A stretch of DNA of 64,000 nt from a virus. The first letter of the stretch is position 1. Each line of letters begins with the position of its first letter. The DNA lies in IMG/VR virus record IMGVR_UViG_3300044797_000308, positions 1 through 64,000 of that record; one strand, written 5' to 3'. Below the pieces are notes generated by a model, which saw only the letters and a program-made list of their open reading frames with translations, was not told where the DNA came from and did no database searches. The translations under genes were made by a program, and so were the position numbers. Below are positions 1-64,000 of this stretch, one piece after another.

Positions 1-2
1 AT

Positions 3-656
3 AAACCAGAAAAAGGCAGATGTAAAAATTGTCAAAGACAATATTATCTTGCTAATTTAGAAAAAATAAAAGAACAAGACAAAATTCGTTATGAAAATAA
101 TAAAGAAGCAATATCTAAACAAAAGAAAAATTATTATCAAAACAATAAGTCTAATATACTTGTAAAAAATAAAGAATATTATATTGACAATAAACAGCAG
201 ATATCAGAATATCACACTAAATATTTTATTGCTAATAAAGAGACGTTAGGTATCAAGCAAAAAGCATACAATGAAAAAAATAGTGATAAAATAAGACAAA
301 ATGATAATAAATATAAAAGAAAACGCCGAGCCACAGATATCAACTATAAAATAAGGCGTAATTGTTCTTCTATGATTTGGTCGGCACTGAATGGAAGAAA
401 AAATTCGTCTATTCTAAATTATCTTCCATATACTATACAAAATCTCAAAGAGCATTTGGAAAGCAAATTTGATGATAAAATGACTTGGGATAATTATGGT
501 AGTTATTGGCATATAGATCATATTGTGCCACAATCAAAATTACTGTATTCTTCTATGGAAGAAGATAATTTTCAGAAGTGTTGGGCATTGTCTAATTTAC
601 AGCCATTAGAGGCTATTGAGAATAAAAGAAAATCTAATAAGGTTGGTGCAGTGTGA
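3..656 (+). CDS. HNH homing endonuclease, 5'-truncated by window edge
   Basis: The frame is open from base 3 to the TGA at 654-656, so the start lies outside the window. The visible order is the end of a CxxC zinc knuckle (CKNCQ), about 100 residues rich in Lys, Asn and Tyr that probably form a helical DNA-binding linker, then an HNH core containing WHIDHIVPQSK and CWALSNLQPL. This order matches the complete gene at 48255-48962, a clear paralogue. Free-standing HNH enzymes of this kind cut DNA and spread their own gene. The gene is more AT-rich than its neighbours. Its stop overlaps the GTG start of the next gene (GTGA at 653-656). It is read as a self-mobile insertion with no structural role. 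Family assignment is confident; the target site is unknown. Confidence 0.85.
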   Translation, partial: KPEKGRCKNCQRQYYLANLEKIKEQDKIRYENNKEAISKQKKNYYQNNKSNILVKNKEYYIDNKQQISEYHTKYFIANKETLGIKQKAYNEKNSDKIRQNDNKYKRKRRATDINYKIRRNCSSMIWSALNGRKNSSILNYLPYTIQNLKEHLESKFDDKMTWDNYGSYWHIDHIVPQSKLLYSSMEEDNFQKCWALSNLQPLEAIENKRKSNKVGAV

Positions 657-1489
657 GTGACCAATCCAGCATCAAAGAATTTCCACAATTCCGCAGTCAG
701 TCTCTGTGGGGCATAAAATCCACTATTCAAGCTCGATCCCTGATCTTCCACCGAATTATCAAGATGGCCGGACCTAACTTCGATTATGGTGATGGTGCTT
801 ATACTGCTATGAGCGAAGGTAAAAAGATAAAGACTATCACAGACGCTCCCCACAAAAGTCCGGGCGCTTTCTTTGCCGATGATAATGATGATAATATGAT
901 GGGGCCAAAAGAACACGGCACTAGTATTTATGATTGGAGAAATAGTCCTTATCAAGGAACACCTGGTCCAAAGAATAAAAAGAAAAAGGACTCTAACGAT
1001 ATTGATTTCCCAATTGATGATCAGATTAATCGTCAAAACCAAATGATTTATCCCGAAGAGGGCGAGTATCAAATTAGAAGAATGAAGTCAGATATATATG
1101 ATTTCCCTTCCGAAGGTGAACCTTTGGGACCAGAAAACTTAAATATCTCTATGACTAGCCCACAAATTGCTGGCGAGCATTCCTATTTGCCAAACCCAGA
1201 TTTTGAAGGAAAGCCTGATGATGGCAGCTCTCTTAATTTCGGTCGAGACTATACGGAAGAGGCCCTACCAGGTCGTCAGTTTGATTTTGCTGATACTGCC
1301 GATAATCAAATGGATTTAGATGGCCTGGAAGCTAAGTATTTAGAATCCTCGGAAACTGGGATATTTGGCCTACCAGACGGTGTAGATCCAGAGGGTCATG
1401 ATGCGGTTGAGACTGAACAAGTTGAGCAACCATACGATACAATCTCCGATATTAGTAATGAAATGTATGAGGATAAGTGGAATATCTAA
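653..1489 (+). CDS. hypothetical acidic phage protein
   Basis: Unrecognised protein of 278 residues. The GTG at 653 is chosen because it overlaps the stop of the endonuclease before it (GTGA) and continues in frame. A later start at M38 (764, MAGPNFDYGDG) is possible if the first 37 residues belong to an artefactual extension. The protein is strongly acidic and rich in Asp, Glu, Asn and Pro, with no membrane segment or recognisable catalytic motif, and looks largely disordered. Its place upstream of terminase and portal suggests a virion or packaging accessory, but that is inference from position only. Confidence 0.6.
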   Translation: MSDQSSIKEFPQFRSQSLWGIKSTIQARSLIFHRIIKMAGPNFDYGDGAYTAMSEGKKIKTITDAPHKSPGAFFADDNDDNMMGPKEHGTSIYDWRNSPYQGTPGPKNKKKKDSNDIDFPIDDQINRQNQMIYPEEGEYQIRRMKSDIYDFPSEGEPLGPENLNISMTSPQIAGEHSYLPNPDFEGKPDDGSSLNFGRDYTEEALPGRQFDFADTADNQMDLDGLEAKYLESSETGIFGLPDGVDPEGHDAVETEQVEQPYDTISDISNEMYEDKWNI

Positions 1490-1548
1490 AACCAACTATT
1501 ATCATTGCATAAAACCATATAAAGAAAGCACTCCCAGAGGAATCCTAA

Positions 1549-2517
1549 ATGACTTTTCAATCCTACGCACAAGAGCTATTTGTCATAGACCCAATCTCAC
1601 CAGCCTCGCAATTGCCAGCCTACGATGAGCATATGGTGTCTGCTATACCTCCTCATCACCTACACGAAGGAACAGAGCAACTTATGAGTTTTGAGCCCAT
1701 CGAGGTGACTGAACCAGGCGAGATAGAAATCGTAGTAGAAGAGTTGCCAGGCGCTCCACCAGGCACCAAAGATCCCGAATTAGAAGTGCATGAAGAGCCT
1801 ATACACGCAGAAGAGAAAGAAGATGCCAACGATGCCAAGAAAGGTAAAGATGGTAAAGGCGAAAAGTGGGATTGGTCTACTCACGGACCTCATGGATTTG
1901 TAGCTTGGGTTAAAGAAAGACTTGCGGCTGTTCCAAAGCACTCAGGTTACGATTCTGCCGGTCTTGAACGTGCCATGGCTTACATGGAAAAGCTCGACAG
2001 TGAAATCTCTAAGGCTATGAGAATGGACTTGGATGAAGAACTCGATGCCAACAAGGTTGAGAAGGTTCGTGCTGAACTAGATGATGGTCTATCTAGATTA
2101 CAAGCACGTTTGGATAAGGTCAAGGAATCCAAGAAGTCATCTCGTAAAAAGAAGAAGGCTTCTGCCGAATATTTAATTGACTCCGATGGCTTCATCAAAG
2201 AGGCTCAAAAGATTACGGGTGTGCAGGGAGTGTACGTTACGGTTCCCCTACTCATTTCCAGAATAGCCCGTGTTTGTGTCAACGGCACCGTTTCCGCAGG
2301 ACATGATATCGAAGACTTATACAATCGTCAAGTCAAAAAATTCAAGCTCAATGATCGTGAACAAGCAGAGGTACAACAACTTTTGTTTGATATGGGCTAT
2401 CCAATTCGTCAAGATCGTGGTTTTATGCCAGACGAAGATTTGGAAGTGTCTGATAGCGATAATATGGACTGGGCAGCTAACTATGCTGATGGTATAGCTA
2501 ATATAGGTAAAAGATAA
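1549..2517 (+). CDS. hypothetical protein with charged coiled region, upstream of terminase
   Basis: 322 residues. The ATG at 1549 follows an AGAGGAA Shine-Dalgarno-like sequence. Residues 1-100 are acidic and Pro-rich. Residues about 140-215 form a highly charged helical stretch ending in a lysine block (SSRKKKK). The C-terminal third looks folded and carries FIKEAQKITGVQ, one of the K-x-AQ segments that recur in this phage's virion proteins. The last codon couples to the next gene through TAATG at 2515-2519. No family is recognised. Its place directly upstream of the large terminase would fit a small terminase subunit or a head accessory, but no helix-turn-helix is evident. Confidence 0.6.
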   Translation: MTFQSYAQELFVIDPISPASQLPAYDEHMVSAIPPHHLHEGTEQLMSFEPIEVTEPGEIEIVVEELPGAPPGTKDPELEVHEEPIHAEEKEDANDAKKGKDGKGEKWDWSTHGPHGFVAWVKERLAAVPKHSGYDSAGLERAMAYMEKLDSEISKAMRMDLDEELDANKVEKVRAELDDGLSRLQARLDKVKESKKSSRKKKKASAEYLIDSDGFIKEAQKITGVQGVYVTVPLLISRIARVCVNGTVSAGHDIEDLYNRQVKKFKLNDREQAEVQQLLFDMGYPIRQDRGFMPDEDLEVSDSDNMDWAANYADGIANIGKR

Positions 2518-3488
2518 TGGTCAAACAACCAAGACACCAATCGGTAGTCAGCAGACAATCTGATGCTGGTTATAGTGATGATCACTGGCTTCGAGAGTTT
2601 GAGAGCAAACTCCAAAAGACTAGTGTGCAGCCGCGTGGTGAATCTATCTACGATCAAATCAATAGCATTATGAACACCAAGTCCAAGTATCCTTCTGTAC
2701 AGGCAGCGGTGGATGATATGATGCAACGTAGTGGCTTGAATAGCTATCTAGATAACGTTAAAGAATCGCAAGAACAGATTTCTAGTGAAACATCTACTAA
2801 AACTGCCAACTCTTTAAAAAACGAAATTGATCAGTTAAAAGATCTTGCTAAGATTGGCGACTGGTTTGCATTTGGTAAATTAATGGCTAAAATAGATATG
2901 GCAGAGGGACAACCTCGTATCAATGGTGCCGAATCAATTCGAGTAATCAAATATTTTAAAGATCCTGAGCTTTCCTCGGTAAAAGTCCCTTTGGAGAAAT
3001 GGGAACTATATACTCGTGGTTATGGCGAAGAGCAACATTTGTCGCCAGAAGAACAGGAAAAAGACATAAGATTTACTCGTCAAATATTGGATAATATATT
3101 AAATAGATCTAAAACTGCTCAAACTGTAGAGCCTAAAAAATCAGAAGATCCTAGTGCCAACAAGACGCCACAAGTTATTCAAGATAAACCGAGCATTCTT
3201 CGTACCCTAGAAAATATTATTAAAGAAACTAGGGGTAATATGCCTATCTCGGCTATTATTGCTCGTTTGCAATCTTTGCATGCCAGAGATATTTCTGATG
3301 AAGCGGTCTGGGATGATGAGCGCTTGCTTCGTTTGATCAGCCAGATGAACCTGCAAGCCAAGAAAGATAACCCTAGCAGCTTTGAGAACTTCGATCATTT
3401 GGGTCAGGGCGATCATGCTACTTCTGCTGATGACATTGATGCGTCTAACACTGACGCTTTTAATGCTTTAATGCCCGCTAGAATTTAA
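2517..3488 (+). CDS. hypothetical helical protein upstream of terminase
   Basis: 323 residues, with the start at a TAATG coupling to the gene before it. The sequence is mostly predicted helical, polar and charged. It contains a possible coiled stretch near residues 80-125 and SKTAQTVEPKKS near residue 200. There are no transmembrane segments and no known catalytic motif. Together with the two genes upstream it forms a short run leading to terminase. A role in packaging or head assembly is inferred from neighbours only. The 80 bases after it up to the terminase start hold an AT-rich spacer with ACTGATATTTTC at about 3554-3565, resembling leaders of other + strand genes here. Confidence 0.55.
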   Translation: MVKQPRHQSVVSRQSDAGYSDDHWLREFESKLQKTSVQPRGESIYDQINSIMNTKSKYPSVQAAVDDMMQRSGLNSYLDNVKESQEQISSETSTKTANSLKNEIDQLKDLAKIGDWFAFGKLMAKIDMAEGQPRINGAESIRVIKYFKDPELSSVKVPLEKWELYTRGYGEEQHLSPEEQEKDIRFTRQILDNILNRSKTAQTVEPKKSEDPSANKTPQVIQDKPSILRTLENIIKETRGNMPISAIIARLQSLHARDISDEAVWDDERLLRLISQMNLQAKKDNPSSFENFDHLGQGDHATSADDIDASNTDAFNALMPARI

Positions 3489-3568
3489 CTGCTTTGCACT
3501 TACCTAATGGTTTTTAGCTTATTTTTGCGCATTATTGATAAGTATGGGAATATACTGATATTTTCAAT

Positions 3569-5455
3569 GTGTCCACTCTAAATATTGAAGATAAAGAACT
3601 GTTTTTGAAATTAAAGAAACAGTTGATGATGTATGATCCAGTCGCATTCTGCCAAGAATATTTAACATTGGAAGGAAAAGATTTTACTCTGATCGGCAAT
3701 GGATACAAACCGTTCAGTGATATTTATCGATACATTGGAATTAAAGCGTTGGAGAGAGATGCCAAACCCGTTATTATAGTCAAGGGTCGTCAGGTGGGAG
3801 CTACCACCATGGCTTCGGCTTTGGAAATGTATTTTATGGGATGTGGAATGTTTGGCGACGGTTTTAGATCGCCCATACGCATTATTCACGCCTTCCCACA
3901 ATTAGAACTAGCGGCAGCTTATTCTAAGACTAAACTCAATCAAATGATTTCTCAGGCTAAGATTCCTGATGGTAGCAAAGAGAGCAGGGGGGCTCGACCC
4001 AAATCTTATATGCAAATGCTATTGGATCAAAGTACGGCTACCAATGACTCCCTTCATTTTAAGCAGTTTCAAGGCGGAAACCATTTGTGGGTAGAGTCGA
4101 CTGGTATTGATGCTGACCGTATTATGGGTCGTACTGCTGATATTATCTTTTTTGATGAGGTACAGAAAACCACCGGTCTAGCCATTGGAAATGCTCTCAA
4201 AATTCTGACCAATGCTAAATACGGCCCCCCTACCAAAGGGGTCCAAATTTATTTTGGAACGCCTAGGCGCAAAGGTTCCGATTTTCATAAGATGTGGCAA
4301 ACATCTTCTCAGCAATACTACCACCTAGGTTGCGAAGGATGCAAAGAATATTTCCCGCTTTACACCCCCGATTCCAATGATTGGGAGTCAATTTGGATCC
4401 ATACTAAGATAGTTAAGTGCCCTAAGTGTGGTCATGAACAGGATAAATTATCCGCCCAAGAACGCGGCAAATGGGTCTCTCTGATCAATCCAGATGATCC
4501 AGATTGTAAGATGATTGGTTTCCATATCAATCAGCTTTATATGCCAATGTTTTCTCGTGAAGATTTAGAAAGTGAAAAACCGGGCAAGCACCCAATTAAT
4601 ACGGAAAGAGTTTATACCAACGAAGTTTTGGGAGAGTTTTTTCAAGGTGAATCTGGGCCAATCACTCCCGAACAAATTAGGGAACATTGTGCAGATATTG
4701 GAAGAAAGTTTGTACCAAGGATTATCCCCACTGCGGGGGTTAATCAGCAGCTTGTTGTATTGGGCATCGATTATGGTGCCCGTGCCGATCTAGAACAGCT
4801 GGCTAATCCCGATAGAATTAAGGCGCAAGGTCAATCTTACAGTACGGCCGTGGTTCTACAAACCAAGGGGGCTGGTGTTTTGTCAATTGAATTTTGTACC
4901 AAATTCAAGCGCAACGATCCAGAGAGTAAAAAGGGAATTATTGATCAATTGATGAGGCAATATAGCATACAGTTGGCAGTAGGAGATATTGGTTATTCTA
5001 ACGATTTTTCCTATACCCTTCATCAGTCTTATGGAGATAGATATTTAGTTTCTCGTGCACATAGTAAAATTAACGATCATATCAAGTTCAATGCTGATGC
5101 TTTCCCCAAAGAAATAACTTTTGAGAGGGATTATTATATTGGTGAGCTGTATGAGCAGATGAAAAAAGGGATGATTCGCTTTCCTTATGGGGAATATGAA
5201 AAAATTGCTTGGCTCATTGAACATTGTGCTAGTATGGAGATAAAACCATCTATTTCTAGAACAGGGGCCGATCCTAGCGTGCATTATGTCAAGGGCGGCA
5301 CCCCCAACGATGGTTTTATGGCTTTATTAAACGCTTATATTGCTTACAAGTTTCTTATTACCAGAGGCTTTACTAATAACAATCCGCTGCTACAAACCAC
5401 TAAAAATGCCAACAAACCCTTGGTGACATCTGGTTATTGTCCCAGAAAATTCTAA
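3569..5455 (+). CDS. terminase large subunit (DNA-packaging ATPase/nuclease)
   Basis: Motor protein that translocates phage DNA into proheads and cuts concatemers. The ATPase domain shows a Walker A-like GRQVGATT at residues 73-80 and a Walker B IIFFDEVQ with D196 and E197. Four cysteines (C255, C258, C284, C287) form a likely zinc ribbon between the ATPase and nuclease domains, as in GpA-type terminases. The nuclease domain shows candidate metal-binding aspartates: D401 in GIDYG, D473 in VGDIGYS and D581 in NDGFMALLNAY. At 628 residues the length suits the family. The start is uncertain: the frame opens at GTG 3569 without a good Shine-Dalgarno, and an internal Met (MMYDPVAF) near 3626 is an alternative. 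The portal gene follows. Confidence 0.95.
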   Translation: MSTLNIEDKELFLKLKKQLMMYDPVAFCQEYLTLEGKDFTLIGNGYKPFSDIYRYIGIKALERDAKPVIIVKGRQVGATTMASALEMYFMGCGMFGDGFRSPIRIIHAFPQLELAAAYSKTKLNQMISQAKIPDGSKESRGARPKSYMQMLLDQSTATNDSLHFKQFQGGNHLWVESTGIDADRIMGRTADIIFFDEVQKTTGLAIGNALKILTNAKYGPPTKGVQIYFGTPRRKGSDFHKMWQTSSQQYYHLGCEGCKEYFPLYTPDSNDWESIWIHTKIVKCPKCGHEQDKLSAQERGKWVSLINPDDPDCKMIGFHINQLYMPMFSREDLESEKPGKHPINTERVYTNEVLGEFFQGESGPITPEQIREHCADIGRKFVPRIIPTAGVNQQLVVLGIDYGARADLEQLANPDRIKAQGQSYSTAVVLQTKGAGVLSIEFCTKFKRNDPESKKGIIDQLMRQYSIQLAVGDIGYSNDFSYTLHQSYGDRYLVSRAHSKINDHIKFNADAFPKEITFERDYYIGELYEQMKKGMIRFPYGEYEKIAWLIEHCASMEIKPSISRTGADPSVHYVKGGTPNDGFMALLNAYIAYKFLITRGFTNNNPLLQTTKNANKPLVTSGYCPRKF

Positions 5456-5523
5456 ATATTAAGCTTTACTGATATATCATATTTAGTGTATTAGTAGAGG
5501 TATAGTGGAACAACTGAGGTTAT

Positions 5524-7410
5524 ATGGCTGGCATAAAAAAATCAGGATTGGGTGATAGTCCGTCCTTTTCAGCGAGATATTTACAAAATAGAACTACTAC
5601 ACCACATGTTAGTGCCATTATGGCTAATGGAATTTCAGAAGAAAGAAGAGTAATTCTTTCAGATGAAGTAGAACAAGGTAAGTTTCTAGATGGTACTGGT
5701 CCCACTTATAATCAAGCTCTCGCCCAAAATGGTGAAACTCCTGCGGGTCGCGTAGTTGCTTCCGCACATGCCGCGCCTTCTATTATGTCCAAGTACGCAC
5801 AAGTAGGCGCTGGAGGCGGAGGAATGTTTCGTGGCGTTCACGGAGACTCTGTCAAACAGACTCCGGAAGTATATTCGCCATTATGGTTAAATAGCAACTT
5901 AAACCTACCACGTGATCGTGCCACTATTAACGCTTGGTGTCGTAGCTTTTTTGCTTTGAATCCATTTGTTCATAATGCTATTAGTTTGCACAGCACCTAT
6001 CCTATTAGTAAATTAGCTATTAAGTGCCCCAACAAAGATATCGAAAAGTTTTTCGATGATATGATCGAGGAAATAGATCTAATGAATATCTGCGTGCAAA
6101 TTGCACAAGAATATTGGTTATTGGGTGAAGCGTTTGTGTACGCAGAGTTAGACGAGGGTAAAGGTAAATGGAGTCGTCTACACATTCAGAATCCAGATTT
6201 CATGATCGTCAAACGTACGGTAGTGGCTTCTGAGCCTATCATTATGTTGCGCCCTGATGAAAATCTCAAAAAGATTATTTTCTCCAATCGTCCCACCGAT
6301 ATTGAACAGCGCAAACAACTCAATCAACATATCATTGATTCGGTCAGACGTGGTGAGAATATTCCACTCGACAATTTCCATGTGTCTCATTTAGCTCGTA
6401 GAATTAGTCCTTATGAAATTAGGGGCACCGGCCTGCCAGTCTGCATTTTCCGTCAGTTGATGCTTTTCGATAAGCTTCGTGAATCTAAGTACGCCCAAGC
6501 CGATAATATGATCAATCCACTTACCGTAGTCAAGATCGGCTCCGCTGATTATAAGCCAACTTTTGCTGACTTGGAAGCCTGGAGAAGTGTCTTCGAGGAA
6601 GCACAGTACGATAAGGACTTCAAGATTTTTACTCATGAAGGCGTAGATGTTACTAGGGTGGGTTATGGTCAAGGTATCTTCGATATCTCGGGCGACATTA
6701 CTCAGTTAGTTAAGGAAATCTATGTTGGTTTGTTCGTTCCACAGGCCATGATGGATGGCGGTGCGGACACGACTTACGCTAATGCTGGTGTGGCTCTCGA
6801 CGTGTTAAGACAGCGTTATATGCAATTCCGTAATATGATGTCGCAATGGTTGAAGACCAAAGTTTTCGCCCCCATTTCTAAGATTCAGGGTTTTTACGAT
6901 TACTCGGGTGGTGAGAAGCAGCTTATCGTTCCAGAAATTGACTGGAATCATATGTCGTTGTTTGATGCAGGTGATTATATCAACACCCTAGTTACTTTGA
7001 CCCAAGGGACTGCCGATCAGAAGAGGGCCTCTTTGCATACTTTATATCGTTCCATGGGCCTAGAATTCGAGGATGAAACCAGAAAGATTCGTAAAGAAGC
7101 TATTCAGAACGCTATTGCTAAAAAAGAAGCGGCTGCTTTGGAAGCGTTAGATCTCAATTCACTTCGTGCTTTGGATGACGAAGATGAAATCCCAGAACCA
7201 CAAGGACAACCTGCACAAGAACAGGCGGTGCCAGGCGAGACTCCAGGTGGTGCCCCTCCAGGTGGCGGCCTCCCAGATTTAGGATTGCCAGGAGGGCCAC
7301 CACCCCCACCACCATCCGGAGGAGCAGGCGGACTTCCACCTCCTCCCCCACCAGCCGGAGAAGCAGGAGGAGCTGGCGGACCTCCCCCTCCCCCACCACC
7401 ACCAGGCTAA
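5524..7410 (+). CDS. portal protein with Pro/Gly-rich C-terminal tail
   Basis: Dodecameric head vertex channel through which DNA enters and leaves. It lies directly after terminase and has typical portal features: RATINAWCRSFFALNPFVHNAI near residues 137-159, LLGEAFVYAE near 200, a GTGLPVCIFRQLMLFDKLRESKYAQADN region, then FVPQAMMDGG near 400. About 540 residues form the body. The last 80 are very unusual for a portal: an acidic stretch followed by proline and glycine runs (PPPPPP, GGAGG), probably disordered and projecting from the crown or into the head. The ATG at 5524 follows a GAGGTTAT sequence. The upstream spacer contains ACTGATATATCATATT at 5468-5483, a motif also seen in other leaders. 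Confidence 0.92.
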   Translation: MAGIKKSGLGDSPSFSARYLQNRTTTPHVSAIMANGISEERRVILSDEVEQGKFLDGTGPTYNQALAQNGETPAGRVVASAHAAPSIMSKYAQVGAGGGGMFRGVHGDSVKQTPEVYSPLWLNSNLNLPRDRATINAWCRSFFALNPFVHNAISLHSTYPISKLAIKCPNKDIEKFFDDMIEEIDLMNICVQIAQEYWLLGEAFVYAELDEGKGKWSRLHIQNPDFMIVKRTVVASEPIIMLRPDENLKKIIFSNRPTDIEQRKQLNQHIIDSVRRGENIPLDNFHVSHLARRISPYEIRGTGLPVCIFRQLMLFDKLRESKYAQADNMINPLTVVKIGSADYKPTFADLEAWRSVFEEAQYDKDFKIFTHEGVDVTRVGYGQGIFDISGDITQLVKEIYVGLFVPQAMMDGGADTTYANAGVALDVLRQRYMQFRNMMSQWLKTKVFAPISKIQGFYDYSGGEKQLIVPEIDWNHMSLFDAGDYINTLVTLTQGTADQKRASLHTLYRSMGLEFEDETRKIRKEAIQNAIAKKEAAALEALDLNSLRALDDEDEIPEPQGQPAQEQAVPGETPGGAPPGGGLPDLGLPGGPPPPPPSGGAGGLPPPPPPAGEAGGAGGPPPPPPPPG

Positions 7411-7483
7411 TCCAAGGTGATATCCCACTACTTGTGAATAATCTCACATAGTTTTAGCTATTACGCTCAAGTAGAGGGTTTCC

Positions 7484-8716
7484 ATGGATAAAATTGCTCA
7501 AGAACGCGGTGTTCTCAATAAGTTGAGAGAAAAAGTCAATATTCCTGGGTCTGTCATTGAAGGTTTCTTCAAGCCAGAACTCGATAGAATTATGAATGAT
7601 CTCAGACAAACTGATGACAACATTCGATCAATTTTGACCGGTCAAAAAATTGGCAAGTCGGATGTTGATGTGGGCGGCAAGTCTGTCAAAGATTTGCTCA
7701 AGTCGGCTCGTAGCAATTTCAATCGTCGTGAATATATGATGGGAGTAGCCGATCTCGGACAATTCCACAAGAAACTGGCAGACGTCACTAAGTTTATTGG
7801 CGTGCTAGACATGAGCATCAATAGAATTCATCATGATTTTTTGTTTCAAAATCTAAAAGACGATCAGAGAGAAAATATTCAAGGGCTCAGAGAATATATG
7901 GGTAAGACTTCTGAAGTCCAAAGTGATGATTTGACCAAAGAAGCTGGCATTATGGATTTTTTCTATAACATTGGCACCAAGCGTGGCCGAGCCCTAGCTG
8001 TCTGGGAAAAGAAATATCCAAAGGTCGTTAAAGATTTAAGAGATGGTGGCAATCGTCTTCTCGACATGGCAGACTCTGCTTTGGCAAATATATTGGGGCT
8101 CCTAAAAGTGATGGCTGCTGCCCGCGCGACTCGTAAAGTAGATAGCTATGTAGAGGCGGCTAATAAAATCAAAAATGAGTACGCTAAATTTGATAATGGC
8201 GATAAGGGTTTTCGTGCCTACTACACTAGCGTTATCAAACCGTATTTGGATAGGCAAGATGAATTTGAAAGACAAGACGCGGCCAAAAATAAGCCGATAG
8301 AAGTGGCCACTCCAACTGGAACGGCACCCCCACCAGTTGTTGCCCCATCTTCTCCTACTCCTGCTCCCGGTGCCACTACCCCAGGTTTCAACTATGATCT
8401 GCCAATTCCAGCGTCACCCGACTCCCCTCCGGCACAACCTTCATTACCATTAGCGGGACCACCCGGAGCTTCTCCACCTTTCCCCACACCTCCTCCCGAA
8501 GAGGCCGCCCCTGATACGGAAAGAGAGCCCGTTGTTTTCCCACTTAATAAGCCGAAAACCTCTCATCAAAATTTTTACGAGTCTCTACAATCTTTGAGCG
8601 ACGAAAATCCTCATATCATAGCCAGATACATTGCCAAGTATGCCACTTCTATTGAGAAGTCAGATCCAGAAACAGCTATCGTGTTGTTCAACGTGATTAG
8701 AAAAATTAAGGGGTAA
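7484..8716 (+). CDS. hypothetical virion-module protein, helical body plus proline-rich linker
   Basis: 410 residues. The N-terminus MDKIAQERGVL matches the K-x-AQ motif found near the start of several other proteins in this window. Residues 1-255 look helical. Residues about 270-360 are a long Pro/Ala/Ser/Thr linker with repeated APTP-like elements. The last 50 residues form another small helical domain. It sits between portal and transglycosylase, so it is probably a head or internal virion protein. No enzyme motif is visible. The 73 bases before it contain an inverted repeat CTACTTG (7429-7435) / CAAGTAG (7469-7475), unproven as regulatory. Confidence 0.6.
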   Translation: MDKIAQERGVLNKLREKVNIPGSVIEGFFKPELDRIMNDLRQTDDNIRSILTGQKIGKSDVDVGGKSVKDLLKSARSNFNRREYMMGVADLGQFHKKLADVTKFIGVLDMSINRIHHDFLFQNLKDDQRENIQGLREYMGKTSEVQSDDLTKEAGIMDFFYNIGTKRGRALAVWEKKYPKVVKDLRDGGNRLLDMADSALANILGLLKVMAAARATRKVDSYVEAANKIKNEYAKFDNGDKGFRAYYTSVIKPYLDRQDEFERQDAAKNKPIEVATPTGTAPPPVVAPSSPTPAPGATTPGFNYDLPIPASPDSPPAQPSLPLAGPPGASPPFPTPPPEEAAPDTEREPVVFPLNKPKTSHQNFYESLQSLSDENPHIIARYIAKYATSIEKSDPETAIVLFNVIRKIKG

Positions 8717-8719
8717 AGT

Positions 8720-9829
8720 ATGCCAGTTGGCAATTTAGGTCCTAATTTTTATCCCAAACTCGTTGAAATGACTACCGCTTTGGGAATGAAACCGGAAGAC
8801 TTAATTTCCGTGATGACATCGGAGTCTGGTATGAACCCAGCGGCCTACAATCCAAGTGGTGCTTCGGGTCTCATCCAATTTATGCCCGGCACTCTAAATT
8901 CTGTTGGATTTCCGGGAACCCCAGATCAGTTTAGGCAACTTTCCGGAGAAGAGCAACTCCCCTGGATCCAAAAACTAATCAAAAATCGTATGCGATATCA
9001 AGGTGGTAAAGCTTTTACTTCTGGCGGACAATACTACGTAGCTAATTTATGGCCGGTGGCCCTTAAATTACCAGGTGTGGAGCAAGGCGATCCCGATACT
9101 GTTATACTTGAAAAATCACCACAAAGTGAAGGTGGGTATAGCAAAAAATATTTGGACATAGGCAGTAAAATAAAAGCTAGCGATGAAAGTGGGGCTTATA
9201 AAGCTAATCCACTCTTTGATAAAGAGAAGAAGGGGTACATCACCTTAGGAGATCTCAGTCGTCAAGTTAATCTCAATAAAAACACTCCCACTTATAAGCA
9301 AACTTTGGTATCCATGCAGCATGCCACTGGCTATCAACCAGGTACTGCGAATAAAGTTCCACCTTCTGCGGTGGCTCAAAACGATAACAGTTTGGAGGAA
9401 ATCTTGAATAAATACATTCAAATGTTATCATCAGCTTCTCCTATTTCTCGCAAGAGATTATACAAGAAGGTGCTGCCTAACCACAATATTTTAATTAAAA
9501 TTACTGCTCCCGACTATGCTAGTTCCGTGGAATTCTCTCGAGTGCTCTGTACAGCCTTAGATGAAGATTTGTTAGCCACTTCTTATCCACACACGGACGG
9601 CCAAGAAGTGGAAGTAGAATGTTGTATTGCCGGCCCATCGCAAGAGTGTTTTGCTGCGGTGGAACAAATGGCCCGAGCGTTAGCTGAAACTTTCAAAGAT
9701 GCCACCACTAAAATTGGTGGGATTACAGTAAAAACTAAATGCAGTATGGATAAAAAGTCATCTTATCAACCAATCAGCGTCAGAACTGCTGGTACTAACT
9801 ACAGGAAGTTCCTGCTCAAATTTGTCTAA
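8720..9829 (+). CDS. lytic transglycosylase domain protein (virion-associated)
   Basis: The N-terminal 150 residues match the SLT/goose-lysozyme-like fold: catalytic-type glutamate E35 in MTSESGMN, followed by PSGASGLIQFMPGTL, the usual glycine/glutamine signature. Such domains cleave peptidoglycan beta-1,4 bonds. In virions they open the cell wall during DNA entry. After a linker, residues 210-369 form a second unrecognised domain with several cysteines, ending in RTAGTNYRKFLLKFV. Position next to portal and other head genes, and absence of an obvious signal peptide, favour a virion role over a lysis endolysin. It starts three bases after the upstream stop. Confidence 0.85.
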   Translation: MPVGNLGPNFYPKLVEMTTALGMKPEDLISVMTSESGMNPAAYNPSGASGLIQFMPGTLNSVGFPGTPDQFRQLSGEEQLPWIQKLIKNRMRYQGGKAFTSGGQYYVANLWPVALKLPGVEQGDPDTVILEKSPQSEGGYSKKYLDIGSKIKASDESGAYKANPLFDKEKKGYITLGDLSRQVNLNKNTPTYKQTLVSMQHATGYQPGTANKVPPSAVAQNDNSLEEILNKYIQMLSSASPISRKRLYKKVLPNHNILIKITAPDYASSVEFSRVLCTALDEDLLATSYPHTDGQEVEVECCIAGPSQECFAAVEQMARALAETFKDATTKIGGITVKTKCSMDKKSSYQPISVRTAGTNYRKFLLKFV

Positions 9830-9838
9830 GGAAACACA

Positions 9839-10243
9839 ATGGTATCGGAACAACATCTTCTCAGCACTATCCAGCAGTTGCAAGGGTCCGGAAAAACCTT
9901 TGCCGAATTCTTAGCTGAAATCTTTAAAGATAAATTCATTGAGGTTTATGTGGGTGATGCTTACGAAGATGTTAGCACCGAACAAATATCAACTACATAC
10001 CCTGCTGTTTTTTGTGGAAAGGTCATAGCGGCCTATCGTGAATGTCTAATTCTTAACTGCGCGTTTGTGTCTCAAAATAAGCACTTGACGCTGGGTAATT
10101 ACATGTTCGTTAATGAAAGGGCTATCAGAGCTCTGAATGAAGTAGATGGCAATGGCACACTAGAAGATATGATGCTTCGTAGCAAAGAAACTTTGGATAT
10201 AAGACAAGCTTTTGATAAGAAACCCAATGATAAAAACAAATGA
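9839..10243 (+). CDS. hypothetical small protein
   Basis: 134 residues, preceded by an AAGGAAACACA ribosome-binding site. It is mixed alpha/beta in appearance. There are no transmembrane segments and no known motif. It ends in a lysine/asparagine-rich tail and overlaps the next gene by ATGA (10240-10243). Its place after the transglycosylase puts it in the head/internal-protein operon; a small connector or accessory protein is possible, but nothing in the sequence decides this. Confidence 0.6.
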   Translation: MVSEQHLLSTIQQLQGSGKTFAEFLAEIFKDKFIEVYVGDAYEDVSTEQISTTYPAVFCGKVIAAYRECLILNCAFVSQNKHLTLGNYMFVNERAIRALNEVDGNGTLEDMMLRSKETLDIRQAFDKKPNDKNK

Positions 10244-10458
10244 TCGACGTAAACGCTATCCTACAATTGGCTATCACTTATGAAAATAAGTGTTCACAAG
10301 AACTGGTAAAACTTGCTAAAATACGCAAGATGCCAGATGGCAGCTATCGTGTGCTTTCTCAGACGGGTAAAAATTTAGGAAGCTATAAGTCTCGTAAAGG
10401 GGCTGAGCGCCGATTGCGAATGATTGAAATGTTTAAACATATGAAAGAGAAAGAATGA
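10240..10458 (+). CDS. small basic protein with a GKxLGxY / RRLRxIEMFKH motif
   Basis: 72 residues. The C-terminal half contains MPDGSYRVLSQTGKNLGSYK followed by SRKGAERRLRMIEMFKHMKEKE. This is a compact beta-hairpin-plus-helix signature that I recognise as recurrent in small phage proteins but cannot assign a function to. The N-terminal half is a short helix. It overlaps both neighbours by ATGA: the preceding gene at 10240 and the endonuclease at 10455. Before that insertion, its stop would have overlapped the start of the gene now at 11198 in the same way. Confidence 0.65.
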   Translation: MIDVNAILQLAITYENKCSQELVKLAKIRKMPDGSYRVLSQTGKNLGSYKSRKGAERRLRMIEMFKHMKEKE

Positions 10459-11201
10459 TGTTTTATATTTATGCCATTCAAAATATGATAAATAATAAAA
10501 TATATATTGGTCAAACAAAGAATCCAGAATATAGGTGGTATTGTCATAAAAATAATTCTTTTAATGAAAAAACGGCTTGCTATAATACTTATATTGCCAG
10601 AGCCATTAGAAAGTATGGCGTTGATAGTTTTCAGTTTGATATTATTGAAAATTATGATAATATAAATGATTGTAATAATGCCGAAGAGTTTTGGATTAAA
10701 TTTCTCTTTTCACATAATTCTTCAATAGGATACAATATAAAATTGGGAGGAAACAATCATAGTATGAGCGAAGCAACTAAACAAAAGATTGGGGTGGCAA
10801 ATAGTATTTCTTTAAAGGGAAAAAAGCTAACTGATAAGCATAAGTATAACATATCATTATCTTTAAAAGGTAAAGATGTTTCACAAGAACATAGAGATAA
10901 TTTATCAGTGGTTTTGTTGGGTAATCAAAATTGTTTAGGTAGAGAGGTATCTCCAGAAACAAGAAATAAAATATCGGCTGCTAACAAAGGAAATAAAAGT
11001 GCTTTGGGAGTTAAGCATAATTTAAATACTAGAACTAATATGAGTCACTCTCGACTTGTCCTAAATGTTAGTGATGTTGAAAATATTATTAAAGATTTTG
11101 ATAGCGGTATAAAAAAGAAGGATTTAGCTATTAAATATGGAGTTAGTAAAGATACTATTACAAGAGTTTTTAATGCAACTTATTTTAGTAGGGTTAAATG
11201 A
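10455..11201 (+). CDS. GIY-YIG homing endonuclease
   Basis: 248 residues. The N-terminal GIY-YIG nuclease core is visible as FYIYAIQN..NKIYIGQTKNPEYRW, with YGVDSFQFDIIE after it. The middle has several NUMOD3-type repeats (SEATKQKIG, SLKGKKLTDKHKYNIS, PETRNKISAANKG). The C-terminus has a helix-turn-helix, KKDLAIKYGVSKDTITRV. This is the classic modular layout of free-standing phage GIY-YIG enzymes that spread by cutting endonuclease-free relatives. It is AT-rich compared with its neighbours. Both ends are ATGA overlaps (10455-10458 and 11198-11201), so removing 743 bp between the two ATGA copies would leave the flanking genes coupled exactly as other genes here are. Confidence 0.93.
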   Translation: MMFYIYAIQNMINNKIYIGQTKNPEYRWYCHKNNSFNEKTACYNTYIARAIRKYGVDSFQFDIIENYDNINDCNNAEEFWIKFLFSHNSSIGYNIKLGGNNHSMSEATKQKIGVANSISLKGKKLTDKHKYNISLSLKGKDVSQEHRDNLSVVLLGNQNCLGREVSPETRNKISAANKGNKSALGVKHNLNTRTNMSHSRLVLNVSDVENIIKDFDSGIKKKDLAIKYGVSKDTITRVFNATYFSRVK

Positions 11202-11842
11202 ATAATGATTATTTATTGGATAAAATATCTCAATATGAAATGGAGTGCCTTAAAATAGTGGCTAAAAAAAGAGTCTCTAAAAAACAATATATGAAGCACT
11301 TCGATCATTCTAAAGTGGAAGACGGCTCCCCAATTATTGATTTAACGGATATTGATGAGTTCGCTTATTCCGCTATTATGCGCAAGATTCGTCAAAAGGG
11401 TACTCCTGAGCAAGTTAAGCAATTTTTAGCCATTTACAAACAACAGTTTGATAAGGCGGTCAAGGGCAAACTACATAAGCCAGAAAAGATAGCTTTACAA
11501 AATACGATGGTTAGATTTAATAAACTTCATAAAGTGAAACTTGATACCAAAATGATTAAGTGTGCAGCTGTGGCGGAATTAGGCAATGCTCAGTTGGTTG
11601 GTAAATATTTATCAGATATTGTTAAATTTACCTTGCAACGATTGCCTGCGGATAAGCAGCAACACGCTCTAGACAATTTGAAGAAAAAGTTTGCCGTGAT
11701 GAGTGAGGGGGAAATAGCTTCCAAACAGCTACCGGAATCTTCTGCTTTGGGACAGGCTATCACCTTCGTTAAGCATGTGTTATTTAATCACGATGCTGCA
11801 TATGTACGAGAAGTGCTCAATAGCTTAGTCAGGAGCCTCTAA
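11198..11842 (+). CDS. hypothetical protein
   Basis: 214 residues, start overlapping the endonuclease stop (ATGA). Helical, basic N-terminal half and a C-terminal half of short helices; no membrane segment or catalytic motif. Its N-terminus (helix ending in LKIVAKKRVSKK) resembles the start of the small protein at 10240 (ELVKLAKIRK), so the two may share a short leader helix. It couples to the phosphatase gene by TAATG at 11840-11844. Function unknown. Confidence 0.6.
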   Translation: MNNDYLLDKISQYEMECLKIVAKKRVSKKQYMKHFDHSKVEDGSPIIDLTDIDEFAYSAIMRKIRQKGTPEQVKQFLAIYKQQFDKAVKGKLHKPEKIALQNTMVRFNKLHKVKLDTKMIKCAAVAELGNAQLVGKYLSDIVKFTLQRLPADKQQHALDNLKKKFAVMSEGEIASKQLPESSALGQAITFVKHVLFNHDAAYVREVLNSLVRSL

Positions 11843-12609
11843 TGATAAAACGATTCCGTGAGGTTGTTCCGGGTGTTTTATATCGAGGTTCTTCGCCTTC
11901 CCCTCTTGACGTCCAGACACTACAAAAAAAATTGGGCATTAAGAAAATTGTTAGTTTAGATCAAAAATCTGGCGAAAGAATAAGTCGCGCCTGCAAGCTC
12001 TTAGGCATCCAACACGTCAAATTGTATATTGAAGATGATAAAACCTCACTCTTACGTTTCTTAACTCAAAATCTAAAAAAGCTATTCCTGCAAAATGGTC
12101 CCACCTTCGTTCATTGTAAAGAAGGAAAAGATAGGACTGGTTTAGCTTGCGCATTGGTTAAATGTAAATTTTTGGGCGTTAATCCAGACAAAGCTATCGA
12201 AGAGGCTAAATCCTTGGGCTTTGGCATAGGGATACCGCCACACGTAATGCATTTATACGAAAAGATCATTCGTTCTTGTAAACCAACCACAGATCAAAAT
12301 AATGCCGATATAGTTTCTAATGAGAGAACTTATATAGGTGATAATCGTGATAACACTTTGGATGGAGCGCAACAAGGATCTTTTTCGCCTTATTTAGACC
12401 CTACTTGGAAATGGCCTAATGACGCGGTGTACAATTATGTAGACGATCAGTCTCCGACTCGTGAAAACTACCCGGATAATGGAGCATTACAGAGTGTGCA
12501 TGATTTTAGTGACATGAACGTGGTTCCTACGATAGGTGTTTACGACAATGACGCCGGTGGAAGAGGTTTTGGACCCACCGATAATAACGGAGGCTTTATT
12601 TATGATTAA
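11842..12609 (+). CDS. cysteine-dependent protein phosphatase (PTP/DSP-like)
   Basis: 255 residues. Residues 1-150 match the dual-specificity/tyrosine phosphatase fold. The N-terminal VVPGVLYRGSSPS and VSLD elements are typical. The P-loop is HCKEGKDRTG, with nucleophile C92 and R98 spaced as CX5R. Such enzymes remove phosphate from Tyr/Ser/Thr, inositides or RNA 5' ends through a cysteinyl-phosphate intermediate. The last 100 residues are a disordered Asp/Asn/Gly-rich tail not expected in the family. It lies inside the head-gene operon, overlapping its neighbours on both sides, so it may be packaged in the virion or made late. The substrate cannot be told from sequence. Confidence 0.8.
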   Translation: MIKRFREVVPGVLYRGSSPSPLDVQTLQKKLGIKKIVSLDQKSGERISRACKLLGIQHVKLYIEDDKTSLLRFLTQNLKKLFLQNGPTFVHCKEGKDRTGLACALVKCKFLGVNPDKAIEEAKSLGFGIGIPPHVMHLYEKIIRSCKPTTDQNNADIVSNERTYIGDNRDNTLDGAQQGSFSPYLDPTWKWPNDAVYNYVDDQSPTRENYPDNGALQSVHDFSDMNVVPTIGVYDNDAGGRGFGPTDNNGGFIYD

Positions 12610-13264
12610 GAAGGCGTACTCGGTACAAATGAGCTATGACGTGTCTGATAGTGAAAAACATCAGGCCGAGCAAGCTCTATTGTCTTTCAAGGGCGCTGAA
12701 AAATTACTTCAACAAGCCGCAGATCATCTTAATATTATGAAAACTCCTTTTAAGGATAATCCAGATATGACGCCCGAGGACATAATGAAGGCGCGTGCTG
12801 TTATCCGTCGTTTCAGAGATAAGACCATTGAAAACTTTGATGAGTTCAAGAAGTCTGCTTTTCAATGCGTCAATTTGATGCAAACTTTTGCTACCGACAC
12901 GCAAACACTCAAATTAATGAAGTCTTTTATTACCTCTATTGATGATTTGGAAGTTCAAGTAAATTCCCTTTCTGATTTATTCAATGACTTACAAGCTAAT
13001 AATTTTTCCAAAGATGTTGTGACGCATATCGAAAGTATTCAGAAGCAGTGTGAAGATATTGATGAGATTATAGATGAAAGAATTAAAACTCATATTCAGA
13101 CTAATATTCTTGCCACTAGCTGGGTAGACTCGATTAGTAATGATTTGCAAATGAAAATTGAGCATAAGACGCCACTTATTTTAGATCTTTTTAATAAAAG
13201 ACAAGATCAATTGAATGACGCAGTAGAGGAGCGCAGTACGGTTGGGCCAGATTCTAAACCATAA
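12602..13264 (+). CDS. hypothetical coiled-coil protein
   Basis: 220 residues. The ATG at 12602 overlaps the end of the phosphatase gene by 8 bases; the frame extends further upstream but would then overlap it by over 70. The protein is almost entirely helical with long heptad-like stretches (residues about 60-200) and no hydrophobic segment. A structural role in the head or as an assembly factor fits its place before the protease/scaffold gene, but no family is recognised. Confidence 0.6.
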   Translation: MIKKAYSVQMSYDVSDSEKHQAEQALLSFKGAEKLLQQAADHLNIMKTPFKDNPDMTPEDIMKARAVIRRFRDKTIENFDEFKKSAFQCVNLMQTFATDTQTLKLMKSFITSIDDLEVQVNSLSDLFNDLQANNFSKDVVTHIESIQKQCEDIDEIIDERIKTHIQTNILATSWVDSISNDLQMKIEHKTPLILDLFNKRQDQLNDAVEERSTVGPDSKP

Positions 13265-13267
13265 AAA

Positions 13268-13285
13268 TGGTAATATCTCTACATA
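13268..13285 (+). promoter_or_regulatory. 18-bp intergenic motif, candidate phage promoter
   Basis: TGGTAATATCTCTACATA lies just after a gene end and about 85 bases upstream of the small gene leading into the protease/scaffold gene. Positions 26820-26837 carry the same sequence with one change (TGGTAATATCTCTTCATA), also at the head of a structural gene, and 47480-47495 carries a weaker version. Seen: the repetition and placement. Inferred: a promoter for a phage-specific or late transcription factor. Confidence 0.45.
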
Positions 13286-13368
13286 ATAGATGAAGTTTCG
13301 GTCATCACCCGAAAAATTGTAGCAATAATACCTTATACTGTATAGAGTCTCCTTAACAGAGAGAAAAT

Positions 13369-13530
13369 ATGCCATTTATTAAACACGGCGATGGAAAAAT
13401 AGTAGACATACTTGACGAGAGTGAACTGACAGATGATCAGAAGCTAGCGGTCAACAAAATGTCGCAAGAGTTCGTTAAGCAATCAAGCGAGTTAACTGAT
13501 TCTTCTCAACAGAAGAAGTCAGGGAGTTAA
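13369..13530 (+). CDS. small acidic protein before the prohead protease
   Basis: 53 residues, beginning MPFIKHGDGKIVDILDESE and ending in a Ser/Gln/Lys tail, with its stop 3 bases before the protease ATG. An AGAGAGAAAAT sequence precedes its start. There is no coding alternative in this 270-base gap, and the tight spacing to the next gene supports a real gene. Function unknown; possibly a head-assembly accessory. Confidence 0.6.
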   Translation: MPFIKHGDGKIVDILDESELTDDQKLAVNKMSQEFVKQSSELTDSSQQKKSGS

Positions 13531-13533
13531 TAC

Positions 13534-16500
13534 ATGATAATAAAACTGGGTGAAGCACACGAAATTAGACTTGAGGATGCAGCATCTTGCATTCCCGAGG
13601 TTAGTGCTGAGGTCTTAGAAAATTTCAGAAAGTTTGCCAACAATCTAAAAAAGATTGCTCCCAAGGCCGAAGACTTTCTTTATTTCTCCGCTATTATGAT
13701 GCATGCTGCGGAAGCTGCTGCCCTCAATGAAGATGGTACGCCTAAGCTAAATCTTAGGGGTGAGGCCGTTCAAGTGGGCTGGGATAAATCTGGCAACACT
13801 TGGAAATGGACCAGTAATGACCCCAGTGTTAAGCCGTATAAGAATTCTAATGGCGATATTTTTCCAGAGGAAGAATTAACCAAAGCTTACAAAAAATGGA
13901 AGCATAAGCCTCTATGTGTGGATCATAAATCCAGTTCAGTTGACCACGTTAGAGGTTTCATTGTTGATACCTATTACGATCGTAATCTCAAAAGAGTAGT
14001 AGCCTTATGCGCCTTAGATAAGGCTGGATTTCCGCAATTAGCCAGACAAATTTCTACTGGTGTTTCTAACTGCGTGTCTATGGGTACGGCAGTGGGTCGA
14101 GCAATTTGCTACGACTGTGGAAGGGTCGCTCGTGCAGAAGCCGATTTCTGCGGCCATATGAAAAACAAGACTTGCTACGGCGAAATCAACGTGGACCTCA
14201 ATCCTATTGAGCTTTCTATTGTTATGAATGGTGCTGATCCAAGGGCCAACATCAAACATATCATTGCCGCAGCTAATACCATGAACACTTATCTAGAAAA
14301 TCGTGCTCTAGAACTACAAAAACTAGCCGATCTTCAATTTAGTGCTCAAGTAAATGTGTCAGATCCAAACGGTGATGAGGGTGGAGGAAGCGCCCAATTC
14401 AACGTTCAAGCAACCGATATAAATCAGTTCAAGTCTGAATTAGATGAAGCATTCCGTAAAGTGCAGGAATTTAAAAATGTAAAAATTTCTCCACAAGATA
14501 CTAATTCTTCTGCATCTAATCAATCGTCGGGCTCCATTGCCATGGATGAAGGCACCCCTACGGATTCTGGATTGGCTCTCCAAACTCCGCAAACTCTCAG
14601 GTTTGCATCTGCCGATGTAGAGGCAGAGTCCATAGCCGAACTTCAACAGGTTACAGCCTCCATTGAAGCCAGGCTAAACCAAATGAAAAAGAGCTTGGAT
14701 AAGTTAGCGAAATCTACTTCTATAAAACAAGAGGAAAATATGTCAGGATCAGATAAACTCAATAAGTCAGCTTATTTTCAGGGTGCTGGTGGTGTAAACG
14801 AACCAACTCCGGGTCAAGTTAAATATCCAAAAGACCCACTAAACGAACATCTTCGTGAAACCGAAGATAAGCAAATGGTAGGTCAACCTCCATTTCCAGA
14901 AGTGGGGCCAGTGGACGGAATGCATCCATCTCCAGGTTCTGTGGATCCTTCCAACGAGTTAGAGCGTAAGAAAATGCTCGCTCGTGCCGAAGTGGAAGAC
15001 CGACAGGCTAAGCGCCAAGGTATTGTCCAAATGGCAAAAGACGCCTTACAGTACAAGCAAGCTTATTGGCTAGGTGGTGGTGGTGTTAATGAGCCAACCC
15101 CAGGCAAGCCAAAGTATACAAAAGACAAGCTCAACGAAGAGTTGCGTGAATATGAAGATAAGCAAATGGTAGGTCAACCTCCATTTCCAGGCGTTGGTCC
15201 AGTGGACGGCCTTCACCCCTCTCCATCCTCTGCTGATCCTAAGGATGAGTTGAAGCGTAAGGAAATGCTCGCTAGAGCCAACACCCTACGTGCTCGATTT
15301 GTTAAGGCTGCAAATGGCAACGGTTCCCAAAACAAAGCCAAGAGTGCTTGGGAAGTATTTTTGGGCGACAAGCTCATTCTTACCGCCTCTGTGGATGAGT
15401 TGTGTGGTGGTCGAGTAACTGACGTTCTATACGACAGTATCGCAACCAAGCCATTCGGTGTTCAGTTGATTGAAAAAGTCAAGGCAAACGGTGCTGAAGC
15501 TGTTAACAATCTAATAAAGAAGGCACAAGCTGCTCCTCCACCTCCAGGTGGTGACGCTGGTGGAACCTCTGCCCCTCCAGGCGGCGGTGATGCTGGACCT
15601 CCAGTAGAAGATGCTGGTAAGTCTGGTGATCCAAAGCAAAGTGCTTTGGAACTATCCGAGAAGGTCAGAGATCTCAGCTCCGATTTAGTAGAAGCCGTTC
15701 GTGCTCTAACTGGTGAACAAGTCGAAATGGGTGGTGCAGATGCTGCTCCAGCCGGTGGTGTTGGTGGTCCAGCAGGTGGACCAGCAGCTATGGCTGATGA
15801 TTCCAAGAGTTCTACCGCTAGTTTCGGTACCTCTACCCTCAATACTTTGAGAGTGGAGCTAAATGGTGCCCTAACCCACGCTATGAAGGAGTCTATTGCA
15901 GAACTCAATGATCATCAACAAGAGTTAGAGATGATTTCTGGCATGTACGACAAGGGCGCTGTCAACGAAGGTAACCAAGAGTTTGTTGGTACCGTCGTAG
16001 AAGACGCATTGAATGAAGCCAAGACTGCCGTAGCAGATGGATTCAAGTTAATGACCGCTTTCGTTAAGTATGCTCGTGGTACTAAGGCCATTGTCAAGCG
16101 TGCTGAAATTGAAGCAGAGCTACAATCACTAGCCGAAGGAGATTCTATGAGCGACAAGAAGGATAGTCACTCCGCAGATGGCGGTGACTTGATGGGACTA
16201 ATCAGCGACACTAACGCAGATTTAGATGCCGTTAGTGAGATGATGGGCGATGATGGACTAGGAGGACTAGAAGGTCTTCTCGAAGATCATCCAGAAGAAC
16301 ACGAGCACGAGGGTCTAGAAGGTCTAGGCGCCGATGATAATGACGGTATCCAAGTCTCTACCCCAGCTCAAGCCGGTGAAGTTGCCAAGCTTGCTCCAGA
16401 TGCTAACATTATGGTGGGTAAAGTAGCTTCTTATGATTCCAGACAAGGCCGTGCGGTTCTCAGAGCTAAGTTGGCTGCTGATGCTCTCGGTAAAGAAGAA

Positions 16501-17217
16501 ACTGGCGAAATCCAAAGCGCTGAAAAGATTCAATTCAGTGATATGCTAGATAAGTCCGATGGTTTGGCTGATGGTCAGACTCATTTGGATACCAAGCCAT
16601 CCAGCAACACTGGTGAAGCTAAGTTCCCACTAGGTCTAGTTGAAACTCCAGAAGAGTCCCTCAAGGCTATGTTGGAAGTTGCTAGAATGCCACCAAAGGT
16701 TCGTAAAGAAGCCGAAGCTATTCAGAGACTTGTCTCCGAAGGTAAGCTAGATCCAAAGGACGTAGATGCTCTCGTGGCAGAAGGTCTTGACAAGGATGCA
16801 GTTGCTTACTGGAAGAAATTCTATGGTGAAGTTGATGGCGGAAGCGAATTTGCTAGTGAGTTAGTCAAGGAGCACGTTAAGGCTGATATGGAAGAAGAAC
16901 TTAACAAGTTCAGAGTCAAACTAGCCCGTTCTTTCGAGACTGCTTATGACATGGCTGACCGTGGTATGTGCCGTAGTGATAGAAGCTCAATCTCTGCTCA
17001 AGTAGATGAGCTCATGAAATTCAGCGATGATAACTTCGAATCCCTCAAGAGAGTGATTGCACGTCATGAACCAACCCTCCGTAAGGAAGCTGGTCGTATT
17101 CCACAAGTTGGTCTCAGAGGCGATAGTGAAGTAACTTCACAAACCACCTCTCTAGTTGAAGAAGACGCATATGCCCAATTGTCTTCTATGTTCGGAACCA
17201 AAAAGGGTGTATTTTAA
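13534..17217 (+). CDS. large prohead protease-like/scaffold-like head assembly protein
   Basis: 1227 residues. Residues 1-245 look like a phage prohead protease: candidate catalytic His in VDHKSSSVDHVRG near residue 130, then candidate Ser in STGVSNCVSMGT near 175-185, a spacing reminiscent of HK97-type maturation proteases. A Cys/His cluster (CYDCGR..FCGHMKNKTC) follows. From residue 413 there are two tandem copies of a 97-residue unit, then a Pro/Gly stretch, then long acidic helical regions to the C-terminus. No separate scaffold gene is evident, so the acidic helical part may be the scaffold. An in-frame ATG at 14740 with a strong Shine-Dalgarno suggests a second product. Many C-ending codons suggest high expression. 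The protease call is by eye and not proven. Confidence 0.6.
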   Translation: MIIKLGEAHEIRLEDAASCIPEVSAEVLENFRKFANNLKKIAPKAEDFLYFSAIMMHAAEAAALNEDGTPKLNLRGEAVQVGWDKSGNTWKWTSNDPSVKPYKNSNGDIFPEEELTKAYKKWKHKPLCVDHKSSSVDHVRGFIVDTYYDRNLKRVVALCALDKAGFPQLARQISTGVSNCVSMGTAVGRAICYDCGRVARAEADFCGHMKNKTCYGEINVDLNPIELSIVMNGADPRANIKHIIAAANTMNTYLENRALELQKLADLQFSAQVNVSDPNGDEGGGSAQFNVQATDINQFKSELDEAFRKVQEFKNVKISPQDTNSSASNQSSGSIAMDEGTPTDSGLALQTPQTLRFASADVEAESIAELQQVTASIEARLNQMKKSLDKLAKSTSIKQEENMSGSDKLNKSAYFQGAGGVNEPTPGQVKYPKDPLNEHLRETEDKQMVGQPPFPEVGPVDGMHPSPGSVDPSNELERKKMLARAEVEDRQAKRQGIVQMAKDALQYKQAYWLGGGGVNEPTPGKPKYTKDKLNEELREYEDKQMVGQPPFPGVGPVDGLHPSPSSADPKDELKRKEMLARANTLRARFVKAANGNGSQNKAKSAWEVFLGDKLILTASVDELCGGRVTDVLYDSIATKPFGVQLIEKVKANGAEAVNNLIKKAQAAPPPPGGDAGGTSAPPGGGDAGPPVEDAGKSGDPKQSALELSEKVRDLSSDLVEAVRALTGEQVEMGGADAAPAGGVGGPAGGPAAMADDSKSSTASFGTSTLNTLRVELNGALTHAMKESIAELNDHQQELEMISGMYDKGAVNEGNQEFVGTVVEDALNEAKTAVADGFKLMTAFVKYARGTKAIVKRAEIEAELQSLAEGDSMSDKKDSHSADGGDLMGLISDTNADLDAVSEMMGDDGLGGLEGLLEDHPEEHEHEGLEGLGADDNDGIQVSTPAQAGEVAKLAPDANIMVGKVASYDSRQGRAVLRAKLAADALGKEETGEIQSAEKIQFSDMLDKSDGLADGQTHLDTKPSSNTGEAKFPLGLVETPEESLKAMLEVARMPPKVRKEAEAIQRLVSEGKLDPKDVDALVAEGLDKDAVAYWKKFYGEVDGGSEFASELVKEHVKADMEEELNKFRVKLARSFETAYDMADRGMCRSDRSSISAQVDELMKFSDDNFESLKRVIARHEPTLRKEAGRIPQVGLRGDSEVTSQTTSLVEEDAYAQLSSMFGTKKGVF
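14740..17217 (+). CDS. possible nested scaffold product from internal in-frame start
   Basis: Within the 1227-residue frame, codon 403 is an ATG (14740-14742) preceded by AAGAGGAAAAT, one of the best ribosome-binding sites in the window. Initiation there would give an 825-residue protein (MSGSDKLNKSAYFQ...) lacking the protease-like domain and consisting of the tandem repeats and the acidic helical region. Phage lambda uses the same design: scaffold Nu3 is made from an in-frame start inside protease gene C. This is inference; the sequence shows only the start site and the domain boundary. Confidence 0.4.
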   Translation: MSGSDKLNKSAYFQGAGGVNEPTPGQVKYPKDPLNEHLRETEDKQMVGQPPFPEVGPVDGMHPSPGSVDPSNELERKKMLARAEVEDRQAKRQGIVQMAKDALQYKQAYWLGGGGVNEPTPGKPKYTKDKLNEELREYEDKQMVGQPPFPGVGPVDGLHPSPSSADPKDELKRKEMLARANTLRARFVKAANGNGSQNKAKSAWEVFLGDKLILTASVDELCGGRVTDVLYDSIATKPFGVQLIEKVKANGAEAVNNLIKKAQAAPPPPGGDAGGTSAPPGGGDAGPPVEDAGKSGDPKQSALELSEKVRDLSSDLVEAVRALTGEQVEMGGADAAPAGGVGGPAGGPAAMADDSKSSTASFGTSTLNTLRVELNGALTHAMKESIAELNDHQQELEMISGMYDKGAVNEGNQEFVGTVVEDALNEAKTAVADGFKLMTAFVKYARGTKAIVKRAEIEAELQSLAEGDSMSDKKDSHSADGGDLMGLISDTNADLDAVSEMMGDDGLGGLEGLLEDHPEEHEHEGLEGLGADDNDGIQVSTPAQAGEVAKLAPDANIMVGKVASYDSRQGRAVLRAKLAADALGKEETGEIQSAEKIQFSDMLDKSDGLADGQTHLDTKPSSNTGEAKFPLGLVETPEESLKAMLEVARMPPKVRKEAEAIQRLVSEGKLDPKDVDALVAEGLDKDAVAYWKKFYGEVDGGSEFASELVKEHVKADMEEELNKFRVKLARSFETAYDMADRGMCRSDRSSISAQVDELMKFSDDNFESLKRVIARHEPTLRKEAGRIPQVGLRGDSEVTSQTTSLVEEDAYAQLSSMFGTKKGVF
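14770..15330 (+). repeat. tandem in-frame duplication of a 97-codon unit
   Basis: Unit 1 begins at 14770 (AYFQGAGGVNEPTPG) and unit 2 at 15061 (AYWLGGGGVNEPTPG), exactly 291 bases later. A 37-base stretch is identical between copies (14863-14899 and 15154-15190), encoding EDKQMVGQPPFP. Copy 2 loses similarity near 15330. High DNA identity beside diverged stretches suggests either recent duplication or purifying selection on the core. Confidence 0.9.
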
Positions 17218-17256
17218 AGTTCAACTAAAAAACTCTACCAAAACCGAGGATTCAGA

Positions 17257-17937
17257 ATGAAAAACCAAAGTGTATCAGATTTCGTAGCCGCAACAATGGA
17301 TGCGGTACTAAACAGCAAAGAGCATAAGTCTTTGTTTGCCACACAATACAAGACAGCTTCCGAACACTGTGCCAAATGCGGCAAGGATAAGGAAAATTGC
17401 GCCTGTGATTCTGCTATGGCAGATGACCAAGATGCCAAAAAGAAGAAGGAAGACTCTTCTGCTGCCGATGATCAAGATGCCAAGAAGAAGATGCCACCTT
17501 GGCTAAAGAAGAAGGATGACGAATCTTCTGCTGATGATCGTGGTGAATACGACAATCACTTCGGTGATGATAATGATGCCAAGAAAAAGAAGAAGGAAGA
17601 AGACGAGAAGTCTTCCTCTGATTCTGACAAGGCCGAAGATTCTTCAATGGAATCATCTGCTGCCTTTGACGTAGCTATCGACAGTTTGCTTACTGCATCT
17701 GCCGCCATGGACGCCGTAGGTCTTGGTAGAGGTTCCGCCCTCACTTTGAAAATTGCCTCCTTGGTTGTAGAAGCTAAGAAGAAGGATAAGGATACTAAGA
17801 AGTCCAAGAAGTCTGACAAGAAGGATTCCAAGAAGAGCGATTCTCAGTCTGCCAAAGACAAGAAGAGTGATTCCAAGAAAGATTCCAAGAAGTCTGACAA
17901 GAAGGATGACAAAAAGTCCTCCTCTTCTAAGAAGTAA
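17257..17937 (+). CDS. lysine-rich protein with Cys motif and histone-tail-like C-terminus
   Basis: 226 residues. After an N-terminal helix comes a Cys cluster, CAKCGKDKENCAC (residues 32-44), possibly zinc-binding. A charged region with repeated ADDQDAKKKK elements follows, then a hydrophobic helical patch around residues 130-170 (FDVAIDSLLTASAAMDAVG). The last 50 residues are almost only Lys, Ser and Asp in KKSDKKDSKK-type repeats, resembling the tail of histone H1-like proteins. The gene follows the protease/scaffold gene with a GAGGATTCAGA ribosome-binding site. A nucleic-acid-binding or core protein of the head is plausible; nothing closer is recognised. Confidence 0.65.
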   Translation: MKNQSVSDFVAATMDAVLNSKEHKSLFATQYKTASEHCAKCGKDKENCACDSAMADDQDAKKKKEDSSAADDQDAKKKMPPWLKKKDDESSADDRGEYDNHFGDDNDAKKKKKEEDEKSSSDSDKAEDSSMESSAAFDVAIDSLLTASAAMDAVGLGRGSALTLKIASLVVEAKKKDKDTKKSKKSDKKDSKKSDSQSAKDKKSDSKKDSKKSDKKDDKKSSSSKK

Positions 17938-17958
17938 TTGGCTACAATTAGGTGAATA

Positions 17959-18174
17959 ATGTTTAAACAGTGCAGCGCAGAGGATGAGATCTATCGTGCC
18001 ATGGAAACTGGTTTGGTCAAAAACCAAACCGAGGCTTGTCATGGTTTCGATAAATTAGCTAAAGCTGCTGATTTTTTGAGTATGGCGGCTGAGATTTTTG
18101 ATCAGGCTGGTATGCTTCAAGAATCCGAGGAAATCCTAGAAATCCTAAAGAACCTGTCCCAGGATTATCAATGA
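17959..18174 (+). CDS. small helical protein, paralogue of next gene's N-terminus
   Basis: 71 residues. It carries KAADFLSMAAEIFDQAGMLQ, then a helix ESEEILEILKNLSQ. The same layout occurs in residues 30-65 of the next protein (KAADCLHAALEIFEEVGLAS, then a helix ending LLQKIAQ), so the two are duplicates of one helix-turn-helix-like unit. The start follows AGGTGAATA. The stop overlaps the next start (ATGA at 18171). Function unknown; a structural role is likely. Confidence 0.65.
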   Translation: MFKQCSAEDEIYRAMETGLVKNQTEACHGFDKLAKAADFLSMAAEIFDQAGMLQESEEILEILKNLSQDYQ

Positions 18175-18971
18175 TCACTAAAAAGATGTTTGAAGACGAG
18201 ATTATTTCAGGCATGCAAGGAGAATTGCGTAAGCAAGCTTCGGATGACACCCCGAATCTTGTCAAGGCCGCCGACTGCCTACATGCCGCTTTGGAAATTT
18301 TCGAAGAGGTGGGGTTGGCATCTAGAGCCGATGATGTACTCAAACTATTACAAAAGATTGCCCAGCACCACACTACTAAATCCAAGCCAGCCGTTCAAAT
18401 GCCATCCATCAATAAATTGATGGAGCTAGGAATGACTCAACGTGATTTGATGGAATTTTCTAAGGGCAATCCCATCGCTAAGGCTAAGTTCAATTTGATT
18501 TTGCGTGGGATGGGATATTCAGAACATCAAATCGGTAAACTTCTAGGCCCCGCTAACGTTATGTCGGAACAAGATGCCAGACTTATATCAGACCCTAATC
18601 GTAGCATTAGTAAAATGTGGGAATGGATGAAAGATCCTGAAATGCCTATCGATCCTAATAAAGTCAAGCCAGGAGAATCTATTAAGTTCAAGAGTATTGC
18701 GGATGATAGGCATACCAGAGGACTTACCTCCGAGAAACAGGTGCAAAACCTAAAAAATCATGGAACACAATTTAATCTAGCTGATATTAATCAATCTAAT
18801 AAATTGAACAAGTCAGAAGTAGATCCAGAATTAGCTGATTTGTTAGACGCCGATTCCTTCGATATCAATGCTTCCGATGATGAGTTATTTGGTATGGATA
18901 TCAAAGACGACTCCCTAGAAGTGTTTGATCAAGAAGAAACTTTGTCCGATTTTGAAGACGAACGAAGCTAA
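18171..18971 (+). CDS. hypothetical protein with duplicated helical N-terminal unit
   Basis: 266 residues, ATGA-coupled to its smaller paralogue. Residues 1-70 repeat the helical unit of the previous gene. Residues 80-190 include a basic segment (LMELGMTQRDLMEFSKGNPIA). The C-terminus is acidic (Asp/Glu-rich). There is no membrane segment. Its last codons meet the stop of the convergent endonuclease gene (4-base overlap at 18968-18971). It probably belongs to the head module, based on context only. Confidence 0.6.
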   Translation: MITKKMFEDEIISGMQGELRKQASDDTPNLVKAADCLHAALEIFEEVGLASRADDVLKLLQKIAQHHTTKSKPAVQMPSINKLMELGMTQRDLMEFSKGNPIAKAKFNLILRGMGYSEHQIGKLLGPANVMSEQDARLISDPNRSISKMWEWMKDPEMPIDPNKVKPGESIKFKSIADDRHTRGLTSEKQVQNLKNHGTQFNLADINQSNKLNKSEVDPELADLLDADSFDINASDDELFGMDIKDDSLEVFDQEETLSDFEDERS

Positions 18972-19789
18972 TTGCTTTTCAGAAACTCTTGATATTTTTC
19001 GTATTTACGTGGCAAATAGATTGTAGCGTCTTGATATAGCCAGTCGAGGACTTTACGCACTTGCAGATTGCCACCGACCGATAAGGTTGTGGTAATTTTG
19101 TTCGTTTGAGGGCGTGATAATGATTGTGAACAGTTGATATCTAATTCTTTTTTCAGTATCTTAGCAGTTTGTTCGCAGAATTGTTTGGTAGAGACGAACT
19201 TCCAAATCGTATTGATCGTCTTTTTATTCTTGAAGTGATTTTGATAAATTGTCCCGTCACCATCACTATACCCACGCAGGAAGTGGCGCACAAGTTCCAT
19301 AGGAATTGCCGTAGGAAATTGTAGGATGAGGGATTTGTTGGGAACGCAGCCCAAAGCGATTAGTTGGTCGCATACTTCTTTGCGATTGACGCGAAAATAG
19401 GAGTAGGTATTTGGGGAGCCTTTGTTTTGTGCCATTTTGATGGGAGATGATGGCGACATGATGTCTCGAAATTTTTCCAGGATGCACTGATCGTTGGATT
19501 TGAGTTTGATAGTCATTGCATAGGCATTATTTTGCACGTTACCATCTGCATATAGGAAGCCTAAAAAGTAGGCATTAGCCTCGCAATTTATCTCTTTGAA
19601 AAAAATGGTATTGACATCTGTGTAGGTGATCTTCTTGCCTACTCGTGTTTCAATATCGTTTCTTCTCAGCATACCAGAAACTGTTGTTTGCCTACAATTT
19701 AGTGTTTGAGCTATTTCACGTTGTTGTTTCCCCGCGTTATATAGATCGATAGCTAACTTTATGTCTTGGGGAGTGAATATTTTTCGCAT
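18968..19789 (-). CDS. LAGLIDADG homing endonuclease
   Basis: 273 residues on the minus strand, opposite to its neighbours. An N-terminal helix-turn-helix (KQQREIAQTLNCRQTTVSGML) is followed by two LAGLIDADG motifs: YFLGFLYADGN near residue 80 and HFLRGYSDGDG near residue 175. Two motifs in one chain imply a monomeric enzyme. It is free-standing: no intein splice blocks and no interrupted host gene. The stop overlaps the stop of the + strand gene by 4 bases. TATATATC lies 8 bases upstream of its start (19797-19804) and similar sequences precede two other minus-strand endonucleases. Confidence 0.93.
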   Translation of the reverse strand: MRKIFTPQDIKLAIDLYNAGKQQREIAQTLNCRQTTVSGMLRRNDIETRVGKKITYTDVNTIFFKEINCEANAYFLGFLYADGNVQNNAYAMTIKLKSNDQCILEKFRDIMSPSSPIKMAQNKGSPNTYSYFRVNRKEVCDQLIALGCVPNKSLILQFPTAIPMELVRHFLRGYSDGDGTIYQNHFKNKKTINTIWKFVSTKQFCEQTAKILKKELDINCSQSLSRPQTNKITTTLSVGGNLQVRKVLDWLYQDATIYLPRKYEKYQEFLKSN

Positions 19790-19844
19790 AACAGGATATA
19801 TATCAAGTGTGGAGATTGATGTGTTGAGTTTGGTTCATAAAATT

Positions 19845-19904
19845 GGAGATGCAATGAAAATACAATCCATTCTTACAAGAGGCATTGGGAGAAAAACCCA
19901 ATGA
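19845..19904 (+). promoter_or_regulatory. leader: Shine-Dalgarno, 17-codon leader ORF and hairpin ending at an in-frame stop
   Basis: GGAG (19845-19848) sits 5 bases before ATG 19854. That ATG reads 16 residues to TGA 19902-19904 and is in the same frame as the downstream gene. A perfect 7-bp hairpin, CATTGGG (19883-19889) / CCCAATG (19897-19903), ends on the stop codon. The downstream gene otherwise has only a GTG with a poor ribosome site. This could be a coupled leader peptide, stop readthrough, or a mutated start region. Confidence 0.45.
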
Positions 19905-19922
19905 AATCATATCCTTAGGCTT

Positions 19923-20600
19923 GTGCAAGTTGGCAACACTTTGCCAGTAAGTTTCATCTGTGATCCTAGCGCTGAATTTCAGCCCGGTCAATTTGCAGAA
20001 CTAATCGTAATCGGTAATCAAGTGATGGCTACCATTAGCAATGGTACCGCCCCCATTGGTGTTATTGACGATATCAAAACCAAAGCATTTACCAACGTTT
20101 CTTGGAATGAAACTGTGATTGTTCCTGCGGTGGGTGTGCCAGGACCTAACAATACATTAGTTACTCCGGTCGATATTAAAGTAGAATTGAGAAGACCTAA
20201 CATTATTCAGAGTAGTTTTAGTTCTACCGTTAATGTAGTACTCAATCCCATAAATGGAATTATTACCTTCGTAGCAGGAACTCAATTAAATTTAGATATT
20301 CAAGGTTCTGGTATCCCTAATGCCATTAAAGCTATTGTCAATTATACTTATATGGTAGCTAACATCCCTGGTGATGATAGTACGGCAGGCTCCGGTAGAA
20401 TGACAGTTTGGTTTGAAAGAATGTTTTTTCAAACGGATCAATACGAGACTAATCAACAATATCCTGTTCGTGCTAATGTGTATGTTAGTGAGACTGGATT
20501 TGCTACTACCAGAAGACCTAGTCCGATTCATCCGGCTGTGGGAATGATAACTGCTCCCCCGACTCCGATGAATCCCATGTTGGAAATTTTATTTTTTTAA
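19923..20600 (+). CDS. decoration/stabilisation-like virion protein, start uncertain
   Basis: 225 residues from GTG 19923. The N-terminal region PSAEFQPGQFAELIVIGN, then SNGTAPIGVIDDIKT, resembles phage capsid decoration or other small beta-rich head proteins. The rest is beta-rich with no enzyme motif. The start is doubtful: the frame is open back to the TGA at 19902, and the only good ribosome-binding site drives ATG 19854 on the far side of that stop. The gene sits just downstream of the divergent LAGLIDADG gene. It may be expressed by coupling, readthrough or not at all. Confidence 0.6.
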   Translation: MQVGNTLPVSFICDPSAEFQPGQFAELIVIGNQVMATISNGTAPIGVIDDIKTKAFTNVSWNETVIVPAVGVPGPNNTLVTPVDIKVELRRPNIIQSSFSSTVNVVLNPINGIITFVAGTQLNLDIQGSGIPNAIKAIVNYTYMVANIPGDDSTAGSGRMTVWFERMFFQTDQYETNQQYPVRANVYVSETGFATTRRPSPIHPAVGMITAPPTPMNPMLEILFF

Positions 20601-20609
20601 GCCCAGAAA

Positions 20610-20625
20610 AGGCTTGAAAAAGCCT
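20610..20625 (+). terminator. GAAA-tetraloop hairpin after the decoration-like gene
   Basis: AGGCTT-GAAA-AAGCCT forms a perfect 6-bp stem closed by a GNRA tetraloop, 10 bases after the stop codon. No clean U-run follows (ACTAGGGATTTTGG), so it may protect the mRNA end or be a weak terminator. The remaining 130 bases up to the next gene show no gene or tRNA that I can recognise. Confidence 0.4.
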
Positions 20626-20755
20626 ACTAGGGATTTTGGCGTTACTTCCAAGGCGATCAAACGAGTAAGGTTGCAGGGTAGGTAAGTCCCAAATATTACG
20701 GTCTCATATGCAACATCACGCATAATATAGACAATCTACTTATTGAGGCCAACAT

Positions 20756-22219
20756 ATGTCTTTCAAGCACACAAAACACTGGGATTCGGAACTAATGCGC
20801 TCCTTGGAAAAGGTAGCACAAGAAAAGGGCCTGATCAAACCAGCTGCCCTTCAGAAGAATGCTGCCATTATTAAAAAAGCGGATATCACCCCTACTACTA
20901 ATTTGATGGAGAATATTCTCAAACTTTGTAATGGAATGAGGGAGCAAGGTTTGGTGGTGGAAGCTAATGAGTTGGAAGAAAATTTCCTCAACTACAAACA
21001 AGCTCAAACTATGTATGAAGCCCATAAAGAGAAGGGTGAAGATCTGGTAGAACGCGCCCACCCAGAAGGTAGCCATAAACTAGAAGGTGTGGAAGGCGAT
21101 GAAGCCACCTTCGAAGACATTCTTGACAGGCATACTAAGATGTTGCAAATGATTGAGAAGAAGCCCAGTGGCAAACTGTCTTCCGCTAAATCGATCATCG
21201 AAGCAGTAAAGGTAGCTCTAGGTGCTCCCCCTTTAGTTTTTGACCCGGCAATGGGTTATTCTGCCGCTCCTAATCTTTGGAGTAGAGTGGTCAATATGTT
21301 TGGTTCTAATAGTTCCGGTATTGAAACTGCTTCCACAGCGGGAGAAGTGGGGGCCGGAGAAGCAGCAGGCGGTATAGCGGCCGGAACTGTGGCTGCGGTA
21401 GCAGCGGCAGCTGTCTCTGCTGCGGTGGGTGCCGTTGTAGGGTATGAAATTTTCGAGAGCAAATTTTATGCTACCGATTTGGAGAAAGCTGGCAACAACG
21501 TTGTTTCTCAAGCCACTGACGTGGAGGCAGATATGCCACCCACTATGCACGGAGAGCTAACATCGTTTCAAGCTAGCTTACATAAGACACTTAGCAGTGC
21601 AGGTAAGGCTATGGCCCTAACACAGGACGCCAATCCAGACAATTTGCAAGCCCTGCAAGATTATGCTAGCTCCGTTCAAGACACTAGTCAGCATGCTTAT
21701 CAACTTATGTCCATGGCTCGAGAGCATGATCATCCTTCCAACTTAAAGCCTGGCCAATCTGGCAGCTCTCATCCTATTTGGGAAGATCTAACCAGCGTTT
21801 TTTCTGGTTTCCGTGATGTAGAGTTGGCAGCCGGCAATTTTATCAATGTAGCTCAAAAAGCTAACGTAGATGCTCGCTTGGCCATCAGTAAAATTATGGA
21901 AGTCATACAAGCTAAAGCTAAGGAACACACCTCTTCTCAAGGTGGAGGTGCAGCCGCTAAACTAATTAGTGATTATAAGGCTACCTACGAAAGAATTAAA
22001 GCTTTTATCACTAAAATCCAAGCTAACAGACCAGCCGATGCTTCCAGACAAATTGGCTATCTACAAAATACTCTTTCCACTTATTTAGCCAAAGAATATA
22101 AAGAGTTTTCGCAAATTCCAGCCGCTAATAGAACTGCGGAAATAGTGCAACCGTATGCTACTAGACTGAGTGCTGTCAATGATAGACTCAATGCTTTCCA
22201 GCAAGCCAAACTTACATGA
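20756..22219 (+). CDS. probable internal/ejected virion protein with hydrophobic Ala/Gly segment
   Basis: 487 residues. The N-terminus carries LEKVAQEKGLIKP, the K-x-AQ-x-K-G element shared with other proteins here. Residues 190-235 are a Gly/Ala-rich hydrophobic stretch (GIAAGTVAAVAAAAVSAAVG) that could span or insert in a membrane. The rest is helical with coiled regions. It is the first of five closely packed genes ending at 26807. Such large helical proteins with membrane-active segments near head genes are typical of phage internal or ejection proteins. That role is inferred. The ATG follows TATTGAGGCC. Confidence 0.6.
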   Translation: MSFKHTKHWDSELMRSLEKVAQEKGLIKPAALQKNAAIIKKADITPTTNLMENILKLCNGMREQGLVVEANELEENFLNYKQAQTMYEAHKEKGEDLVERAHPEGSHKLEGVEGDEATFEDILDRHTKMLQMIEKKPSGKLSSAKSIIEAVKVALGAPPLVFDPAMGYSAAPNLWSRVVNMFGSNSSGIETASTAGEVGAGEAAGGIAAGTVAAVAAAAVSAAVGAVVGYEIFESKFYATDLEKAGNNVVSQATDVEADMPPTMHGELTSFQASLHKTLSSAGKAMALTQDANPDNLQALQDYASSVQDTSQHAYQLMSMAREHDHPSNLKPGQSGSSHPIWEDLTSVFSGFRDVELAAGNFINVAQKANVDARLAISKIMEVIQAKAKEHTSSQGGGAAAKLISDYKATYERIKAFITKIQANRPADASRQIGYLQNTLSTYLAKEYKEFSQIPAANRTAEIVQPYATRLSAVNDRLNAFQQAKLT

Positions 22220-22226
22220 GATAATA

Positions 22227-23330
22227 ATGAGTAAATACTTAGTTGATCTAATCAAGAAAATAGCACAAGGAGTGCCTGACTTTTATGAAGGAACTGCGCC
22301 TGCTAAACCAGTAGCAGCAGCTCCACCTCCTAGTCCAGGCGCTCCAGCTCCAGTAGCTGCGGGTCCGCCTGTATTGACACCTACGCCTTCTTCTGGTGGA
22401 GGTGGCGGAATCCCTATTGTCAAAACCATGCAACAAGGATTAATCAATTTAGCTCAAGACGTGTTAGCTCAAATTAATCTACAAGACATTGCCAGTCCAG
22501 GTGCCGCTGCGGGGGAAGCCTCCGGTAGAAATTCCTTTGCTGATTTTATTACTAAAAACTATCTCAGAAATTCCGATGTGCCAGGCGTGGAATTTGATCC
22601 CGATGCTAACAAAACAAATATGTCCGAGAAACAACCTACCGATCCTAGCCGAATGAATGTAGTGATGGATACTATGCGTAGAATAGGTAATCCTAAGTCG
22701 GGTGAGTTTGCAGTGGATGGTAAGTGGGGTCCTCGCACCAATGCAGCTTTGCATAACGCCTATGCTTATGCTTTTGCCTTGCTCAAATTAGCAGCAGACT
22801 TCCATCTTCACACTTCCTACACGGAAGATAATCTCAATGCTTTCAAAAACGATATCCCACCAGAGTTCAATGATTTCAGCGCTACCCAGAAAGTGGCAGC
22901 GGCTGCTGATATCGTCAAACAAATAAGCGGCATTCGTAGACTATTCAATGAAATCAAACAGGGTGTGTTAGAAAAGCCAGCTTATCGAGCTTATATTGAA
23001 GGAGATCAAGTCTTCCATACTTACAAGCACGAGGGACTGGATCCGCAAGCTATTTCTGGTTTACAAAATATGTTTGGTAACAGTCCCCAGAATTCTAAGC
23101 TTCGAGTTACCTTCAATGAGGGTGGTAAGCAACAGGAGCAGGTTATTACTGTCAATGATTTATTGAATCCAGCAGCCTTTCAGAAGTGGATGGAAGAACA
23201 TGCTCCGCATGCGTCACCTCAAGAAATACTAGCCTCTCTCAAACAAAATATTGGTTTGATGGAAGGTAGTGTTTCTTTAAGTGCCCCTCCAAGTACATAC
23301 TCACCACAACACGGTAAGAAGGCGGTCTAA
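22227..23330 (+). CDS. virion protein with peptidoglycan-binding-like domain
   Basis: 367 residues. The ATG at 22227 is preferred because an earlier start would overlap the previous gene by 50 bases. The N-terminus is YLVDLIKKIAQG, again the K-x-AQ element, followed by a Pro/Ala linker. Residues about 160-190 read GEFAVDGKWGPRTNAALHNAY, close to the PG_binding_1 signature (G-x-x-VDG-x-xG-x-x-T-x-x-A), with a preceding helix. The C-terminal half is helical. It is coupled to the next gene by TAATG. A wall-binding component of a DNA-ejection apparatus would fit; the binding call is by eye. Confidence 0.6.
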   Translation: MSKYLVDLIKKIAQGVPDFYEGTAPAKPVAAAPPPSPGAPAPVAAGPPVLTPTPSSGGGGGIPIVKTMQQGLINLAQDVLAQINLQDIASPGAAAGEASGRNSFADFITKNYLRNSDVPGVEFDPDANKTNMSEKQPTDPSRMNVVMDTMRRIGNPKSGEFAVDGKWGPRTNAALHNAYAYAFALLKLAADFHLHTSYTEDNLNAFKNDIPPEFNDFSATQKVAAAADIVKQISGIRRLFNEIKQGVLEKPAYRAYIEGDQVFHTYKHEGLDPQAISGLQNMFGNSPQNSKLRVTFNEGGKQQEQVITVNDLLNPAAFQKWMEEHAPHASPQEILASLKQNIGLMEGSVSLSAPPSTYSPQHGKKAV

Positions 23331-24493
23331 TGTCCTTTATCCACGACAATCCATTTCTAATTCGAGATTTGTTACAAGCTGGTTTACAAGACGAACAAAA
23401 GTTTGCCAAGAAGGGCCAGGCTCAACCTCTCGATCCGGCCTACACTCAGCAGACTGCCAACTTTACTAACTTGCATCAACTGATTAGTAATCTAGAGAAT
23501 AATCTAAACCCTAACGCAGAAGCTAATGTTTCTCACGAGGGAGATCCTTCCACTCAAGTTGCTATTAGAAGTGAAAATCTAAATAGCTTAGGTGCGCTAG
23601 CTAACTGGCTACTGACTAACAAAATTACTGTCAATGGACAAAGAATTGTTTATTCAGAAGGCGAAAATCCTCATAACGAAGATTACCAAGTATATAAGTT
23701 AGAGCCAGGTGGTGGTTTGATTGAAAGCACTAATCGCAGCCAGCCTTTCGGTGGTGCTATGACCACTTTCGTCATGAACAAAGATTTATTATCCGCTTAT
23801 CTAGTCTCTTTACAAGTGCAACAAGAGAAAAAGCCCAACACCTTTTTGAAGGTTCAGCTCACCAAATTAATTCAAGAGACTAATAGACTATTGGATACCA
23901 ATATCGGCGAGCTATATAAGCCACCTACTCAAGTAGCAGGAACCACGGGACCAAACGCAGAACATCCAACCCCAGTAGGTCAAGGTGGCGCCGCTCAACA
24001 ACGAGTTGCCTCCCTAGAACAATTAGCTAGTATGCTTCCTTTCAACAGCGAAGAAATCAATCCCCGAGAATTAAAAATGTTCGTGGATCAATATGCTTTG
24101 TTGGATCCAAGAATGGCCACCTTAGCTCAAACGGCTAATACCGATTTTCAGAATATCGATTCTTTTATGATTAACCCAGGCGCTCCTATTCAGTTGGATG
24201 AAACCACACTAACTCCTATGGGCTTCAATACTTTGGCTCGAGGCACTAACGGCGGCATTAGATTGGCCACTGTTTTGTATAGTATGATCCAAACCGTGGG
24301 CAGAATGTATGAGTTGTTTGTGCGAGATCACTTGCAAGAAATCTCCAACCCTAGAAGCGGTATGGGGCCTGGAGTAGCGCAAAGTGTGGAGCAACAAATT
24401 GCCCCAGGCGGTCCCGAGAAAACTAACTTGGGCGATCTTTTGCAATTGCTCAAAGATTTGCAAGCTGATTTTCAACACCAGAGGAGACGATAA
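23330..24493 (+). CDS. hypothetical virion-module protein
   Basis: 387 residues, TAATG-coupled at both ends. The N-terminal 60 residues are helical and polar (FIHDNPFLIRDLLQAGLQ). The middle contains mixed beta/alpha segments, and the C-terminal 150 residues are helical, ending in an Arg cluster (QHQRRR). No membrane segment or catalytic motif. Conserved context with membrane-segment and wall-binding neighbours suggests a shared virion complex. Confidence 0.55.
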   Translation: MSFIHDNPFLIRDLLQAGLQDEQKFAKKGQAQPLDPAYTQQTANFTNLHQLISNLENNLNPNAEANVSHEGDPSTQVAIRSENLNSLGALANWLLTNKITVNGQRIVYSEGENPHNEDYQVYKLEPGGGLIESTNRSQPFGGAMTTFVMNKDLLSAYLVSLQVQQEKKPNTFLKVQLTKLIQETNRLLDTNIGELYKPPTQVAGTTGPNAEHPTPVGQGGAAQQRVASLEQLASMLPFNSEEINPRELKMFVDQYALLDPRMATLAQTANTDFQNIDSFMINPGAPIQLDETTLTPMGFNTLARGTNGGIRLATVLYSMIQTVGRMYELFVRDHLQEISNPRSGMGPGVAQSVEQQIAPGGPEKTNLGDLLQLLKDLQADFQHQRRR

Positions 24494-25521
24494 TGTCCAG
24501 TGGTGAAATTAGCCTGTATGTCGATTTGCTACTAGTAGAGACGGTGTTAGCGGACCCGCGCCCCTATAAGAAGGCTAGTTTTGCTTCCGATTTGCTATCT
24601 AAAGTCAAAGATTATTTTGCTTCCAAAATTGACCCAGCCCACCCAGAGGCTAGCATTTTGAGAGAGTTAGCTCCTGGGGCTATTTCCATGTTGTTCAGTG
24701 CCATTGGTTTGGGCAAGTTGGGATTGTTGTTGGGATTTTTAGCTAGTACTCTACATATCGATGTGCTAGGTATTTTGACTAATGTTTATGAGAAGGTAAA
24801 AGAGCTGGTTAGTTCGGGAGACAAAATATCTTCTGGTCAAGTGGATCAAGCAGTCAATGGTGTGACAGCACAACATACAGGGGGCATCACTACCTCTTCT
24901 TTGGATTTGATGTATGATGCCAAAATCATCAGTTTAGCTCTCATTGATTATGAAAGAGACAGTCTGCGATTGACCAAGGAAGGAACTATTTTCAAGAGTA
25001 GCGCCCCTCGCTCAGCACAAGGTGTTAGTGTGCTAGGCAAACTTTTAAGTTTCATCATCAAGATTGCCCTAGCTTCGGCTGGTTTAATGGTAGCTGGAGA
25101 TATAGCTAATAAGTTTTTGGGCCGCCCTAATTCCATAGACAAAACTTATGATCCAGCTCACCCTACGGAAGAAGCTGCTTCTCCATCGGCACCTAGTGGC
25201 CCCACTTCGACACAAACCAAATACAAGCTCAAGGGCAATGCTCCCCTACCTACCCAGATGCCGATTGAAAATAATTCATCCAATATTAGCAATATGATTA
25301 TTCAGTTTGCTAAGGACACTTATGGTGGATTGGATGGCAAAGAAAATTTGATTGAACAGACCCCTGGTTTCCAAATGATAAGAGAAAAAATAGAATGGTA
25401 TAATGCTCGTCATCCAGGTAGTACCGTTACTTTTCTACCACCTAATTGGGATACTAAAAAACAATTAGTAGACTATTTTATCGATGATGTGGCTAAAAGC
25501 GATACATCAGGTTCGGCATAA
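24493..25521 (+). CDS. membrane-segment protein of the internal virion cluster
   Basis: 342 residues. Two hydrophobic regions are clear: residues 55-95 (AISMLFSAIGLGKLGLLLGF) and residues 175-205 (LSFIIKIALASAGLMVAGDI). Between them lies a polar loop; after them a Pro/Ser/Thr linker and a polar C-terminal domain. No signal peptide. It is TAATG-coupled on both sides. In a run of virion-like genes, such segments suggest a protein that inserts into the host membrane during DNA delivery; a minor membrane protein made during infection is the alternative. Confidence 0.55.
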   Translation: MSSGEISLYVDLLLVETVLADPRPYKKASFASDLLSKVKDYFASKIDPAHPEASILRELAPGAISMLFSAIGLGKLGLLLGFLASTLHIDVLGILTNVYEKVKELVSSGDKISSGQVDQAVNGVTAQHTGGITTSSLDLMYDAKIISLALIDYERDSLRLTKEGTIFKSSAPRSAQGVSVLGKLLSFIIKIALASAGLMVAGDIANKFLGRPNSIDKTYDPAHPTEEAASPSAPSGPTSTQTKYKLKGNAPLPTQMPIENNSSNISNMIIQFAKDTYGGLDGKENLIEQTPGFQMIREKIEWYNARHPGSTVTFLPPNWDTKKQLVDYFIDDVAKSDTSGSA

Positions 25522-26807
25522 TGAGGAATAAAGATATGAGAAGCGATATTTTTAGTGAATTTGTCAAAATAGCCCAACAGAAGGGACTTATTTCTCAAGG
25601 TGAGCACGCCGAGCATACGGAAAAAGACTTTCACGAGACTAACCCTCGAATGGATTCTTTGTCTATTGAGCAAATTGGTAAGCTATACGATACCAAACCA
25701 GCTCCTCCTAAGGATATGGACTATAAGAATAATATTATGGAAATCGCTCATCCTAAGCCCTTGGTGATTTCTCCTTCTTATGATCGACTCAACGGCCTAA
25801 TCGAGAACGAAATAGAAGGCCAAAATATTCGTATTCATATTTCTCTGAAAGAGCCAGATGGTCATTTGACCAATCGTAAATATGCAGAGAAGCAATTACT
25901 ACTTTCCTTGGTTAGAACCGCTAACCAATTGGATAGTCTGCAACAAGACGAGCTATGTAAACTAGCCGATGTTTGCCTCCTTCAAGCCTCTAAAAAAAAA
26001 GCCTTCCATAAGGTAGCCCTAGTTCCCTTGCTCATTGGAATTGCAGCAGCCGTAGCTGCTTTGTATGCTAAACAGCATTTAGCTTTTCACAGCGATGGTT
26101 TCGAGGCCGACTTTCAGAAGGCTACCAATGAAATTAACGATCTGCTCAACTCAGCCAACAGCATCCAAACCACCATTGGAGCTGGCTACGAGTACACCCC
26201 AGCTTTTTTGCAAATGGTCAATCAACTCAATGTGGAATTGAACAAATTGCACGCAGGAGTGGAGAAGGTATTGCCGGTGTTGCAGAAATTGGAGACCCCA
26301 CGTACCGGTCAAGAATTGAAGGAACTAGCGCAACAACCAGAAACTATGGAAGTGCAAAACACTTTGGCAGAGTTCAAGGCTGTTTTCGATGAAGTCAGCC
26401 CTTTTATTATGACCGTTATCAATAATTTCAACAATGAGGGTTTCAAGCAACGTGCCATTGCTCAAAAAGGGGTACTTTCCTCTATGGTGGATTCTGTGGA
26501 AGTTCTTCACGGTGGTATGGGATTGATTGCCGATGATTTTGACGATGTCAAGCATGCTTTGCAGACCTTACAGAAGGATATTAAGAATATTTCCGATAGT
26601 TTACAGTCTTATCAAAGCGTTAAGCAGCAAGTAATCCAAACTTTGACGGCTGCCCAAGCCAATTCTTCCGAAGTTTTCTCTCCACCTACTTCCGGCACTT
26701 CCCCATTAGCAGAGGTAGCCCCAGAGAACGCTCCCCCAGCTGCTCCGGAAGAGGATGTCACTGGTTTGAGTGATATTGATAAAGAATTTGGCAAGCTCGG
26801 ATTATAA
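25521..26807 (+). CDS. helical protein with one hydrophobic segment, internal virion cluster
   Basis: 428 residues; the ATG at 25521 overlaps the previous stop, with a second ATG at 25536. The N-terminus has FSEFVKIAQQKGLI, nearly the same as KVAQEKGLI in the protein at 20756. A hydrophobic segment lies near residue 170 (VALVPLLIGIAAAVAALYA). The C-terminal 200 residues are long helices likely to form coiled coils, ending in a Pro/Ala tail. It is the last gene of the five-gene run and is followed by the candidate promoter motif at 26820. Confidence 0.6.
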   Translation: MRNKDMRSDIFSEFVKIAQQKGLISQGEHAEHTEKDFHETNPRMDSLSIEQIGKLYDTKPAPPKDMDYKNNIMEIAHPKPLVISPSYDRLNGLIENEIEGQNIRIHISLKEPDGHLTNRKYAEKQLLLSLVRTANQLDSLQQDELCKLADVCLLQASKKKAFHKVALVPLLIGIAAAVAALYAKQHLAFHSDGFEADFQKATNEINDLLNSANSIQTTIGAGYEYTPAFLQMVNQLNVELNKLHAGVEKVLPVLQKLETPRTGQELKELAQQPETMEVQNTLAEFKAVFDEVSPFIMTVINNFNNEGFKQRAIAQKGVLSSMVDSVEVLHGGMGLIADDFDDVKHALQTLQKDIKNISDSLQSYQSVKQQVIQTLTAAQANSSEVFSPPTSGTSPLAEVAPENAPPAAPEEDVTGLSDIDKEFGKLGL

Positions 26808-26819
26808 TTTTCTCAAATC

Positions 26820-26837
26820 TGGTAATATCTCTTCATA
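26820..26837 (+). promoter_or_regulatory. second copy of the 18-bp intergenic motif
   Basis: TGGTAATATCTCTTCATA, 17 of 18 identical to 13268-13285, lies between the five-gene run and the abundant-looking protein at 26913. An AT-rich ATGTATATCG follows. Placement just upstream of strongly expressed-looking structural genes in both cases supports a promoter-type element. Confidence 0.5.
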
Positions 26838-26912
26838 TGTATATCGTAAGTTAAGGTGTAAGTCTTTATGTTGCAGACTTTTATGTCTCAACAGAATATA
26901 AGGAAAATTCAA

Positions 26913-27716
26913 ATGGCTCTAAAACTTTTGCAACCAGGCATTCAGCCTCTCGGTCAATTCGACGGTCTTGACATCGATGTTCTCACCCTCAAAGGCGGTG
27001 AAGTTGTTTCTTTCGGCGCTGTAGTAACTTCTGGTCAGCCAGGTGTCACCACCTCCGGTCTTGATCACGCTGCTTACGATGTCTTCGATGGTTACGTCAA
27101 TGTACTTGGTACTTTCTATCGTCCAGCTGTTACCAGACTTTGGAACGCTACTCTTTCTACTCTTTCTTCTACTGGCACCACTCGTCCACTAATGCTTTCT
27201 GATGAAGGTATCCTTGGATACGGCACCCTCTTCGGAGCTGTCGTCGGTGGAACTGTCGGTCAGCAAGTCAACGGTCCAACCACCTTTACCGGTGCGGTTC
27301 TCGGACCTCACACTGCTACCGGCTCTGGCAAGTGCACTTGCTGGGATAAGCCAGGTCTCTATGCCGTCTCCCTAGACGCTGTGGATACCACTGTTGCTAC
27401 TGGTTTGGTTCCAACCAACACCACTAACGGCTTGACTGTTGGATCTCCATTGAGCTTTACCGCAGCTACCGCTGTTGGTAACGGTACTGGTGGTCTTTTG
27501 ACCCCAAACCTTACTGGTAACACCAATGTTATTGGCGGTACTGGTGGTTCTGGCCCAACTGTTGGTCACTTTGTTGAGTTCAACACCAACCAATCCTTGG
27601 TAACTACACCTAACTATTTGGTCGCCGCACTTAATAGCCCAAGTGGAAACGTCTCTTCTGTTGGCCCACGTGCCTTCCAGTTTGCGACTATCTACTTTGC
27701 TCCTCCAACCACCTAA
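26913..27716 (+). CDS. abundant structural protein, candidate capsid decoration protein
   Basis: 267 residues. The ATG at 26913 is chosen because AAGGAAAATTCAA precedes it at good spacing; the frame extends 45 bases further but lacks a site. The protein is Gly/Thr/Val/Ser-rich, beta-type and without membrane segments. It has a single CTCWD element near residue 145. Codons are strongly biased to C-ending forms (ACC, TTC, AAC, CTC) compared with neighbours, as for the capsid gene, suggesting high expression. It has its own candidate promoter upstream and a terminator downstream. A capsid cement protein or tube-like protein is likely; the exact role is not provable here. Confidence 0.6.
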   Translation: MALKLLQPGIQPLGQFDGLDIDVLTLKGGEVVSFGAVVTSGQPGVTTSGLDHAAYDVFDGYVNVLGTFYRPAVTRLWNATLSTLSSTGTTRPLMLSDEGILGYGTLFGAVVGGTVGQQVNGPTTFTGAVLGPHTATGSGKCTCWDKPGLYAVSLDAVDTTVATGLVPTNTTNGLTVGSPLSFTAATAVGNGTGGLLTPNLTGNTNVIGGTGGSGPTVGHFVEFNTNQSLVTTPNYLVAALNSPSGNVSSVGPRAFQFATIYFAPPTT

Positions 27717-27746
27717 TAACTAAATAGTTTTAGATAGTATACGAAT

Positions 27747-27779
27747 AATGACTAAATCAGAAATGGTTTGGTCATTTTT
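27747..27779 (+). terminator. rho-independent terminator
   Basis: AATGACTAAATC (27747-27758) pairs with GGTTTGGTCATT (27765-27776) over 12 positions including two G-U pairs, loop AGAAAT, then a short T run (27775-27779). It lies 30 bases after the structural gene, consistent with ending a highly expressed monocistronic transcript. Confidence 0.65.
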
Positions 27780-27834
27780 CATTGGTGCTATATCAATATT
27801 TTGGAATATTATAAATTGAATTAGGGAGGGAAAT

Positions 27835-28770
27835 ATGGCATCAGATATCAACGGAACAGTCGAGGGAATTCAAGGTAATGCAGTAGAGGCTGGAACTCTT
27901 GGTTCCACCGAAGACGGTTATGTGCTAACTTGGGTAAATGCTAATAGCGAATGGCAACCATTACCAGTCACAGTTCCAACATCCGGTTTGACAACTGATT
28001 ATTTCACTTCCAGCGGCACTTGGACTTGCCCCGCTGGCATTACTAATGTATTGGTAATCGGTGCTGGGGGAGGCGGTGGTGGTGCTGGAGGTGGGAGTCA
28101 AGCTAATGGTACTGGCGCTGGAGGTGGCGGAGGTGGATCACTTCAACAAACATCATATATGTTGGTTACTCCGGGAAACGAATACACTATAACTATTGGT
28201 GCTGGTGGTTCGGGTGGATCTGGTGGTAGTCATTTTGGAAATAGTGGAGATGATGGTACTGCAACTACTATTGTTTATAGTTCGACAACTTTATTTTATG
28301 CTCTTGGCGGTGGTGGGGCTGGTGGCAATGCAGATGGGGGCGAAAGCATAATATTTGTTTGTGGTACTTCTTATGCCAATAATCAATCGCAAAATAATGG
28401 ATGGGTTGGGTATTATAGCGGTTCTGTAGTAACCTTACCATCTATGCCAGGATTTGGTGGAAATGGTATAGAATCAAATGGAACTGGATCACAGTCTGGA
28501 ATGCAAAATTATGTGGGTGGATTTTCTGGTGGCTCTGCTGGCGCTAATGCTACGGGAGTGAGTGCTGGTGGAGGGGGCGGGGGTGGTGCTGGGCCACAAG
28601 GAGCTGGTGGAAATGGTGGTAACGGTTCCACAGGTGGTGCTGGTAGTGCCGGCTCAAATGGCGGAAGCAATACTGCTGCTGGTGGTGGTGGAGGAGGATC
28701 TGGTAATGATAACGGCAATGGTGGAGCTGGTGGTAACGGTGGTTCAGGCTATCTTTACATTATCTACTAA
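27835..28770 (+). CDS. glycine-rich fibre/adhesin-type protein
   Basis: 311 residues. After a short N-terminal part comes FTSSGTWTCPAGITNVLVIG, the usual entry to phage glycine-rich domains. Long Gly runs (GAGGGGGGAGGG and similar) alternate with Asn/Ser/Thr loops to the C-terminus. Such domains in phage adhesins can fold into polyglycine-II helix bundles whose loops bind receptors; that is known for T-even gp38-type tips and only inferred here. A strong ribosome site, TTAGGGAGGGAAAT, precedes the ATG. Its last 27 bases are shared with the convergent endonuclease gene. The opposite-strand Pro-rich frame is an artefact of glycine codons. Confidence 0.8.
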   Translation: MASDINGTVEGIQGNAVEAGTLGSTEDGYVLTWVNANSEWQPLPVTVPTSGLTTDYFTSSGTWTCPAGITNVLVIGAGGGGGGAGGGSQANGTGAGGGGGGSLQQTSYMLVTPGNEYTITIGAGGSGGSGGSHFGNSGDDGTATTIVYSSTTLFYALGGGGAGGNADGGESIIFVCGTSYANNQSQNNGWVGYYSGSVVTLPSMPGFGGNGIESNGTGSQSGMQNYVGGFSGGSAGANATGVSAGGGGGGGAGPQGAGGNGGNGSTGGAGSAGSNGGSNTAAGGGGGGSGNDNGNGGAGGNGGSGYLYIIY

Positions 28771-29913
28771 TTTGCTTTTCTGAAAGTCTTGAACTCGTCT
28801 TATCCAAGCTTGAAACTCGGGTAGGGCGAGTTTGCTTTTAGTATGATTGCAGTAATAGCAACACGGCACCACATTGTTTTTGTTATGCGGTTGTGATCGA
28901 TCTATACGATCAATGCCGTTGTAAATATATTCTCCGTTTTGCTTGGCTTTATCGGAGGATTTTTTATCAGTTTTGGCACGATTGAAAGTATTATTTGGCT
29001 TGCCATTGCAGTAAAAACAGCTCATTTGAGAAATAGAATAATATTCTTCTACTGACATATCAGTATCGTTTTTGTGATTGTAAAAAACGCACTTAATTGA
29101 TGTGGCTAATGAGCCATTTTCTGGAAACAGTATTTGAGGTATAATGAGCGGATGAAAGTCAGTAATAGTTAGTCGTAATATCCATTCTAAAAAATCTTTT
29201 TGTGTTCTATCACTTTTAGCCCTATTACAAATTGGGCAACATGCTACTACATTATCTATGGTATGTGATTTGGTGTTATCTACACGATCCATACCGTTGT
29301 AAATAAATAATCCCTCTGCCTCTGATTTTTTAGAACTATAAGTTGATGTTGCGGCAAAAAAGTTGTATTTAGTATTTGGTTCTATTCCACAATAAAAACA
29401 ATTTTGTTGTGAAACATTCATAAATTGCTCGAATGAAATAGTATTTTCATCACGATATAAATAAGTATTTTGCCAAACTCTACGAGCAGAGGCGATATGA
29501 GGTTCGTTTTTTCTTCTGCCAGCAATAAGTTTATCAGATTTTGTTTTGCTAATTTCTATTTTGAGACATCCGCAAGATTTGGTATTATCATTTGCTAATT
29601 TATAGGATGAAACCTCTACATATTCACCACAATCACATAAGCACGACCATTTGTTATCCTTGTATATAATAGTAGTTAGGCGCCCGAATTTTTGACCAGC
29701 CGATAAGGTAGTTCTGCCTTCTTTTACTATACATCCACACGATTGAACAGTTCCCCTATTGAGATGAACTGTGGCTACAATTTTTATTTTTCCACAATTA
29801 CATAAACACTCCCATGCTCCATATTCTCGTTTTTTCCCAACAATATTAGGGGCTTTTTTAATGACGGTAAGGCGACCGAATGTTTGTCCGATCAAATCGT
29901 ATTTTATAGACAT
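28744..29913 (-). CDS. double-HNH homing endonuclease with two zinc-ribbon repeats
   Basis: 389 residues on the minus strand. Residues 1-120 hold two copies of a zinc-ribbon unit: GQTFGRLTVIKK..WECLCNCG..SCGC and GQKFGRLTTIIY..WSCLCDCG..SCGC. Two HNH-type domains follow. The first has CFYCG..YNGMDRVDN..CCPICNRAKSD, the second has CFYCN..YNGIDRIDR..CCYYCNHTKSK. Single HNH domains are usual, so the tandem is unusual. The stop lies inside the end of the convergent adhesin gene (27-base overlap). The start at 29913 faces the capsid gene leader. It is free-standing, in no intron or intein. Confidence 0.88.
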   Translation of the reverse strand: MSIKYDLIGQTFGRLTVIKKAPNIVGKKREYGAWECLCNCGKIKIVATVHLNRGTVQSCGCIVKEGRTTLSAGQKFGRLTTIIYKDNKWSCLCDCGEYVEVSSYKLANDNTKSCGCLKIEISKTKSDKLIAGRRKNEPHIASARRVWQNTYLYRDENTISFEQFMNVSQQNCFYCGIEPNTKYNFFAATSTYSSKKSEAEGLFIYNGMDRVDNTKSHTIDNVVACCPICNRAKSDRTQKDFLEWILRLTITDFHPLIIPQILFPENGSLATSIKCVFYNHKNDTDMSVEEYYSISQMSCFYCNGKPNNTFNRAKTDKKSSDKAKQNGEYIYNGIDRIDRSQPHNKNNVVPCCYYCNHTKSKLALPEFQAWIRRVQDFQKSKLVDNVKIA

Positions 29914-29927
29914 TTTATCTCCGAATG

Positions 29928-29957
29928 GTGCATACTATTATATATCGTGATATGCAC
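29928..29957. promoter_or_regulatory. inverted repeat between HNH gene and capsid gene
   Basis: GTGCATA (29928-29934) and TATGCAC (29951-29957) are perfect inverted copies 16 bases apart, with TATATATC between them (29939-29946). The pair sits just upstream of the minus-strand endonuclease start and far upstream of the capsid gene. It could be an operator or promoter element for either direction; no proof. Confidence 0.35.
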
Positions 29958-30004
29958 GGCGTTTGCATAAAAGAAAATAGTAATAATTTCATATCTATTC
30001 ATCG

Positions 30005-30037
30005 CACGATTACTCGTGTGGCTGACATTTAGTCGGC
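30005..30037 (+). promoter_or_regulatory. two consecutive hairpins in the capsid gene leader
   Basis: CACGA-TTAC-TCGTG (30005-30018) and GCTGAC-ATTTA-GTCGGC (30021-30037, one G-U pair) stand 2 bases apart, 34 bases before the capsid ATG. They leave the GGAG ribosome site at 30060-30063 unpaired. Such leaders can stabilise abundant late mRNAs. The candidate promoter region lies upstream (29977-30000, AATAATTTCATATCTATTC). Confidence 0.4.
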
Positions 30038-30070
30038 AAATTATTCTAATAATAGATGTGGAGATAACAT

Positions 30071-31084
30071 ATGAATATGTTCAACGATAAAGGACAAGTA
30101 AATGGCTCTTCTTTTAGAGACACTTTACAGCAACTAGTTCGCTACGCTGCAATTCTTGAAGAGAATGTCCCAGCAAACCAAGGTCTCGCTGGTCAACCTG
30201 CCTTGTCTGACGACAAGAGAGATGAGCTTATCACCAGAGCAATTCAAACACAAGATGGTAAAATCGCTTTGGCCCAAGCAATGGCCAATCCGATTCGCAG
30301 AAATCTCGATTACCATGGTATCGCTCGTCGTGCCCTAGTAGTTGATCCATTGCCACAAGGTGCAATGCCAACTTACGATAGAGATATCGATGTTGCCGCT
30401 GTTGTTATTTCTAGCAACGGTACTGGCCCAGAGTCCAGAGTATTCGGTGACAGAGTAGTTGTTCCTGAATTCGAAGTCTACGCTAACCCAACCGTTAGAA
30501 TCGCAGAAGTTAAGCGTCGTAGATTCAACGTTATCGACAGAGCTGTCCAGAAGGCTCGTCAAGAAATCATGGCCCAAGAAGATGCCAACATCTTCGCAGC
30601 CTTGGATGCCGCAGCTTCTGTGGAAAACACTCTCACTGACATCGCAGATGCCGGTCTTCTCAAGAGAGACTTGGTCGAGATCAAGCAACAAATTGATCGT
30701 TGGGACTTAGTGACTACTAAGTACTTCATGAACATCAATGAGTTCACTGATATCTTGAAGTGGGGCTCCGGTGGTGGACAAGGCGTGGGTGGTGGTGATT
30801 TCGATCCAGTAACCATGCGTGAAGTTCTACAAACTGGTTTGTATGCTCATATCTGGGGAACTGACATTATGGTCAGCAAGATTGTGCCTCCCGGTACGAT
30901 CTACGGTGTGGCAGACCCTGAGTTCGTAGGAGTCATGCCAATTAGACAAGACATCGAAGTACTTCCTGCTGATGAACCAAAGCAACTCAAGTTGGGTTGG
31001 GTTATTTCTGAGATTATCGGAATTGCTATAGTGAACCCTCGCGGATGCGCTGCGGGCCGTAAATCAGTAATCATCGGTGCATAA
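30071..31084 (+). CDS. major capsid protein (HK97-fold expected)
   Basis: 337 residues, preceded by GTGGAGATAACAT at ideal spacing. The sequence has the look of a phage coat protein: a helical, polar N-terminus, a core with RVFGDRVVVPEFEVYANP and TVRIAEVKRRRFNVIDRAVQ, a Gly-rich loop (GSGGGQGVGGGDF) and a C-terminal DIEVLPADEPKQL..GWVISEIIGIAIVNPRG strand-rich end. C-ending codon bias is strong. An immediate, strong terminator follows, as expected for a single abundant product. It is 25 kb from the portal gene. The HK97 fold is inferred from family knowledge. Confidence 0.85.
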   Translation: MNMFNDKGQVNGSSFRDTLQQLVRYAAILEENVPANQGLAGQPALSDDKRDELITRAIQTQDGKIALAQAMANPIRRNLDYHGIARRALVVDPLPQGAMPTYDRDIDVAAVVISSNGTGPESRVFGDRVVVPEFEVYANPTVRIAEVKRRRFNVIDRAVQKARQEIMAQEDANIFAALDAAASVENTLTDIADAGLLKRDLVEIKQQIDRWDLVTTKYFMNINEFTDILKWGSGGGQGVGGGDFDPVTMREVLQTGLYAHIWGTDIMVSKIVPPGTIYGVADPEFVGVMPIRQDIEVLPADEPKQLKLGWVISEIIGIAIVNPRGCAAGRKSVIIGA

Positions 31085-31113
31085 TAAGTCGTAACTAAAT
31101 AAAGATACAGAAG

Positions 31114-31140
31114 AAGCTCATAGGAAACTATGAGCTTTTT
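31114..31140 (+). terminator. strong rho-independent terminator after the capsid gene
   Basis: AAGCTCATAG (31114-31123) pairs perfectly with CTATGAGCTT (31128-31137) around a GAAA tetraloop, followed by T's to 31140. It begins 30 bases after the capsid stop. Because the ATG at 31130 lies inside this stem, it is unlikely to be the start of the following gene. Confidence 0.88.
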
Positions 31141-31177
31141 CGCTTTTGTAGGGTGCCACTTTTTTGACATATCCAGT

Positions 31178-31747
31178 ATGGATCCCAAAAAACTCCGCAA
31201 ACAGTATATGCAGGTGGTGCCCAAGTTGAAGCACGCCATGCAATATGTGCAATCGCAATTATCTGATTTGCCACCTTCCGATTTTGAGTTGCAAACCAAC
31301 ATCAAGCCCTACCCCAGCGTCAAACGCAAGATGGAGGCCGATCGTGTCAAGGATCCAGCAGAACTATCGGACTTGGTGAGGGGTCGTCTCTTTTTCTCCC
31401 CGCAATTTCAACACGAGGATGTGCTGGACATTCTGCATCAATTATTTGGCAAGAAGATTGCTAAAATTGATAAGCATATGGATCGTTCGACAGAACACGG
31501 CCTGGAATACCACGGCATTGTCCATCTTGATTTAGATTGCGATGGAGTGCATTTTGAGTTGCAACTGATGCCGCAAGAGTTCAAGCCATTCAAGGAGTTC
31601 TTGCATCAAATTTATGACAAGTTTCGCAACCCCAAATCTTTGGACAAACTATCCGATAAGCAAAAGACATTCTTGCGCAAAACTCATAATAATCTATATA
31701 AAAAGATCAACCAACAAGCCCATACTAATAGAGCAAGCGATCTCTGA
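31178..31747 (+). CDS. RelA/SpoT-like nucleotidyltransferase-domain protein
   Basis: 189 residues from ATG 31178; the frame opens at 31130 but that ATG is within the terminator stem. The middle resembles the RelA/SpoT synthetase fold: PYPSVKRKMEADR, then ELSDLVRGRLFF with the expected aspartate, then EYHGIVHLDL..GVHFELQLMP, matching the conserved H and E-x-Q region. Single-domain members make (p)ppGpp-like alarmones, or, as toxSAS enzymes, pyrophosphorylate the CCA end of tRNA. No hydrolase domain is present. It has no good Shine-Dalgarno and follows a terminator, so expression is probably separate from capsid. It overlaps convergently with the CCA-adding enzyme by 23 bases. The fold call is by eye. 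Confidence 0.6.
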   Translation: MDPKKLRKQYMQVVPKLKHAMQYVQSQLSDLPPSDFELQTNIKPYPSVKRKMEADRVKDPAELSDLVRGRLFFSPQFQHEDVLDILHQLFGKKIAKIDKHMDRSTEHGLEYHGIVHLDLDCDGVHFELQLMPQEFKPFKEFLHQIYDKFRNPKSLDKLSDKQKTFLRKTHNNLYKKINQQAHTNRASDL

Positions 31748-32960
31748 TAAACTGAATAAGTTTTCCTTTACTATTTTGCTTATGATTGCGTAAGATTTCG
31801 GCATAACAAGCGTCCAAAGCTTTTTTGATTTTGGGGCCCGGTGCCATTCCAATAGCTAACAGATCATCTCCATTGATTTCCATTTCTCTACGAGCATATA
31901 CCACTTCCTCTTGGTGGATCTCCAACCATTCTTGGATGGGCTGGCCCATGGCCTCGCACAACTTTATAAATTGTTCCAAGGTAGAGGGGCAGTCGTCTAT
32001 GGATCGGTTCTTGATAATGCTCATAATGGACTTGTAGGGTTCGGAACCGACCTTCCGCTTGGCGTGTAGGTATCGGCCAAACAACTCTTGCAGCAACATA
32101 ATTTTCTTGATCTCTCGACCGGAAAACTTCAAGTTATTCAATTCTTGCTCCACCATGATCATTGGGTGATGAATATACAGACAAGCTATCCTAGTTTCTA
32201 ACTCTCCCGACCAAGGAAAGGCTCCTGCTGAAGGATGGTAATTCAATATGGGAGAAGCTATTTTGAGTGCTCCCGAAGAAGACAAGATGCGCAAGCCTAT
32301 ATCTGGGTTGCTGGCCATCAAAGTTTTGCATAATTCATCACGCATGCGTTCTTTAGAAACTTTTTGGAGCGTTTCTAGGCTGAGAGTCATACCCCTGAAA
32401 GTATCTGGATCGATGACATAGTTGAAACGAGCTGCAAAGCGGGCCACTCGCATAATACGCAATCCGTCTTCTTGAAATCTGGCGGTAGCATTCCCTACCG
32501 TTTTGATCAAGCCAGTCTGGAGATCATCCATACCGTGAAAGGGATCGAAAATACGCTCCGTCATAGGATTGTAGGCTATGGCATTGATGGTCAAGTCACG
32601 GCGAGCTAAATCTTGTTCTACATTTGCCACAAACAAAACAGTATCCGGCCTGCGACCGTCTGAATATTCTCCTTCAATACGGAAGGTAGTCACCTCAAAC
32701 TGATTTTCTGTGCCTTCTCCCATACAGACGGTGACCGTTCCGTGTTGCAAGCCAGTGGGAATGGTTTTGGGGAATAGTTGGATAACAGTTTCAGGATGGG
32801 CATCGGAAGTGATATCCCAATCCTTGGGTTTCTGCCCCAACAGAAGGTCTCGCACACAACCGCCCACAATAAAAGCCTGGTATCCGTTCTTATGGAGGGT
32901 GTGGCAGACCTCTATGGCAGAGGGGTGGATTAGGTGTGGGGAGATGGCTAATTTTTGCAT
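31725..32960 (-). CDS. cca: CCA-adding tRNA nucleotidyltransferase (class II)
   Basis: 411 residues on the minus strand. The nucleotidyltransferase head shows GGCVRDLLLG (residues 33-42), catalytic DWD (47-49), FEVTTFR, the RRD motif (120-122) with LTINAIAY, and RFQEDGLRIMRVARFAARF. These are classic class II CCA-enzyme/poly(A)-polymerase signatures. The enzyme rebuilds the CCA 3' end of tRNAs from CTP and ATP; a poly(A)-polymerase specificity cannot be excluded by eye. Length matches bacterial enzymes, so it looks complete. No tRNA genes occur in this window, so it may serve phage tRNAs elsewhere or repair damaged host tRNAs. It faces the RelA/SpoT-like gene tail to tail. Confidence 0.93.
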   Translation of the reverse strand: MQKLAISPHLIHPSAIEVCHTLHKNGYQAFIVGGCVRDLLLGQKPKDWDITSDAHPETVIQLFPKTIPTGLQHGTVTVCMGEGTENQFEVTTFRIEGEYSDGRRPDTVLFVANVEQDLARRDLTINAIAYNPMTERIFDPFHGMDDLQTGLIKTVGNATARFQEDGLRIMRVARFAARFNYVIDPDTFRGMTLSLETLQKVSKERMRDELCKTLMASNPDIGLRILSSSGALKIASPILNYHPSAGAFPWSGELETRIACLYIHHPMIMVEQELNNLKFSGREIKKIMLLQELFGRYLHAKRKVGSEPYKSIMSIIKNRSIDDCPSTLEQFIKLCEAMGQPIQEWLEIHQEEVVYARREMEINGDDLLAIGMAPGPKIKKALDACYAEILRNHKQNSKGKLIQFIRDRLLY

Positions 32961-33059
32961 AATGTCTCAACCTAAATTATAAAAATTACTTGTCAAGGGC
33001 TTGGGCGTATAATAAAGTGGTATAATGATTAGGGTATCACCAATAGGTATAGGAATATA
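32961..33059. promoter_or_regulatory. divergent promoter region
   Basis: This 99-base gap separates the minus-strand CCA gene from the + strand gene at 33060. Two TATAAT hexamers on the + strand (33008-33013, 33021-33026) and one on the minus strand (ATTATA at 32976-32981) look like -10 boxes, but no -35 box lies at standard spacing for any of them. Promoter activity both ways is probable from layout, not from sequence strength. Confidence 0.45.
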
Positions 33060-33767
33060 ATGTTATTAGAAGCTTCCGAGCTGTACAATTTGATTTCTAG
33101 GGGTTCCGAGCATGTTCCTGCTAGGAAACAGGCTAGATTACTAAGAAAAGTAGCCCTCTCTTCTTTGATCCCCAATTCAGGATTTAAGAAAGTAGCTTTT
33201 GACACTCGTTTTATTGATCAAGAGACAGAATTTAATCCACGTAGAGGTTTACAGAATTATAATCGTAGTGAAGCATTTATTACAGAAGCTATCTCTCAAA
33301 AAGTAAAAAGTTTTGCTAAGCTGCGTAAGGTGCTCAATGAGTTGAAAGAAACTTATGGCAAAGAGCATGAGTGGCAAGACAGTAACGCTCGTGTGTTACT
33401 TTCCACCATAGATAATGGTTTGCGCACTATTGCCCAAGATGAAAATTTTTCTACCAATCAACCAGGGGTGGGCAGTTTTGATTATATCGAAGAGTTATTG
33501 AATGTTAGATATCGTTTGACTTTTGATAATCTTACTAAAATGGGAGAAACCGACCTCAAAAGAGTTATATTAGCTAAGGATGAGGAATTGATCCGTAAGG
33601 ATGTCAAGCAAGCCTTGGAGATTACCAAACACGATGTAGCTACAAAAGGCTATGACACCTTGATGGAAAAATTATTCACTATTAGTGCCCCTACGGAGGG
33701 ACAGCGCACGGTAGAGCGTAGCATAACGATTGTCATTAGAGATAGTTTTCCCGACCAGAAAGAGTAA
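33060..33767 (+). CDS. hypothetical virion-module protein
   Basis: 235 residues, start preceded by AGGAATATA. Basic N-terminal 45 residues (KQARLLRKVALSSL), helical middle, and a strand-rich C-terminal 60 residues ending in ITIVIRDSF, which looks like a small domain that could contact other subunits. No enzyme motif. Followed after 35 bases by an HNH endonuclease, then by tail-type proteins, so a neck or tail-completion role is possible; this is inference from position. Confidence 0.55.
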   Translation: MLLEASELYNLISRGSEHVPARKQARLLRKVALSSLIPNSGFKKVAFDTRFIDQETEFNPRRGLQNYNRSEAFITEAISQKVKSFAKLRKVLNELKETYGKEHEWQDSNARVLLSTIDNGLRTIAQDENFSTNQPGVGSFDYIEELLNVRYRLTFDNLTKMGETDLKRVILAKDEELIRKDVKQALEITKHDVATKGYDTLMEKLFTISAPTEGQRTVERSITIVIRDSFPDQKE

Positions 33768-33802
33768 TTTATGATAGTTAGCTTTGAGATAGGAAGTATA
33801 TA

Positions 33803-34438
33803 ATGGGAATGAAATTTTGTAAAAAATGCGGGATAATAAAGGACATAACAGAATTTTATAGAAGCTCGAAAAAACGTGATGGACATGCTTCTGCCTGCAA
33901 AAAATGTCAAAATGCGGTAAATAAAGCGTATAAAATAAAGAATGAAGAAAAAATTATGACTTATCAAGAAAATTATAGAAAAGAACATAAGGAAAAGATG
34001 AGTTCTTATTTTAAAGAGCGCTACGAGGCAACGAGAGACGAACAATTGGAATATAGAAAACAGCATTATGCTAGCAACAAAGAGCAATATGCTAAATCGG
34101 CTAAAAATTATTATATCAGTAATAAAGAGACAATACTAAATAGTGTTAAAGCGTGGGCCAAAATAATAAAAAATAAAAGAAATGAGTATAAGAGACGTAG
34201 AAGGGCGTTAAAACGTAATTCTATTGTTGAAAATTTTTCATTAGAAGAGGTGTTTAATAAATATGGTAATCAATGTTTTTATTGTAAGATGAAAAATTTT
34301 GAGCACCTAGATCATTTTGTTCCATTATCTAAGGGTGGCGCCCACACATTGGAAAATGTCAGGCCGTCGTGTGCAGAGTGTAATATGAAAAAACATACAC
34401 TTATGCCAGATGAGTTTTATTTAAGATACGGAAAGTAA
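33803..34438 (+). CDS. HNH homing endonuclease
   Basis: 211 residues. An N-terminal zinc knuckle (CKKCGIIKDITEFY, then CKKCQN) is followed by a long Lys/Tyr/Asn-rich helical linker and a C-terminal HNH core: CFYCK, HLDHFVPLSKGG, TLENVRPSCAECN. Architecture is shared with the genes at the left edge and at 48255, though the HNH core is of a different subtype (CxxC pairs flanking the active site). AT-rich. Its stop is only 3 bases before the next ATG. Start could also be ATG 33809. Self-mobile element; cleavage site unknown. Confidence 0.9.
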   Translation: MGMKFCKKCGIIKDITEFYRSSKKRDGHASACKKCQNAVNKAYKIKNEEKIMTYQENYRKEHKEKMSSYFKERYEATRDEQLEYRKQHYASNKEQYAKSAKNYYISNKETILNSVKAWAKIIKNKRNEYKRRRRALKRNSIVENFSLEEVFNKYGNQCFYCKMKNFEHLDHFVPLSKGGAHTLENVRPSCAECNMKKHTLMPDEFYLRYGK

Positions 34439-34441
34439 ATT

Positions 34442-35050
34442 ATGGGTTTTGATTCATTTGCTCCTGGCACTAATGTCAACGGTTGTTTCGTAGTTCAAAA
34501 TGTCAGTCCACAAGTCAAAACCATTAGTATCTTTACCTATCCAATTAACTATCATTGTCTTCGAGATTTAATACAAATCCCAGGAGTATCAGAAAGTAGT
34601 ATTCGCGCTTCCTTACTCAAAGGGGAATTGCGTAATAAAATTAGAGTTGGTGATATTACAGTTGTATGTAGTGATATTGATCTATTACAATTCAACCCTG
34701 TTCAGAAAGCATTTTTACAAGCAGCTGGTATTGTCAATGGATTGAGTGTCACGGGAACTGGCTTTCCATATTTATTTAGAGATGATCGGCCTTTGATTGG
34801 TATGCAAGATGGGGTTAATAGAACATTTACTGTACCCTCCCCAGATAAGTTTTTGGATGGAACACAATCAGATGGAAACGAATTTACCATTTTCATTACT
34901 CATAATGGATTAAAACAACAAGAAAATATAGATTTTATAGTATCTCAATCTGGAGGGGCTGGAACTGGTTTTGATACCATCAATTTTATTAGCAAAACAC
35001 CTAAACCCGATGCCATATTACGTGCCTGGTACGTAATAGACGCTCCCTAA
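34442..35050 (+). CDS. tail/virion structural protein
   Basis: 202 residues. The second half has GMQDGVNRTFTVPSPDKF, ITHNGLKQQENIDFIVSQ and GFDTINFISKTPKPDAILRAWY. I recognise this pattern from phage tail and neck-region proteins carrying a small beta-sandwich. The first half is a mixed domain (YHCLRDLIQIPGVSESSIRASL). It starts 3 bases after the HNH stop. First of a run of tail-type genes to 45821. Exact role unknown. Confidence 0.65.
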   Translation: MGFDSFAPGTNVNGCFVVQNVSPQVKTISIFTYPINYHCLRDLIQIPGVSESSIRASLLKGELRNKIRVGDITVVCSDIDLLQFNPVQKAFLQAAGIVNGLSVTGTGFPYLFRDDRPLIGMQDGVNRTFTVPSPDKFLDGTQSDGNEFTIFITHNGLKQQENIDFIVSQSGGAGTGFDTINFISKTPKPDAILRAWYVIDAP

Positions 35051-35072
35051 TCTTGAGATATAAGTAGGGAAG

Positions 35073-36392
35073 ATGACAGTCTTACGTACCGCAGCCGATC
35101 AGTTAAATGACATAAATGGTTCCGATGATCAAAACTCCAATCTAGATATTGCGGACGAACCGCAACAGTTAGGGGCGCCACTCGGACCTATGGGCAGCAA
35201 CGCGTCCATTATTTCTATGAACGGTTCCGAATTAACTATTGTTGGATTGAGTGAAATGACGCTCGACTCCATTGGTTGTGTGTTGCAATTATTAGATGCT
35301 AATACGCCCGCTAATAACGGAGCCTTTACCATTAGCAATTACATTGCACCTGATACCGTGAGTATTCTCAATGGTGGTGGTGGTAGTGCCCCAGATGCTA
35401 ACAATGGCAATATCTCTTGGATCGAGCGTAATCCATACAGCCTTCGGGACGATCTCAATTATGAACGTTCGGATCGTAAAATTATCAAGGGTGTGGATTA
35501 TGACCAACTGCCGCCCACTTATCAACAGCCTATCGCCATCGGTACGGATGTTCCTACTAATTTAGCTAATATTTCCGGTAACACCTTAGATGCCATTGCT
35601 TATCTAGGCAATCGTCAAGTGTTTGGTATTGATATTTTGGCGGGACAATCTTTTATCACTTTGTTTGGTGCAGGTATGCTCAAGCACACCGATCCCATCA
35701 ACACTTTAGGTATCCCTTGTTTTGATATGGCTCCTTATGTTGGTGATTTTAATTCGTGTTTCGTTAAGGTATTAGACGGTTATGTTACGGGTGCCGAAAT
35801 ACAAGTTATTCAGGGACCTCATGCCGGCGAAAGAATTTTCGGAGTCACCAGTAATGGCTCTTCTGTTTCTCCTAATTCTGTGGAAATATTTTTTTATTCC
35901 TGTCCACCTTGGCAAGATATTACAATTGGGTCCTCCCCATATACTTGGGAAGTGGGGCAACCCAATGCTATCAATTTAATCTATGTTTACAATCAAATAG
36001 GTAATAATTTAGATACAAATATTTTTATATTACCCACTCTCACCCCTGCTTCCGGAACAGGTGGCAGTGGTATTACTTCTTCTGAACATGAAACTTTACG
36101 ACAACTCATTCATTTTATTGATGAAGGACCGGGCGATGGCTTCTTATCAGGGGCTTACAAAGTTATTTTACCGCAGTCCTCCCCTTTCCCCACTTCTGTT
36201 ATTTGGTATGAAGATGATACCATGTCTCAAATAATAATCTCCAAAATGTTAGTTTGGTCTGGCCCAGTCCCAACAAATATTATATGGCAGATATATAATA
36301 CCGATGGTGTTACAGTGGCGCATACAGTAAGTGACAGTATCGCGTACAATAACATGATATTTGAATCAACGAGAGTAAGGACGATTTCATAA
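35073..36392 (+). CDS. tail/baseplate-type structural protein
   Basis: 439 residues; ATG after TAGGGAAG. N-terminal half: beta-rich, with NPYSLRDDLNYERSDRKIIKG. C-terminal part: SSEHETLRQLIHFIDEGPGD, then GFLSGAYK, SSPFPTSVIWYED and a beta-rich end. This combination occurs in tail/baseplate proteins of myoviruses and related phages. No enzyme motif. It couples to the giant fibre gene by TAATG at 36390-36394. Confidence 0.65.
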   Translation: MTVLRTAADQLNDINGSDDQNSNLDIADEPQQLGAPLGPMGSNASIISMNGSELTIVGLSEMTLDSIGCVLQLLDANTPANNGAFTISNYIAPDTVSILNGGGGSAPDANNGNISWIERNPYSLRDDLNYERSDRKIIKGVDYDQLPPTYQQPIAIGTDVPTNLANISGNTLDAIAYLGNRQVFGIDILAGQSFITLFGAGMLKHTDPINTLGIPCFDMAPYVGDFNSCFVKVLDGYVTGAEIQVIQGPHAGERIFGVTSNGSSVSPNSVEIFFYSCPPWQDITIGSSPYTWEVGQPNAINLIYVYNQIGNNLDTNIFILPTLTPASGTGGSGITSSEHETLRQLIHFIDEGPGDGFLSGAYKVILPQSSPFPTSVIWYEDDTMSQIIISKMLVWSGPVPTNIIWQIYNTDGVTVAHTVSDSIAYNNMIFESTRVRTIS

Positions 36393-39265
36393 TGGCTAAT
36401 GATTCACCAGCGGCAATTTTATTTGATCAATATGGCAATCCTATTGGGGATAGTCTCGATCAAGACGGCTATTATCGCCTTAAAGTTGAAAGTATTGTTG
36501 ATAAAGTAATCCCAACATTTTCTGTCAATAATAGTACTACCACGCCCCTTGCAGCCTTTGGTGTTTTCCAGGGGACTAGCGAAGACATTACTGGTTTCGT
36601 GTCTACAGACGTGACGGTACTCTCCGATGTCACTAGTGCTGTTGACGGATTATTGTTTGAGTGGAGTCAAGATAATATTAATTGGAATTATTCAGATGGT
36701 ACTTCCTTTACTATTACCGGTGGGGTAGGCCAAAATTACTCTTTATCTCCCAGAGCCAAATATTTTAGACTTTCTTATACTAATGGTGTTTCTAATCAAA
36801 CTAATTTTGCTTTATCAGTTAGTCATTATCCTATCGATAGGTCGCCAGTACTTTCTAATTTATCTACTGATGTTTTAGCACAACGATCTACCGAAGTGGT
36901 TAGATCTATCTTGGCTGCCCAGAAACAAGGCGGTGCGGCTCAAACAAATAATTATACTAATTTGCAAGCCACCACTGTTGGATTTCTTAAAGTGTCAGTG
37001 GATACGGTGGTTACACCTCCAGTTATTATTCCTACTGTTGTACAAGCTCAGCCCACCGCGCCTAGCCTAGGGACTACTTTTTTTGATACTTTTGATAATG
37101 ATACCGCCATTAATAACGCTATCATTGCTCTTGTTATACAGGGAGCAGGCTCTTCTGGTGTCACATATACCTTCTCTGACTCTCAGGGAAATTTATATGT
37201 AAAAGGCGCTAGTTTTGCCAGTCCAGGTGTCGGGCAAATTGATTTGTGGTATACTAACGCTATTGGCGGTCCCCTCACGGTTGCCGCAACTAATTTTAGT
37301 ACGCCCACTACCGTTGCCTTACAAATCTATGAAGTCAATGGTTTATTGGTGGGTGCTACTATTTTGGATAAGGCAATTGTAGGCCTGGGAAATAGCACTA
37401 ATTTATCTGCCGGTCCTATTCTTACCAATCACGATACTGAGTTTTGTATTTCTGCTTTCGTTACCAATGGGACACCTACCATCACACCGGATGTGGGCTG
37501 GAATGTTAATCTTAGTGCGCCTGGATTTTTTGCCCAAAGCCAAACGCAAGCTGTCGCTGGCACTATCACCGGACTAGCCACTGCTTCTGTAGCTGAATCA
37601 TATCTTGGTATTTTGGTTACTTTTCTTCCCGCCCTTGTTAGCCGTCCATTGGTGCAAGATGCTTCTGGTAGATTACAAACTGTTATTCCATATGTTCTCC
37701 CTACCGTTTCTGCCCTCAATAGCACTACCATCCCACTAGGATCTAACGATACCTTTGTGGGAGTAGGAGAAGATGTTAGTACCTTTAATACTATTGACGT
37801 CACTGTTTTAAGTGATGTGGTTAGCGCTATCAATGGATTACTTTTCGAGTGGTCACAAGATAATATTACCTATAATTATCCAGAGTCTTTTACCATTCAA
37901 GCTAATGTTGGACAATACTATTCTATTACGCCTCGTGCCAAATACTTCAGAATAACCTATACCAATGGCGCTATCGCCCAAACCAATTTTGATTTATCTG
38001 TTGTTTATTATCCCTTGACCAGAGGTTCTTGGACACAGAATTTAGATACTGATGTTCCTTCCCAAAAAGCTACCGAAGTAGTTAGATCAGTTTTGGCTGC
38101 TCAAAAACAAGGTGGAGCAGCTCAATCCAATGACTACACTAACTTACAGGCTACTACTGGAGGATTTCTTAAGGTCTCTCTAGACACTGTGGTTAGTCCG
38201 CCTATCATAACGCCTACGGTTGTTCAACGAAACAATACACCACCAACTACTGGCAATTTATTTTCTATTAGTTTTGGTGATGATACCACTATCAACAATG
38301 CTGTTATCGTATTGGTTATGCAAGGACAAGGAACTAGTTCTGCTGCCTATACTTTAACTGATACTCAGGGAAATCTTTATGTAGAGGGAGCCTCTGTAAT
38401 TAATGATGGTTATGGTCAAATTGATTTATGGTACACCACAAGTATCGGCGGTTCTGATCCTGATATCATTGCTAATTTCGTTAACCCTGCTACCGTCTCT
38501 TTGCAAATTTATGAAGTCAGTGGATTATTAATTGGCAGCCCCATCTTAGATCAGTTTATTTTTGGTGTGGGATCTGGAACATCGCTTACTACCCAATCTA
38601 TTCTTACTAATCATGATGGAGAATTCTGTATTGCCGCTTTTGCTGGTGCAGGTACTTCGATTATTCTAGCTGGCGATGATTGGACTCAAGATTTGAGTGC
38701 CATCGGTTTTGGTGCGGAACATCAAATACAAAATGCTGCTGGTCTAATCACTGGTACGGCCACTGCCGCTTCCTCCGTTACTTATGTTAGCCTCTTAGCC
38801 ACTTTTTTCCCGGCTCTTGTCAGCCGTCCAATAGTACAAGATCCTACTGGCAGATTAATAGTAATATCACAAATTACAGATGGATATTATGGGCCAGTCT
38901 CCGTGGCACCGCCTTTGACAGCTGCTATGGCTACGGATTCTGCTTTAGTAGTAGCTATTTCACCTAATACCCCTATCACTACTACTGCGGCTCGCCCTTC
39001 TACTAATGATACTTTTAGCGTAGCCGCTTCCACTACTAACACCATATTGCTTCCTTCTAATACATTAAGGTTGGGGGCCACTATTTATAATGATGCTTCG
39101 GCTTTGTTATATGTAAAGCTAGGAGTTAGTGCTAGTTTATCAGACTTTACCGTTAAGTTATTTCCTCTCAGTTATTATGAGGTTCCATTTGGTTATACGG
39201 GAGAAATAGACGGTATTTGGTCAAACACCGGAGGTTTTGCTAGAATCGGTGAATTGACATTATAA
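36392..39265 (+). CDS. large tail-fibre-like protein with internal duplication
   Basis: 957 residues. The N-terminal 35 residues (PAAILFDQYGNPIGDSLDQD) resemble the starts of the next two fibre genes and may be the attachment domain. Two copies of an about 395-residue unit follow (from residues 39 and 435), each with a beta-sandwich and EVVRS-LAAQKQGGAAQ. The last 80 residues (LLYVKLGVSAS, SYYEVPFGYTGEIDGIW) are homologous to the end of the 39347 product. All beta-rich, Thr/Ser/Asn/Gly-rich, without catalytic motifs. Likely receptor-binding or virion-surface fibre. Confidence 0.75.
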   Translation: MANDSPAAILFDQYGNPIGDSLDQDGYYRLKVESIVDKVIPTFSVNNSTTTPLAAFGVFQGTSEDITGFVSTDVTVLSDVTSAVDGLLFEWSQDNINWNYSDGTSFTITGGVGQNYSLSPRAKYFRLSYTNGVSNQTNFALSVSHYPIDRSPVLSNLSTDVLAQRSTEVVRSILAAQKQGGAAQTNNYTNLQATTVGFLKVSVDTVVTPPVIIPTVVQAQPTAPSLGTTFFDTFDNDTAINNAIIALVIQGAGSSGVTYTFSDSQGNLYVKGASFASPGVGQIDLWYTNAIGGPLTVAATNFSTPTTVALQIYEVNGLLVGATILDKAIVGLGNSTNLSAGPILTNHDTEFCISAFVTNGTPTITPDVGWNVNLSAPGFFAQSQTQAVAGTITGLATASVAESYLGILVTFLPALVSRPLVQDASGRLQTVIPYVLPTVSALNSTTIPLGSNDTFVGVGEDVSTFNTIDVTVLSDVVSAINGLLFEWSQDNITYNYPESFTIQANVGQYYSITPRAKYFRITYTNGAIAQTNFDLSVVYYPLTRGSWTQNLDTDVPSQKATEVVRSVLAAQKQGGAAQSNDYTNLQATTGGFLKVSLDTVVSPPIITPTVVQRNNTPPTTGNLFSISFGDDTTINNAVIVLVMQGQGTSSAAYTLTDTQGNLYVEGASVINDGYGQIDLWYTTSIGGSDPDIIANFVNPATVSLQIYEVSGLLIGSPILDQFIFGVGSGTSLTTQSILTNHDGEFCIAAFAGAGTSIILAGDDWTQDLSAIGFGAEHQIQNAAGLITGTATAASSVTYVSLLATFFPALVSRPIVQDPTGRLIVISQITDGYYGPVSVAPPLTAAMATDSALVVAISPNTPITTTAARPSTNDTFSVAASTTNTILLPSNTLRLGATIYNDASALLYVKLGVSASLSDFTVKLFPLSYYEVPFGYTGEIDGIWSNTGGFARIGELTL
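36506..38880 (+). repeat. tandem duplication of about 1.19 kb inside the fibre gene
   Basis: Unit 1 runs from about 36506 to 37693 and unit 2 from about 37694 to 38880. Matching landmarks are LLFEWSQDNI, PRAKYFR, AAQKQGGAAQ, YTNLQATT, GNLYV and FPALVSRP/FLPALVSRP. Copies are clearly homologous but diverged at the DNA level, so the duplication is not very recent. Confidence 0.85.
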
Positions 39266-39346
39266 CTATGGCTAACAACACATAAAAGAAGATAAGGTTT
39301 AACAAGGGCGCGAAAATTCGGCGACTTTTTATTTCAGGAGTAATAC

Positions 39347-41050
39347 ATGAGTAGCATATCCCCAGCAGTAGTCTTATACAGTTCTGATGGTACCGAATTA
39401 ACCGTAGTCAGTGGTAGCGTTGTTCCAGCTAGCACTAGAGCCCTTCTCATCTCGGGTCAAAACCCAAGCGGTGATGCTCTCTACGTCCCTTCCGCAGCTC
39501 AAGGCGCGCTAGGTATCGTCAATATGAGCAATGATTATATTGTTCAATCTAACGCGACAGTAACTACCAGTGGTTCTACTTTTGTTACGGCTAACTACTA
39601 CGGTACGCAAGAAATTGCCATCATTGTCAATGTCGGAACTGTCACTGGTACTGGTTCTATCACTTACACTATTCAAGAAGTAGATCCTGGCAATAACACC
39701 ACTTTGTTTGGTAACTCTGCTAGCACTAGTGCTATCAGCACCGGAAACGCTCCTGCGGTTTTCACTGCGGTACTGAATAGTACCACCAGCCCTGTCGTTC
39801 GGGTTTCTTGGGTTGTTACTGGCACTTTCAGCGCTAGCATTTATACCACCGTGGTTAGCAAAACTACCCCAGTCACTCAGGCTGTCAGCGGTACCGTTAC
39901 TGCTAACAACGCCTCAGTATCTACTACTGGAACTGCCGTTCCTGCCTCTGCTACTTTCGTGGGTGGATTGGTAACTACTGCTGCTGAGTCTGGTTTGACT
40001 AACGGTGACTTGTACTCCCTCAATCTTACTACTGCCGGACAACTTCGTATCGATGGTGTTTATCCAACTGCTGCTGCCGCCCCTTCCACTGATGCTATGT
40101 ATGTGGCTGGTGCTGTAACTACTGCTGCTCCCACCTACACCACTGGCCAAATGGATCCGCTTTCTATGGATACTTCTGGCAATTTGCGTGTTCTCGCCAC
40201 TCAAAGTCTAGCAGGAACTCTTGCTCAAAGCTGGTATACTCGGATCTCCGATGGTACCAACGGCCCAGTTGCTGTTAAGCCGGCCTCTACCGCCGCTGTA
40301 GCAACTGATCCTGCTTTGGTAGTGGCCATCAGCCCAAACAACACTGTCACTACTTCTAACAGTGCTAATGGTAATACGGCCGCAGCTCCTCCAGCCCAAG
40401 CTACTTATGTGGGTGCTCTAGTGACTACCGCTGCTGAGTCCGGTTTGACCAGCGGTGATATGTATCCATTCAATCTTACTACTACTGGTCAGCTACGTAT
40501 TGATAGCGCATATCCACTAGCAACCGCTGTGGCTACTGCGGTTGATATGACTCAAGTAGGTGGCGTGGTTACTACTTCCGCTCCATCTGGGTATGCCAAC
40601 AATACCATTAATGCTTTATCTCTAAGTACTGCCGGAAATCTACGTGTTGATGGTTCGACAGTTACCCAACCTGTTACTGGTACCGGTACTGCTGGTACCC
40701 CAGCTACTGGTGTGGTAACTGTGCAAGGTATCTCTGGTGGCACCGCTATTCCAGTCTCTGGCACTTTTACCACGGATAAGTCTTCCACTTCGTCTCTAAC
40801 ACAAGTAACAGCCGCTACTTCTAGCACCTCCATTTTGGCTTCTAATGCTAACAGAGTAAGCGCCACTTTTTACAACAACAGTACGGCAATTTTGTTCTTA
40901 GCTTTCGGTGCCACTGCCTCTACCACCGCTTTCACGGTGAGAGTAATGCCAAACAGCTACTATGATCTTCCAATCACATATACTGGTGCTATCAGCGGTA
41001 TTTGGAATGCAGTTAACGGAAACGTTTGCGTTACAGAGCTTACACCTTGA
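39347..41050 (+). CDS. tail-fibre-like repeat protein
   Basis: 567 residues. Starts MSSISPAVVLYSSDGTEL, the shared N-terminal signature. The middle is built of short recurring modules such as PTYTTGQMDPLSMDTSGNLR, GTAGTPATGVVTVQGISGGT and VATDPALVVAISPNN, which recur in the genes at 41155 and 44373. The C-terminal 80 residues (SYYDLPITYTGAISGIWNAV) match the end of the previous fibre. Ser/Thr/Ala/Val-rich, beta-solenoid-like in appearance. A strong TTCAGGAGTAATAC ribosome site precedes the ATG. Probably a fibre shaft plus tip. Confidence 0.75.
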   Translation: MSSISPAVVLYSSDGTELTVVSGSVVPASTRALLISGQNPSGDALYVPSAAQGALGIVNMSNDYIVQSNATVTTSGSTFVTANYYGTQEIAIIVNVGTVTGTGSITYTIQEVDPGNNTTLFGNSASTSAISTGNAPAVFTAVLNSTTSPVVRVSWVVTGTFSASIYTTVVSKTTPVTQAVSGTVTANNASVSTTGTAVPASATFVGGLVTTAAESGLTNGDLYSLNLTTAGQLRIDGVYPTAAAAPSTDAMYVAGAVTTAAPTYTTGQMDPLSMDTSGNLRVLATQSLAGTLAQSWYTRISDGTNGPVAVKPASTAAVATDPALVVAISPNNTVTTSNSANGNTAAAPPAQATYVGALVTTAAESGLTSGDMYPFNLTTTGQLRIDSAYPLATAVATAVDMTQVGGVVTTSAPSGYANNTINALSLSTAGNLRVDGSTVTQPVTGTGTAGTPATGVVTVQGISGGTAIPVSGTFTTDKSSTSSLTQVTAATSSTSILASNANRVSATFYNNSTAILFLAFGATASTTAFTVRVMPNSYYDLPITYTGAISGIWNAVNGNVCVTELTP

Positions 41051-41154
41051 ACCGAACAATCTGATATGGTTGTGGTTTGCGAGAAATTGTTAAGGTGCTC
41101 CATATTGGTAGGCCTGCATTTAGTAGAGAATTAAAAAAGTTAGGCTGAAATAAT

Positions 41155-43536
41155 ATGTCAAGTGAATCGCCAGTAGTAGAATTATATAGTTCGGATGGTT
41201 ATGAATTAAGCATCCAGAATAATAATACCCTACCAGCGAATCCACGAGCTTTATTTGCTGCCGGATCTGACGGAACCAATTCTAGAATCATTTTAATGGA
41301 TGGTTCCAGCAGGCAAATCATTGCTGGAGCTGGTACAGCCGGCACACCTACTGGTGGCGTTCTTTCTATTCAAGGTGTTTCTGGTGGCACTGCGGTCCCT
41401 GTTTCGGGCACAGTGACGGCTACTAATCCATCCGTCTCTACCACTGCTGCTGCTGTCCCCACCTCTGCTACTTTCGTAGGTGGTGAAGTACAGGCTCTTC
41501 AGTCTGGTTTGACGACTGGAGATTTATACCCATTATCTATGACTACAGCCGGACTGCTTCGTGTGGACGGATCTAACGTTACACAGCCAGTTTCAGGTAC
41601 AGTGACGGCCAACGCAGGAACCGGAAATTTTACGGTCATACAAGCTACTGCTTCCAATCTCCTAGCCGAAGTTGGAGGATTAGGTGCTGCGGGATCTGCC
41701 CTGGTAGGTAATCCAGTTCTCAACGCAGGGTCCGATGGTACCGACACAAGAACACTTTTGACAGATACTTCTGGTAGACAAATCGTAGCGGGTGCTGCCG
41801 CTGCTGGCTCTGCTATCGCAGGTAATCCAGTTTTAGTAGGTGGCTCCGATGGTACAGACGCCCGAGCCCTTGCTACTGATACTTCTGGCCATATGGTCGT
41901 TGTGGGCACCGCCTCGGATAATACTGCCAACTCTACTGCTAAATTGCCTGTTATAGCAGCTGTAGCCAATACTTCCGCCCCCACTTATACTACTGGAGAT
42001 ATGGTCCCGCTCTCCACTGATACTTCCGGTAATCTAAGAATTACTGGTTCTATTAGCGCTTCCAATCCGTCTGTGTCTACCACGGCTGCTGCCGTTCCTA
42101 CTTCCGCTACCTTTGTAGGTGGTGAAGTGCAAGCCCTTCAGTCTGGTTTGACTGCTGGGGATCTGTATCCGCTTTCCTTGACCACGGCTGGCTTGCTTCG
42201 TGTCGATGGATCCAATGTTACTCAGCCTGTTTCAGGCACAGTCACGGCCAATCAAGGCACCGCCAATACCTTAGCCAATGCATGGACAACTGAAATTACT
42301 GACGGCACCCATGGCCCTGCTGCTGTCAAAGCCGCCTCTACTGCGGCTGTCGCAACCGATTCTGCTTTGGTAGTGGCCATCAGCCCTAATAACTCTCTAT
42401 CTTTATCTGCGCAAGATGTCACTGCTACTGGTGCTCTTGGCGCCTTGAATGCTACTGTCTCAGTAACTACGGCGGGTTTATCTTCCATAGGTATGCAGTT
42501 GGCCGCAGGAACTTTGATCGGAACCATTATACCGGAAATATCTTTTGATGGCGGTACTACTTGGAACGCAACTTACTTTGATGCTGTCAATACTGGAAAT
42601 ATTGTTTCCAGTTTTGTATTTGCCTCGTCTAACACCGCTACTGCCGCTACTATTGTGGGAGCGGGTGGTTCCGGTATGACACGTGTTCGAGTATCGGCCT
42701 ATACTTCCGGCACAGCCAATATTACTGTCAGAGCCTCTGATATCTCTGATCCTTCTAGTCTCTCGGAAGGCGTTCCTGGTCAGGTGCTTCCCCCTGTAGC
42801 CACTCTCAAAGGTTTATCGGATGGCACTGATATTCGTGCAGTGTTGGGCGATACTTCGGGGCGCACTATGGTAATAGGAGCAGCGGCAGCTGGTTCAGCC
42901 GTTACGGGTAATCCAGTTCTTATTGGTGGATCAGATGGTACTGATGCTCGTGTATTAGCAACTGATACTTCTGGACATCAAATCGTAGTTGGAGATGGCA
43001 CGGCCGGAACTCCTGCTGGTGGTGTTGTTTCCATACAAGGAGTTTCGGGCGGAACAGCTGTTCCGATTTCTGGATCTTTCAGTCTCACTCCTTCCTATGG
43101 AACTAGTAATCAATCAATCACTTGTACTATTAATAGCTTAGCCAGTGCTGGTCAGAGAGGATCTACCTCCGTTACTAACTCTACTCCTTTTAGAGATGCA
43201 TTAGTGCAAATTACAATAGTATCCGCCAGTACTGGCGTATCCACTACTGGAATTGTTAACGTGTATGCATATGGTTCTGCTAATGGTGGTACCACCTACG
43301 GTGATACAGCTACCGGTTCAGATGCTGGTATCACACTAACTTCTCCTCCTAACTTGAAGTTAATTGGTACTCTCAACGTGGTGGCTGATTCTGTTACATA
43401 TCACTCTAATCCACTTTCTGTGGCAGCCGCTTTCAATGGAAGGCTGCCACAACAATGGGGTATCGTGGTAGAAAATAAGACTGGTGCTGCTCTGGCCGCC
43501 AGTGGTAATAGTGCTTGGTACCAAGGAATTAGTTAA
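41155..43536 (+). CDS. tail-fibre-like repeat protein
   Basis: 793 residues, starting MSSESPVVELYSSDGYEL like the previous fibre. It contains two near-identical blocks (FVGGEVQALQSGLTTGDLYP and its copy 210 residues later), three GNPVL..GSDGTDxR blocks each followed by TDTSG, two GTAGTP-GGV modules, and a beta domain (IPEISFDGGTTWNATYF) also present in the 44373 product. The C-terminal 150 residues are unique beta-rich sequence. Probably receptor-contacting fibre. It overlaps the next start by TAATG. Confidence 0.75.
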   Translation: MSSESPVVELYSSDGYELSIQNNNTLPANPRALFAAGSDGTNSRIILMDGSSRQIIAGAGTAGTPTGGVLSIQGVSGGTAVPVSGTVTATNPSVSTTAAAVPTSATFVGGEVQALQSGLTTGDLYPLSMTTAGLLRVDGSNVTQPVSGTVTANAGTGNFTVIQATASNLLAEVGGLGAAGSALVGNPVLNAGSDGTDTRTLLTDTSGRQIVAGAAAAGSAIAGNPVLVGGSDGTDARALATDTSGHMVVVGTASDNTANSTAKLPVIAAVANTSAPTYTTGDMVPLSTDTSGNLRITGSISASNPSVSTTAAAVPTSATFVGGEVQALQSGLTAGDLYPLSLTTAGLLRVDGSNVTQPVSGTVTANQGTANTLANAWTTEITDGTHGPAAVKAASTAAVATDSALVVAISPNNSLSLSAQDVTATGALGALNATVSVTTAGLSSIGMQLAAGTLIGTIIPEISFDGGTTWNATYFDAVNTGNIVSSFVFASSNTATAATIVGAGGSGMTRVRVSAYTSGTANITVRASDISDPSSLSEGVPGQVLPPVATLKGLSDGTDIRAVLGDTSGRTMVIGAAAAGSAVTGNPVLIGGSDGTDARVLATDTSGHQIVVGDGTAGTPAGGVVSIQGVSGGTAVPISGSFSLTPSYGTSNQSITCTINSLASAGQRGSTSVTNSTPFRDALVQITIVSASTGVSTTGIVNVYAYGSANGGTTYGDTATGSDAGITLTSPPNLKLIGTLNVVADSVTYHSNPLSVAAAFNGRLPQQWGIVVENKTGAALAASGNSAWYQGIS
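41398..42252 (+). repeat. direct repeats within and between fibre genes
   Basis: The block around 41398-41610 recurs around 42050-42252 with near-identical protein (TTAAAVPTSATFVGGEVQAL and the following VDGSNVTQPVSGTVTAN) and high but not complete DNA identity. Related modules appear in 39900-40760 and 45140-45270. These repeats offer ready recombination points between fibre genes. Confidence 0.8.
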
Positions 43537-44312
43537 TGAGCTCCTCTATTACTTTTGGCGCTACGTCTCTTGGTGGGCTTGGAATCAACCAAGCAGTAAC
43601 GATCAAACCAGGTGGACTCATCGGTTATCATACATGGTGCTGTTTTACTAAGCTAACAACTCTTTCTGGCGGCCAACAAGTCTTATGGCAGCCAATGTTG
43701 ACTCTTCATGTTTCATGGTTTCAGATTTTGTATGACACTGCTTCAACCAAGATTGGATTGTTTGGTGGTCCAACACCTGCTGTTTTAGTAACGACGATCA
43801 CCCCCACTCTGGGACAGTGGTACTTCATTGCTTATACGTTGTCTGCAAGTGGTACCGGTTCTTCAGCTACAACTACATGGACGATTTACATCAAACCAGT
43901 TGGTGCCGCAACCTGCCGCGTGTTTTCTTTTACTGGAACAGGAACTACTTACCCTGCACAACAACCTGATTTTTTGGGATTAGGTAATGTGGCTAGTTGG
44001 TCTGGTAGCACTACGTCTACTGAACCATGGGAGGGCAGCATCTGTGGTGTAAAGTATTGGAACGGCGTATCTCTTACTCAGGAAGAAATTGAAAGAGAGA
44101 GTGAGCAGATTGCGCCAGTTCGTAGATCCGATCTCTTCTGGTATTTCCCACTAACACATCCTCTCGATTTGTATCCTCAGCAATTTGTTGAAGGGGGCCA
44201 AACTCCTTGGGTTGCATTCACTCCCGCAAATTTAAGCCAAGGATCTGGTCCCCCTATTCCTGAGTACAAAGATGCTGGCTTTATTGATAATACGGCGGTC
44301 TGGGGTTACTAA
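43536..44312 (+). CDS. LamG/concanavalin-like lectin-fold virion protein
   Basis: 258 residues. Pattern of a laminin-G/ConA-like jelly roll: HTWCCFTKLTTLSGGQQVLW, LYDTASTKIGLFG-like strand, GQWYFIAYTLSASG, WTIYIKP, WEGSICGVKYWNGVSLTQEE. Such domains bind sugars. Placed between two fibre genes with a TAATG overlap, it is a good candidate for a glycan-binding fibre component. The C-terminal 50 residues are an extension. No enzymatic residues recognised. Confidence 0.7.
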   Translation: MSSSITFGATSLGGLGINQAVTIKPGGLIGYHTWCCFTKLTTLSGGQQVLWQPMLTLHVSWFQILYDTASTKIGLFGGPTPAVLVTTITPTLGQWYFIAYTLSASGTGSSATTTWTIYIKPVGAATCRVFSFTGTGTTYPAQQPDFLGLGNVASWSGSTTSTEPWEGSICGVKYWNGVSLTQEEIERESEQIAPVRRSDLFWYFPLTHPLDLYPQQFVEGGQTPWVAFTPANLSQGSGPPIPEYKDAGFIDNTAVWGY

Positions 44313-44320
44313 TATTATAT

Positions 44321-44336
44321 TTGTCGGACGCGACAA
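44321..44336 (+). promoter_or_regulatory. hairpin in leader of next fibre gene
   Basis: TTGTCG-GACG-CGACAA is a perfect 6-bp stem, 8 bases after the lectin gene stop and 37 bases before the next ATG. No T run follows. Possible mRNA processing or attenuation element. Confidence 0.35.
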
Positions 44337-44372
44337 TCAATAACATGTCATAGTAAGCATGGGGGCTAACTT

Positions 44373-45821
44373 ATGACTTATCAAATTATTCTTATCAGTG
44401 CGATTACCAATCCAGATAACAGTTTTAGTGTAAATGGCGTTTTCTGGTTGACAGCTAACTCCAATAATATAGTTCCAGCACCGGGGTTTCAGAGTCAAGT
44501 TCCCTTTATTGATTCCTCTGATGCAAATTTATTGCAGATGGGAGATATTGTCGAGCAATCATTCAATAGTGGTAATTTCCCGTCTGGAACTTCCTTAGCT
44601 ACCGTGCAATCCACTTTGCAATCACAATATTCTGTTGCACAGTCAAACTTATCTGCTTTAAATCCGGCACTTAGCCAAATGGTAGGGACTGTTTATAATG
44701 GTTCCACGTGGACTACCTCTAGCCCTTTTACACCGGCCTTTACGGACTCTACGGTAGGAACTTTTGCCGCCCTTAATAGCATTGTTCAGATCTCTATGCT
44801 AGGCAACGAATCCGTTGGGTTTCAAATTGCTGCCGGAACTTTCATTGGAGATTTACTTCCTGAAACTTCTTTTGATAATGGTCTCACTTGGAATCAAACA
44901 TATTTTTCCATGGCTAGTACCTTTACCAAACAAGCAGTCATTGGATTTGCCTCTGCTAATACAGCTACTGCGGGCACTATCGTTGTACCAGGTGGCACTA
45001 ATTTAGTTCGTATTCGTGCCTTTGTTTATACTTCCGGTACTTGTAGTATCACCATCAATGCCTCTAAATCTGATGATCCAACATTAGCCACCTTCATTAC
45101 GCCTTCCGCCAACCCAATGCCACCAAGCTTGGCTATTATGGGTGGCTCTGTAACAACTGCGGCTCCAACCTATACCACCGCTTTGGCCAATGCACTATCC
45201 CTCAATACTTCGGGTGGTTTAAGAGTAGATGGCTCTGGCGTTACTCAACCAGTTAGTGGTACCGTAGCTACTACGCAGAGCACCTCTCCTTGGGCGGATA
45301 ACATCACTGAAATTGGTGGTGTGGCAGTAGCCGCTGTGGCTAAGGGTGTTCAAGCTACCAATGCTTTGGGAGTACAAGAATTAAAAGATTCAGGTCGTAC
45401 TCCATTAGTATATGAGATTAGTGCTGTAGCTGGTGTAACTACCGAAGCCTTGTTGTCACTAACCCCATTAACTGGGTTTGTGGCCGGTGCTGCCGCTACT
45501 ACTTTCACCATTACTAGCGGAAAAACATTTAGAATTCAAGCCATGACTCTAACTGTTAGAACTACCACCACGGTCGCGGCTGGTGCTGTTGTCAGATTGA
45601 GAATAACAAGTACGGGAACTCCAACCACTTCAACGCCAGTCACAGCCACGGTAGGCGCTACAAGTGGCTCAGGTACGACAGTTTCTGGCTGGGCAAACAG
45701 CGCTACCGTAACATTTCCAGATGGTTTAGAGCTATCTGGAACCATGGAGTTTGCTATATCAACTTTGGCTTCATCTACTTCTTGTACTTTGGATGTTTCT
45801 TTGATTGGGTTTATTTACTAA
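44373..45821 (+). CDS. tail-fibre-like protein sharing modules with 41155
   Basis: 482 residues. The N-terminal 130 residues are distinct (YQIILISAITNPDNSFSVNG). Residues about 130-240 (GFQIAAGTFIGDLLPETSFD, NTATAGTIVVPGG) are homologous to the beta domain of the 41155 product. A module PTYTTALANALSLNTSGGLR and VDGSGVTQPVSGTV follows, then a unique C-terminal beta domain. ATG follows GGGGGCTAACTT. Likely another virion-surface protein that exchanges parts with its neighbours. Confidence 0.7.
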   Translation: MTYQIILISAITNPDNSFSVNGVFWLTANSNNIVPAPGFQSQVPFIDSSDANLLQMGDIVEQSFNSGNFPSGTSLATVQSTLQSQYSVAQSNLSALNPALSQMVGTVYNGSTWTTSSPFTPAFTDSTVGTFAALNSIVQISMLGNESVGFQIAAGTFIGDLLPETSFDNGLTWNQTYFSMASTFTKQAVIGFASANTATAGTIVVPGGTNLVRIRAFVYTSGTCSITINASKSDDPTLATFITPSANPMPPSLAIMGGSVTTAAPTYTTALANALSLNTSGGLRVDGSGVTQPVSGTVATTQSTSPWADNITEIGGVAVAAVAKGVQATNALGVQELKDSGRTPLVYEISAVAGVTTEALLSLTPLTGFVAGAAATTFTITSGKTFRIQAMTLTVRTTTTVAAGAVVRLRITSTGTPTTSTPVTATVGATSGSGTTVSGWANSATVTFPDGLELSGTMEFAISTLASSTSCTLDVSLIGFIY

Positions 45822-45878
45822 GAGTGGGGCACTATTCTGATATATTGAGTAAGAGACCCTCAGAAGAAAGAGTCATGG

Positions 45879-46622
45879 ATGCTTGGCAAAATTTATTTAA
45901 TTACAAACCTTGTTGACGGTAAGAAATACGTGGGACAGACCGTTAAACCCATAGAAAAAAGGTTAAAAGAGCATTTTAAGGCTGCGTTCGTAGAGAACAG
46001 ACGTGCCATTATTTGTAGCGCTATCAGAAAGTACGGTAAAGACAGTTTTAGTATCGAATGCCTGCAAGATAATATATCTATTGATAATTTAGATGCGGCA
46101 GAGCAATATTGGATTAAGTATTGTGATACCTTCGGAAAGAACGGTTATAACGCCACAACGGGTGGTAACCAATGTCGTATTTCAGACGAAACTAAGCTGA
46201 AGATATCAATTGCTCTTATGGGACATCCTGTTTCAGAAGAATCACGAAAAAAAATGTCAGAGTCACAAAAAGGAAAAGTTGGGGCATTAAATTCTTTCTA
46301 TGGACGAACTCATTCGGAGGAGACGATAGCACAGATTAAAAAGACACTAACTGGTAAAATGTCCGGTGAGAAGAATCCATTTTACGGCAAACATCACTCC
46401 AAGGAGTCAAAGAAAAAATTGAGTGAAAGTCTCAAAGGCAAGAATATTGGAGTAAAAGCAGGCATCAAACATCATAATGCAAGACTTATAGAGTCAGAAG
46501 TTCTAGAAATTAGAAAACTGGCTTTAGAAGGATACTTACATTTAGAGTTAGCAAAAATGTTTAGGGTTGCACGACAAACTATCACTAAGATAGTTAATAG
46601 ACGTATTTGGAGACATATATGA
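45879..46622 (+). CDS. GIY-YIG homing endonuclease
   Basis: 247 residues. N-terminal GIY-YIG core: GKIYLITNLVDGKKYVGQTV, RAIICSAIRKYGKDSFSIE. NUMOD3-type repeats follow (DETKLKISIALMGHPVSEES, SEETIAQIKKTLTGK, SKESKKKLSESLKGK), then a helix-turn-helix, HLELAKMFRVARQTITKIV. The stop overlaps the next ATG (ATGA 46619-46622). TTCTGATATATTGAG about 40 bases upstream resembles other + strand leaders and may have served the downstream lipase gene before insertion. Confidence 0.93.
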   Translation: MLGKIYLITNLVDGKKYVGQTVKPIEKRLKEHFKAAFVENRRAIICSAIRKYGKDSFSIECLQDNISIDNLDAAEQYWIKYCDTFGKNGYNATTGGNQCRISDETKLKISIALMGHPVSEESRKKMSESQKGKVGALNSFYGRTHSEETIAQIKKTLTGKMSGEKNPFYGKHHSKESKKKLSESLKGKNIGVKAGIKHHNARLIESEVLEIRKLALEGYLHLELAKMFRVARQTITKIVNRRIWRHI

Positions 46623-47482
46623 CTCGTGCTCTCGTACACAGTGGCGGAGCCGCCAAAGGTGCTTGGGCAACCGGAGTTATTCGATATTTATTGGGAGATT
46701 TGGGTATCAGTTATGATATTTATACGGGCACTTCGGTAGGCGCTATTAATGTAGCTTTTCTAGCTATGTTCAAGTCAGGAGAGGAACAGGCAGCCCTCCA
46801 ACTACTGACCGATTGGTGGCTCAAACTGGATAGTTCTAAAATATATAAGCCCTGGCCCTTTTGGGGAAGAATTGCGGCAGCTTGGCGTAAATCCTTCTAT
46901 GATAGCTCCCCCTTGCATGAAATCATTAGGCAGAACGTTAGCCTAGAAAAGATTAGGGCTTCTGGCAAAAAAATTTCTGTGGGAGCCCTTAATCTGCATA
47001 CTGGCAAGTATACTGTCTTCAATCAGGATAGCGATAATTTTATTGATGCCGTCTTAGCCTCCTCAGCTTTCCCGGCCATGCTTTCTCCTATTAAAATCAA
47101 TAACGATCTTTACATCGATGGTGGAATGAAGACCCTATCCCCTATTAAGATGGCTATTGAAATGGGAGCAGATGAAATTGATGTCATTACCACCTCCCCC
47201 GATGTGAGAGACAAAAAGTTTATGGAAGACCCTAACATTATAGATATTGTTAGGCGTGCTTTCGATGTAGCTACCGATAAAATACTATCCAATGATATAG
47301 AGTTGGCCATGATGTATAACCAGTTAGCAGAAGCGGGTCTGTCTAACAAAAAACCCATCAAACTTCGTATTATTAAGCCACACTACAATTTATTAGATAA
47401 TGTGTTAGATTTCGATCCTCGGAAAATCAGAGAAATGATGGAGCTGGGCTACAAAGATGCTCGCCTTAGATACATAATGTGA
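46619..47482 (+). CDS. patatin-like phospholipase
   Basis: 287 residues from the ATG overlapping the endonuclease stop. The three family signatures are present: oxyanion loop SGGAAKGAW (residues 8-16), nucleophile elbow GTSVG with S39, and catalytic D167 in DGGM. Patatins hydrolyse acyl chains from phospholipids or other lipids. The length is close to bacterial single-domain members, and no signal peptide or membrane segment is seen, so it acts in the cytoplasm or is packaged. Uses might include membrane damage at lysis or interference with host lipid signalling. Its neighbours are an endonuclease and small virion-like genes, which do not decide this. Confidence 0.9.
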   Translation: MTRALVHSGGAAKGAWATGVIRYLLGDLGISYDIYTGTSVGAINVAFLAMFKSGEEQAALQLLTDWWLKLDSSKIYKPWPFWGRIAAAWRKSFYDSSPLHEIIRQNVSLEKIRASGKKISVGALNLHTGKYTVFNQDSDNFIDAVLASSAFPAMLSPIKINNDLYIDGGMKTLSPIKMAIEMGADEIDVITTSPDVRDKKFMEDPNIIDIVRRAFDVATDKILSNDIELAMMYNQLAEAGLSNKKPIKLRIIKPHYNLLDNVLDFDPRKIREMMELGYKDARLRYIM

Positions 47483-47495
47483 ATATTTCTACATA
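47480..47495 (+). promoter_or_regulatory. weaker copy of the intergenic motif
   Basis: TGAATATTTCTACATA resembles the TGGTAATATCTCTWCATA motif at 13268 and 26820 (gap of two bases and one change) and is again placed shortly before a structural-looking gene (47514). Confidence 0.35.
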
Positions 47496-47513
47496 GAAAG
47501 AGGAGTATAATTC

Positions 47514-47864
47514 ATGGGTGCATATCCAAACGATCGATCTAACGACCCAAAGGGGCCGATTACTTACGGTAGAGATTTCAATTTCTTTGCCAATGTGACA
47601 CCTACTATCAGCATAAGTACTGCCTTCAATTTTGATGCGGATGTTGTTATTCTTTTTCCTAGTTATACGGTTACTTTTACAACTGCGGCAACAGGTGGTG
47701 CAGTTGCTCAATATTCATTTAACGGCAATACTGTGCATGGAGATATAGGTGCTGTTTCGGGTGGTGTAGGAGTTACTTCACTTGTTTTCGAGAACCGACA
47801 AATATCTAAAATATGGTTTAGAGGCACCGGTATAATTAGGGTTGAAGCCTGGGGTATTAGATAA
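47514..47864 (+). CDS. small beta-rich virion-like protein
   Basis: 116 residues, preceded by AAGAGGAGTATAATTC. Beta-rich (PTISISTAFNFDADVVILFP, VFENRQISKIWFRG) with no helical or catalytic features; typical of small virion-surface or tail proteins. The function is unknown. Confidence 0.6.
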   Translation: MGAYPNDRSNDPKGPITYGRDFNFFANVTPTISISTAFNFDADVVILFPSYTVTFTTAATGGAVAQYSFNGNTVHGDIGAVSGGVGVTSLVFENRQISKIWFRGTGIIRVEAWGIR

Positions 47865-47893
47865 TTTGATGTAGCAAGTGTAAGGAGTAAGAT

Positions 47894-48244
47894 ATGAGCG
47901 AAGATTTCAGTAAAATTATAATCGACTCGACCAATCCAGACGATGTTAGTCAGAAAGTGACTAGCGAAAAAGAAACGCGTATCAAGTTTCTGACTGTGGC
48001 TCGTTGGGCTGGTCGTGAAAAAGATATGTTGCTGCTTTTTGCTAAGTTTGATAAGTTGATGCGTGCTGCCACCAACGAAGATAAAAGAAAAGACGTTAGT
48101 AAAATAGGCGCCATAGAAGTGTATAAATTATTGGGAGATTGTTTTGCTTCTCTGAAATCAAGCAATGCCCTACAAATTCCAGGCCTCGACTCTCATAGGG
48201 GCGAATTGTGGGTTGACGGTGAGTTGATCTATAAAGATAAGTAA
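47894..48244 (+). CDS. hypothetical small helical protein
   Basis: 116 residues; ATG follows AAGGAGTAAGAT, a strong ribosome site. Charged, helical, no membrane segment, ending ELWVDGELIYKDK. Ten bases before the HNH endonuclease gene. No family recognised. Confidence 0.6.
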   Translation: MSEDFSKIIIDSTNPDDVSQKVTSEKETRIKFLTVARWAGREKDMLLLFAKFDKLMRAATNEDKRKDVSKIGAIEVYKLLGDCFASLKSSNALQIPGLDSHRGELWVDGELIYKDK

Positions 48245-48254
48245 AGTAAGTAAT

Positions 48255-48962
48255 ATGAAATTATGTAAGAAATGTTATATTGAGAAAAATGAAAACGAAT
48301 TTTGTAAGTGTAAAAGAATGATTGATGGACTATATTGTTATTGCAAGGCATGCGAATCGATAAACAAGAAAGAATACTATCAACAAAATAAAGCAAAATT
48401 AATTGTAAACGCTCAAAATAATTATCGTAAAAATAAAGATCGTAAGAAGGCGTACGATAAAAAGAGATATCAGAAAAATATCGAAAAACATCAAGAAAGT
48501 AGCAGATTATACTACCAAAAGAATAAGCGGATTTATGCTGATAGAAATCGTAAAAATTCAGCAGAAAAATATAAAAATAATCCAGTTTTCAAGATAAGAA
48601 ACAGAGTATCCTGCGAAATAAAAAGGGCATTAAAGAAAAATAATTCATCCAAAAACGGACACTCAGTTCTCGACTTCATTCCATATTCTATACGAGATTT
48701 AAAAGTTTATTTGGAAAATCAGTTTGAGCCGTGGATGACTTGGAATAATTGGGGGAAATATGACCCAAAAATATGGAATGACAACGATCAATCAACTTGG
48801 ACATGGCAAATTGATCATATAATACCACAGAGCAAATTACCATATACTACAATGACCGACAATAATTTTCAGATATGTTGGGCATTAAGTAATCTGCGAC
48901 CATTAAGTGCTAAACAAAATTTGCTTGATGGAGTATATAGAAAGAGACATATCAATGAGTGA
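48255..48962 (+). CDS. HNH homing endonuclease (paralogue of left-edge gene)
   Basis: 235 residues. N-terminal zinc knuckle pairs (CKKCYIEKNENEFCKCK and CKACES), Lys/Tyr/Asn-rich linker with KNIEKHQESSRLYYQKNK-type repeats, then an HNH core with WQIDHIIPQSKLPY and CWALSNLRPL. It is clearly paralogous to the truncated gene at 3-656 (also sharing a PYSIRDLKVYLENQF-like segment). Very AT-rich. The next gene's ATG lies inside its last codons (48955). Confidence 0.92.
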   Translation: MKLCKKCYIEKNENEFCKCKRMIDGLYCYCKACESINKKEYYQQNKAKLIVNAQNNYRKNKDRKKAYDKKRYQKNIEKHQESSRLYYQKNKRIYADRNRKNSAEKYKNNPVFKIRNRVSCEIKRALKKNNSSKNGHSVLDFIPYSIRDLKVYLENQFEPWMTWNNWGKYDPKIWNDNDQSTWTWQIDHIIPQSKLPYTTMTDNNFQICWALSNLRPLSAKQNLLDGVYRKRHINE

Positions 48963-49200
48963 AGATAATGTTAAAATAACATATTACGGAGAGGTAGTCT
49001 GGTTTGATCCCAAAAGAGGTTATGGCTTCATTTTTTGGGAGATAGATGGCGTCAAACAAAAAGATCTTTTTGTCCATTTTTCTGACGTTTCCTGTGAGGG
49101 TTTTAAGACACTTTATAAGGGTCAAAAAGTAAAATTTGGTCTAGGTATCAATAAGCATGGTGACCCCAAAGCCACCAGTGTTGAAATCATGAAGAACTAA
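48955..49200 (+). CDS. cold-shock domain (CspA-like) nucleic-acid-binding protein
   Basis: 81 residues. Cold-shock fold signatures: GEVVWFDPKRGYGFIFW (RNP1-type) and DLFVHFSDVSCEG (RNP2-type), then QKVKFGLGINKHGDPKATSV. Such proteins bind single-stranded RNA/DNA and melt structure. The ATG at 48955 overlaps the HNH gene by 8 bases, so it depends on that gene's translation or was captured beside it. Its stop abuts the stop of the convergent minus-strand gene. Could modulate phage or host mRNAs. Confidence 0.9.
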   Translation: MSEDNVKITYYGEVVWFDPKRGYGFIFWEIDGVKQKDLFVHFSDVSCEGFKTLYKGQKVKFGLGINKHGDPKATSVEIMKN

Positions 49201-49491
49201 TTATTTCTTGAAATAAATTTCAATAATCTGAGCAGCCAAGGCTAACAAACCGCTGACATACAATACTTTAATCCTAAACATGTCCTTGGATAGTTCGTCT
49301 ACCTGTTCGACTAATTTATCTGCCGTATCTTCAATTCTATCTTGTTGAAGTTTGCCGGCGGTTAGCTTCTCGAAAATTTCTTCTCGCTCTTCTGCGGCAA
49401 TAGTCTCTATTTCAACAGCTTTTCTATTGACTTCTAGAATAATTTGCAAGTCTTTTCTGTTGAATTGTTCCGGCATTTTTGTGGTCTCCAT
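49201..49491 (-). CDS. small coiled protein with C-terminal membrane anchor
   Basis: 96 residues, minus strand. Helical and charged for residues 1-70, then a hydrophobic segment (IKVLYVSGLLALAAQIIEIY) ending in FKK, consistent with a tail-anchored membrane protein. It is last of three minus-strand genes reading from 50127. A lysis accessory or membrane-bound regulator is possible; no family recognised. An alternative start, MPEQF, lies 5 codons in. Confidence 0.55.
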   Translation of the reverse strand: METTKMPEQFNRKDLQIILEVNRKAVEIETIAAEEREEIFEKLTAGKLQQDRIEDTADKLVEQVDELSKDMFRIKVLYVSGLLALAAQIIEIYFKK

Positions 49492-49499
49492 TTATCAAA

Positions 49500-49664
49500 T
49501 TAGTTAGTCTGTTGTTTGCGTTTTTTTGCCCTTTCTAAAATCCTACTGCATTTATTGTCCAATTTTTTGTACTCTTCTACGGTAGTTTGTTCAACGTCAG
49601 CAGCCTCTTCATCTTGCTCAAAAATTTGATCAATAACTTCTGCTAGTTGTTTACGCGAATGCAT
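49500..49664 (-). CDS. small hypothetical charged protein
   Basis: 54 residues from the ATG at 49664 (MHSRKQLAEVIDQIF); a longer reading starts at 49712 but would overlap the upstream gene by 38 bases. Helical, acidic middle and basic tail (ERAKKRKQQ). It lies 8 bases before the membrane-anchor gene, in the same minus-strand operon. Function unknown. Confidence 0.5.
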   Translation of the reverse strand: MHSRKQLAEVIDQIFEQDEEAADVEQTTVEEYKKLDNKCSRILERAKKRKQQTN

Positions 49665-49674
49665 GTTTGACCTC

Positions 49675-50127
49675 TTATTTGTGGGAAATGACGAGTTTCT
49701 GAGTATCAGCATCGGCTAATTCAGCATTCTCTCTGGCGTAGTCTTCGTCCAATTTTTTCTGCATCGATAGATCGTCCGAAATTTTGAGCTCATCATATTC
49801 AACCTGCTCAATGCTTAGTATAGATCGTCCTCTAGATGGGATAGCCGACTCTCTCAAAAATGGTATTCTTTCTTTATCGATAGCTGGCGGTGGTAGGTCT
49901 CGCACCAATATTTTATCTCGTTTCTTGAAAATAGAACCGGACTCTCTGGACTTAATTAGTTGTTCCAAGGTAAAATCATAGTGTTTTTTATCCAATAAAT
50001 TCACCGTCCTAAACGCCTTAATGTTGATAGCTAAGTCAGCTAACGTGACATTTCTATCAGAAGCATTGGTGACCCAAAATTCTGGTTTTGGAGGAGTTTT
50101 CATACACTCTAATGTAAGTATATTCAT
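49675..50127 (-). CDS. hypothetical protein, minus-strand operon
   Basis: 150 residues (or 142 from the second Met at 50103, MKTPPKPEFWVTN). The N-terminal half has strands (FWVTNASDRNVTLADLAINI), the middle KRDKILVRDLPPPAI, and the C-terminal part is acidic and helical. It lies back to back with the + strand gene at 50153. No catalytic motif. Because such DUF-like proteins occur beside tail genes, a virion role is possible but unproven. Confidence 0.55.
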   Translation of the reverse strand: MNILTLECMKTPPKPEFWVTNASDRNVTLADLAINIKAFRTVNLLDKKHYDFTLEQLIKSRESGSIFKKRDKILVRDLPPPAIDKERIPFLRESAIPSRGRSILSIEQVEYDELKISDDLSMQKKLDEDYARENAELADADTQKLVISHK

Positions 50128-50152
50128 AATTAGTCATAATAGCAGAGGAACA

Positions 50153-50713
50153 ATGACATACTGCTTTAATTATACTCCTGGCCAACTAGTTACTTTCTAT
50201 CAGGAAGTTAAGGACGGCTATGATCAGCGCACGGATGACGGATATATCCCAGTCGTAACCAGAATTATTGTTCCTGGTTTCACTTTGGCTTGCGATTACC
50301 CGCGAACCATGACTCGCATAGATGTAGGTCTGTTTTACTTCCAATTTTTGCTTCCTAATGGGGCTTCCGCAGTGGGAACTTATTTTGTAGATATTATTTA
50401 TATGAATCCAGATACGGGACTATTGGTCAATGCGTCTCGTCAGATTGTGGTAACGGCACCTTTCGGTAATTTTGGCTTGACTCCGGGCGGTTTGGGCGGC
50501 CCGCCAATTCATCCGCCACCACCTTGCCATTTCCCTCCAGAACCAGATTGCCATCATGATCACCATGAGCGTCCCGATCCTTACGATCGTCATGAACATC
50601 ATGATCCGTGTCCGCCCCCTTGTCCCGCGCCATATCCTCATGAACCGCTGCCTCTTGGTCCCCGTGGTTTCGTTAGAAATCCACATCGTCCTTTCCGAGG
50701 CGGTGGAAGATAA
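50153..50713 (+). CDS. virion protein with His/Pro-rich C-terminal tail
   Basis: 186 residues from ATG 50153, chosen for its AGAGGAACA site; the frame also opens at 50021 in opposition to the divergent gene. Residues 1-115 are a beta sandwich with an Ig-like look (RTMTRIDVGLFYFQFLLPNG), similar in style to the protein at 51567. Residues 116-186 are Pro-, His- and Cys-rich (CHFPPEPDCHHDHHERPD and more), a potential metal-binding tail. The last 41 bases are shared with the convergent endonuclease gene. Confidence 0.6.
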   Translation: MTYCFNYTPGQLVTFYQEVKDGYDQRTDDGYIPVVTRIIVPGFTLACDYPRTMTRIDVGLFYFQFLLPNGASAVGTYFVDIIYMNPDTGLLVNASRQIVVTAPFGNFGLTPGGLGGPPIHPPPPCHFPPEPDCHHDHHERPDPYDRHEHHDPCPPPCPAPYPHEPLPLGPRGFVRNPHRPFRGGGR

Positions 50714-51524
50714 ATTTTTCTCTTTTCCTGTCCAACCATATGGTGGCATCTTTATATAAAAAATCATATATTTTTTTAACTACTTTATTGCCACTATACG
50801 ACAGTGAAAAAACATTATTTTTTACCACCGTTTTATTATAATGTAGCTGACAATTTTTTATTAAAATATTGCGATATTCTTCAACAAAATTTTGTGTTCC
50901 CAGTATATTAAAATGTAATTGTTTAATTGTTCTTCCCGCACTGAGTCCACAATAAGAAATCGAACCATCCCCATCAAAATATCCCCTCATAAAATGGTGC
51001 ACTAATGGATGATTGACTAACCACCCTGGCATCATGTATGTGAAAGTTTTATTTGGAACGATGTTAAATCGTTCCAAATCATCATAAATTTTATCACTTA
51101 CTATTTGTATTTCTACGCACTTATGTGGTGTTTTTATTAGTTTACCTGGTTTGATATTATATTTTTTAATAGGATGATTGCTATTAAAAGATATTTTTAT
51201 TTTTTCTAAATGTGCTAAATCTACGTTTGATAAACATATTTTTAATATTTTTGAGTATTGTCGTTTTTGCAATGAGCCATCAGCGGCAATAAAACCAGCT
51301 AAATAAAAACTTTCAGCATTATCACTATCAAAAATGTTTTCGTTGCACTCATAAATTCCAGTAAAATGTTTGTCATATGATAGTCCATATAATTTCATAT
51401 ATTTGTAAACACTATCAATAGATACGGACAATTTATTTGCAATTTTTTGCATACTACCGAGCGTTTTGTATTCATATTCCAGTATTTCTTTGGTTAGTTT
51501 GTTTTGTAGACGATTTTTGTTCAT
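50673..51524 (-). CDS. LAGLIDADG homing endonuclease
   Basis: 283 residues, minus strand. N-terminal helix-turn-helix-like region (MQKIANKLSVSIDSVYKYM), then LAGLIDADG motifs FYLAGFIAADGS (near residue 72) and HHFMRGYFDGDGS (near residue 180), C-terminal YKDATIWLDRKREKF. Two motifs imply a monomer. AT-rich. The C-terminus overlaps the + strand virion gene by 41 bases, the largest such overlap here. TATATATC lies 7 bases upstream of its start (51531-51538). Confidence 0.93.
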   Translation of the reverse strand: MNKNRLQNKLTKEILEYEYKTLGSMQKIANKLSVSIDSVYKYMKLYGLSYDKHFTGIYECNENIFDSDNAESFYLAGFIAADGSLQKRQYSKILKICLSNVDLAHLEKIKISFNSNHPIKKYNIKPGKLIKTPHKCVEIQIVSDKIYDDLERFNIVPNKTFTYMMPGWLVNHPLVHHFMRGYFDGDGSISYCGLSAGRTIKQLHFNILGTQNFVEEYRNILIKNCQLHYNKTVVKNNVFSLSYSGNKVVKKIYDFLYKDATIWLDRKREKFIFHRLGKDDVDF

Positions 51525-51566
51525 ATCTACTATATATCACGATAGCAATATATTTGGAGACGATAC

Positions 51567-52466
51567 ATGGTTATTAAAGCCAGGGGCGAGCTTATTGAAC
51601 CGACCGAACAGGTTAGGTTAACTGTAAAATTTAAGGATGCCATGGGCCATCCCATCGACACGGATGCCTTTCCTACAATTTCTATAGTTCAGCCGAGTGG
51701 TTTAGTGGCGCTCGTCCAGTCCTCTTCGGGCGTACATCAATTATCGGTTGGAGAGTATGAGTATACTTTCACTGCTCCTATCAATGGCCCGCTTGGTGTA
51801 TGGAACGATATTTGGACAGGTTATATTAATGGATTTTTAGTGCAAACTACTTTTAGTTTTGTGATAATACATACACAAATACCAGCTATCAATAGTGATG
51901 ATAAAATTCATTTAGGTGATGATCCTGGTTTTCATTATTCTGAGTGTGCCCTGCATAACATCAATAAGCTAATGAAGTCTCTCAAAGCCAGGCTTAATAG
52001 CTCGGGTAAAGCCAAATCCTCGGATGCTTACGGCAACACTATTTATGTGGATTGCGATATTTTTTCTGTGGATACCCTAGCCACTTTTATTGCCACTGCC
52101 CTGTGGGACTTCAACCAAGTTCCTTATTTCACTTGGTTTACTTTTGACGAAGACAGCTTCGTAGATCAATTCGGAGAGGTATTGGTAGAAGGTGCTACTT
52201 TATATGCACTAGCTTCTATTGCCTTGATTGAAAGAGGAAGAGAATTTCAACTAACTGATAATGGGTTAAATTTCAATCCTCCGACTGTTAGTGAATTGCT
52301 ACAAACTCAATATAGCACTTTGTTAAGTCACTATTGGGAAAAGCTTAAATACATTAAGAATTCACTCAGACCAAGTCCACGCGGTCTTGGAGTATTCTCA
52401 ATGACAAGTGGTATGAACCCACAGTGGGCACGTTTACGCCACGTCCGTGCTCGTAGATTGTACTGA
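51567..52466 (+). CDS. virion protein with N-terminal Ig-like domain
   Basis: 299 residues. Residues 1-105 form an apparent Ig-like beta sandwich (QVRLTVKFKDAMGHPI, VGEYEYTFTAPINGP, GVWNDIWTGYINGF). The rest is helical (ALHNINKLMKSLKARLNSS), ending in a basic segment (RPSPRGLGVFSMTSG..RARRLY). I recognise this type from tail or neck proteins of large phages but cannot name it. ATG follows TTGGAGACGATAC. Followed by a hairpin and another endonuclease gene. Confidence 0.6.
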   Translation: MVIKARGELIEPTEQVRLTVKFKDAMGHPIDTDAFPTISIVQPSGLVALVQSSSGVHQLSVGEYEYTFTAPINGPLGVWNDIWTGYINGFLVQTTFSFVIIHTQIPAINSDDKIHLGDDPGFHYSECALHNINKLMKSLKARLNSSGKAKSSDAYGNTIYVDCDIFSVDTLATFIATALWDFNQVPYFTWFTFDEDSFVDQFGEVLVEGATLYALASIALIERGREFQLTDNGLNFNPPTVSELLQTQYSTLLSHYWEKLKYIKNSLRPSPRGLGVFSMTSGMNPQWARLRHVRARRLY

Positions 52467-52486
52467 GGGCACGAAGGTTTTTCTAA

Positions 52487-52508
52487 GTGCTGTTATATAA
52501 GTCAGCAC
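52487..52508 (+). promoter_or_regulatory. hairpin between virion gene and endonuclease
   Basis: GTGCTG (52487-52492) pairs with CAGCAC (52503-52508) around a 10-base AT loop, 11 bases before the endonuclease ATG and next to its GAGGAC ribosome-binding site. May limit or time translation of the endonuclease, as leader hairpins do for some phage homing genes. Confidence 0.4.
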
Positions 52509-52518
52509 GAGGACAAAC

Positions 52519-53535
52519 ATGAAAAACAAGCTACTCTCAAAAATTACGCCCGAACAACTCATTCAAGATTTTCAAGAATTAGGTTCAGCAGGTAAAATTG
52601 GTGCTAAATATGGTATCAATACGCAAACTGTTTATACGGCCTTCAAGATTATAAATTATGATTGTCGTACCAGGCAAGATGTTGCATCGGTGGTGACCAA
52701 AGAAATTCTAGAAGAAGCTTACGGCCGTCTTGGCACGCTCAAAGCAGTTGGTCGCGAACTAAAAATAGACCCCGAAAGCGTTAGTCGCTATATGGAAAAA
52801 TTTGACCTTAATTATCAGCATCAAATTATCTATAATTGTGATCAAGAATTCTTTTCAAGAGATAATGAAGAGACATTTTATGTGGCTGGTTTCATTGCTG
52901 CCGATGGTTGTGTGAAAAATAGAAAAAATACCTCTGGAAATATAAGATATGAACTTGGAATTGGATTATCAAGAGAAGATAAGGATTTTCTTGAACAACT
53001 TCGACAGATAATGAAAGCTGAAACTCCTGTTAGAGATTTTTTGGTTAAAAACTCAAAACGTAATCCAAAATGGAATGATTGTTGGAAAAGTGAAATCATT
53101 ATCACCTCCAAGCAAATGTGTGATGATCTATTTCGTTTCGATGTGATCCCGCGCAAAAGCCTTATTTATACGTTTCCTAAATGGATGAAAACGCATCCTC
53201 TCAAACATCATTTTCTCCGTGGGTATAATGACGGAGATGGCAGTTTTTTCATTCCCGAATTACCCGATGGAAAAAAGACCGAACAAGTCCATTTTTCTAT
53301 GCGTGGAACACCCAGTTTTCTCACAGATGCTCGATATATATTGGAACAAGAATGCGATCTCGAAGAACGAGAAAAGGATATTAGAATTTCCAGCGGACAA
53401 GGCGTTCTCGAATATGGTGGAAACGGCGTTACATCCAAAATTGCTGATTACCTCTACCGAGACGCCACCATTTATCTTCCGCGCAAACGAGAGATTGCAA
53501 TGATGGCAAAACAATTTCAGGGACTATTGAAATGA
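52519..53535 (+). CDS. LAGLIDADG homing endonuclease
   Basis: 338 residues, the longest of the four. The N-terminal 100 residues hold two helix-turn-helix-like units (AGKIGAKYGINTQTVYTAF and LKAVGRELKIDPESVSRYM), then LAGLIDADG motifs FYVAGFIAADGC and HHFLRGYNDGDGS, and C-terminal YRDATIYLPRKRE. Closely related in layout to those at 50673 and 54907. Its stop overlaps the next ATG (ATGA 53532-53535). Confidence 0.94.
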   Translation: MKNKLLSKITPEQLIQDFQELGSAGKIGAKYGINTQTVYTAFKIINYDCRTRQDVASVVTKEILEEAYGRLGTLKAVGRELKIDPESVSRYMEKFDLNYQHQIIYNCDQEFFSRDNEETFYVAGFIAADGCVKNRKNTSGNIRYELGIGLSREDKDFLEQLRQIMKAETPVRDFLVKNSKRNPKWNDCWKSEIIITSKQMCDDLFRFDVIPRKSLIYTFPKWMKTHPLKHHFLRGYNDGDGSFFIPELPDGKKTEQVHFSMRGTPSFLTDARYILEQECDLEEREKDIRISSGQGVLEYGGNGVTSKIADYLYRDATIYLPRKREIAMMAKQFQGLLK

Positions 53536-53699
53536 CCACCAAAACACAATACGAAGAACCCTGTTCCCACGACAATCAACCCTGCACTTGGGACAGCGAT
53601 TATTTTTACAGCGTGGAAGAAGACGATGAAATGAGAACGGATCTCTTTTGCGCCAAATGCGGTCGTTTTCGCGATTGGTCAAAAGAGGAACTGCCTTAA
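53532..53699 (+). CDS. small Cys/His protein, probable zinc ribbon
   Basis: 55 residues (MTTKTQYEEPCSHDNQP...). Contains C11, H13, C18 and a later CAKCGRF knuckle, suggesting one small zinc-binding fold. The ATG overlaps the endonuclease stop and its own stop overlaps that of the convergent 2H gene by 4 bases. Acidic; function unknown. Composition is less AT-rich than the endonuclease, consistent with being a resident phage gene. Confidence 0.6.
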   Translation: MTTKTQYEEPCSHDNQPCTWDSDYFYSVEEDDEMRTDLFCAKCGRFRDWSKEELP

Positions 53700-54319
53700 C
53701 GATCTGTCTTCCTGCGTTCGTAAGAAGGTGTTAGAAAATCTTGTAATGGATTACCGGCAATTTTCTCAAAGACCTCTACCTGCTGTAATAACAAGGCATT
53801 CTTTCTTTTTCTGGTCGGCCCTTTGAGGGGGAAAGTAATGAAGATACGATCATCGGCATGATCTCCGCCCCACAGCACCACTTCATTGGCCACGAACTCT
53901 AACTTGGGTTCAATCTTGAAGTCATCGTGGTCTTCTTTGGAGAAAGCCAATGTGATGTGCGGCTTATATTCCTTGAAGGTTTTCTTGTAATCTATTTTGG
54001 CCTTGTCGAAACTCTTGCATAACTTCTTGTGCAGCTCATGTAGCTCTTTGGAATCGATGGGGGCGATGATGGGGATAGGCCCGTCATTGTGTGGCGGGAA
54101 ATGAGAGACCTTGGAGGCCTTCACCAGAAATGGTTTAATATCTACAATGGCCTCGAAGGTGGTTTCGGTGGCCTTACTAATTTCTGAGATAGGCCAGTTA
54201 TCCTCAAAACATAAAATAGTAATATGATATTCAGAAGTGGATTCTCTTTCACCCGGCACTTCTAAGCCTGTGATAAGTCTGCCAACTTCCTGTGGTACGC
54301 GAATTCCCAAAAACGCCAT
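53696..54319 (-). CDS. 2H phosphoesterase (2'-5' RNA ligase-like)
   Basis: 207 residues, minus strand. The two HxT motifs defining 2H phosphoesterases are present: H32-I-T34 in EYHITILCF and H121-I-T123 in YKPHITLAFS, about 90 residues apart as usual. Such enzymes hydrolyse or form 2',3'-cyclic or 2'-5' phosphodiester bonds. Phage members include tRNA-processing enzymes and anti-CBASS Acb1 enzymes that degrade cyclic oligonucleotides; which applies cannot be told here. The C-terminal 50 residues are extra (RKRKNALLLQQVEVFEKIAG). AGAGGTTAAATT precedes the start. Confidence 0.88.
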   Translation of the reverse strand: MAFLGIRVPQEVGRLITGLEVPGERESTSEYHITILCFEDNWPISEISKATETTFEAIVDIKPFLVKASKVSHFPPHNDGPIPIIAPIDSKELHELHKKLCKSFDKAKIDYKKTFKEYKPHITLAFSKEDHDDFKIEPKLEFVANEVVLWGGDHADDRIFITFPLKGPTRKRKNALLLQQVEVFEKIAGNPLQDFLTPSYERRKTDR

Positions 54320-54362
54320 AATTTAACCTCTATCTATAATATGGTTATTTAGCCATATCTAC

Positions 54363-54929
54363 ATGGGTTCCAGTGACAAAGAGAAAATTCCACTTTCTCA
54401 AGTAAAAAAACTACCTTACAAGTCCTTGAACAGGATGATCAAAAAGATGCGCGAGTATCTCAAACACAATGAGACCGTCCAAAATATGTTCAAGGAGTAT
54501 GAAGTGGATATTTCAGAAATAGACTTTATTCCTATGATGTTTGGCAACCTAGATGTGTCTGCTAAAACGGACCACGCAATAATTATATTCAGCTATAAAT
54601 TATTATGTGATGGTGATTTTTTTAAAGATTTTTCTTATGGGGTCCATGAGATAAATCACTGGCTCCAACAAACGACCGGCAAAGAGGCAACTAAAAGTTC
54701 CGATGATGGTGAATATCTTGAAAATCCATTCGAACAAGAGGCATTTACACATCAAGTAGAATATATTAGCGATCAATTCGGCAAGGATGAGGCGGAAAAA
54801 TATGTAGATGATCTTCTTGAACACCACGATGTAGATGATAAAAAAGAAATCGAAGAAAAAAAAGAACTTTTCATGTCCAAGGCTAAAAATATTAAATCTT
54901 TATTGATCAAGTATCAATCAAATATTTGA
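54363..54929 (+). CDS. HExxH zinc metallopeptidase-like protein
   Basis: 188 residues. H95-E-I-N-H99 in YGVHEINHWLQQ fits the HExxH zinc-binding helix, and ENPFEQEAF (E124/E126) downstream fits the third ligand of gluzincin-type enzymes. Residues 1-70 are basic and helical. No signal peptide, so it would act inside the cell or virion. The frame is complete; its end overlaps the convergent endonuclease gene by 23 bases. It is the sort of small minimal protease found in phages, but activity is unproven. Confidence 0.65.
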   Translation: MGSSDKEKIPLSQVKKLPYKSLNRMIKKMREYLKHNETVQNMFKEYEVDISEIDFIPMMFGNLDVSAKTDHAIIIFSYKLLCDGDFFKDFSYGVHEINHWLQQTTGKEATKSSDDGEYLENPFEQEAFTHQVEYISDQFGKDEAEKYVDDLLEHHDVDDKKEIEEKKELFMSKAKNIKSLLIKYQSNI

Positions 54930-55755
54930 TTAAATCATATTTTCGATCTAAATACGTATTTGTAGTGTGATTTTTGTAAAGCCAATGAATTAATAATACG
55001 GCTTCTTTACCATTATATTCTAGATCATAAATTGTCCTATTTTTGAATGGGATATGTAATGATATATCGCAATTTTGATTGATAATTTGCCCAATTCTTG
55101 TTAGACACGAAAGTGTACCATAAAAATTAATTCGGAGATATTCTTTTTTAAATGATATGCTTCCGTCACCATCTAAATACCCCCTGATAAAATCACTAAT
55201 ATATGGACTATTGGTTATAGTTTCTGGAAAAGTATATATTAGTGATTTTGCCGGAATAATGTTGAAAGTAGTTAATGAATTAACCAAATATTTGGAGTGA
55301 AACACAATGACGCTATCTAAACTATCTTTCCAAATTTTTCCGCACCTAATACCACCCTTATTTATTTCTTGTTTAATTTTGGCATCCGATGATAGGCATG
55401 TTCGAAGTTTTATTAGATGATTTTCATCACCTCTCTCTAATCTAACAGTTAAAAAATAACTTCTTGAACTGGATTTGTTCATCACATTACCGTCTGCTGC
55501 AATAAATCCCGCCCAATATAATATTTCGGAAGCATAGGTGGGATTATTATATCGGTCAAAATATTGTTCATCGAGTTTTACTTTTCGTGTAGGTTTGTGA
55601 GAGATCTGATTATCATCAGGAATACGAATTACTTGTCTTGTGGTAATACTATATTTTTGTGATATTTTCTCGATTGATAGCGGCGCCAGATAGTCACGAA
55701 CAATATTGTCCTGAAAATCCTGGCTGTATATTTTTTTTATCCATTTTTGTCCCAT
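54907..55755 (-). CDS. LAGLIDADG homing endonuclease
   Basis: 282 residues from ATG 55755 (MGQKWIKKIYSQDFQ); an upstream TTG at 55794 would lie in the promoter itself. N-terminal helix-turn-helix (LSIEKISQKYSITTRQVIRI), LAGLIDADG motifs LYWAGFIAADGN and DFIRGYLDGDGS, and C-terminal NTYLDRKYDLIKYLID. The C-terminal end overlaps the metallopeptidase-like gene. It is the only endonuclease here with a perfect consensus host-type promoter, which would place the start of transcription within about 5 bases of its start codon. Confidence 0.93.
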   Translation of the reverse strand: MGQKWIKKIYSQDFQDNIVRDYLAPLSIEKISQKYSITTRQVIRIPDDNQISHKPTRKVKLDEQYFDRYNNPTYASEILYWAGFIAADGNVMNKSSSRSYFLTVRLERGDENHLIKLRTCLSSDAKIKQEINKGGIRCGKIWKDSLDSVIVFHSKYLVNSLTTFNIIPAKSLIYTFPETITNSPYISDFIRGYLDGDGSISFKKEYLRINFYGTLSCLTRIGQIINQNCDISLHIPFKNRTIYDLEYNGKEAVLLIHWLYKNHTTNTYLDRKYDLIKYLIDT

Positions 55756-55765
55756 GATACCTAAA

Positions 55766-55794
55766 ATTATAGTCACGATCGCGCCTGATGTCAA
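55766..55794 (-). promoter_or_regulatory. perfect consensus sigma-70 promoter for the LAGLIDADG gene
   Basis: On the minus strand TTGACA (55794-55789), a 17-base spacer, and TATAAT (55771-55766). Both hexamers and the spacing are the bacterial housekeeping optimum. Expected transcription start is near 55759, only a few bases before ATG 55755, so the transcript would be almost leaderless. No other exact match to both boxes was noticed at the gene starts I checked by eye. Confidence 0.75.
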
Positions 55795-55824
55795 GGTTTG
55801 CTAATAAAATTGCATTTCAGCACT

Positions 55825-57804
55825 ATGGTAAAATACGCTAATCCGAGTATGTCTGGTCTCGATCGAGTCGCCTCCTTGGGCGATGGCTATAGTATCAATA
55901 TGAAGTGGTTTCAAGCCTACCCAGAGATTTTCACTAACAAAATCGCTTATCATCTCTATTACTCTACTGCCGAGCTGGATGTTTTTAAGGAAGGCGTTAA
56001 GTATGTCATTATTGAGGGCGGTTGCCTCAGTGCGGATATTATTGATTTGACACCGGGACAAGATTATTGGTTCTCTGTTAGGCCGGTGGAGTATGATCCG
56101 GCCGTTATCACCTTTCTTCCTCAGCTGCCTCGCGCCTATCACAGTGTTAGGTATTATCCTACTAGTATGTTAAGGGAAAACATTAGTGCGACAGATTTAG
56201 TTATTCCACTATTATGCACAGAAGGATTTACCGCCCCCTATGGTATTGTTAAAATTGGTATAGAACTAATTGAGTATTTGGCCATAGATACCGTCAATAA
56301 TACTTTGATTGTTCCACCAGCTAATAGTTCAGGGGCTCATTTGGAATTACAATCCAATGGAAAATATTATTTGCCCGGCCCTAATAATATAGGGCAAGGC
56401 AGTTTGGCTTCTTTGACTTTGGTGACTGATAGCGCGGTGGATGAAACTTGGAGTATCAAGTGCGTAGAGAGTAGGGAAGATGGATACGGCAATCAAGTGC
56501 CCGCCCGATTTGAGGCTATTGGTTCTATCTCGGGTAATCCCACCGATCCTCATGGCAACTATTATATTTGGGAAGCTAACGGACCTATCATCTCTAATGG
56601 TATTTTGAGTTTCTCGGTGGTGGAAACATCTCCTATTTTCAGGCCCTTTATCGTCGATAGTTCTGACTTTGGCGATTATTTTACTGTCCAAACTATTGGT
56701 GCCACTAGCACACCGGGAGGTCGTGGTTTCAATAACACCCCCATCACTGAGCACACCGTTTCTGGTTTTGATGGGTACCAGTGTTGGAGCCCTATTGTTA
56801 GTGAGTTTATTTTTCAAGAAGATTCTGGCTGGGATCAAATCTATGCCTGCCAATCTCGTTTTGAGTATCCGCATTTCCCATTTACTGTGTTAGAAGGATA
56901 TCATCAGGTAGCTCAGGATTATTTGTCTACCAACGACACCGCTGCGGACGCAGCCAATGTTACTTTCCCAGAATACGATTATGCCGGCTATCATAGAACT
57001 GACCCTGTTCAACTGCTCAATGGGACTTGTGTGGGTAGCTATATCGGCGGTCAAATGGGCTGTATTGATGGTTATGGTAATTATAGCATCTATCGTGGTC
57101 TTTCCCTAGAAAACCAGAACACCCAGAGGCAAGATGTTCTGTTATCAGTAACTGGACAGCCTGCTTGTTTGATTAGAAGGGAGCAAACTGGTATCACCTG
57201 CTCTTGTTACTTGGCTTCTAGCGAATATCCAGATGATCGTTGTCCCTTCTGTTATGGCACCAAATTTGTTTTTGGCTATACTCAATATTTCAATCCGCGT
57301 ATGTCGGATGGTCGTATTAAAATTAGATTGGGCCCTACTGCTGAAAACCTTAAAATGTATGAGGCAGGTATGGAATCCGAGTTTCCGGTAGACATGTGGA
57401 CTTTGACCGTACCTACCATTAAGACCAGAGATATTATTGTGACATTTGATCAAGATGATAATGAAAGTTTCCGATATGAAGTGGCTAATGTCACCAGAAA
57501 CAACACTATTCTCGGTTTGGATGGTGGCCAAAAAATGACTACTTTCAGAATTAGAAAGACGGACCCAGCCTATCAAATACGTATCTTCCGAGATACCTCC
57601 GATTTCCCGCAAACTCTCACCACTAGTCTGGCTTTTGCAGTAGGTTTGCCGCCTCATAATCACACTATTCAAGTAAACGAAAAAGTTTTGTCGGTTTGTC
57701 AAGTCAATCAAACCACGGGTGTAGCACAAGGCCATAATCACCCTATCGTTGCGGGGGTCGTTATGCCAGTTTTGTCGCATACCCACGCAATAATCTTACC
57801 GTAA
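55825..57804 (+). CDS. large tail protein with Cys pairs and HxH motifs
   Basis: 659 residues from ATG 55825; TTG 55798 and ATG 55849 are alternatives and none has a good ribosome site. N-terminal 250 residues are fibronectin-like/beta (LTPGQDYWFSVRPVEYDP, YGIVKIGIELIEYL). Residues about 455-485 have a Cys group (CSCYLASSEYPDDRCPFCYG), maybe zinc-binding. The C-terminal 60 residues carry three HxH motifs (HNHTI, HNHPI, HTHAI), which in phage fibres such as T4 gp12 bind metal along a trimer axis. Likely a tail or baseplate component. Confidence 0.7.
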   Translation: MVKYANPSMSGLDRVASLGDGYSINMKWFQAYPEIFTNKIAYHLYYSTAELDVFKEGVKYVIIEGGCLSADIIDLTPGQDYWFSVRPVEYDPAVITFLPQLPRAYHSVRYYPTSMLRENISATDLVIPLLCTEGFTAPYGIVKIGIELIEYLAIDTVNNTLIVPPANSSGAHLELQSNGKYYLPGPNNIGQGSLASLTLVTDSAVDETWSIKCVESREDGYGNQVPARFEAIGSISGNPTDPHGNYYIWEANGPIISNGILSFSVVETSPIFRPFIVDSSDFGDYFTVQTIGATSTPGGRGFNNTPITEHTVSGFDGYQCWSPIVSEFIFQEDSGWDQIYACQSRFEYPHFPFTVLEGYHQVAQDYLSTNDTAADAANVTFPEYDYAGYHRTDPVQLLNGTCVGSYIGGQMGCIDGYGNYSIYRGLSLENQNTQRQDVLLSVTGQPACLIRREQTGITCSCYLASSEYPDDRCPFCYGTKFVFGYTQYFNPRMSDGRIKIRLGPTAENLKMYEAGMESEFPVDMWTLTVPTIKTRDIIVTFDQDDNESFRYEVANVTRNNTILGLDGGQKMTTFRIRKTDPAYQIRIFRDTSDFPQTLTTSLAFAVGLPPHNHTIQVNEKVLSVCQVNQTTGVAQGHNHPIVAGVVMPVLSHTHAIILP

Positions 57805-57808
57805 AATA

Positions 57809-57821
57809 GCCTATCATAGGC
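57809..57821 (+). terminator. short palindrome after the tail gene
   Basis: GCCTATCATAGGC is a 13-base palindrome (5-bp stem, 3-base loop) 5 bases after the stop, followed by ATAATTAA. Small and without a U-run, so a weak hairpin at best. Confidence 0.25.
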
Positions 57822-57839
57822 ATAATTAACCATTCAACT

Positions 57840-58760
57840 ATGACCTTTTATCTATACAAGATAGCTAACATTAAAAATAATAAAGTTTATATTGGTAAAA
57901 CAGTTGATTTTGTTCGTCGTTGGAACTCTCATAAAAATTTGGCAGCAAGTGATGCTAGGCATTTCTACATACATAATGCTATTAATAAATATGGTATAGA
58001 TAATTTTATTTTTGAAATAATTTCAGAACATATCGATGAAAATGAGGCGTATGAAGAAGAAGTGTTGCTAATTGCAAAATATAAATCAAATAATGCTAAA
58101 TTTGGATATAATTTGACTATCGGTGGTAAAGGGGTTTTGACCGATAAGCCAGTTTCTTTGGAAACCAGGAAAAAGATATCTGAAGCACAAATAGGTATCA
58201 AGAGAAGAAAATCTTTTGAGGTAACAGAGTTTACGAGACAAAAATTAAGTGCAACAATCAAGTATCGTGGCAATTTATCCGTTGAAAAGAAAAAAGAAAT
58301 TTTAGAGTTATTTGATAGCGGAAATTATACCAAAAAACAATTAGCGGAGATGTTTAATATTAGATTCGAGACGGTAAGAAATGTAATTATTTATTACAAA
58401 AAAAATGGGTTCAAATCAAATGAGGAAAAACGAAAAAATAGATCAAAAGCAAAAATTGGACGGACCCTTTCAAAAGAGACGAAAAATAAAATATCAGAGG
58501 CTCTTAAGGGGACGGTATTTACTGAAGAAAGAAAAAATAATATATCTAACTCTCTTATTGGAAAAGTGCCTTCTACTGAAACTAGGGAAAAAATAGCAGC
58601 AAGCATATCTGGTAAAAACAATTATTTGGAGATAAAAAAGAATATTATTGAATTATTTGAAACTGGTAATTATAGCAAAATTGAATTAGCTAAAAAATTT
58701 GAGCTCAACAGAAAAACTGTTGAAAAGATAATAAAAAGACATAATGATGGAAACACATGA
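57840..58760 (+). CDS. GIY-YIG homing endonuclease with two helix-turn-helix units
   Basis: 306 residues. N-terminal GIY-YIG core: FYLYKIANIKNNKVYIGKTV, FVRRWNSHKN, YGIDNFIFEII. NUMOD3-type repeats follow (SLETRKKISEAQIG, SKETKNKISEALKGT, SNSLIGKVPSTETREKIAAS). Two related helix-turn-helix units: YTKKQLAEMFNIRFETVRNV and YSKIELAKKFELNRKTVEKI. AT-rich. The stop overlaps the next ATG (ATGA at 58757-58760). Confidence 0.93.
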   Translation: MTFYLYKIANIKNNKVYIGKTVDFVRRWNSHKNLAASDARHFYIHNAINKYGIDNFIFEIISEHIDENEAYEEEVLLIAKYKSNNAKFGYNLTIGGKGVLTDKPVSLETRKKISEAQIGIKRRKSFEVTEFTRQKLSATIKYRGNLSVEKKKEILELFDSGNYTKKQLAEMFNIRFETVRNVIIYYKKNGFKSNEEKRKNRSKAKIGRTLSKETKNKISEALKGTVFTEERKNNISNSLIGKVPSTETREKIAASISGKNNYLEIKKNIIELFETGNYSKIELAKKFELNRKTVEKIIKRHNDGNT

Positions 58761-60316
58761 CTAATAATCCGCCACTAACACCTAATTTCAATTCGCAATC
58801 ACCGGGCCGTCTTGTGACTGACCGATATGATTTTCAATCTCATGTTGATGGGGCTTCTTTTAGACATAACGCCACTATGATTGATTTGTCGCCTTCTTTG
58901 ACGGTCAATGCGGTAACTTATACGGATGTGCAAGACGCCCTAACAGCTATAATAGCTGGTCTATCTCCGCCCCCTGTTTATGCCACTGCTACTGTCCCAG
59001 GTTTGGTTCAGCTTTCAACTGCTGGTGACGTGCAAGGTGCCTATAATGCGATGAAAGTGACGGGTTTGCGAGGCTACCCTATTACTACTTCTCCGCCTTC
59101 TACCAACAATGTTTTAGGCTGGAATGGTGTCGCTTGGACACCCACCACGCTTTCCTTTGGACTTATTCCGGGTGGTACGCCGGGTCAAGTACTAGTCAGC
59201 AACGCTTCGTCTGTCCCCACTTGGACTACTATTTCCGGTGATGCCACTGTATCTAGTGGTGGTGCGTTAAATGTTGCTCAAGCACAATCAGGTGTCCTGG
59301 TGTTTGGAGAGAATGGTGCTATTACCGCTTCCTCGGGTTCCCTAACGGGAGGAGCATATTCCATTTCTAGCAACGGTACCAATACTATTGTTAATGCTCG
59401 AAGCGGATTGATTGAGTTAGATATCGATAATGTTGTACAAATAGCTGCGGGTATACAGACTTCGTATACCAACCCGCTTCCCGCTTTATGGTTCAATCCA
59501 CAAAGTGGAACCTTTACGCCCACTAATAATAACTGGAATATTTCTATTGATGCTAATAATAATACTTATATTAATGGCCCCGGTGGTTTCGTGACTTTGT
59601 CTGTAGGCAGCGTTACTGACTCTTTCCCGAATGGCTTCGGTGCTTCTTTGGCCGCTGGTTTCTTTAGCGTAATAGGCAATATGGTTATTGGTAGTATAGA
59701 ACCAGGAAGCACGGGTGGAGTCGGATCCAGTCAAACAGGATTATTGCAAATACTACCAGTTTATTCTCCACCTACTGCATCTCCTCCGGCAGGACAAGGG
59801 TGTTTTGTTTATCAAGATAATGGCTCTGGCTCTGTTAGTACCGGATTGAAATATACTGGCCCCAATTCTTCTAATGCTTTGACGGTACAACAAATTGCCG
59901 CTAATTGGCAAGGTACAAGTGCTTCTTTAACCTCACAAGCCTGTCAAATTTTGCAATATATTGGCGCTGCTCAATCGACTAGCACATCTCCCGTCACTAT
60001 TCTTACTATTCCGGTGCCCTCAAATCATTTGATGGGTATTTGGGTTAGGTCTGTATGTGTAGCCCCTCTTAGTTTTGGCGGTTTATTTACTGAGGGTGCC
60101 ACTTTTGAGGAGACTTTTCAAATACAAAATGATGGGGGAACTCTTTTTTTCCCATCCGGTGTAGCTAGTTCAGGCGGTATTCAAACCCATGATACCGCAT
60201 TAGCTTCGTGTACTTTAACTGCCTCTATATCTGGCACCAATATACTAATTAAAGTTACTGGTCTTGGCGGTAGTACTATCAATTGGACGGCTAAGGCCGA
60301 AGTATTCGTTTCCTAA
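58757..60316 (+). CDS. tail-fibre protein
   Basis: 519 residues. The N-terminal region has ATVPGLVQLSTAGDVQGAYN followed by MKVTGLRGYPI and NNVLGWNGVAWTP. These are signatures of tail-fibre attachment and shaft segments in many phages. The middle is a Ser/Gly/Asn-rich beta part. The C-terminal 120 residues form a jelly-roll-like tip with SLGAAQS-type strands. The ATG overlaps the endonuclease stop. Probably receptor binding. Confidence 0.8.
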   Translation: MTNNPPLTPNFNSQSPGRLVTDRYDFQSHVDGASFRHNATMIDLSPSLTVNAVTYTDVQDALTAIIAGLSPPPVYATATVPGLVQLSTAGDVQGAYNAMKVTGLRGYPITTSPPSTNNVLGWNGVAWTPTTLSFGLIPGGTPGQVLVSNASSVPTWTTISGDATVSSGGALNVAQAQSGVLVFGENGAITASSGSLTGGAYSISSNGTNTIVNARSGLIELDIDNVVQIAAGIQTSYTNPLPALWFNPQSGTFTPTNNNWNISIDANNNTYINGPGGFVTLSVGSVTDSFPNGFGASLAAGFFSVIGNMVIGSIEPGSTGGVGSSQTGLLQILPVYSPPTASPPAGQGCFVYQDNGSGSVSTGLKYTGPNSSNALTVQQIAANWQGTSASLTSQACQILQYIGAAQSTSTSPVTILTIPVPSNHLMGIWVRSVCVAPLSFGGLFTEGATFEETFQIQNDGGTLFFPSGVASSGGIQTHDTALASCTLTASISGTNILIKVTGLGGSTINWTAKAEVFVS

Positions 60317-60354
60317 ACATATCACTTCTTTCGTATATCTGGGAGGAGTTTTAT

Positions 60355-60780
60355 ATGGATCCAATTCTAACTATTTTGCTAAGCTGGCAATTTATTCTGT
60401 TTGGATTGGCTGTGGCTGGCATTGTTTATGTCGTTCGTATTTTAGTCGAGTACTTCCTACAACTGGCTAAAAAAGATCCTAAAACATCCAAGTTTTGGAG
60501 CGAATTAGTACTGCCTATTTTGCCAGTGGTGTTAGGGGCGGTAGCTGCTGTCAAGTTCAAAAGCTTTCCGTATCCAGATGGTTTGGTGACCAGAGGAGAC
60601 AGAATTATTTTCGGACTAGTAGCAGGACTACTATCAACTCTATTGTATAGAGTAGTCAAGGGCTTACTTAGTGCCAAAGAAAGCTCTCAACAAACTATCA
60701 ATGTGGTTATTGAAAATAAAGATAATAGTATCGTGACCACTACAACCACTAAAGTTGTGGAAGTCAATCAGGGAGAATAA
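60355..60780 (+). CDS. three-segment membrane protein, holin candidate
   Basis: 141 residues; ATG after TGGGAGGAGTTTTAT, an excellent ribosome site. Hydrophobic segments near residues 4-30 (ILLSWQFILFGLAVAGIVYV), 52-68 (ELVLPILPVVLGAVAAVKF) and 82-100 (IIFGLVAGLLSTLLYR). The C-terminal 40 residues are polar. Size, topology and next-door membrane gene suggest a holin or lysis regulator. No endolysin is adjacent, so the role is a guess. Confidence 0.55.
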   Translation: MDPILTILLSWQFILFGLAVAGIVYVVRILVEYFLQLAKKDPKTSKFWSELVLPILPVVLGAVAAVKFKSFPYPDGLVTRGDRIIFGLVAGLLSTLLYRVVKGLLSAKESSQQTINVVIENKDNSIVTTTTTKVVEVNQGE

Positions 60781-60781
60781 G

Positions 60782-61252
60782 ATGAGTTTTGAAGTAACTG
60801 TTATACAAAGAGAGCAGCAAGTTCTTAATGATATTACTAAACTAGGACTATATAAACTCCTATTTTCAGCCAAAGTAGCTTTTTGTTTTGTTATATTACT
60901 CATTACTACCTGTTTCATGACTTTTTCTGCTTGGGCAGTCTGTAAACACGTTCTTGATAGTACTACTTTTGGAGTTTGTTTTGGTGTGTTTGGCGGAATT
61001 ATGGCTACTATCGCTGGTGTATACAACATAGTTCATAGTATGAATGATCGTGCAGCTATACAAGCCGCCGTTGATGCTGGCGCAGCCACTCCCCCTCCAG
61101 CCAATGTCACCGTTGTTAATACTACGAATACACTACCTCCACCAGCTCCACCGCCTCCTCCAGCCGATCCAGATACTTCGGGAGACGACAGCACCGATAA
61201 TCTAACAACTCCACCACCTGACGCTAACTTGCCACCCTCAGGAACCTTGTAA
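60782..61252 (+). CDS. two-segment membrane protein with Pro-rich tail
   Basis: 156 residues from ATG 60782, one base after the previous stop (the frame is open further upstream inside that gene). Segments near residues 32-55 (VAFCFVILLITTCFMTFSAW) and 65-90 (FGVCFGVFGGIMATIAGVYN). The last 55 residues are proline-rich with a PPPAPPPPPAD run. Coupled to the next gene by TAATG. Could be a second holin/antiholin or a spanin-like partner of the previous gene; no lipobox or signal peptide is clear. Confidence 0.5.
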   Translation: MSFEVTVIQREQQVLNDITKLGLYKLLFSAKVAFCFVILLITTCFMTFSAWAVCKHVLDSTTFGVCFGVFGGIMATIAGVYNIVHSMNDRAAIQAAVDAGAATPPPANVTVVNTTNTLPPPAPPPPPADPDTSGDDSTDNLTTPPPDANLPPSGTL

Positions 61253-64000
61253 TGAGCAATTACCCATATGATTACGATGATGATGCCTCCTTACCTCCCG
61301 TCAATGACAACATTGATCAGATAGGTAGCGAGGCCATCAATGCTGCTCGAGACGCTATTATCAATATTGAAATGGCTTTGGGCACTAATATTGCTGGAGT
61401 AATGCCTAATTTGGCCGATCGTCTTGGAATTTTCATAAATCCAGACGGCACCCCTAATGCCTCTATTATTTATAATTTAGGTCTAGTCACTCTCCCAGTC
61501 ACTAATACTCAAATTGCAGAGGCCGCTGGCATTCCTGAGTCCAAATTGACTTTGGATTTCCCAACGCTCAGTTTGTATAACTATATTAGAGACTTATCTA
61601 ACAATGTTAATACGGCTCTTGGATGGCAGTCCGTTAGCGGCTCTAAGCTAGAACCACATCTTATTGGTTTGATTTATCGTCATGACTTGGCTCAAATCGA
61701 TGTAGCGGAAGTTTCTTCTCAATTTCTCAATAACGTGTTTCGTGCCAATAGAGATAATACCAACTCCTATACACTAATCAACGATATGAATAACGAACTA
61801 TTGGCTCATCAATGGGCTGATGGATCACCATTTGGTACGGGTGCAAACATTACCACCAATAATGGTTCTGAGTATTCTTCTTATTACGCTCACGTAGCTA
61901 GTGGTATTTTCCTCGACACCAGCAGATTTGTGGTTATTCCCGAAACCGCTACTGACGTTCAGTCTTTTGCTGAGTTTTTTGATAGTTCCAGCATTTTAGC
62001 CCTTGGTACCAGAGTGCAAAACTTATATGCCAACGGTATTTCTGTTAACTCTGCTTCTTCCAGCCTAACTACTGATGGTTATGGTTCTCCAGTAGTTCCA
62101 GTCACCCCAGCTATTGCCTTCCTTAGAGGAGATGGTAATAGTAGTATTCCAGTAGATGATATTGCTATTGGTGATGACATTATTCAGTTTATGCCAACTG
62201 ATGACGGGTATTCTTTTGATGAGCAATTTGCTTTGGTGAGACCAGGCGACATTGTCAGAGTCAATTATGCTAATGACGGTTATTTCGTGGAAGTCCCTTA
62301 TGTTATTTCCGAAAAGAAATACATCCAAGGTAGCACTAGCGCTTTTAGCACTTTCATCGTTAGAATTTTAGGTAAGAATATTGCTTATGCACCTAATGCC
62401 CTTGCTAGAATTGATCGACCACTTTTCAACAATAATAAGTATGGAGTTCTCTCTACTGCTGGCGTCAATTCACCTAACTATCCAAATCCTCCTAGCTTAA
62501 TTATTGGTACAGCTCGTGGTGCAGAATGCACCGGTATCAATTTTAGCCCTGACCAGTTCAATGAAACGCACTACCTACTTCACTTAGCTCTCTACCCAGA
62601 CGGTAATCCACTAGACGGATATACTTTTTTGCCAGGTATTGACGTCACTGGAAACCAAGGTACTACACCTGGTTCCTATACGTTAGATGGAATTGTAGAC
62701 TCGACCAATATTGCTTTTAGACAAGCTGGCTACAACTATCGATTTATCGCCTTCCATTTTCAGGGACAGTTCGGTATAATGATTGCCGACTCTTATAACA
62801 ACGCTTCTTTCTCTGTGGTTAGTGGCGTAGTCAGTCCTTTGGGAGTTTACGATCCAACCAATACGGCCGTCAATTTCCCTAACAACGTTATTGATGTTTT
62901 CCCATCTAACGGTAGTACCGCACCTGATCCTCTCGGATTCGGACCCTTCAATGCTAACTTAGCGAGCCCCCCATTCTTGACCTCGTATGGTTCAGCGCAA
63001 TCCGCTCTTTTCCCAACCATCTTGTTTGCCCCACTCAAGCGCAATAACTACTACGTCAATGGCGCAGAACGTGAAACTTTCAATCTAGATGTTGGGCAAG
63101 CGTTGGATATGTACGGTGATGGTTATTGGGTAGCTACTGTCACGGGAGCTAGTGCAAACGCAGGCCCACCAGGACACATGGTGGTCTCTTACAACATTCC
63201 ACTCGACTTGTCTGCCTCTAATTTGAAGTCTGGTAAAACTATTGTGGTGCAACAAGTACCAGGCGGCCCTAACCTTGGCTTAGTCAACTACGGAAGATTT
63301 ATTATTCAAAGCGTCACCTTCTCGTGTTGTCCACCCGTAGAAACGCAAATTGTTGTGTATGACGGTGTCCACGCCCAAGGCAGCACGCCATATCCCGTGC
63401 TTGCTGTTGGTTCGCAAGTAGCTATTTATTTCGACAATGACTCTGTGTCTTTTGATGCAGAAACCGCAACAGACTTTTCTCCGGTGAGTGCCACCTTCAA
63501 GAGATTTTTTGAAGTGTATGTGGATTCCAATGGTAATACTTATACGCACGAAAGAGGCAGACTTAGTATTTCCTCTCCAACTCTTGTCAACGGTATTCCG
63601 CTATACACTAGTGTGCCATCCATAGCTCAATTGGATATCGTTAGTATCTCTCCTAAGTTGAGAGGCTACCAATTTGCTTCAGTAACTAAAATTACCTTAT
63701 CATTAGCTAGTTATAATCCAGTCACCGGATTGTTCACTGGAAATCTAGCCTCTTACAATGGGGTTTCCTTTACCAATGCCGGCCCAGTTACCACTGGACG
63801 TATAGGTGAGGTAACCAGATTTTATGATGTTAGCAATATAGACTACATTGATATTATTTTCGACTTTGGAAATACAGTTCCGGTTCTAACCAATCAATAT
63901 ATTGATTTCCAGCTTTTCCCAAGTTTGCAGTTAGACGAAGAAATTATGGTACTCGCTTCCTGTCAACAAAGAACGGATACCAATGCAGTCAGTCAATTCA
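61252..64000 (+). CDS. large tail/baseplate protein, 3'-truncated by window edge
   Basis: At least 916 residues with no stop to the window end. Start ATG 61252 overlaps the previous stop (TAATG). N-terminus: NDNIDQIGSEAINAARDAII, then NIEMALGTNIAGVMPNLADRL, a motif found near the start of tail or baseplate proteins in many phages. The rest is a long beta-rich run with Asn/Gly/Ser/Thr and no obvious repeats or catalytic residues. Likely a structural tail component such as a baseplate wedge or fibre. Confidence 0.75.
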   Translation, partial: MSNYPYDYDDDASLPPVNDNIDQIGSEAINAARDAIINIEMALGTNIAGVMPNLADRLGIFINPDGTPNASIIYNLGLVTLPVTNTQIAEAAGIPESKLTLDFPTLSLYNYIRDLSNNVNTALGWQSVSGSKLEPHLIGLIYRHDLAQIDVAEVSSQFLNNVFRANRDNTNSYTLINDMNNELLAHQWADGSPFGTGANITTNNGSEYSSYYAHVASGIFLDTSRFVVIPETATDVQSFAEFFDSSSILALGTRVQNLYANGISVNSASSSLTTDGYGSPVVPVTPAIAFLRGDGNSSIPVDDIAIGDDIIQFMPTDDGYSFDEQFALVRPGDIVRVNYANDGYFVEVPYVISEKKYIQGSTSAFSTFIVRILGKNIAYAPNALARIDRPLFNNNKYGVLSTAGVNSPNYPNPPSLIIGTARGAECTGINFSPDQFNETHYLLHLALYPDGNPLDGYTFLPGIDVTGNQGTTPGSYTLDGIVDSTNIAFRQAGYNYRFIAFHFQGQFGIMIADSYNNASFSVVSGVVSPLGVYDPTNTAVNFPNNVIDVFPSNGSTAPDPLGFGPFNANLASPPFLTSYGSAQSALFPTILFAPLKRNNYYVNGAERETFNLDVGQALDMYGDGYWVATVTGASANAGPPGHMVVSYNIPLDLSASNLKSGKTIVVQQVPGGPNLGLVNYGRFIIQSVTFSCCPPVETQIVVYDGVHAQGSTPYPVLAVGSQVAIYFDNDSVSFDAETATDFSPVSATFKRFFEVYVDSNGNTYTHERGRLSISSPTLVNGIPLYTSVPSIAQLDIVSISPKLRGYQFASVTKITLSLASYNPVTGLFTGNLASYNGVSFTNAGPVTTGRIGEVTRFYDVSNIDYIDIIFDFGNTVPVLTNQYIDFQLFPSLQLDEEIMVLASCQQRTDTNAVSQF

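Follow-up and report, generated by a model that had tools for sequence, protein, structure and literature searches.

The window analysed here is a 64,000-nucleotide stretch of viral DNA (positions 1 to 64,000 of IMG/VR record IMGVR_UViG_3300044797_000308), in which a GIY-YIG homing endonuclease gene (HEG) directly abuts an open reading frame (ORF) on either side. A first-pass annotation had drawn attention to an ATGA word at each end of this gene, and both words are indeed there, with the ORF overlaps that it described and with no intergenic space belonging to the HEG itself. The features of the locus are collected in Table 1, together with comparisons to a near-identical relative that carries the gene intact (L001) and to a diverged lineage that carries the same insertion (L002 and L177).

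Table 1. Features of the split gene, its endonuclease insertion and the other homing-type genes of the window.
Feature	Positions	Strand	Evidence or comparison
N-terminal fragment of the split gene, 72 aa	10240-10458	+	matches residues ~1-68 of the intact L001 gene and other relatives
Content of the N-terminal fragment: N-terminal helix and beta-beta-beta-alpha domain	10240-10458	+	RVLS..GKNLG...AE.RL...E.FKH
Left arm: diverged copy of the target segment (GAERRLRMIEMFKHM), then KEKE and stop	10399-10458	+	22/45 nt as in L001
First ATGA: stop of the N-terminal fragment overlaps a possible HEG start	10455-10458	+	sequence; TAATG in L002 and L177
GIY-YIG HEG, 247 aa	10458-11201	+	I-TevI-like catalytic domain, NUMOD3 motif, C-terminal HTH
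Second ATGA: HEG stop overlaps start of the C-terminal fragment	11198-11201	+	same in L002
Right arm: new start and N-terminus (MNNDYLLDKISQYEMECLKIV), then second diverged copy of the target segment (AKKRVSKKQYMKHF)	11198-11302	+	common to L002 (MNNIILINKISKYEIMCLSKKRYSKKEYFKHF)
C-terminal fragment, 214 aa: helical domain beneath the new N-terminus	11198-11842	+	98% aa identical to the intact L001 protein past the junction
Co-conversion-like tract (arms excluded)	11303-11351	+	37/48 nt as in L001, then 462/483 farther right
Further homing-type endonuclease genes	18968-19789, 33803-34438, 45879-46622, 50673-51524, 52519-53535, 54907-55794, 57840-58760		Pfam

The encoded endonuclease matches the GIY-YIG (PF01541, 1.7e-10) and NUMOD3 (PF07460, 2.3e-11) families of Pfam above the cut-off, its C-terminus gives HTH-type Pfam matches below the cut-off, and the protein also matches the homing endonuclease family PHROG 314 (2.8e-37). 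It can be aligned to the I-TevI structures 1mk0 and 1ln0, and has Arg and Glu in the columns of the mutated catalytic residues. The GC content of the gene is 27%, versus 41% for the window. On these matches the gene is very likely a free-standing, seg-like GIY-YIG HEG, and its mobility, which the first-pass annotation had suggested, is very likely as well. In-frame stop codons at the locus exclude an intein.

Occupied and empty alleles

A search with the downstream gene recovered 33 related IMG/VR loci, and a wider search yielded 67. In the set of 33, one ORF runs across the site in all but one of the loci in which the site is complete, and, apart from a few relatives in which the small domain is missing, this ORF contains what had been supposed to be a small upstream protein. 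Among the 67 loci, 65 have a single uninterrupted ORF of approximately 200-250 aa, one is cut by a contig end (L165), and one is split (L123, the same contig as L002). The intact, empty allele is observed directly in L001, which shares 98.3% identity with the window along the 5.9 kb that end at 10407 on the left and 95.6% along the 2.2 kb that begin at 11286 on the right. Here the site reads GAEKRLKQVEYFKHFDHS, and the gene is one ORF without ATGA whose product has about 247 aa. Because relatives have a single ORF and the near-identical L001 is intact, the HEG lies inside one gene, and on this comparison the intact form is ancestral. Taken by sequence alone, the pair formed by the window and L001 would fit a gain in the window as well as a loss in L001. 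Among annotated phages, blastn with the region and tblastn with the C-terminal half gave no match.

The same insertion, with the same arms and an orthologous HEG, is present in L002, which comes from another sample. A second independent assembly, from a third sample and 99.99% identical to L002 (L177), confirms the left half. The two HEGs share 70% aa identity (dN/dS 0.16), and the longest run of identity between the window and L002 in the region is 28 nt, within the left arm (10418-10445). These are the only two occupied lineages known, and a near-identical empty partner is lacking for L002. The locus therefore offers an occupied allele, a near-identical empty allele and a diverged second occupied allele for an intron-less HEG within coding sequence.

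The small RVLS..GKNLG domain is naturally missing from nine loci (L154, L160, L161, L162, L163, L164, L167, L168 and L169), in which an N-terminal segment is joined straight to the C domain in an arrangement that resembles the right-hand ORF. Since some relatives naturally do without it, this domain seems to be modular.

Domains and selection in the split protein

We consider it likely, with a probability of roughly 0.8, that the HEG sits inside a single phage gene at the linker between two domains, and that the gene is thereby expressed as two separately translated halves whose function is kept. For the intact protein of L001, AlphaFold2 predicts (pLDDT 75, pTM 0.38) an N-terminal helix (residues 4-20), then a unit of three strands and one helix (27-68), and finally a helical C domain, which is connected through a presumably flexible linker of low confidence (66-76). 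The insertion point coincides in this model with the end of the small-domain helix and the low-confidence linker, and the N-terminal fragment modelled alone keeps the whole small domain (mean pLDDT 83). No function was assigned to the split protein by Pfam or PHROGs; the PHROG families that match it are uncharacterized, and in the members inspected closely the matches lie over the small domain. Foldseek searches of the PDB with the models of the intact protein and the N-terminal fragment returned nothing with E < 0.001, the best being a weak match to HVO_2922. The gene belongs to a cluster that also contains portal, transglycosylase-like and phosphatase-like genes.

Both halves are open frames with their own start and stop, in the window and in L002. 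Between the C-terminal part and its counterpart in L001, 29 changes are synonymous and 3 are non-synonymous (dN/dS 0.024); 11 and 2 of these, respectively, are assigned to the window branch. For the N-terminal part the counts are 5 and 2, and its dN/dS is noisy. Because of this purifying selection and because the split falls at a domain edge, both halves are probably functional proteins. If the window gained its insertion very recently, however, the conservation relative to L001 may mostly be older than the split.

Alternatively, the split might have destroyed the gene, leaving one or both halves to decay and being tolerated because the function is dispensable. The noisy dN/dS of the N-terminal half leaves room for such decay, and the natural absence of the small domain from several relatives suggests that this half may be dispensable. 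Nevertheless, a dead gene is unlikely because the halves are conserved: both have remained open in two diverged lineages, between which the N-terminal halves are 68% identical in amino acid sequence, the C-terminal half has the low dN/dS given above, and each half stops at a domain edge.

Arms and junctions

Each arm contains codons for the target segment (KRLxxxExFKH), in diverged form. The left copy agrees with L001 at 22 of 45 nt, compared with 98.3% identity farther left, and the right copy agrees at 25 of 42 nt. In the window, the left half ends GAERRLRMIEMFKHM-KEKE-stop and the right half starts MNNDYLLDKISQYEMECLKIV-AKKRVSKKQYMKHFDHS. The right arm, which supplies the C-terminal half with a new start and N-terminus, is absent from the intact L001 allele and weakly resembles the N-terminus of the intact gene. 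When this resemblance was scored with one profile, the result was 1 in 5000 shuffles for the window and 275 in 5000 for L002; with a larger profile it was 29 in 10000 for both, and a few unrelated ORF starts score equally high. These scores are only suggestive of the right-arm N-terminus being a copy of the gene's own. Divergence between the window and L001 is concentrated in 10399-11351, which comprises the arms and about 50 nt more. A short diverged tract in near-identical DNA is the expected trace of copying from an occupied donor, and we infer homing with co-conversion.

If the HEG does divide a single gene in this way, the enzyme would cleave the intact allele at, or close to, the conserved coding segment AEKRLKQVEYFKH; with an occupied genome as the template for repair, the HEG would then be copied in together with its arms and some flank. 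The left arm would equip the N-terminal half with a stop and with a copy of the segment that ends the helix, and the right arm would give the C-terminal half a coupled start (ATGA) and a new N-terminal segment. Because the arms would carry what each half needs, both domains would stay intact, and they would probably act in trans. More tentatively, and less likely than not, the HEG could be regarded as a mobile cassette with tailored coding ends, each arrival of which turns one protein into two working ones. Such a cassette would bring a C-terminal cap and stop for the first half, and for the second a coupled start and a helix imitating the N-terminus of the target.

GIY-YIG genes are often carried by group I introns, as is the case for I-TevI. 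It is thus conceivable that the HEG resides in a self-splicing intron or another excised element of about 859 nt (10441-11299), the removal of which would restore the full protein, and joining 10440 to 11300 does produce an uninterrupted protein like that of the intact relatives. This is quite improbable given the structure of the locus. The HEG itself leaves only about 115 nt of this length, and a group I core would not fit there without overlapping the ORF. In both lineages the right arm can be read from its own ATG straight through to the C domain, and the two versions differ in length by 9 nt, which preserves the frame. Moreover, Rfam searches around the HEG at gathering and relaxed thresholds gave no match to a group I catalytic core or to any other group I or group II intron, and we set the intron aside for want of Rfam support.

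The start common to the HEG and its L002 orthologue is the ATG at 10458, which has a 1-nt overlap with the preceding stop (TGATG in the window, TAATG in L002), so that translation of the HEG probably does not begin at the left ATGA. A start overlapping the upstream stop is known for T4 mobE, where UAAUGA is very like the left junction here (PMC2988022). The right ATGA belongs to the element, since L002 has it too. Hence the proposal of the first-pass annotation that the HEG brings its own junction holds on the right, but the left ATGA is not conserved. That annotation also took the flanking ORFs for two coupled genes and the insertion for one that leaves the operon unbroken, with clean borders and a single ATGA at the empty site. 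They are instead halves of one gene that L001 carries intact through the insertion point; the empty site has a different junction, one ORF with no ATGA, and the borders of the occupied site hold a duplicated target segment and new coding ends. A different junction in empty sites and duplications at the borders were the very findings that the annotation had named as counting against its model. A seamless insertion at the boundary of two genes that were already separate and coupled by ATGA, despite the ATGA at both ends and its retention on the right in L002, is ruled out by L001 and the other intact relatives, as no relative has two genes without the HEG, 65 of 67 loci have one ORF, the left ATGA varies, and the predicted joined junction (AAAGAATGAATAATG) was found in 0 of the 179 loci searched.

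Removal of any gene with ATGA overlaps at both ends leaves one ATGA, and the deletion arithmetic is therefore no evidence of insertion. ATGA occurs about 6.6 times per kb in the window, and 4-nt overlaps are ordinary there, accounting for 8 of the 42 junctions between adjacent genes of the same strand in a list compiled by hand. Of the five HEGs on the plus strand that are closely followed by another gene, four overlap it at their end by a 4-nt ATGA (at 11198, 46619, 53532 and 58757), versus 4 of 37 other junctions (Fisher p 0.003, post hoc).

Known parallels and other homing genes in the window

Phage genes split by HEGs are already known from a few cases, and the present locus is a further one. 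In Aeromonas phage Aeh1, mobE lies in nrdA and separates nrdA-a from nrdA-b (Friedrich et al. 2007; PMC2988022, PMC3653736; also cited in PMC10448857), so that, as here, a free-standing HEG divides one coding region into two ORFs. In Aeh1, function was measured and is kept by assembly of the two polypeptides; mobE is of the HNH type and nrdA encodes a known enzyme, whereas the gene described here is GIY-YIG and the cut falls between domains. This comparison is by description; the Aeh1 junctions were not found in two stretches examined. In Aeromonas phage 25, a seg-type (GIY-YIG) gene, seg43, likewise lies between the halves of a split gene, 43A and 43B of the DNA polymerase gene 43, and these halves co-purify and are active (PMC2988022). 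However, gene 43 of phage 44RR is split without an HEG, which makes the role of seg43 in creating the split unclear (PMC2988022); the HEG-free form is split there, whereas the HEG-free allele here is intact. The T4 mobA HEG and the split topoisomerase gene 60 (PMC2988022) also combine HEG insertion with gene fission, although the enzyme there is of the HNH type and the host gene is another one. I-TevI, the endonuclease of the phage T4 td intron (PDB 1mk0, 1ln0), shares the GIY-YIG domain, the Arg and Glu residues and the C-terminal HTH, but is intron-encoded, whereas our HEG is free-standing and has no intron signal.

The present case combines a GIY-YIG enzyme, an occupied and an intact allele in phages that are nearly identical, and coding ends that are, unusually, duplicated or replaced. 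With a split at a domain edge and new ends derived from the element, tolerated gene splitting by a homing gene becomes directly testable. The locus also holds a caution for annotators, since neighboring 'hypothetical genes' that flank an HEG may be the halves of one gene.

At least seven further homing-type endonuclease genes are recognized by Pfam in the window, from the LAGLIDADG, HNH and GIY-YIG families (Table 1), and another, at 48255-48962, is HNH-like by eye without a Pfam match. A 97% identical relative (L173) lacks 48245-49000 and 50711-51603 of the window, which hold the HEG at 48255-48962 and most of that at 50673-51524, and it thus provides two further candidate empty sites. In another relative (L174, ~3940-4002), apparently only the last dozen codons of an HEG corresponding to that at 45879-46622 are present just upstream of a patatin-like gene (NKVVNKRYWKHI then ATGA), as if the HEG had been lost and its end kept as the start region of its neighbor. 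Finally, a short HNH-like ORF at 372-656 (weak GmrSD_C match) overlaps the next ORF (653-1489) by 4 nt (GTGA), and this pair could be another split or inserted gene.

What the first reader, a model, noticed from the sequence alone, without database searches (positions are those of the whole stretch)
31114..32960. RelA/SpoT-like gene facing a CCA-adding enzyme gene
The + strand gene resembles a single-domain RelA/SpoT synthetase. The - strand gene is a clear CCA nucleotidyltransferase. They overlap tail to tail by 23 bases, behind the capsid terminator, in a phage region with no tRNA. Some toxSAS RelA/SpoT-like toxins pyrophosphorylate the CCA end of tRNA, and a CCA enzyme rebuilds such ends, so the pair could be a phage tRNA-3'-end control module: one blocks host translation or signals starvation, the other restores tRNAs. 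Alternatively the first is a decoy or counter to host alarmone defence. I know of no described phage system of this pairing.
Basis: partly seen in the sequence, partly recalled or inferred. Interest (0 to 1): 0.78.

Follow-up and report, generated by a model that had tools for sequence, protein, structure and literature searches.

The report
RelA-like gene beside CCA-repair gene, jumbo phages
A giant phage carries, right behind its capsid gene, a small enzyme gene of the RelA/SpoT (starvation-signal) kind that overlaps a gene for repairing tRNA ends; both are real and under selection, but the two come and go independently in relatives, so they look like neighbours in a cargo hotspot rather than one machine.

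Summary
ORF 31178-31747(+) folds as a RelA/SpoT synthetase domain (AlphaFold pLDDT 88.9; Foldseek best hits RelQ, RelP). ORF 31725-32960(-) passes NCBIfam's CCA-enzyme cut-off. They overlap tail to tail by 23 bases. The rel-like gene is conserved (dN/dS about 0.1). It keeps the catalytic Asp/Glu, the donor Lys/Ser and a Tyr in the acceptor-site loop, but lacks two donor-site arginines shared by RelQ, PhRel and FaRel2. It belongs to a small uncharacterised phage family (PHROG 37685 side), also present in Sinorhizobium and Desulfovibrio phages. "No tRNA" is a fragment artefact: 8 of 8 relatives over 190 kb carry 1-65 tRNAs. About 97% of tRNAs examined encode their own CCA, so the phage CCA enzyme most likely repairs damaged ends. 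The obligate-module idea is not supported. In a capsid-anchored survey of 48 loci, 12 have both genes, 4 rel only, 19 CCA only, 13 neither (Fisher p=0.35). Rel-CCA distances correlate no better than rel-capsid distances, and one rel sits elsewhere. Best reading: rel is a cargo pyrophosphotransferase in a hypervariable site, acceptor (nucleotide or tRNA 3' end) unknown; the CCA enzyme is a separate tRNA-repair gene.

The parts
30071..31084 (+). major head (capsid) protein gene, left border of the variable site; 88-100% identical across the family
   Evidence: PHROG 2522 E 2e-78
31110..31141 (+). intrinsic-terminator-like hairpin behind the capsid gene; overlaps the spurious upstream start of the 205-aa ORF
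31158..31177 (+). short element directly 5' of rel (ACTTTTTTGACATATCCAGT here; often TTTTCTGGCATAnnnAT in relatives), kept although the DNA further upstream differs; no Shine-Dalgarno seen, so possibly its own promoter and a (near-)leaderless start (inference)
31178..31747 (+). rel-like gene, 189 aa, RelA/SpoT-fold pyrophosphotransferase; residues K43, S47, K51, D65, R68, G69, Y111, G113, E127, Q129
31725..31747 (.). tail-to-tail overlap of the two coding sequences (23 bases; 4 bases in most relatives)
31725..32960 (-). CCA tRNA nucleotidyltransferase (411 aa), opposite in strand to the flanking capsid and 33060-33767 genes
   Evidence: dN/dS below 0.12
33060..33767 (+). conserved gene of unknown function ('next'), right border of the variable site

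Best explanation
The + strand gene encodes a standalone, probably active pyrophosphotransferase of the RelA/SpoT superfamily, from a small phage-specific family. It is cargo in a hypervariable slot between the major capsid gene and a conserved downstream gene of tRNA-rich jumbo phages, with its own 5' element. It most likely moves pyrophosphate from ATP to a 3'-OH: more likely of a purine nucleotide (an alarmone-type signal that slows or redirects host metabolism late in infection), less likely of a tRNA 3' end. The convergent CCA gene is an independent, more widespread resident of the same slot. It most likely repairs the CCA ends of phage and host tRNAs damaged during infection, because phage tRNA genes already encode CCA. 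Shown here: fold, conserved catalytic residues, purifying selection, the adjacency and its statistics, tRNA richness, encoded CCA. Inferred: catalytic activity, acceptor, timing, repair role, host effect.
For: Fold: AlphaFold and Foldseek. Across phage clades about 20% identical, the invariant or nearly invariant residues K43, S47, K51, D65, Y111, E127, Q129 fall at FaRel2 K66, S70, K74, D90, Y128, E145, Q147 (FaRel2 roles from PMC11782079). dN/dS 0.09-0.16 for rel, so not a decaying relic in the window lineage. Hypervariable slot: HNH genes, RelE-like/antitoxin-like pair, collagen-like and unknown genes alternate with rel between the same borders; L001 has an identical rel protein but different upstream cargo. 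Rel 5' element kept across different upstream contexts, and zero-mismatch copies in seven records lie only at rel starts. Independence of rel and CCA. 223 of 230 tRNAs in seven relatives encode CCA; ARAGORN still calls all tRNAs when CCA is masked.
Against: Equivalents of two donor-site arginines (FaRel2 R64, R77) are missing, so ATP binding is remodelled and activity is not certain. The acceptor-site loop is the least confident part of the model (residues 102-104 pLDDT below 50), and Y111 is Ser in L018. No direct evidence of expression or activity. Rel is adjacent to CCA in 12 of 16 rel-bearing intervals, which could still reflect weak functional coupling.
Confidence: 0.6

Rival explanations
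1. tRNA 3'-end control module: rel pyrophosphorylates the CCA end of host tRNAs and blocks translation; the CCA enzyme, with phage tRNAs, restores a usable pool for the phage.
For: Conserved adjacency in 12 loci. Basic protein, pI mostly 8.4-9.4 against 6.6 for RelQ, with an invariant N-terminal KKLRK, while FaRel2 binds tRNA through N-terminal K28/R29 (PMC11559606). CCA enzyme not needed for tRNA maturation. Sinorhizobium phages carry a CCA enzyme about 3 kb and a peptidyl-tRNA hydrolase about 1 kb from their rel, and Desulfovibrio phage 7757 also has a CCA enzyme.
Against: Rel and CCA presence independent; no excess co-divergence; rel without CCA at four loci and elsewhere in L126; relative G021 has 21 tRNAs but no CCA enzyme found. 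FaRel2/PhRel donor arginines absent. A CCA enzyme is not known to remove a 3'-pyrophosphate; the known reversal is by SAH hydrolases.
Confidence: 0.15
2. Counter-defence decoy: rel is an inactive or weak SYNTH domain that titrates capsid, antitoxin or alarmone sensors of host toxSAS defence such as CapRel, which is triggered by major capsid protein.
For: Sits directly behind the major capsid gene in most rel-bearing loci; CapRel is activated by phage major capsid protein (PMC9712102); two donor-site arginines are missing.
Against: Catalytic Asp/Glu, Lys, Ser and Gln are conserved across clades only 20% identical, unexpected for a dead decoy; in L126 rel lies about 5 kb from the capsid gene; CapRel's pseudo-zinc-finger sensor part is absent.
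Confidence: 0.1
3. Rel is a cargo gene with no host-directed role, kept for a phage-internal step such as modifying phage RNA ends or late regulation, or for competition with other phages.
For: Hypervariable slot with varied cargo; losses and decay (frameshift in L029; C-terminal remnant in L076) show it is dispensable.
Against: Strong purifying selection where present.
Confidence: 0.15

Closest known systems
RelA/SpoT-family proteins of Sinorhizobium phages phiN3/phiM12 and a homologue in Desulfovibrio phage 7757 (PHROG 37685)
   Same: Same fold and same residues K-P..S...K, DxxRG, Y.G, DG...E.Q; best annotated viral structure match (phiN3, TM 0.69); tRNA-carrying phages with a CCA enzyme.
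   Different: Only 20-21% identical; longer N-terminus; phiN3 rel is not convergent with the CCA gene; unrelated context; function untested as far as found.
Small alarmone synthetases RelQ (YjbM) and RelP (YwaC)
   Same: Fold; catalytic Asp and Glu, donor Lys/Ser/Lys, Gln.
   Different: Lacks the R-x-K and K-x2-R donor arginines and the compact GYxSxH loop; basic rather than near-neutral; no oligomer evidence.
tRNA-modifying toxSAS (FaRel2, PhRel, CapRel)
   Same: Single SYNTH domain; basic N-terminus; CapRel among Foldseek hits (TM 0.60).
   Different: PhRel keeps R-x-K...K-x2-R and GYRAVH, rel does not; no antitoxin or fused sensor.
RelA/SpoT domains of phage polyvalent proteins (PMC5512222)
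   Same: Phage-borne RelA/SpoT NTase proposed to trigger an alarmone-like response; over-1000-aa viral hits.
   Different: Rel here is standalone, not part of a multidomain injected protein.
CCA-adding enzymes of jumbo phages (RNA-repair set, PMC7824862)
   Same: Same enzyme class, proposed tRNA 3'-end restoration.
   Different: Here located in the capsid region, convergent with a rel-like gene.

Membership tests
RelA/SpoT synthetase superfamily | SYNTH fold | tested here: met
   AlphaFold pLDDT 88.9; Foldseek PDB E 3e-7, 49 hits at E <= 0.001, SAS/Rel/Tas1/CapRel throughout
RelA/SpoT synthetase superfamily | catalytic Asp and Glu (FaRel2 D90, E145) | tested here: met
   D65 and E127 invariant in 15 sequences of three phage clades
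RelA/SpoT synthetase superfamily | Pfam PF04607 gathering score | tested here: not met
   22.7 of 27 bits; sequence too diverged, the fold test carries the assignment
Small alarmone synthetase RelP/RelQ | donor-site arginines (R-x-K and K-x2-R) and GYxSxH loop | tested here: not met
   N/G/S at the first position, variable at the second; Y-x-G loop of different spacing
Small alarmone synthetase RelP/RelQ | (p)ppGpp synthesis | not testable with these tools
   needs enzyme assay
tRNA-modifying toxSAS | donor-site set R64, K66, S70, K74, R77 | tested here: not met
   K, S, K kept; R64 and R77 equivalents absent; PhRel keeps them
tRNA-modifying toxSAS | N-terminal basic residues that bind tRNA (FaRel2 K28, R29) | tested here: inconclusive
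   invariant KKLRK near the N-terminus; no structural superposition possible
tRNA-modifying toxSAS | cognate antitoxin or fused antitoxin domain | tested here: not met
   no antitoxin-like partner seen next to rel in the loci read; the CCA gene is absent from 4 of 16 rel-bearing intervals
tRNA-modifying toxSAS | tRNA 3'-end pyrophosphorylation and toxicity | not testable with these tools
   needs biochemistry
CCA tRNA nucleotidyltransferase (NF009814) | curated score and PolyA_pol head, RNA-binding and C-terminal domains | tested here: met
   298.9 against 290 bits; PF01743, PF12627, PF13735
rel-CCA functional module | non-random co-occurrence | tested here: not met
   12/4/19/13, Fisher p=0.35; Mantel r no higher than for flanking genes

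The most novel reading that the evidence does not exclude
A phage-encoded tRNA 3'-end pyrophosphokinase of a new RelA/SpoT subfamily shuts down host translation late in infection, while the phage's tRNA set and its own CCA enzyme keep a usable tRNA pool, giving a two-part takeover of the tRNA 3' end.
Probability: 0.12. Interest if true: 0.75.

Novelty: new variant of a known kind. Interest (0 to 1): 0.42.

Why it matters
Standalone RelA/SpoT enzymes in virulent-type phages are barely studied; known biology concerns bacterial SAS, toxSAS defence and multidomain phage proteins. A conserved phage family with a remodelled donor site could reveal a new pyrophosphate acceptor. Finding CCA enzymes in phages whose tRNA genes already encode CCA points to a repair role, hence to something that damages tRNA 3' ends during infection. 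The capsid-adjacent slot with swapping cargo is a good place to look for other accessory or counter-defence genes.

Tried and rejected
Obligate rel-CCA pair or toxin-antitoxin: rejected on the capsid-anchored 2x2 table and distance correlations. 'Phage without tRNAs': rejected. CCA enzyme needed to mature phage tRNAs: not supported, 223/230 encode CCA, with a masking control. Artefact or pseudogene: rejected for the window by dN/dS, although L029 has a frameshift and L076 keeps only a C-terminal remnant. Bacterial relatives: two genome-contig scans found none; the scans are pattern-based and can miss distant relatives. Other copies of the L126-type rel: none beyond itself. Rel 5' element as a genome-wide phage promoter: not supported, zero-mismatch copies only at rel starts and few 1-mismatch copies. 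PADLOC and NCBIfam give no name to the window rel. Literature: no paper found that describes the pairing; the library lacks most subscription journals.

Full report
Observation. The + strand gene is 31178-31747: the ORF caller extends it to 31130, but that start lies in the capsid terminator hairpin 31110-31141, and all family members start MDxKKLRK. The - strand gene 31725-32960 passes the NCBIfam CCA cut-off (298.9 against 290 bits). They overlap by 23 bases; in relatives the overlap is mostly 4 bases, 18 in L018, and a 3-4 base gap in two.

What the + strand protein is. Pfam RelA_SpoT is below its cut-off (22.7 against 27 bits) and single-sequence PDB search finds nothing; the family profile finds only YwaC/RelP at E 0.018. 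The AlphaFold model from six homologues is good (pLDDT 88.9, pTM 0.82). Foldseek returns RelQ/SAS1 (E 3e-7), RelP (TM 0.68), exported SAS (0.63), CapRel (0.60), Tas1 and long Rel; among viral proteins, the RelA/SpoT protein of Sinorhizobium phage phiN3 (TM 0.69) and many large polyvalent proteins. PHROG 37685, unnamed, matches the window protein at 1.2e-7 and the Desulfovibrio phage homologue at 1e-41.

Active site. Aligned with Desulfovibrio phage 7757 and phiN3 homologues, about 20% identical, the invariant residues are K43, K51, D65, R68, G69, G113, G123, E127, Q129 and R150, with S47, Y111 and H143 nearly so. By order, spacing and secondary structure, K43, S47, K51, D65, Y111, E127, Q129 correspond to FaRel2 K66, S70, K74, D90, Y128, E145, Q147, whose roles are given in PMC11782079. 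FaRel2 R64 and R77, present in RelQ and in PhRel of phage Phrann, have no equivalent; an invariant DxxRG replaces DxxGxR. The mapping is by sequence and predicted secondary structure, not superposition. So the enzyme is probably active but with a remodelled donor site, and it is not a member of the described SAS or toxSAS groups by motif.

Selection and decay. Pairwise dN/dS is 0.09-0.16 for rel and below 0.12 for the CCA gene in unsaturated pairs. Rel is frameshifted in L029, and only a C-terminal remnant is left in L076.

The phage. G000 is a 69.8 kb viral record. Relatives sharing an 88-100% identical capsid protein reach 190-480 kb. The eight relatives over 190 kb searched with RF00005 carry 16, 65, 56, 55, 33, 1, 53 and 12 tRNA matches, so 'no tRNA' describes a fragment. 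In seven of them, 223 of 230 ARAGORN tRNAs end in an encoded CCA; masking the CCA did not lose a single call in 75 tRNAs. The phage CCA enzyme is therefore not needed to make these tRNAs and most likely repairs ends, as proposed for jumbo-phage CCA enzymes (PMC7824862). Whether the tRNAs of the window's own phage encode CCA is not known.

Is the pair a unit? Scored on loci found by the capsid gene (the 80 best of 283), keeping only intervals complete from capsid to the next conserved gene and removing duplicates: 12 have both, 4 rel only, 19 CCA only, 13 neither (odds ratio 2.05, Fisher p=0.35; restricted to capsid identity of at least 92%: 12/3/17/6, p=1.0). These counts are not corrected for shared ancestry. 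Distance correlations: rel-CCA r=0.45, rel-capsid 0.45, rel-next 0.45. The interval holds other cargo in other phages: HNH genes, a RelE-like plus antitoxin-like pair, collagen-like proteins, unknowns. L001 has an identical rel protein but an HNH and a RelE-like gene upstream. In L126 rel lies about 5 kb downstream of the capsid, next to a patatin-like ORF. A short element just 5' of the rel ATG, often TTTTCTGGCATAnnnATATGG, is kept although the preceding DNA changes; zero-mismatch copies in seven records lie only at rel starts. Rel thus looks like a gene that travels with its own 5' signal. That it is a promoter, or gives a leaderless message, is inference.

Distant echo. Sinorhizobium phages phiN3 and phiM12 have a CCA enzyme about 3 kb from their rel-family gene and a peptidyl-tRNA hydrolase about 1 kb beyond it. 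Desulfovibrio phage 7757 has a CCA enzyme about 25 kb away. A further relative, G021, has 21 tRNAs but no CCA enzyme found in a possibly partial record. All carry tRNAs. This is suggestive of a tRNA connection, but few independent lineages are involved and the base rate in large phages was not measured; at least 487 of 50,697 phage records match this CCA enzyme.

Mechanism. Most likely a nucleotide-directed pyrophosphotransferase, perhaps 45%; tRNA 3'-end-directed 30%; other or inactive 25%. These splits are judgement. For tRNA: basic protein (pI mostly 8.4-9.4, lowest 7.1, against 6.6 for RelQ), invariant KKLRK near the N-terminus as FaRel2 uses N-terminal K28/R29 (PMC11559606), and the tRNA-rich setting. 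For a nucleotide: best fold matches are RelQ and RelP, and the donor arginines of tRNA toxSAS are missing. A CCA enzyme is not known to me to undo 3'-pyrophosphorylation; the known reversal is by SAH hydrolases.

Novelty. RelA/SpoT domains in phages are known, both annotated (phiM12) and in polyvalent proteins (PMC5512222). This family, its altered donor motif and its capsid-side slot appear undescribed in the library searched. The pairing claim is weakened, the enzyme claim strengthened.

Noticed in passing
window 28744-29913 (-) and 33803-34438 (+); L001 6771-7496 (-); L006 9828-10445 (+): HNH-type homing-endonuclease-like genes crowd around the capsid-CCA interval and differ between close relatives (read from the sequence, not domain-scanned).
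   Followed up: partly
L001 7345-7668 (-); L062 +1009..+1545 after the capsid end (-): RelE-like small toxin gene (with a 64-aa antitoxin-like ORF in L062) in the same capsid-adjacent slot; no PHROG hit for the L001 protein.
   Followed up: partly
G004, G005, G006, G007, G012, G013, G016, G017, G018: A second, ~257-aa protein with a PolyA_pol head domain, ~30 kb from the CCA gene in the records that have both (alone in G017, whose slot lacks CCA); not detected in the window record.
   Followed up: no
L043/L042 region of G006, L051-L052 of G012: ARAGORN calls a tRNA-Stop in G006 and a 'tRNA-Pyl' in G012: possible suppressor tRNAs in these jumbo phages.
   Followed up: no
L030 (phiN3) 1-5806; L032 (phiM12) 4170-10950: CCA enzyme, RelA/SpoT-family gene and peptidyl-tRNA hydrolase lie within about 7 kb in Sinorhizobium phages.
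   Followed up: partly
L031 5881-6555: Desulfovibrio phage rel-family protein weakly matches PADLOC defence candidate PDC-S33 (E 2e-4).
   Followed up: no
L029 2836-3370; L076 2670-2855: Decayed rel copies: a frameshift in L029, a 61-aa ORF with the rel C-terminus in L076.
   Followed up: yes
L126 12074-12625: Rel copy away from the CCA gene, next to a patatin-like ORF in a 327 kb relative.
   Followed up: partly
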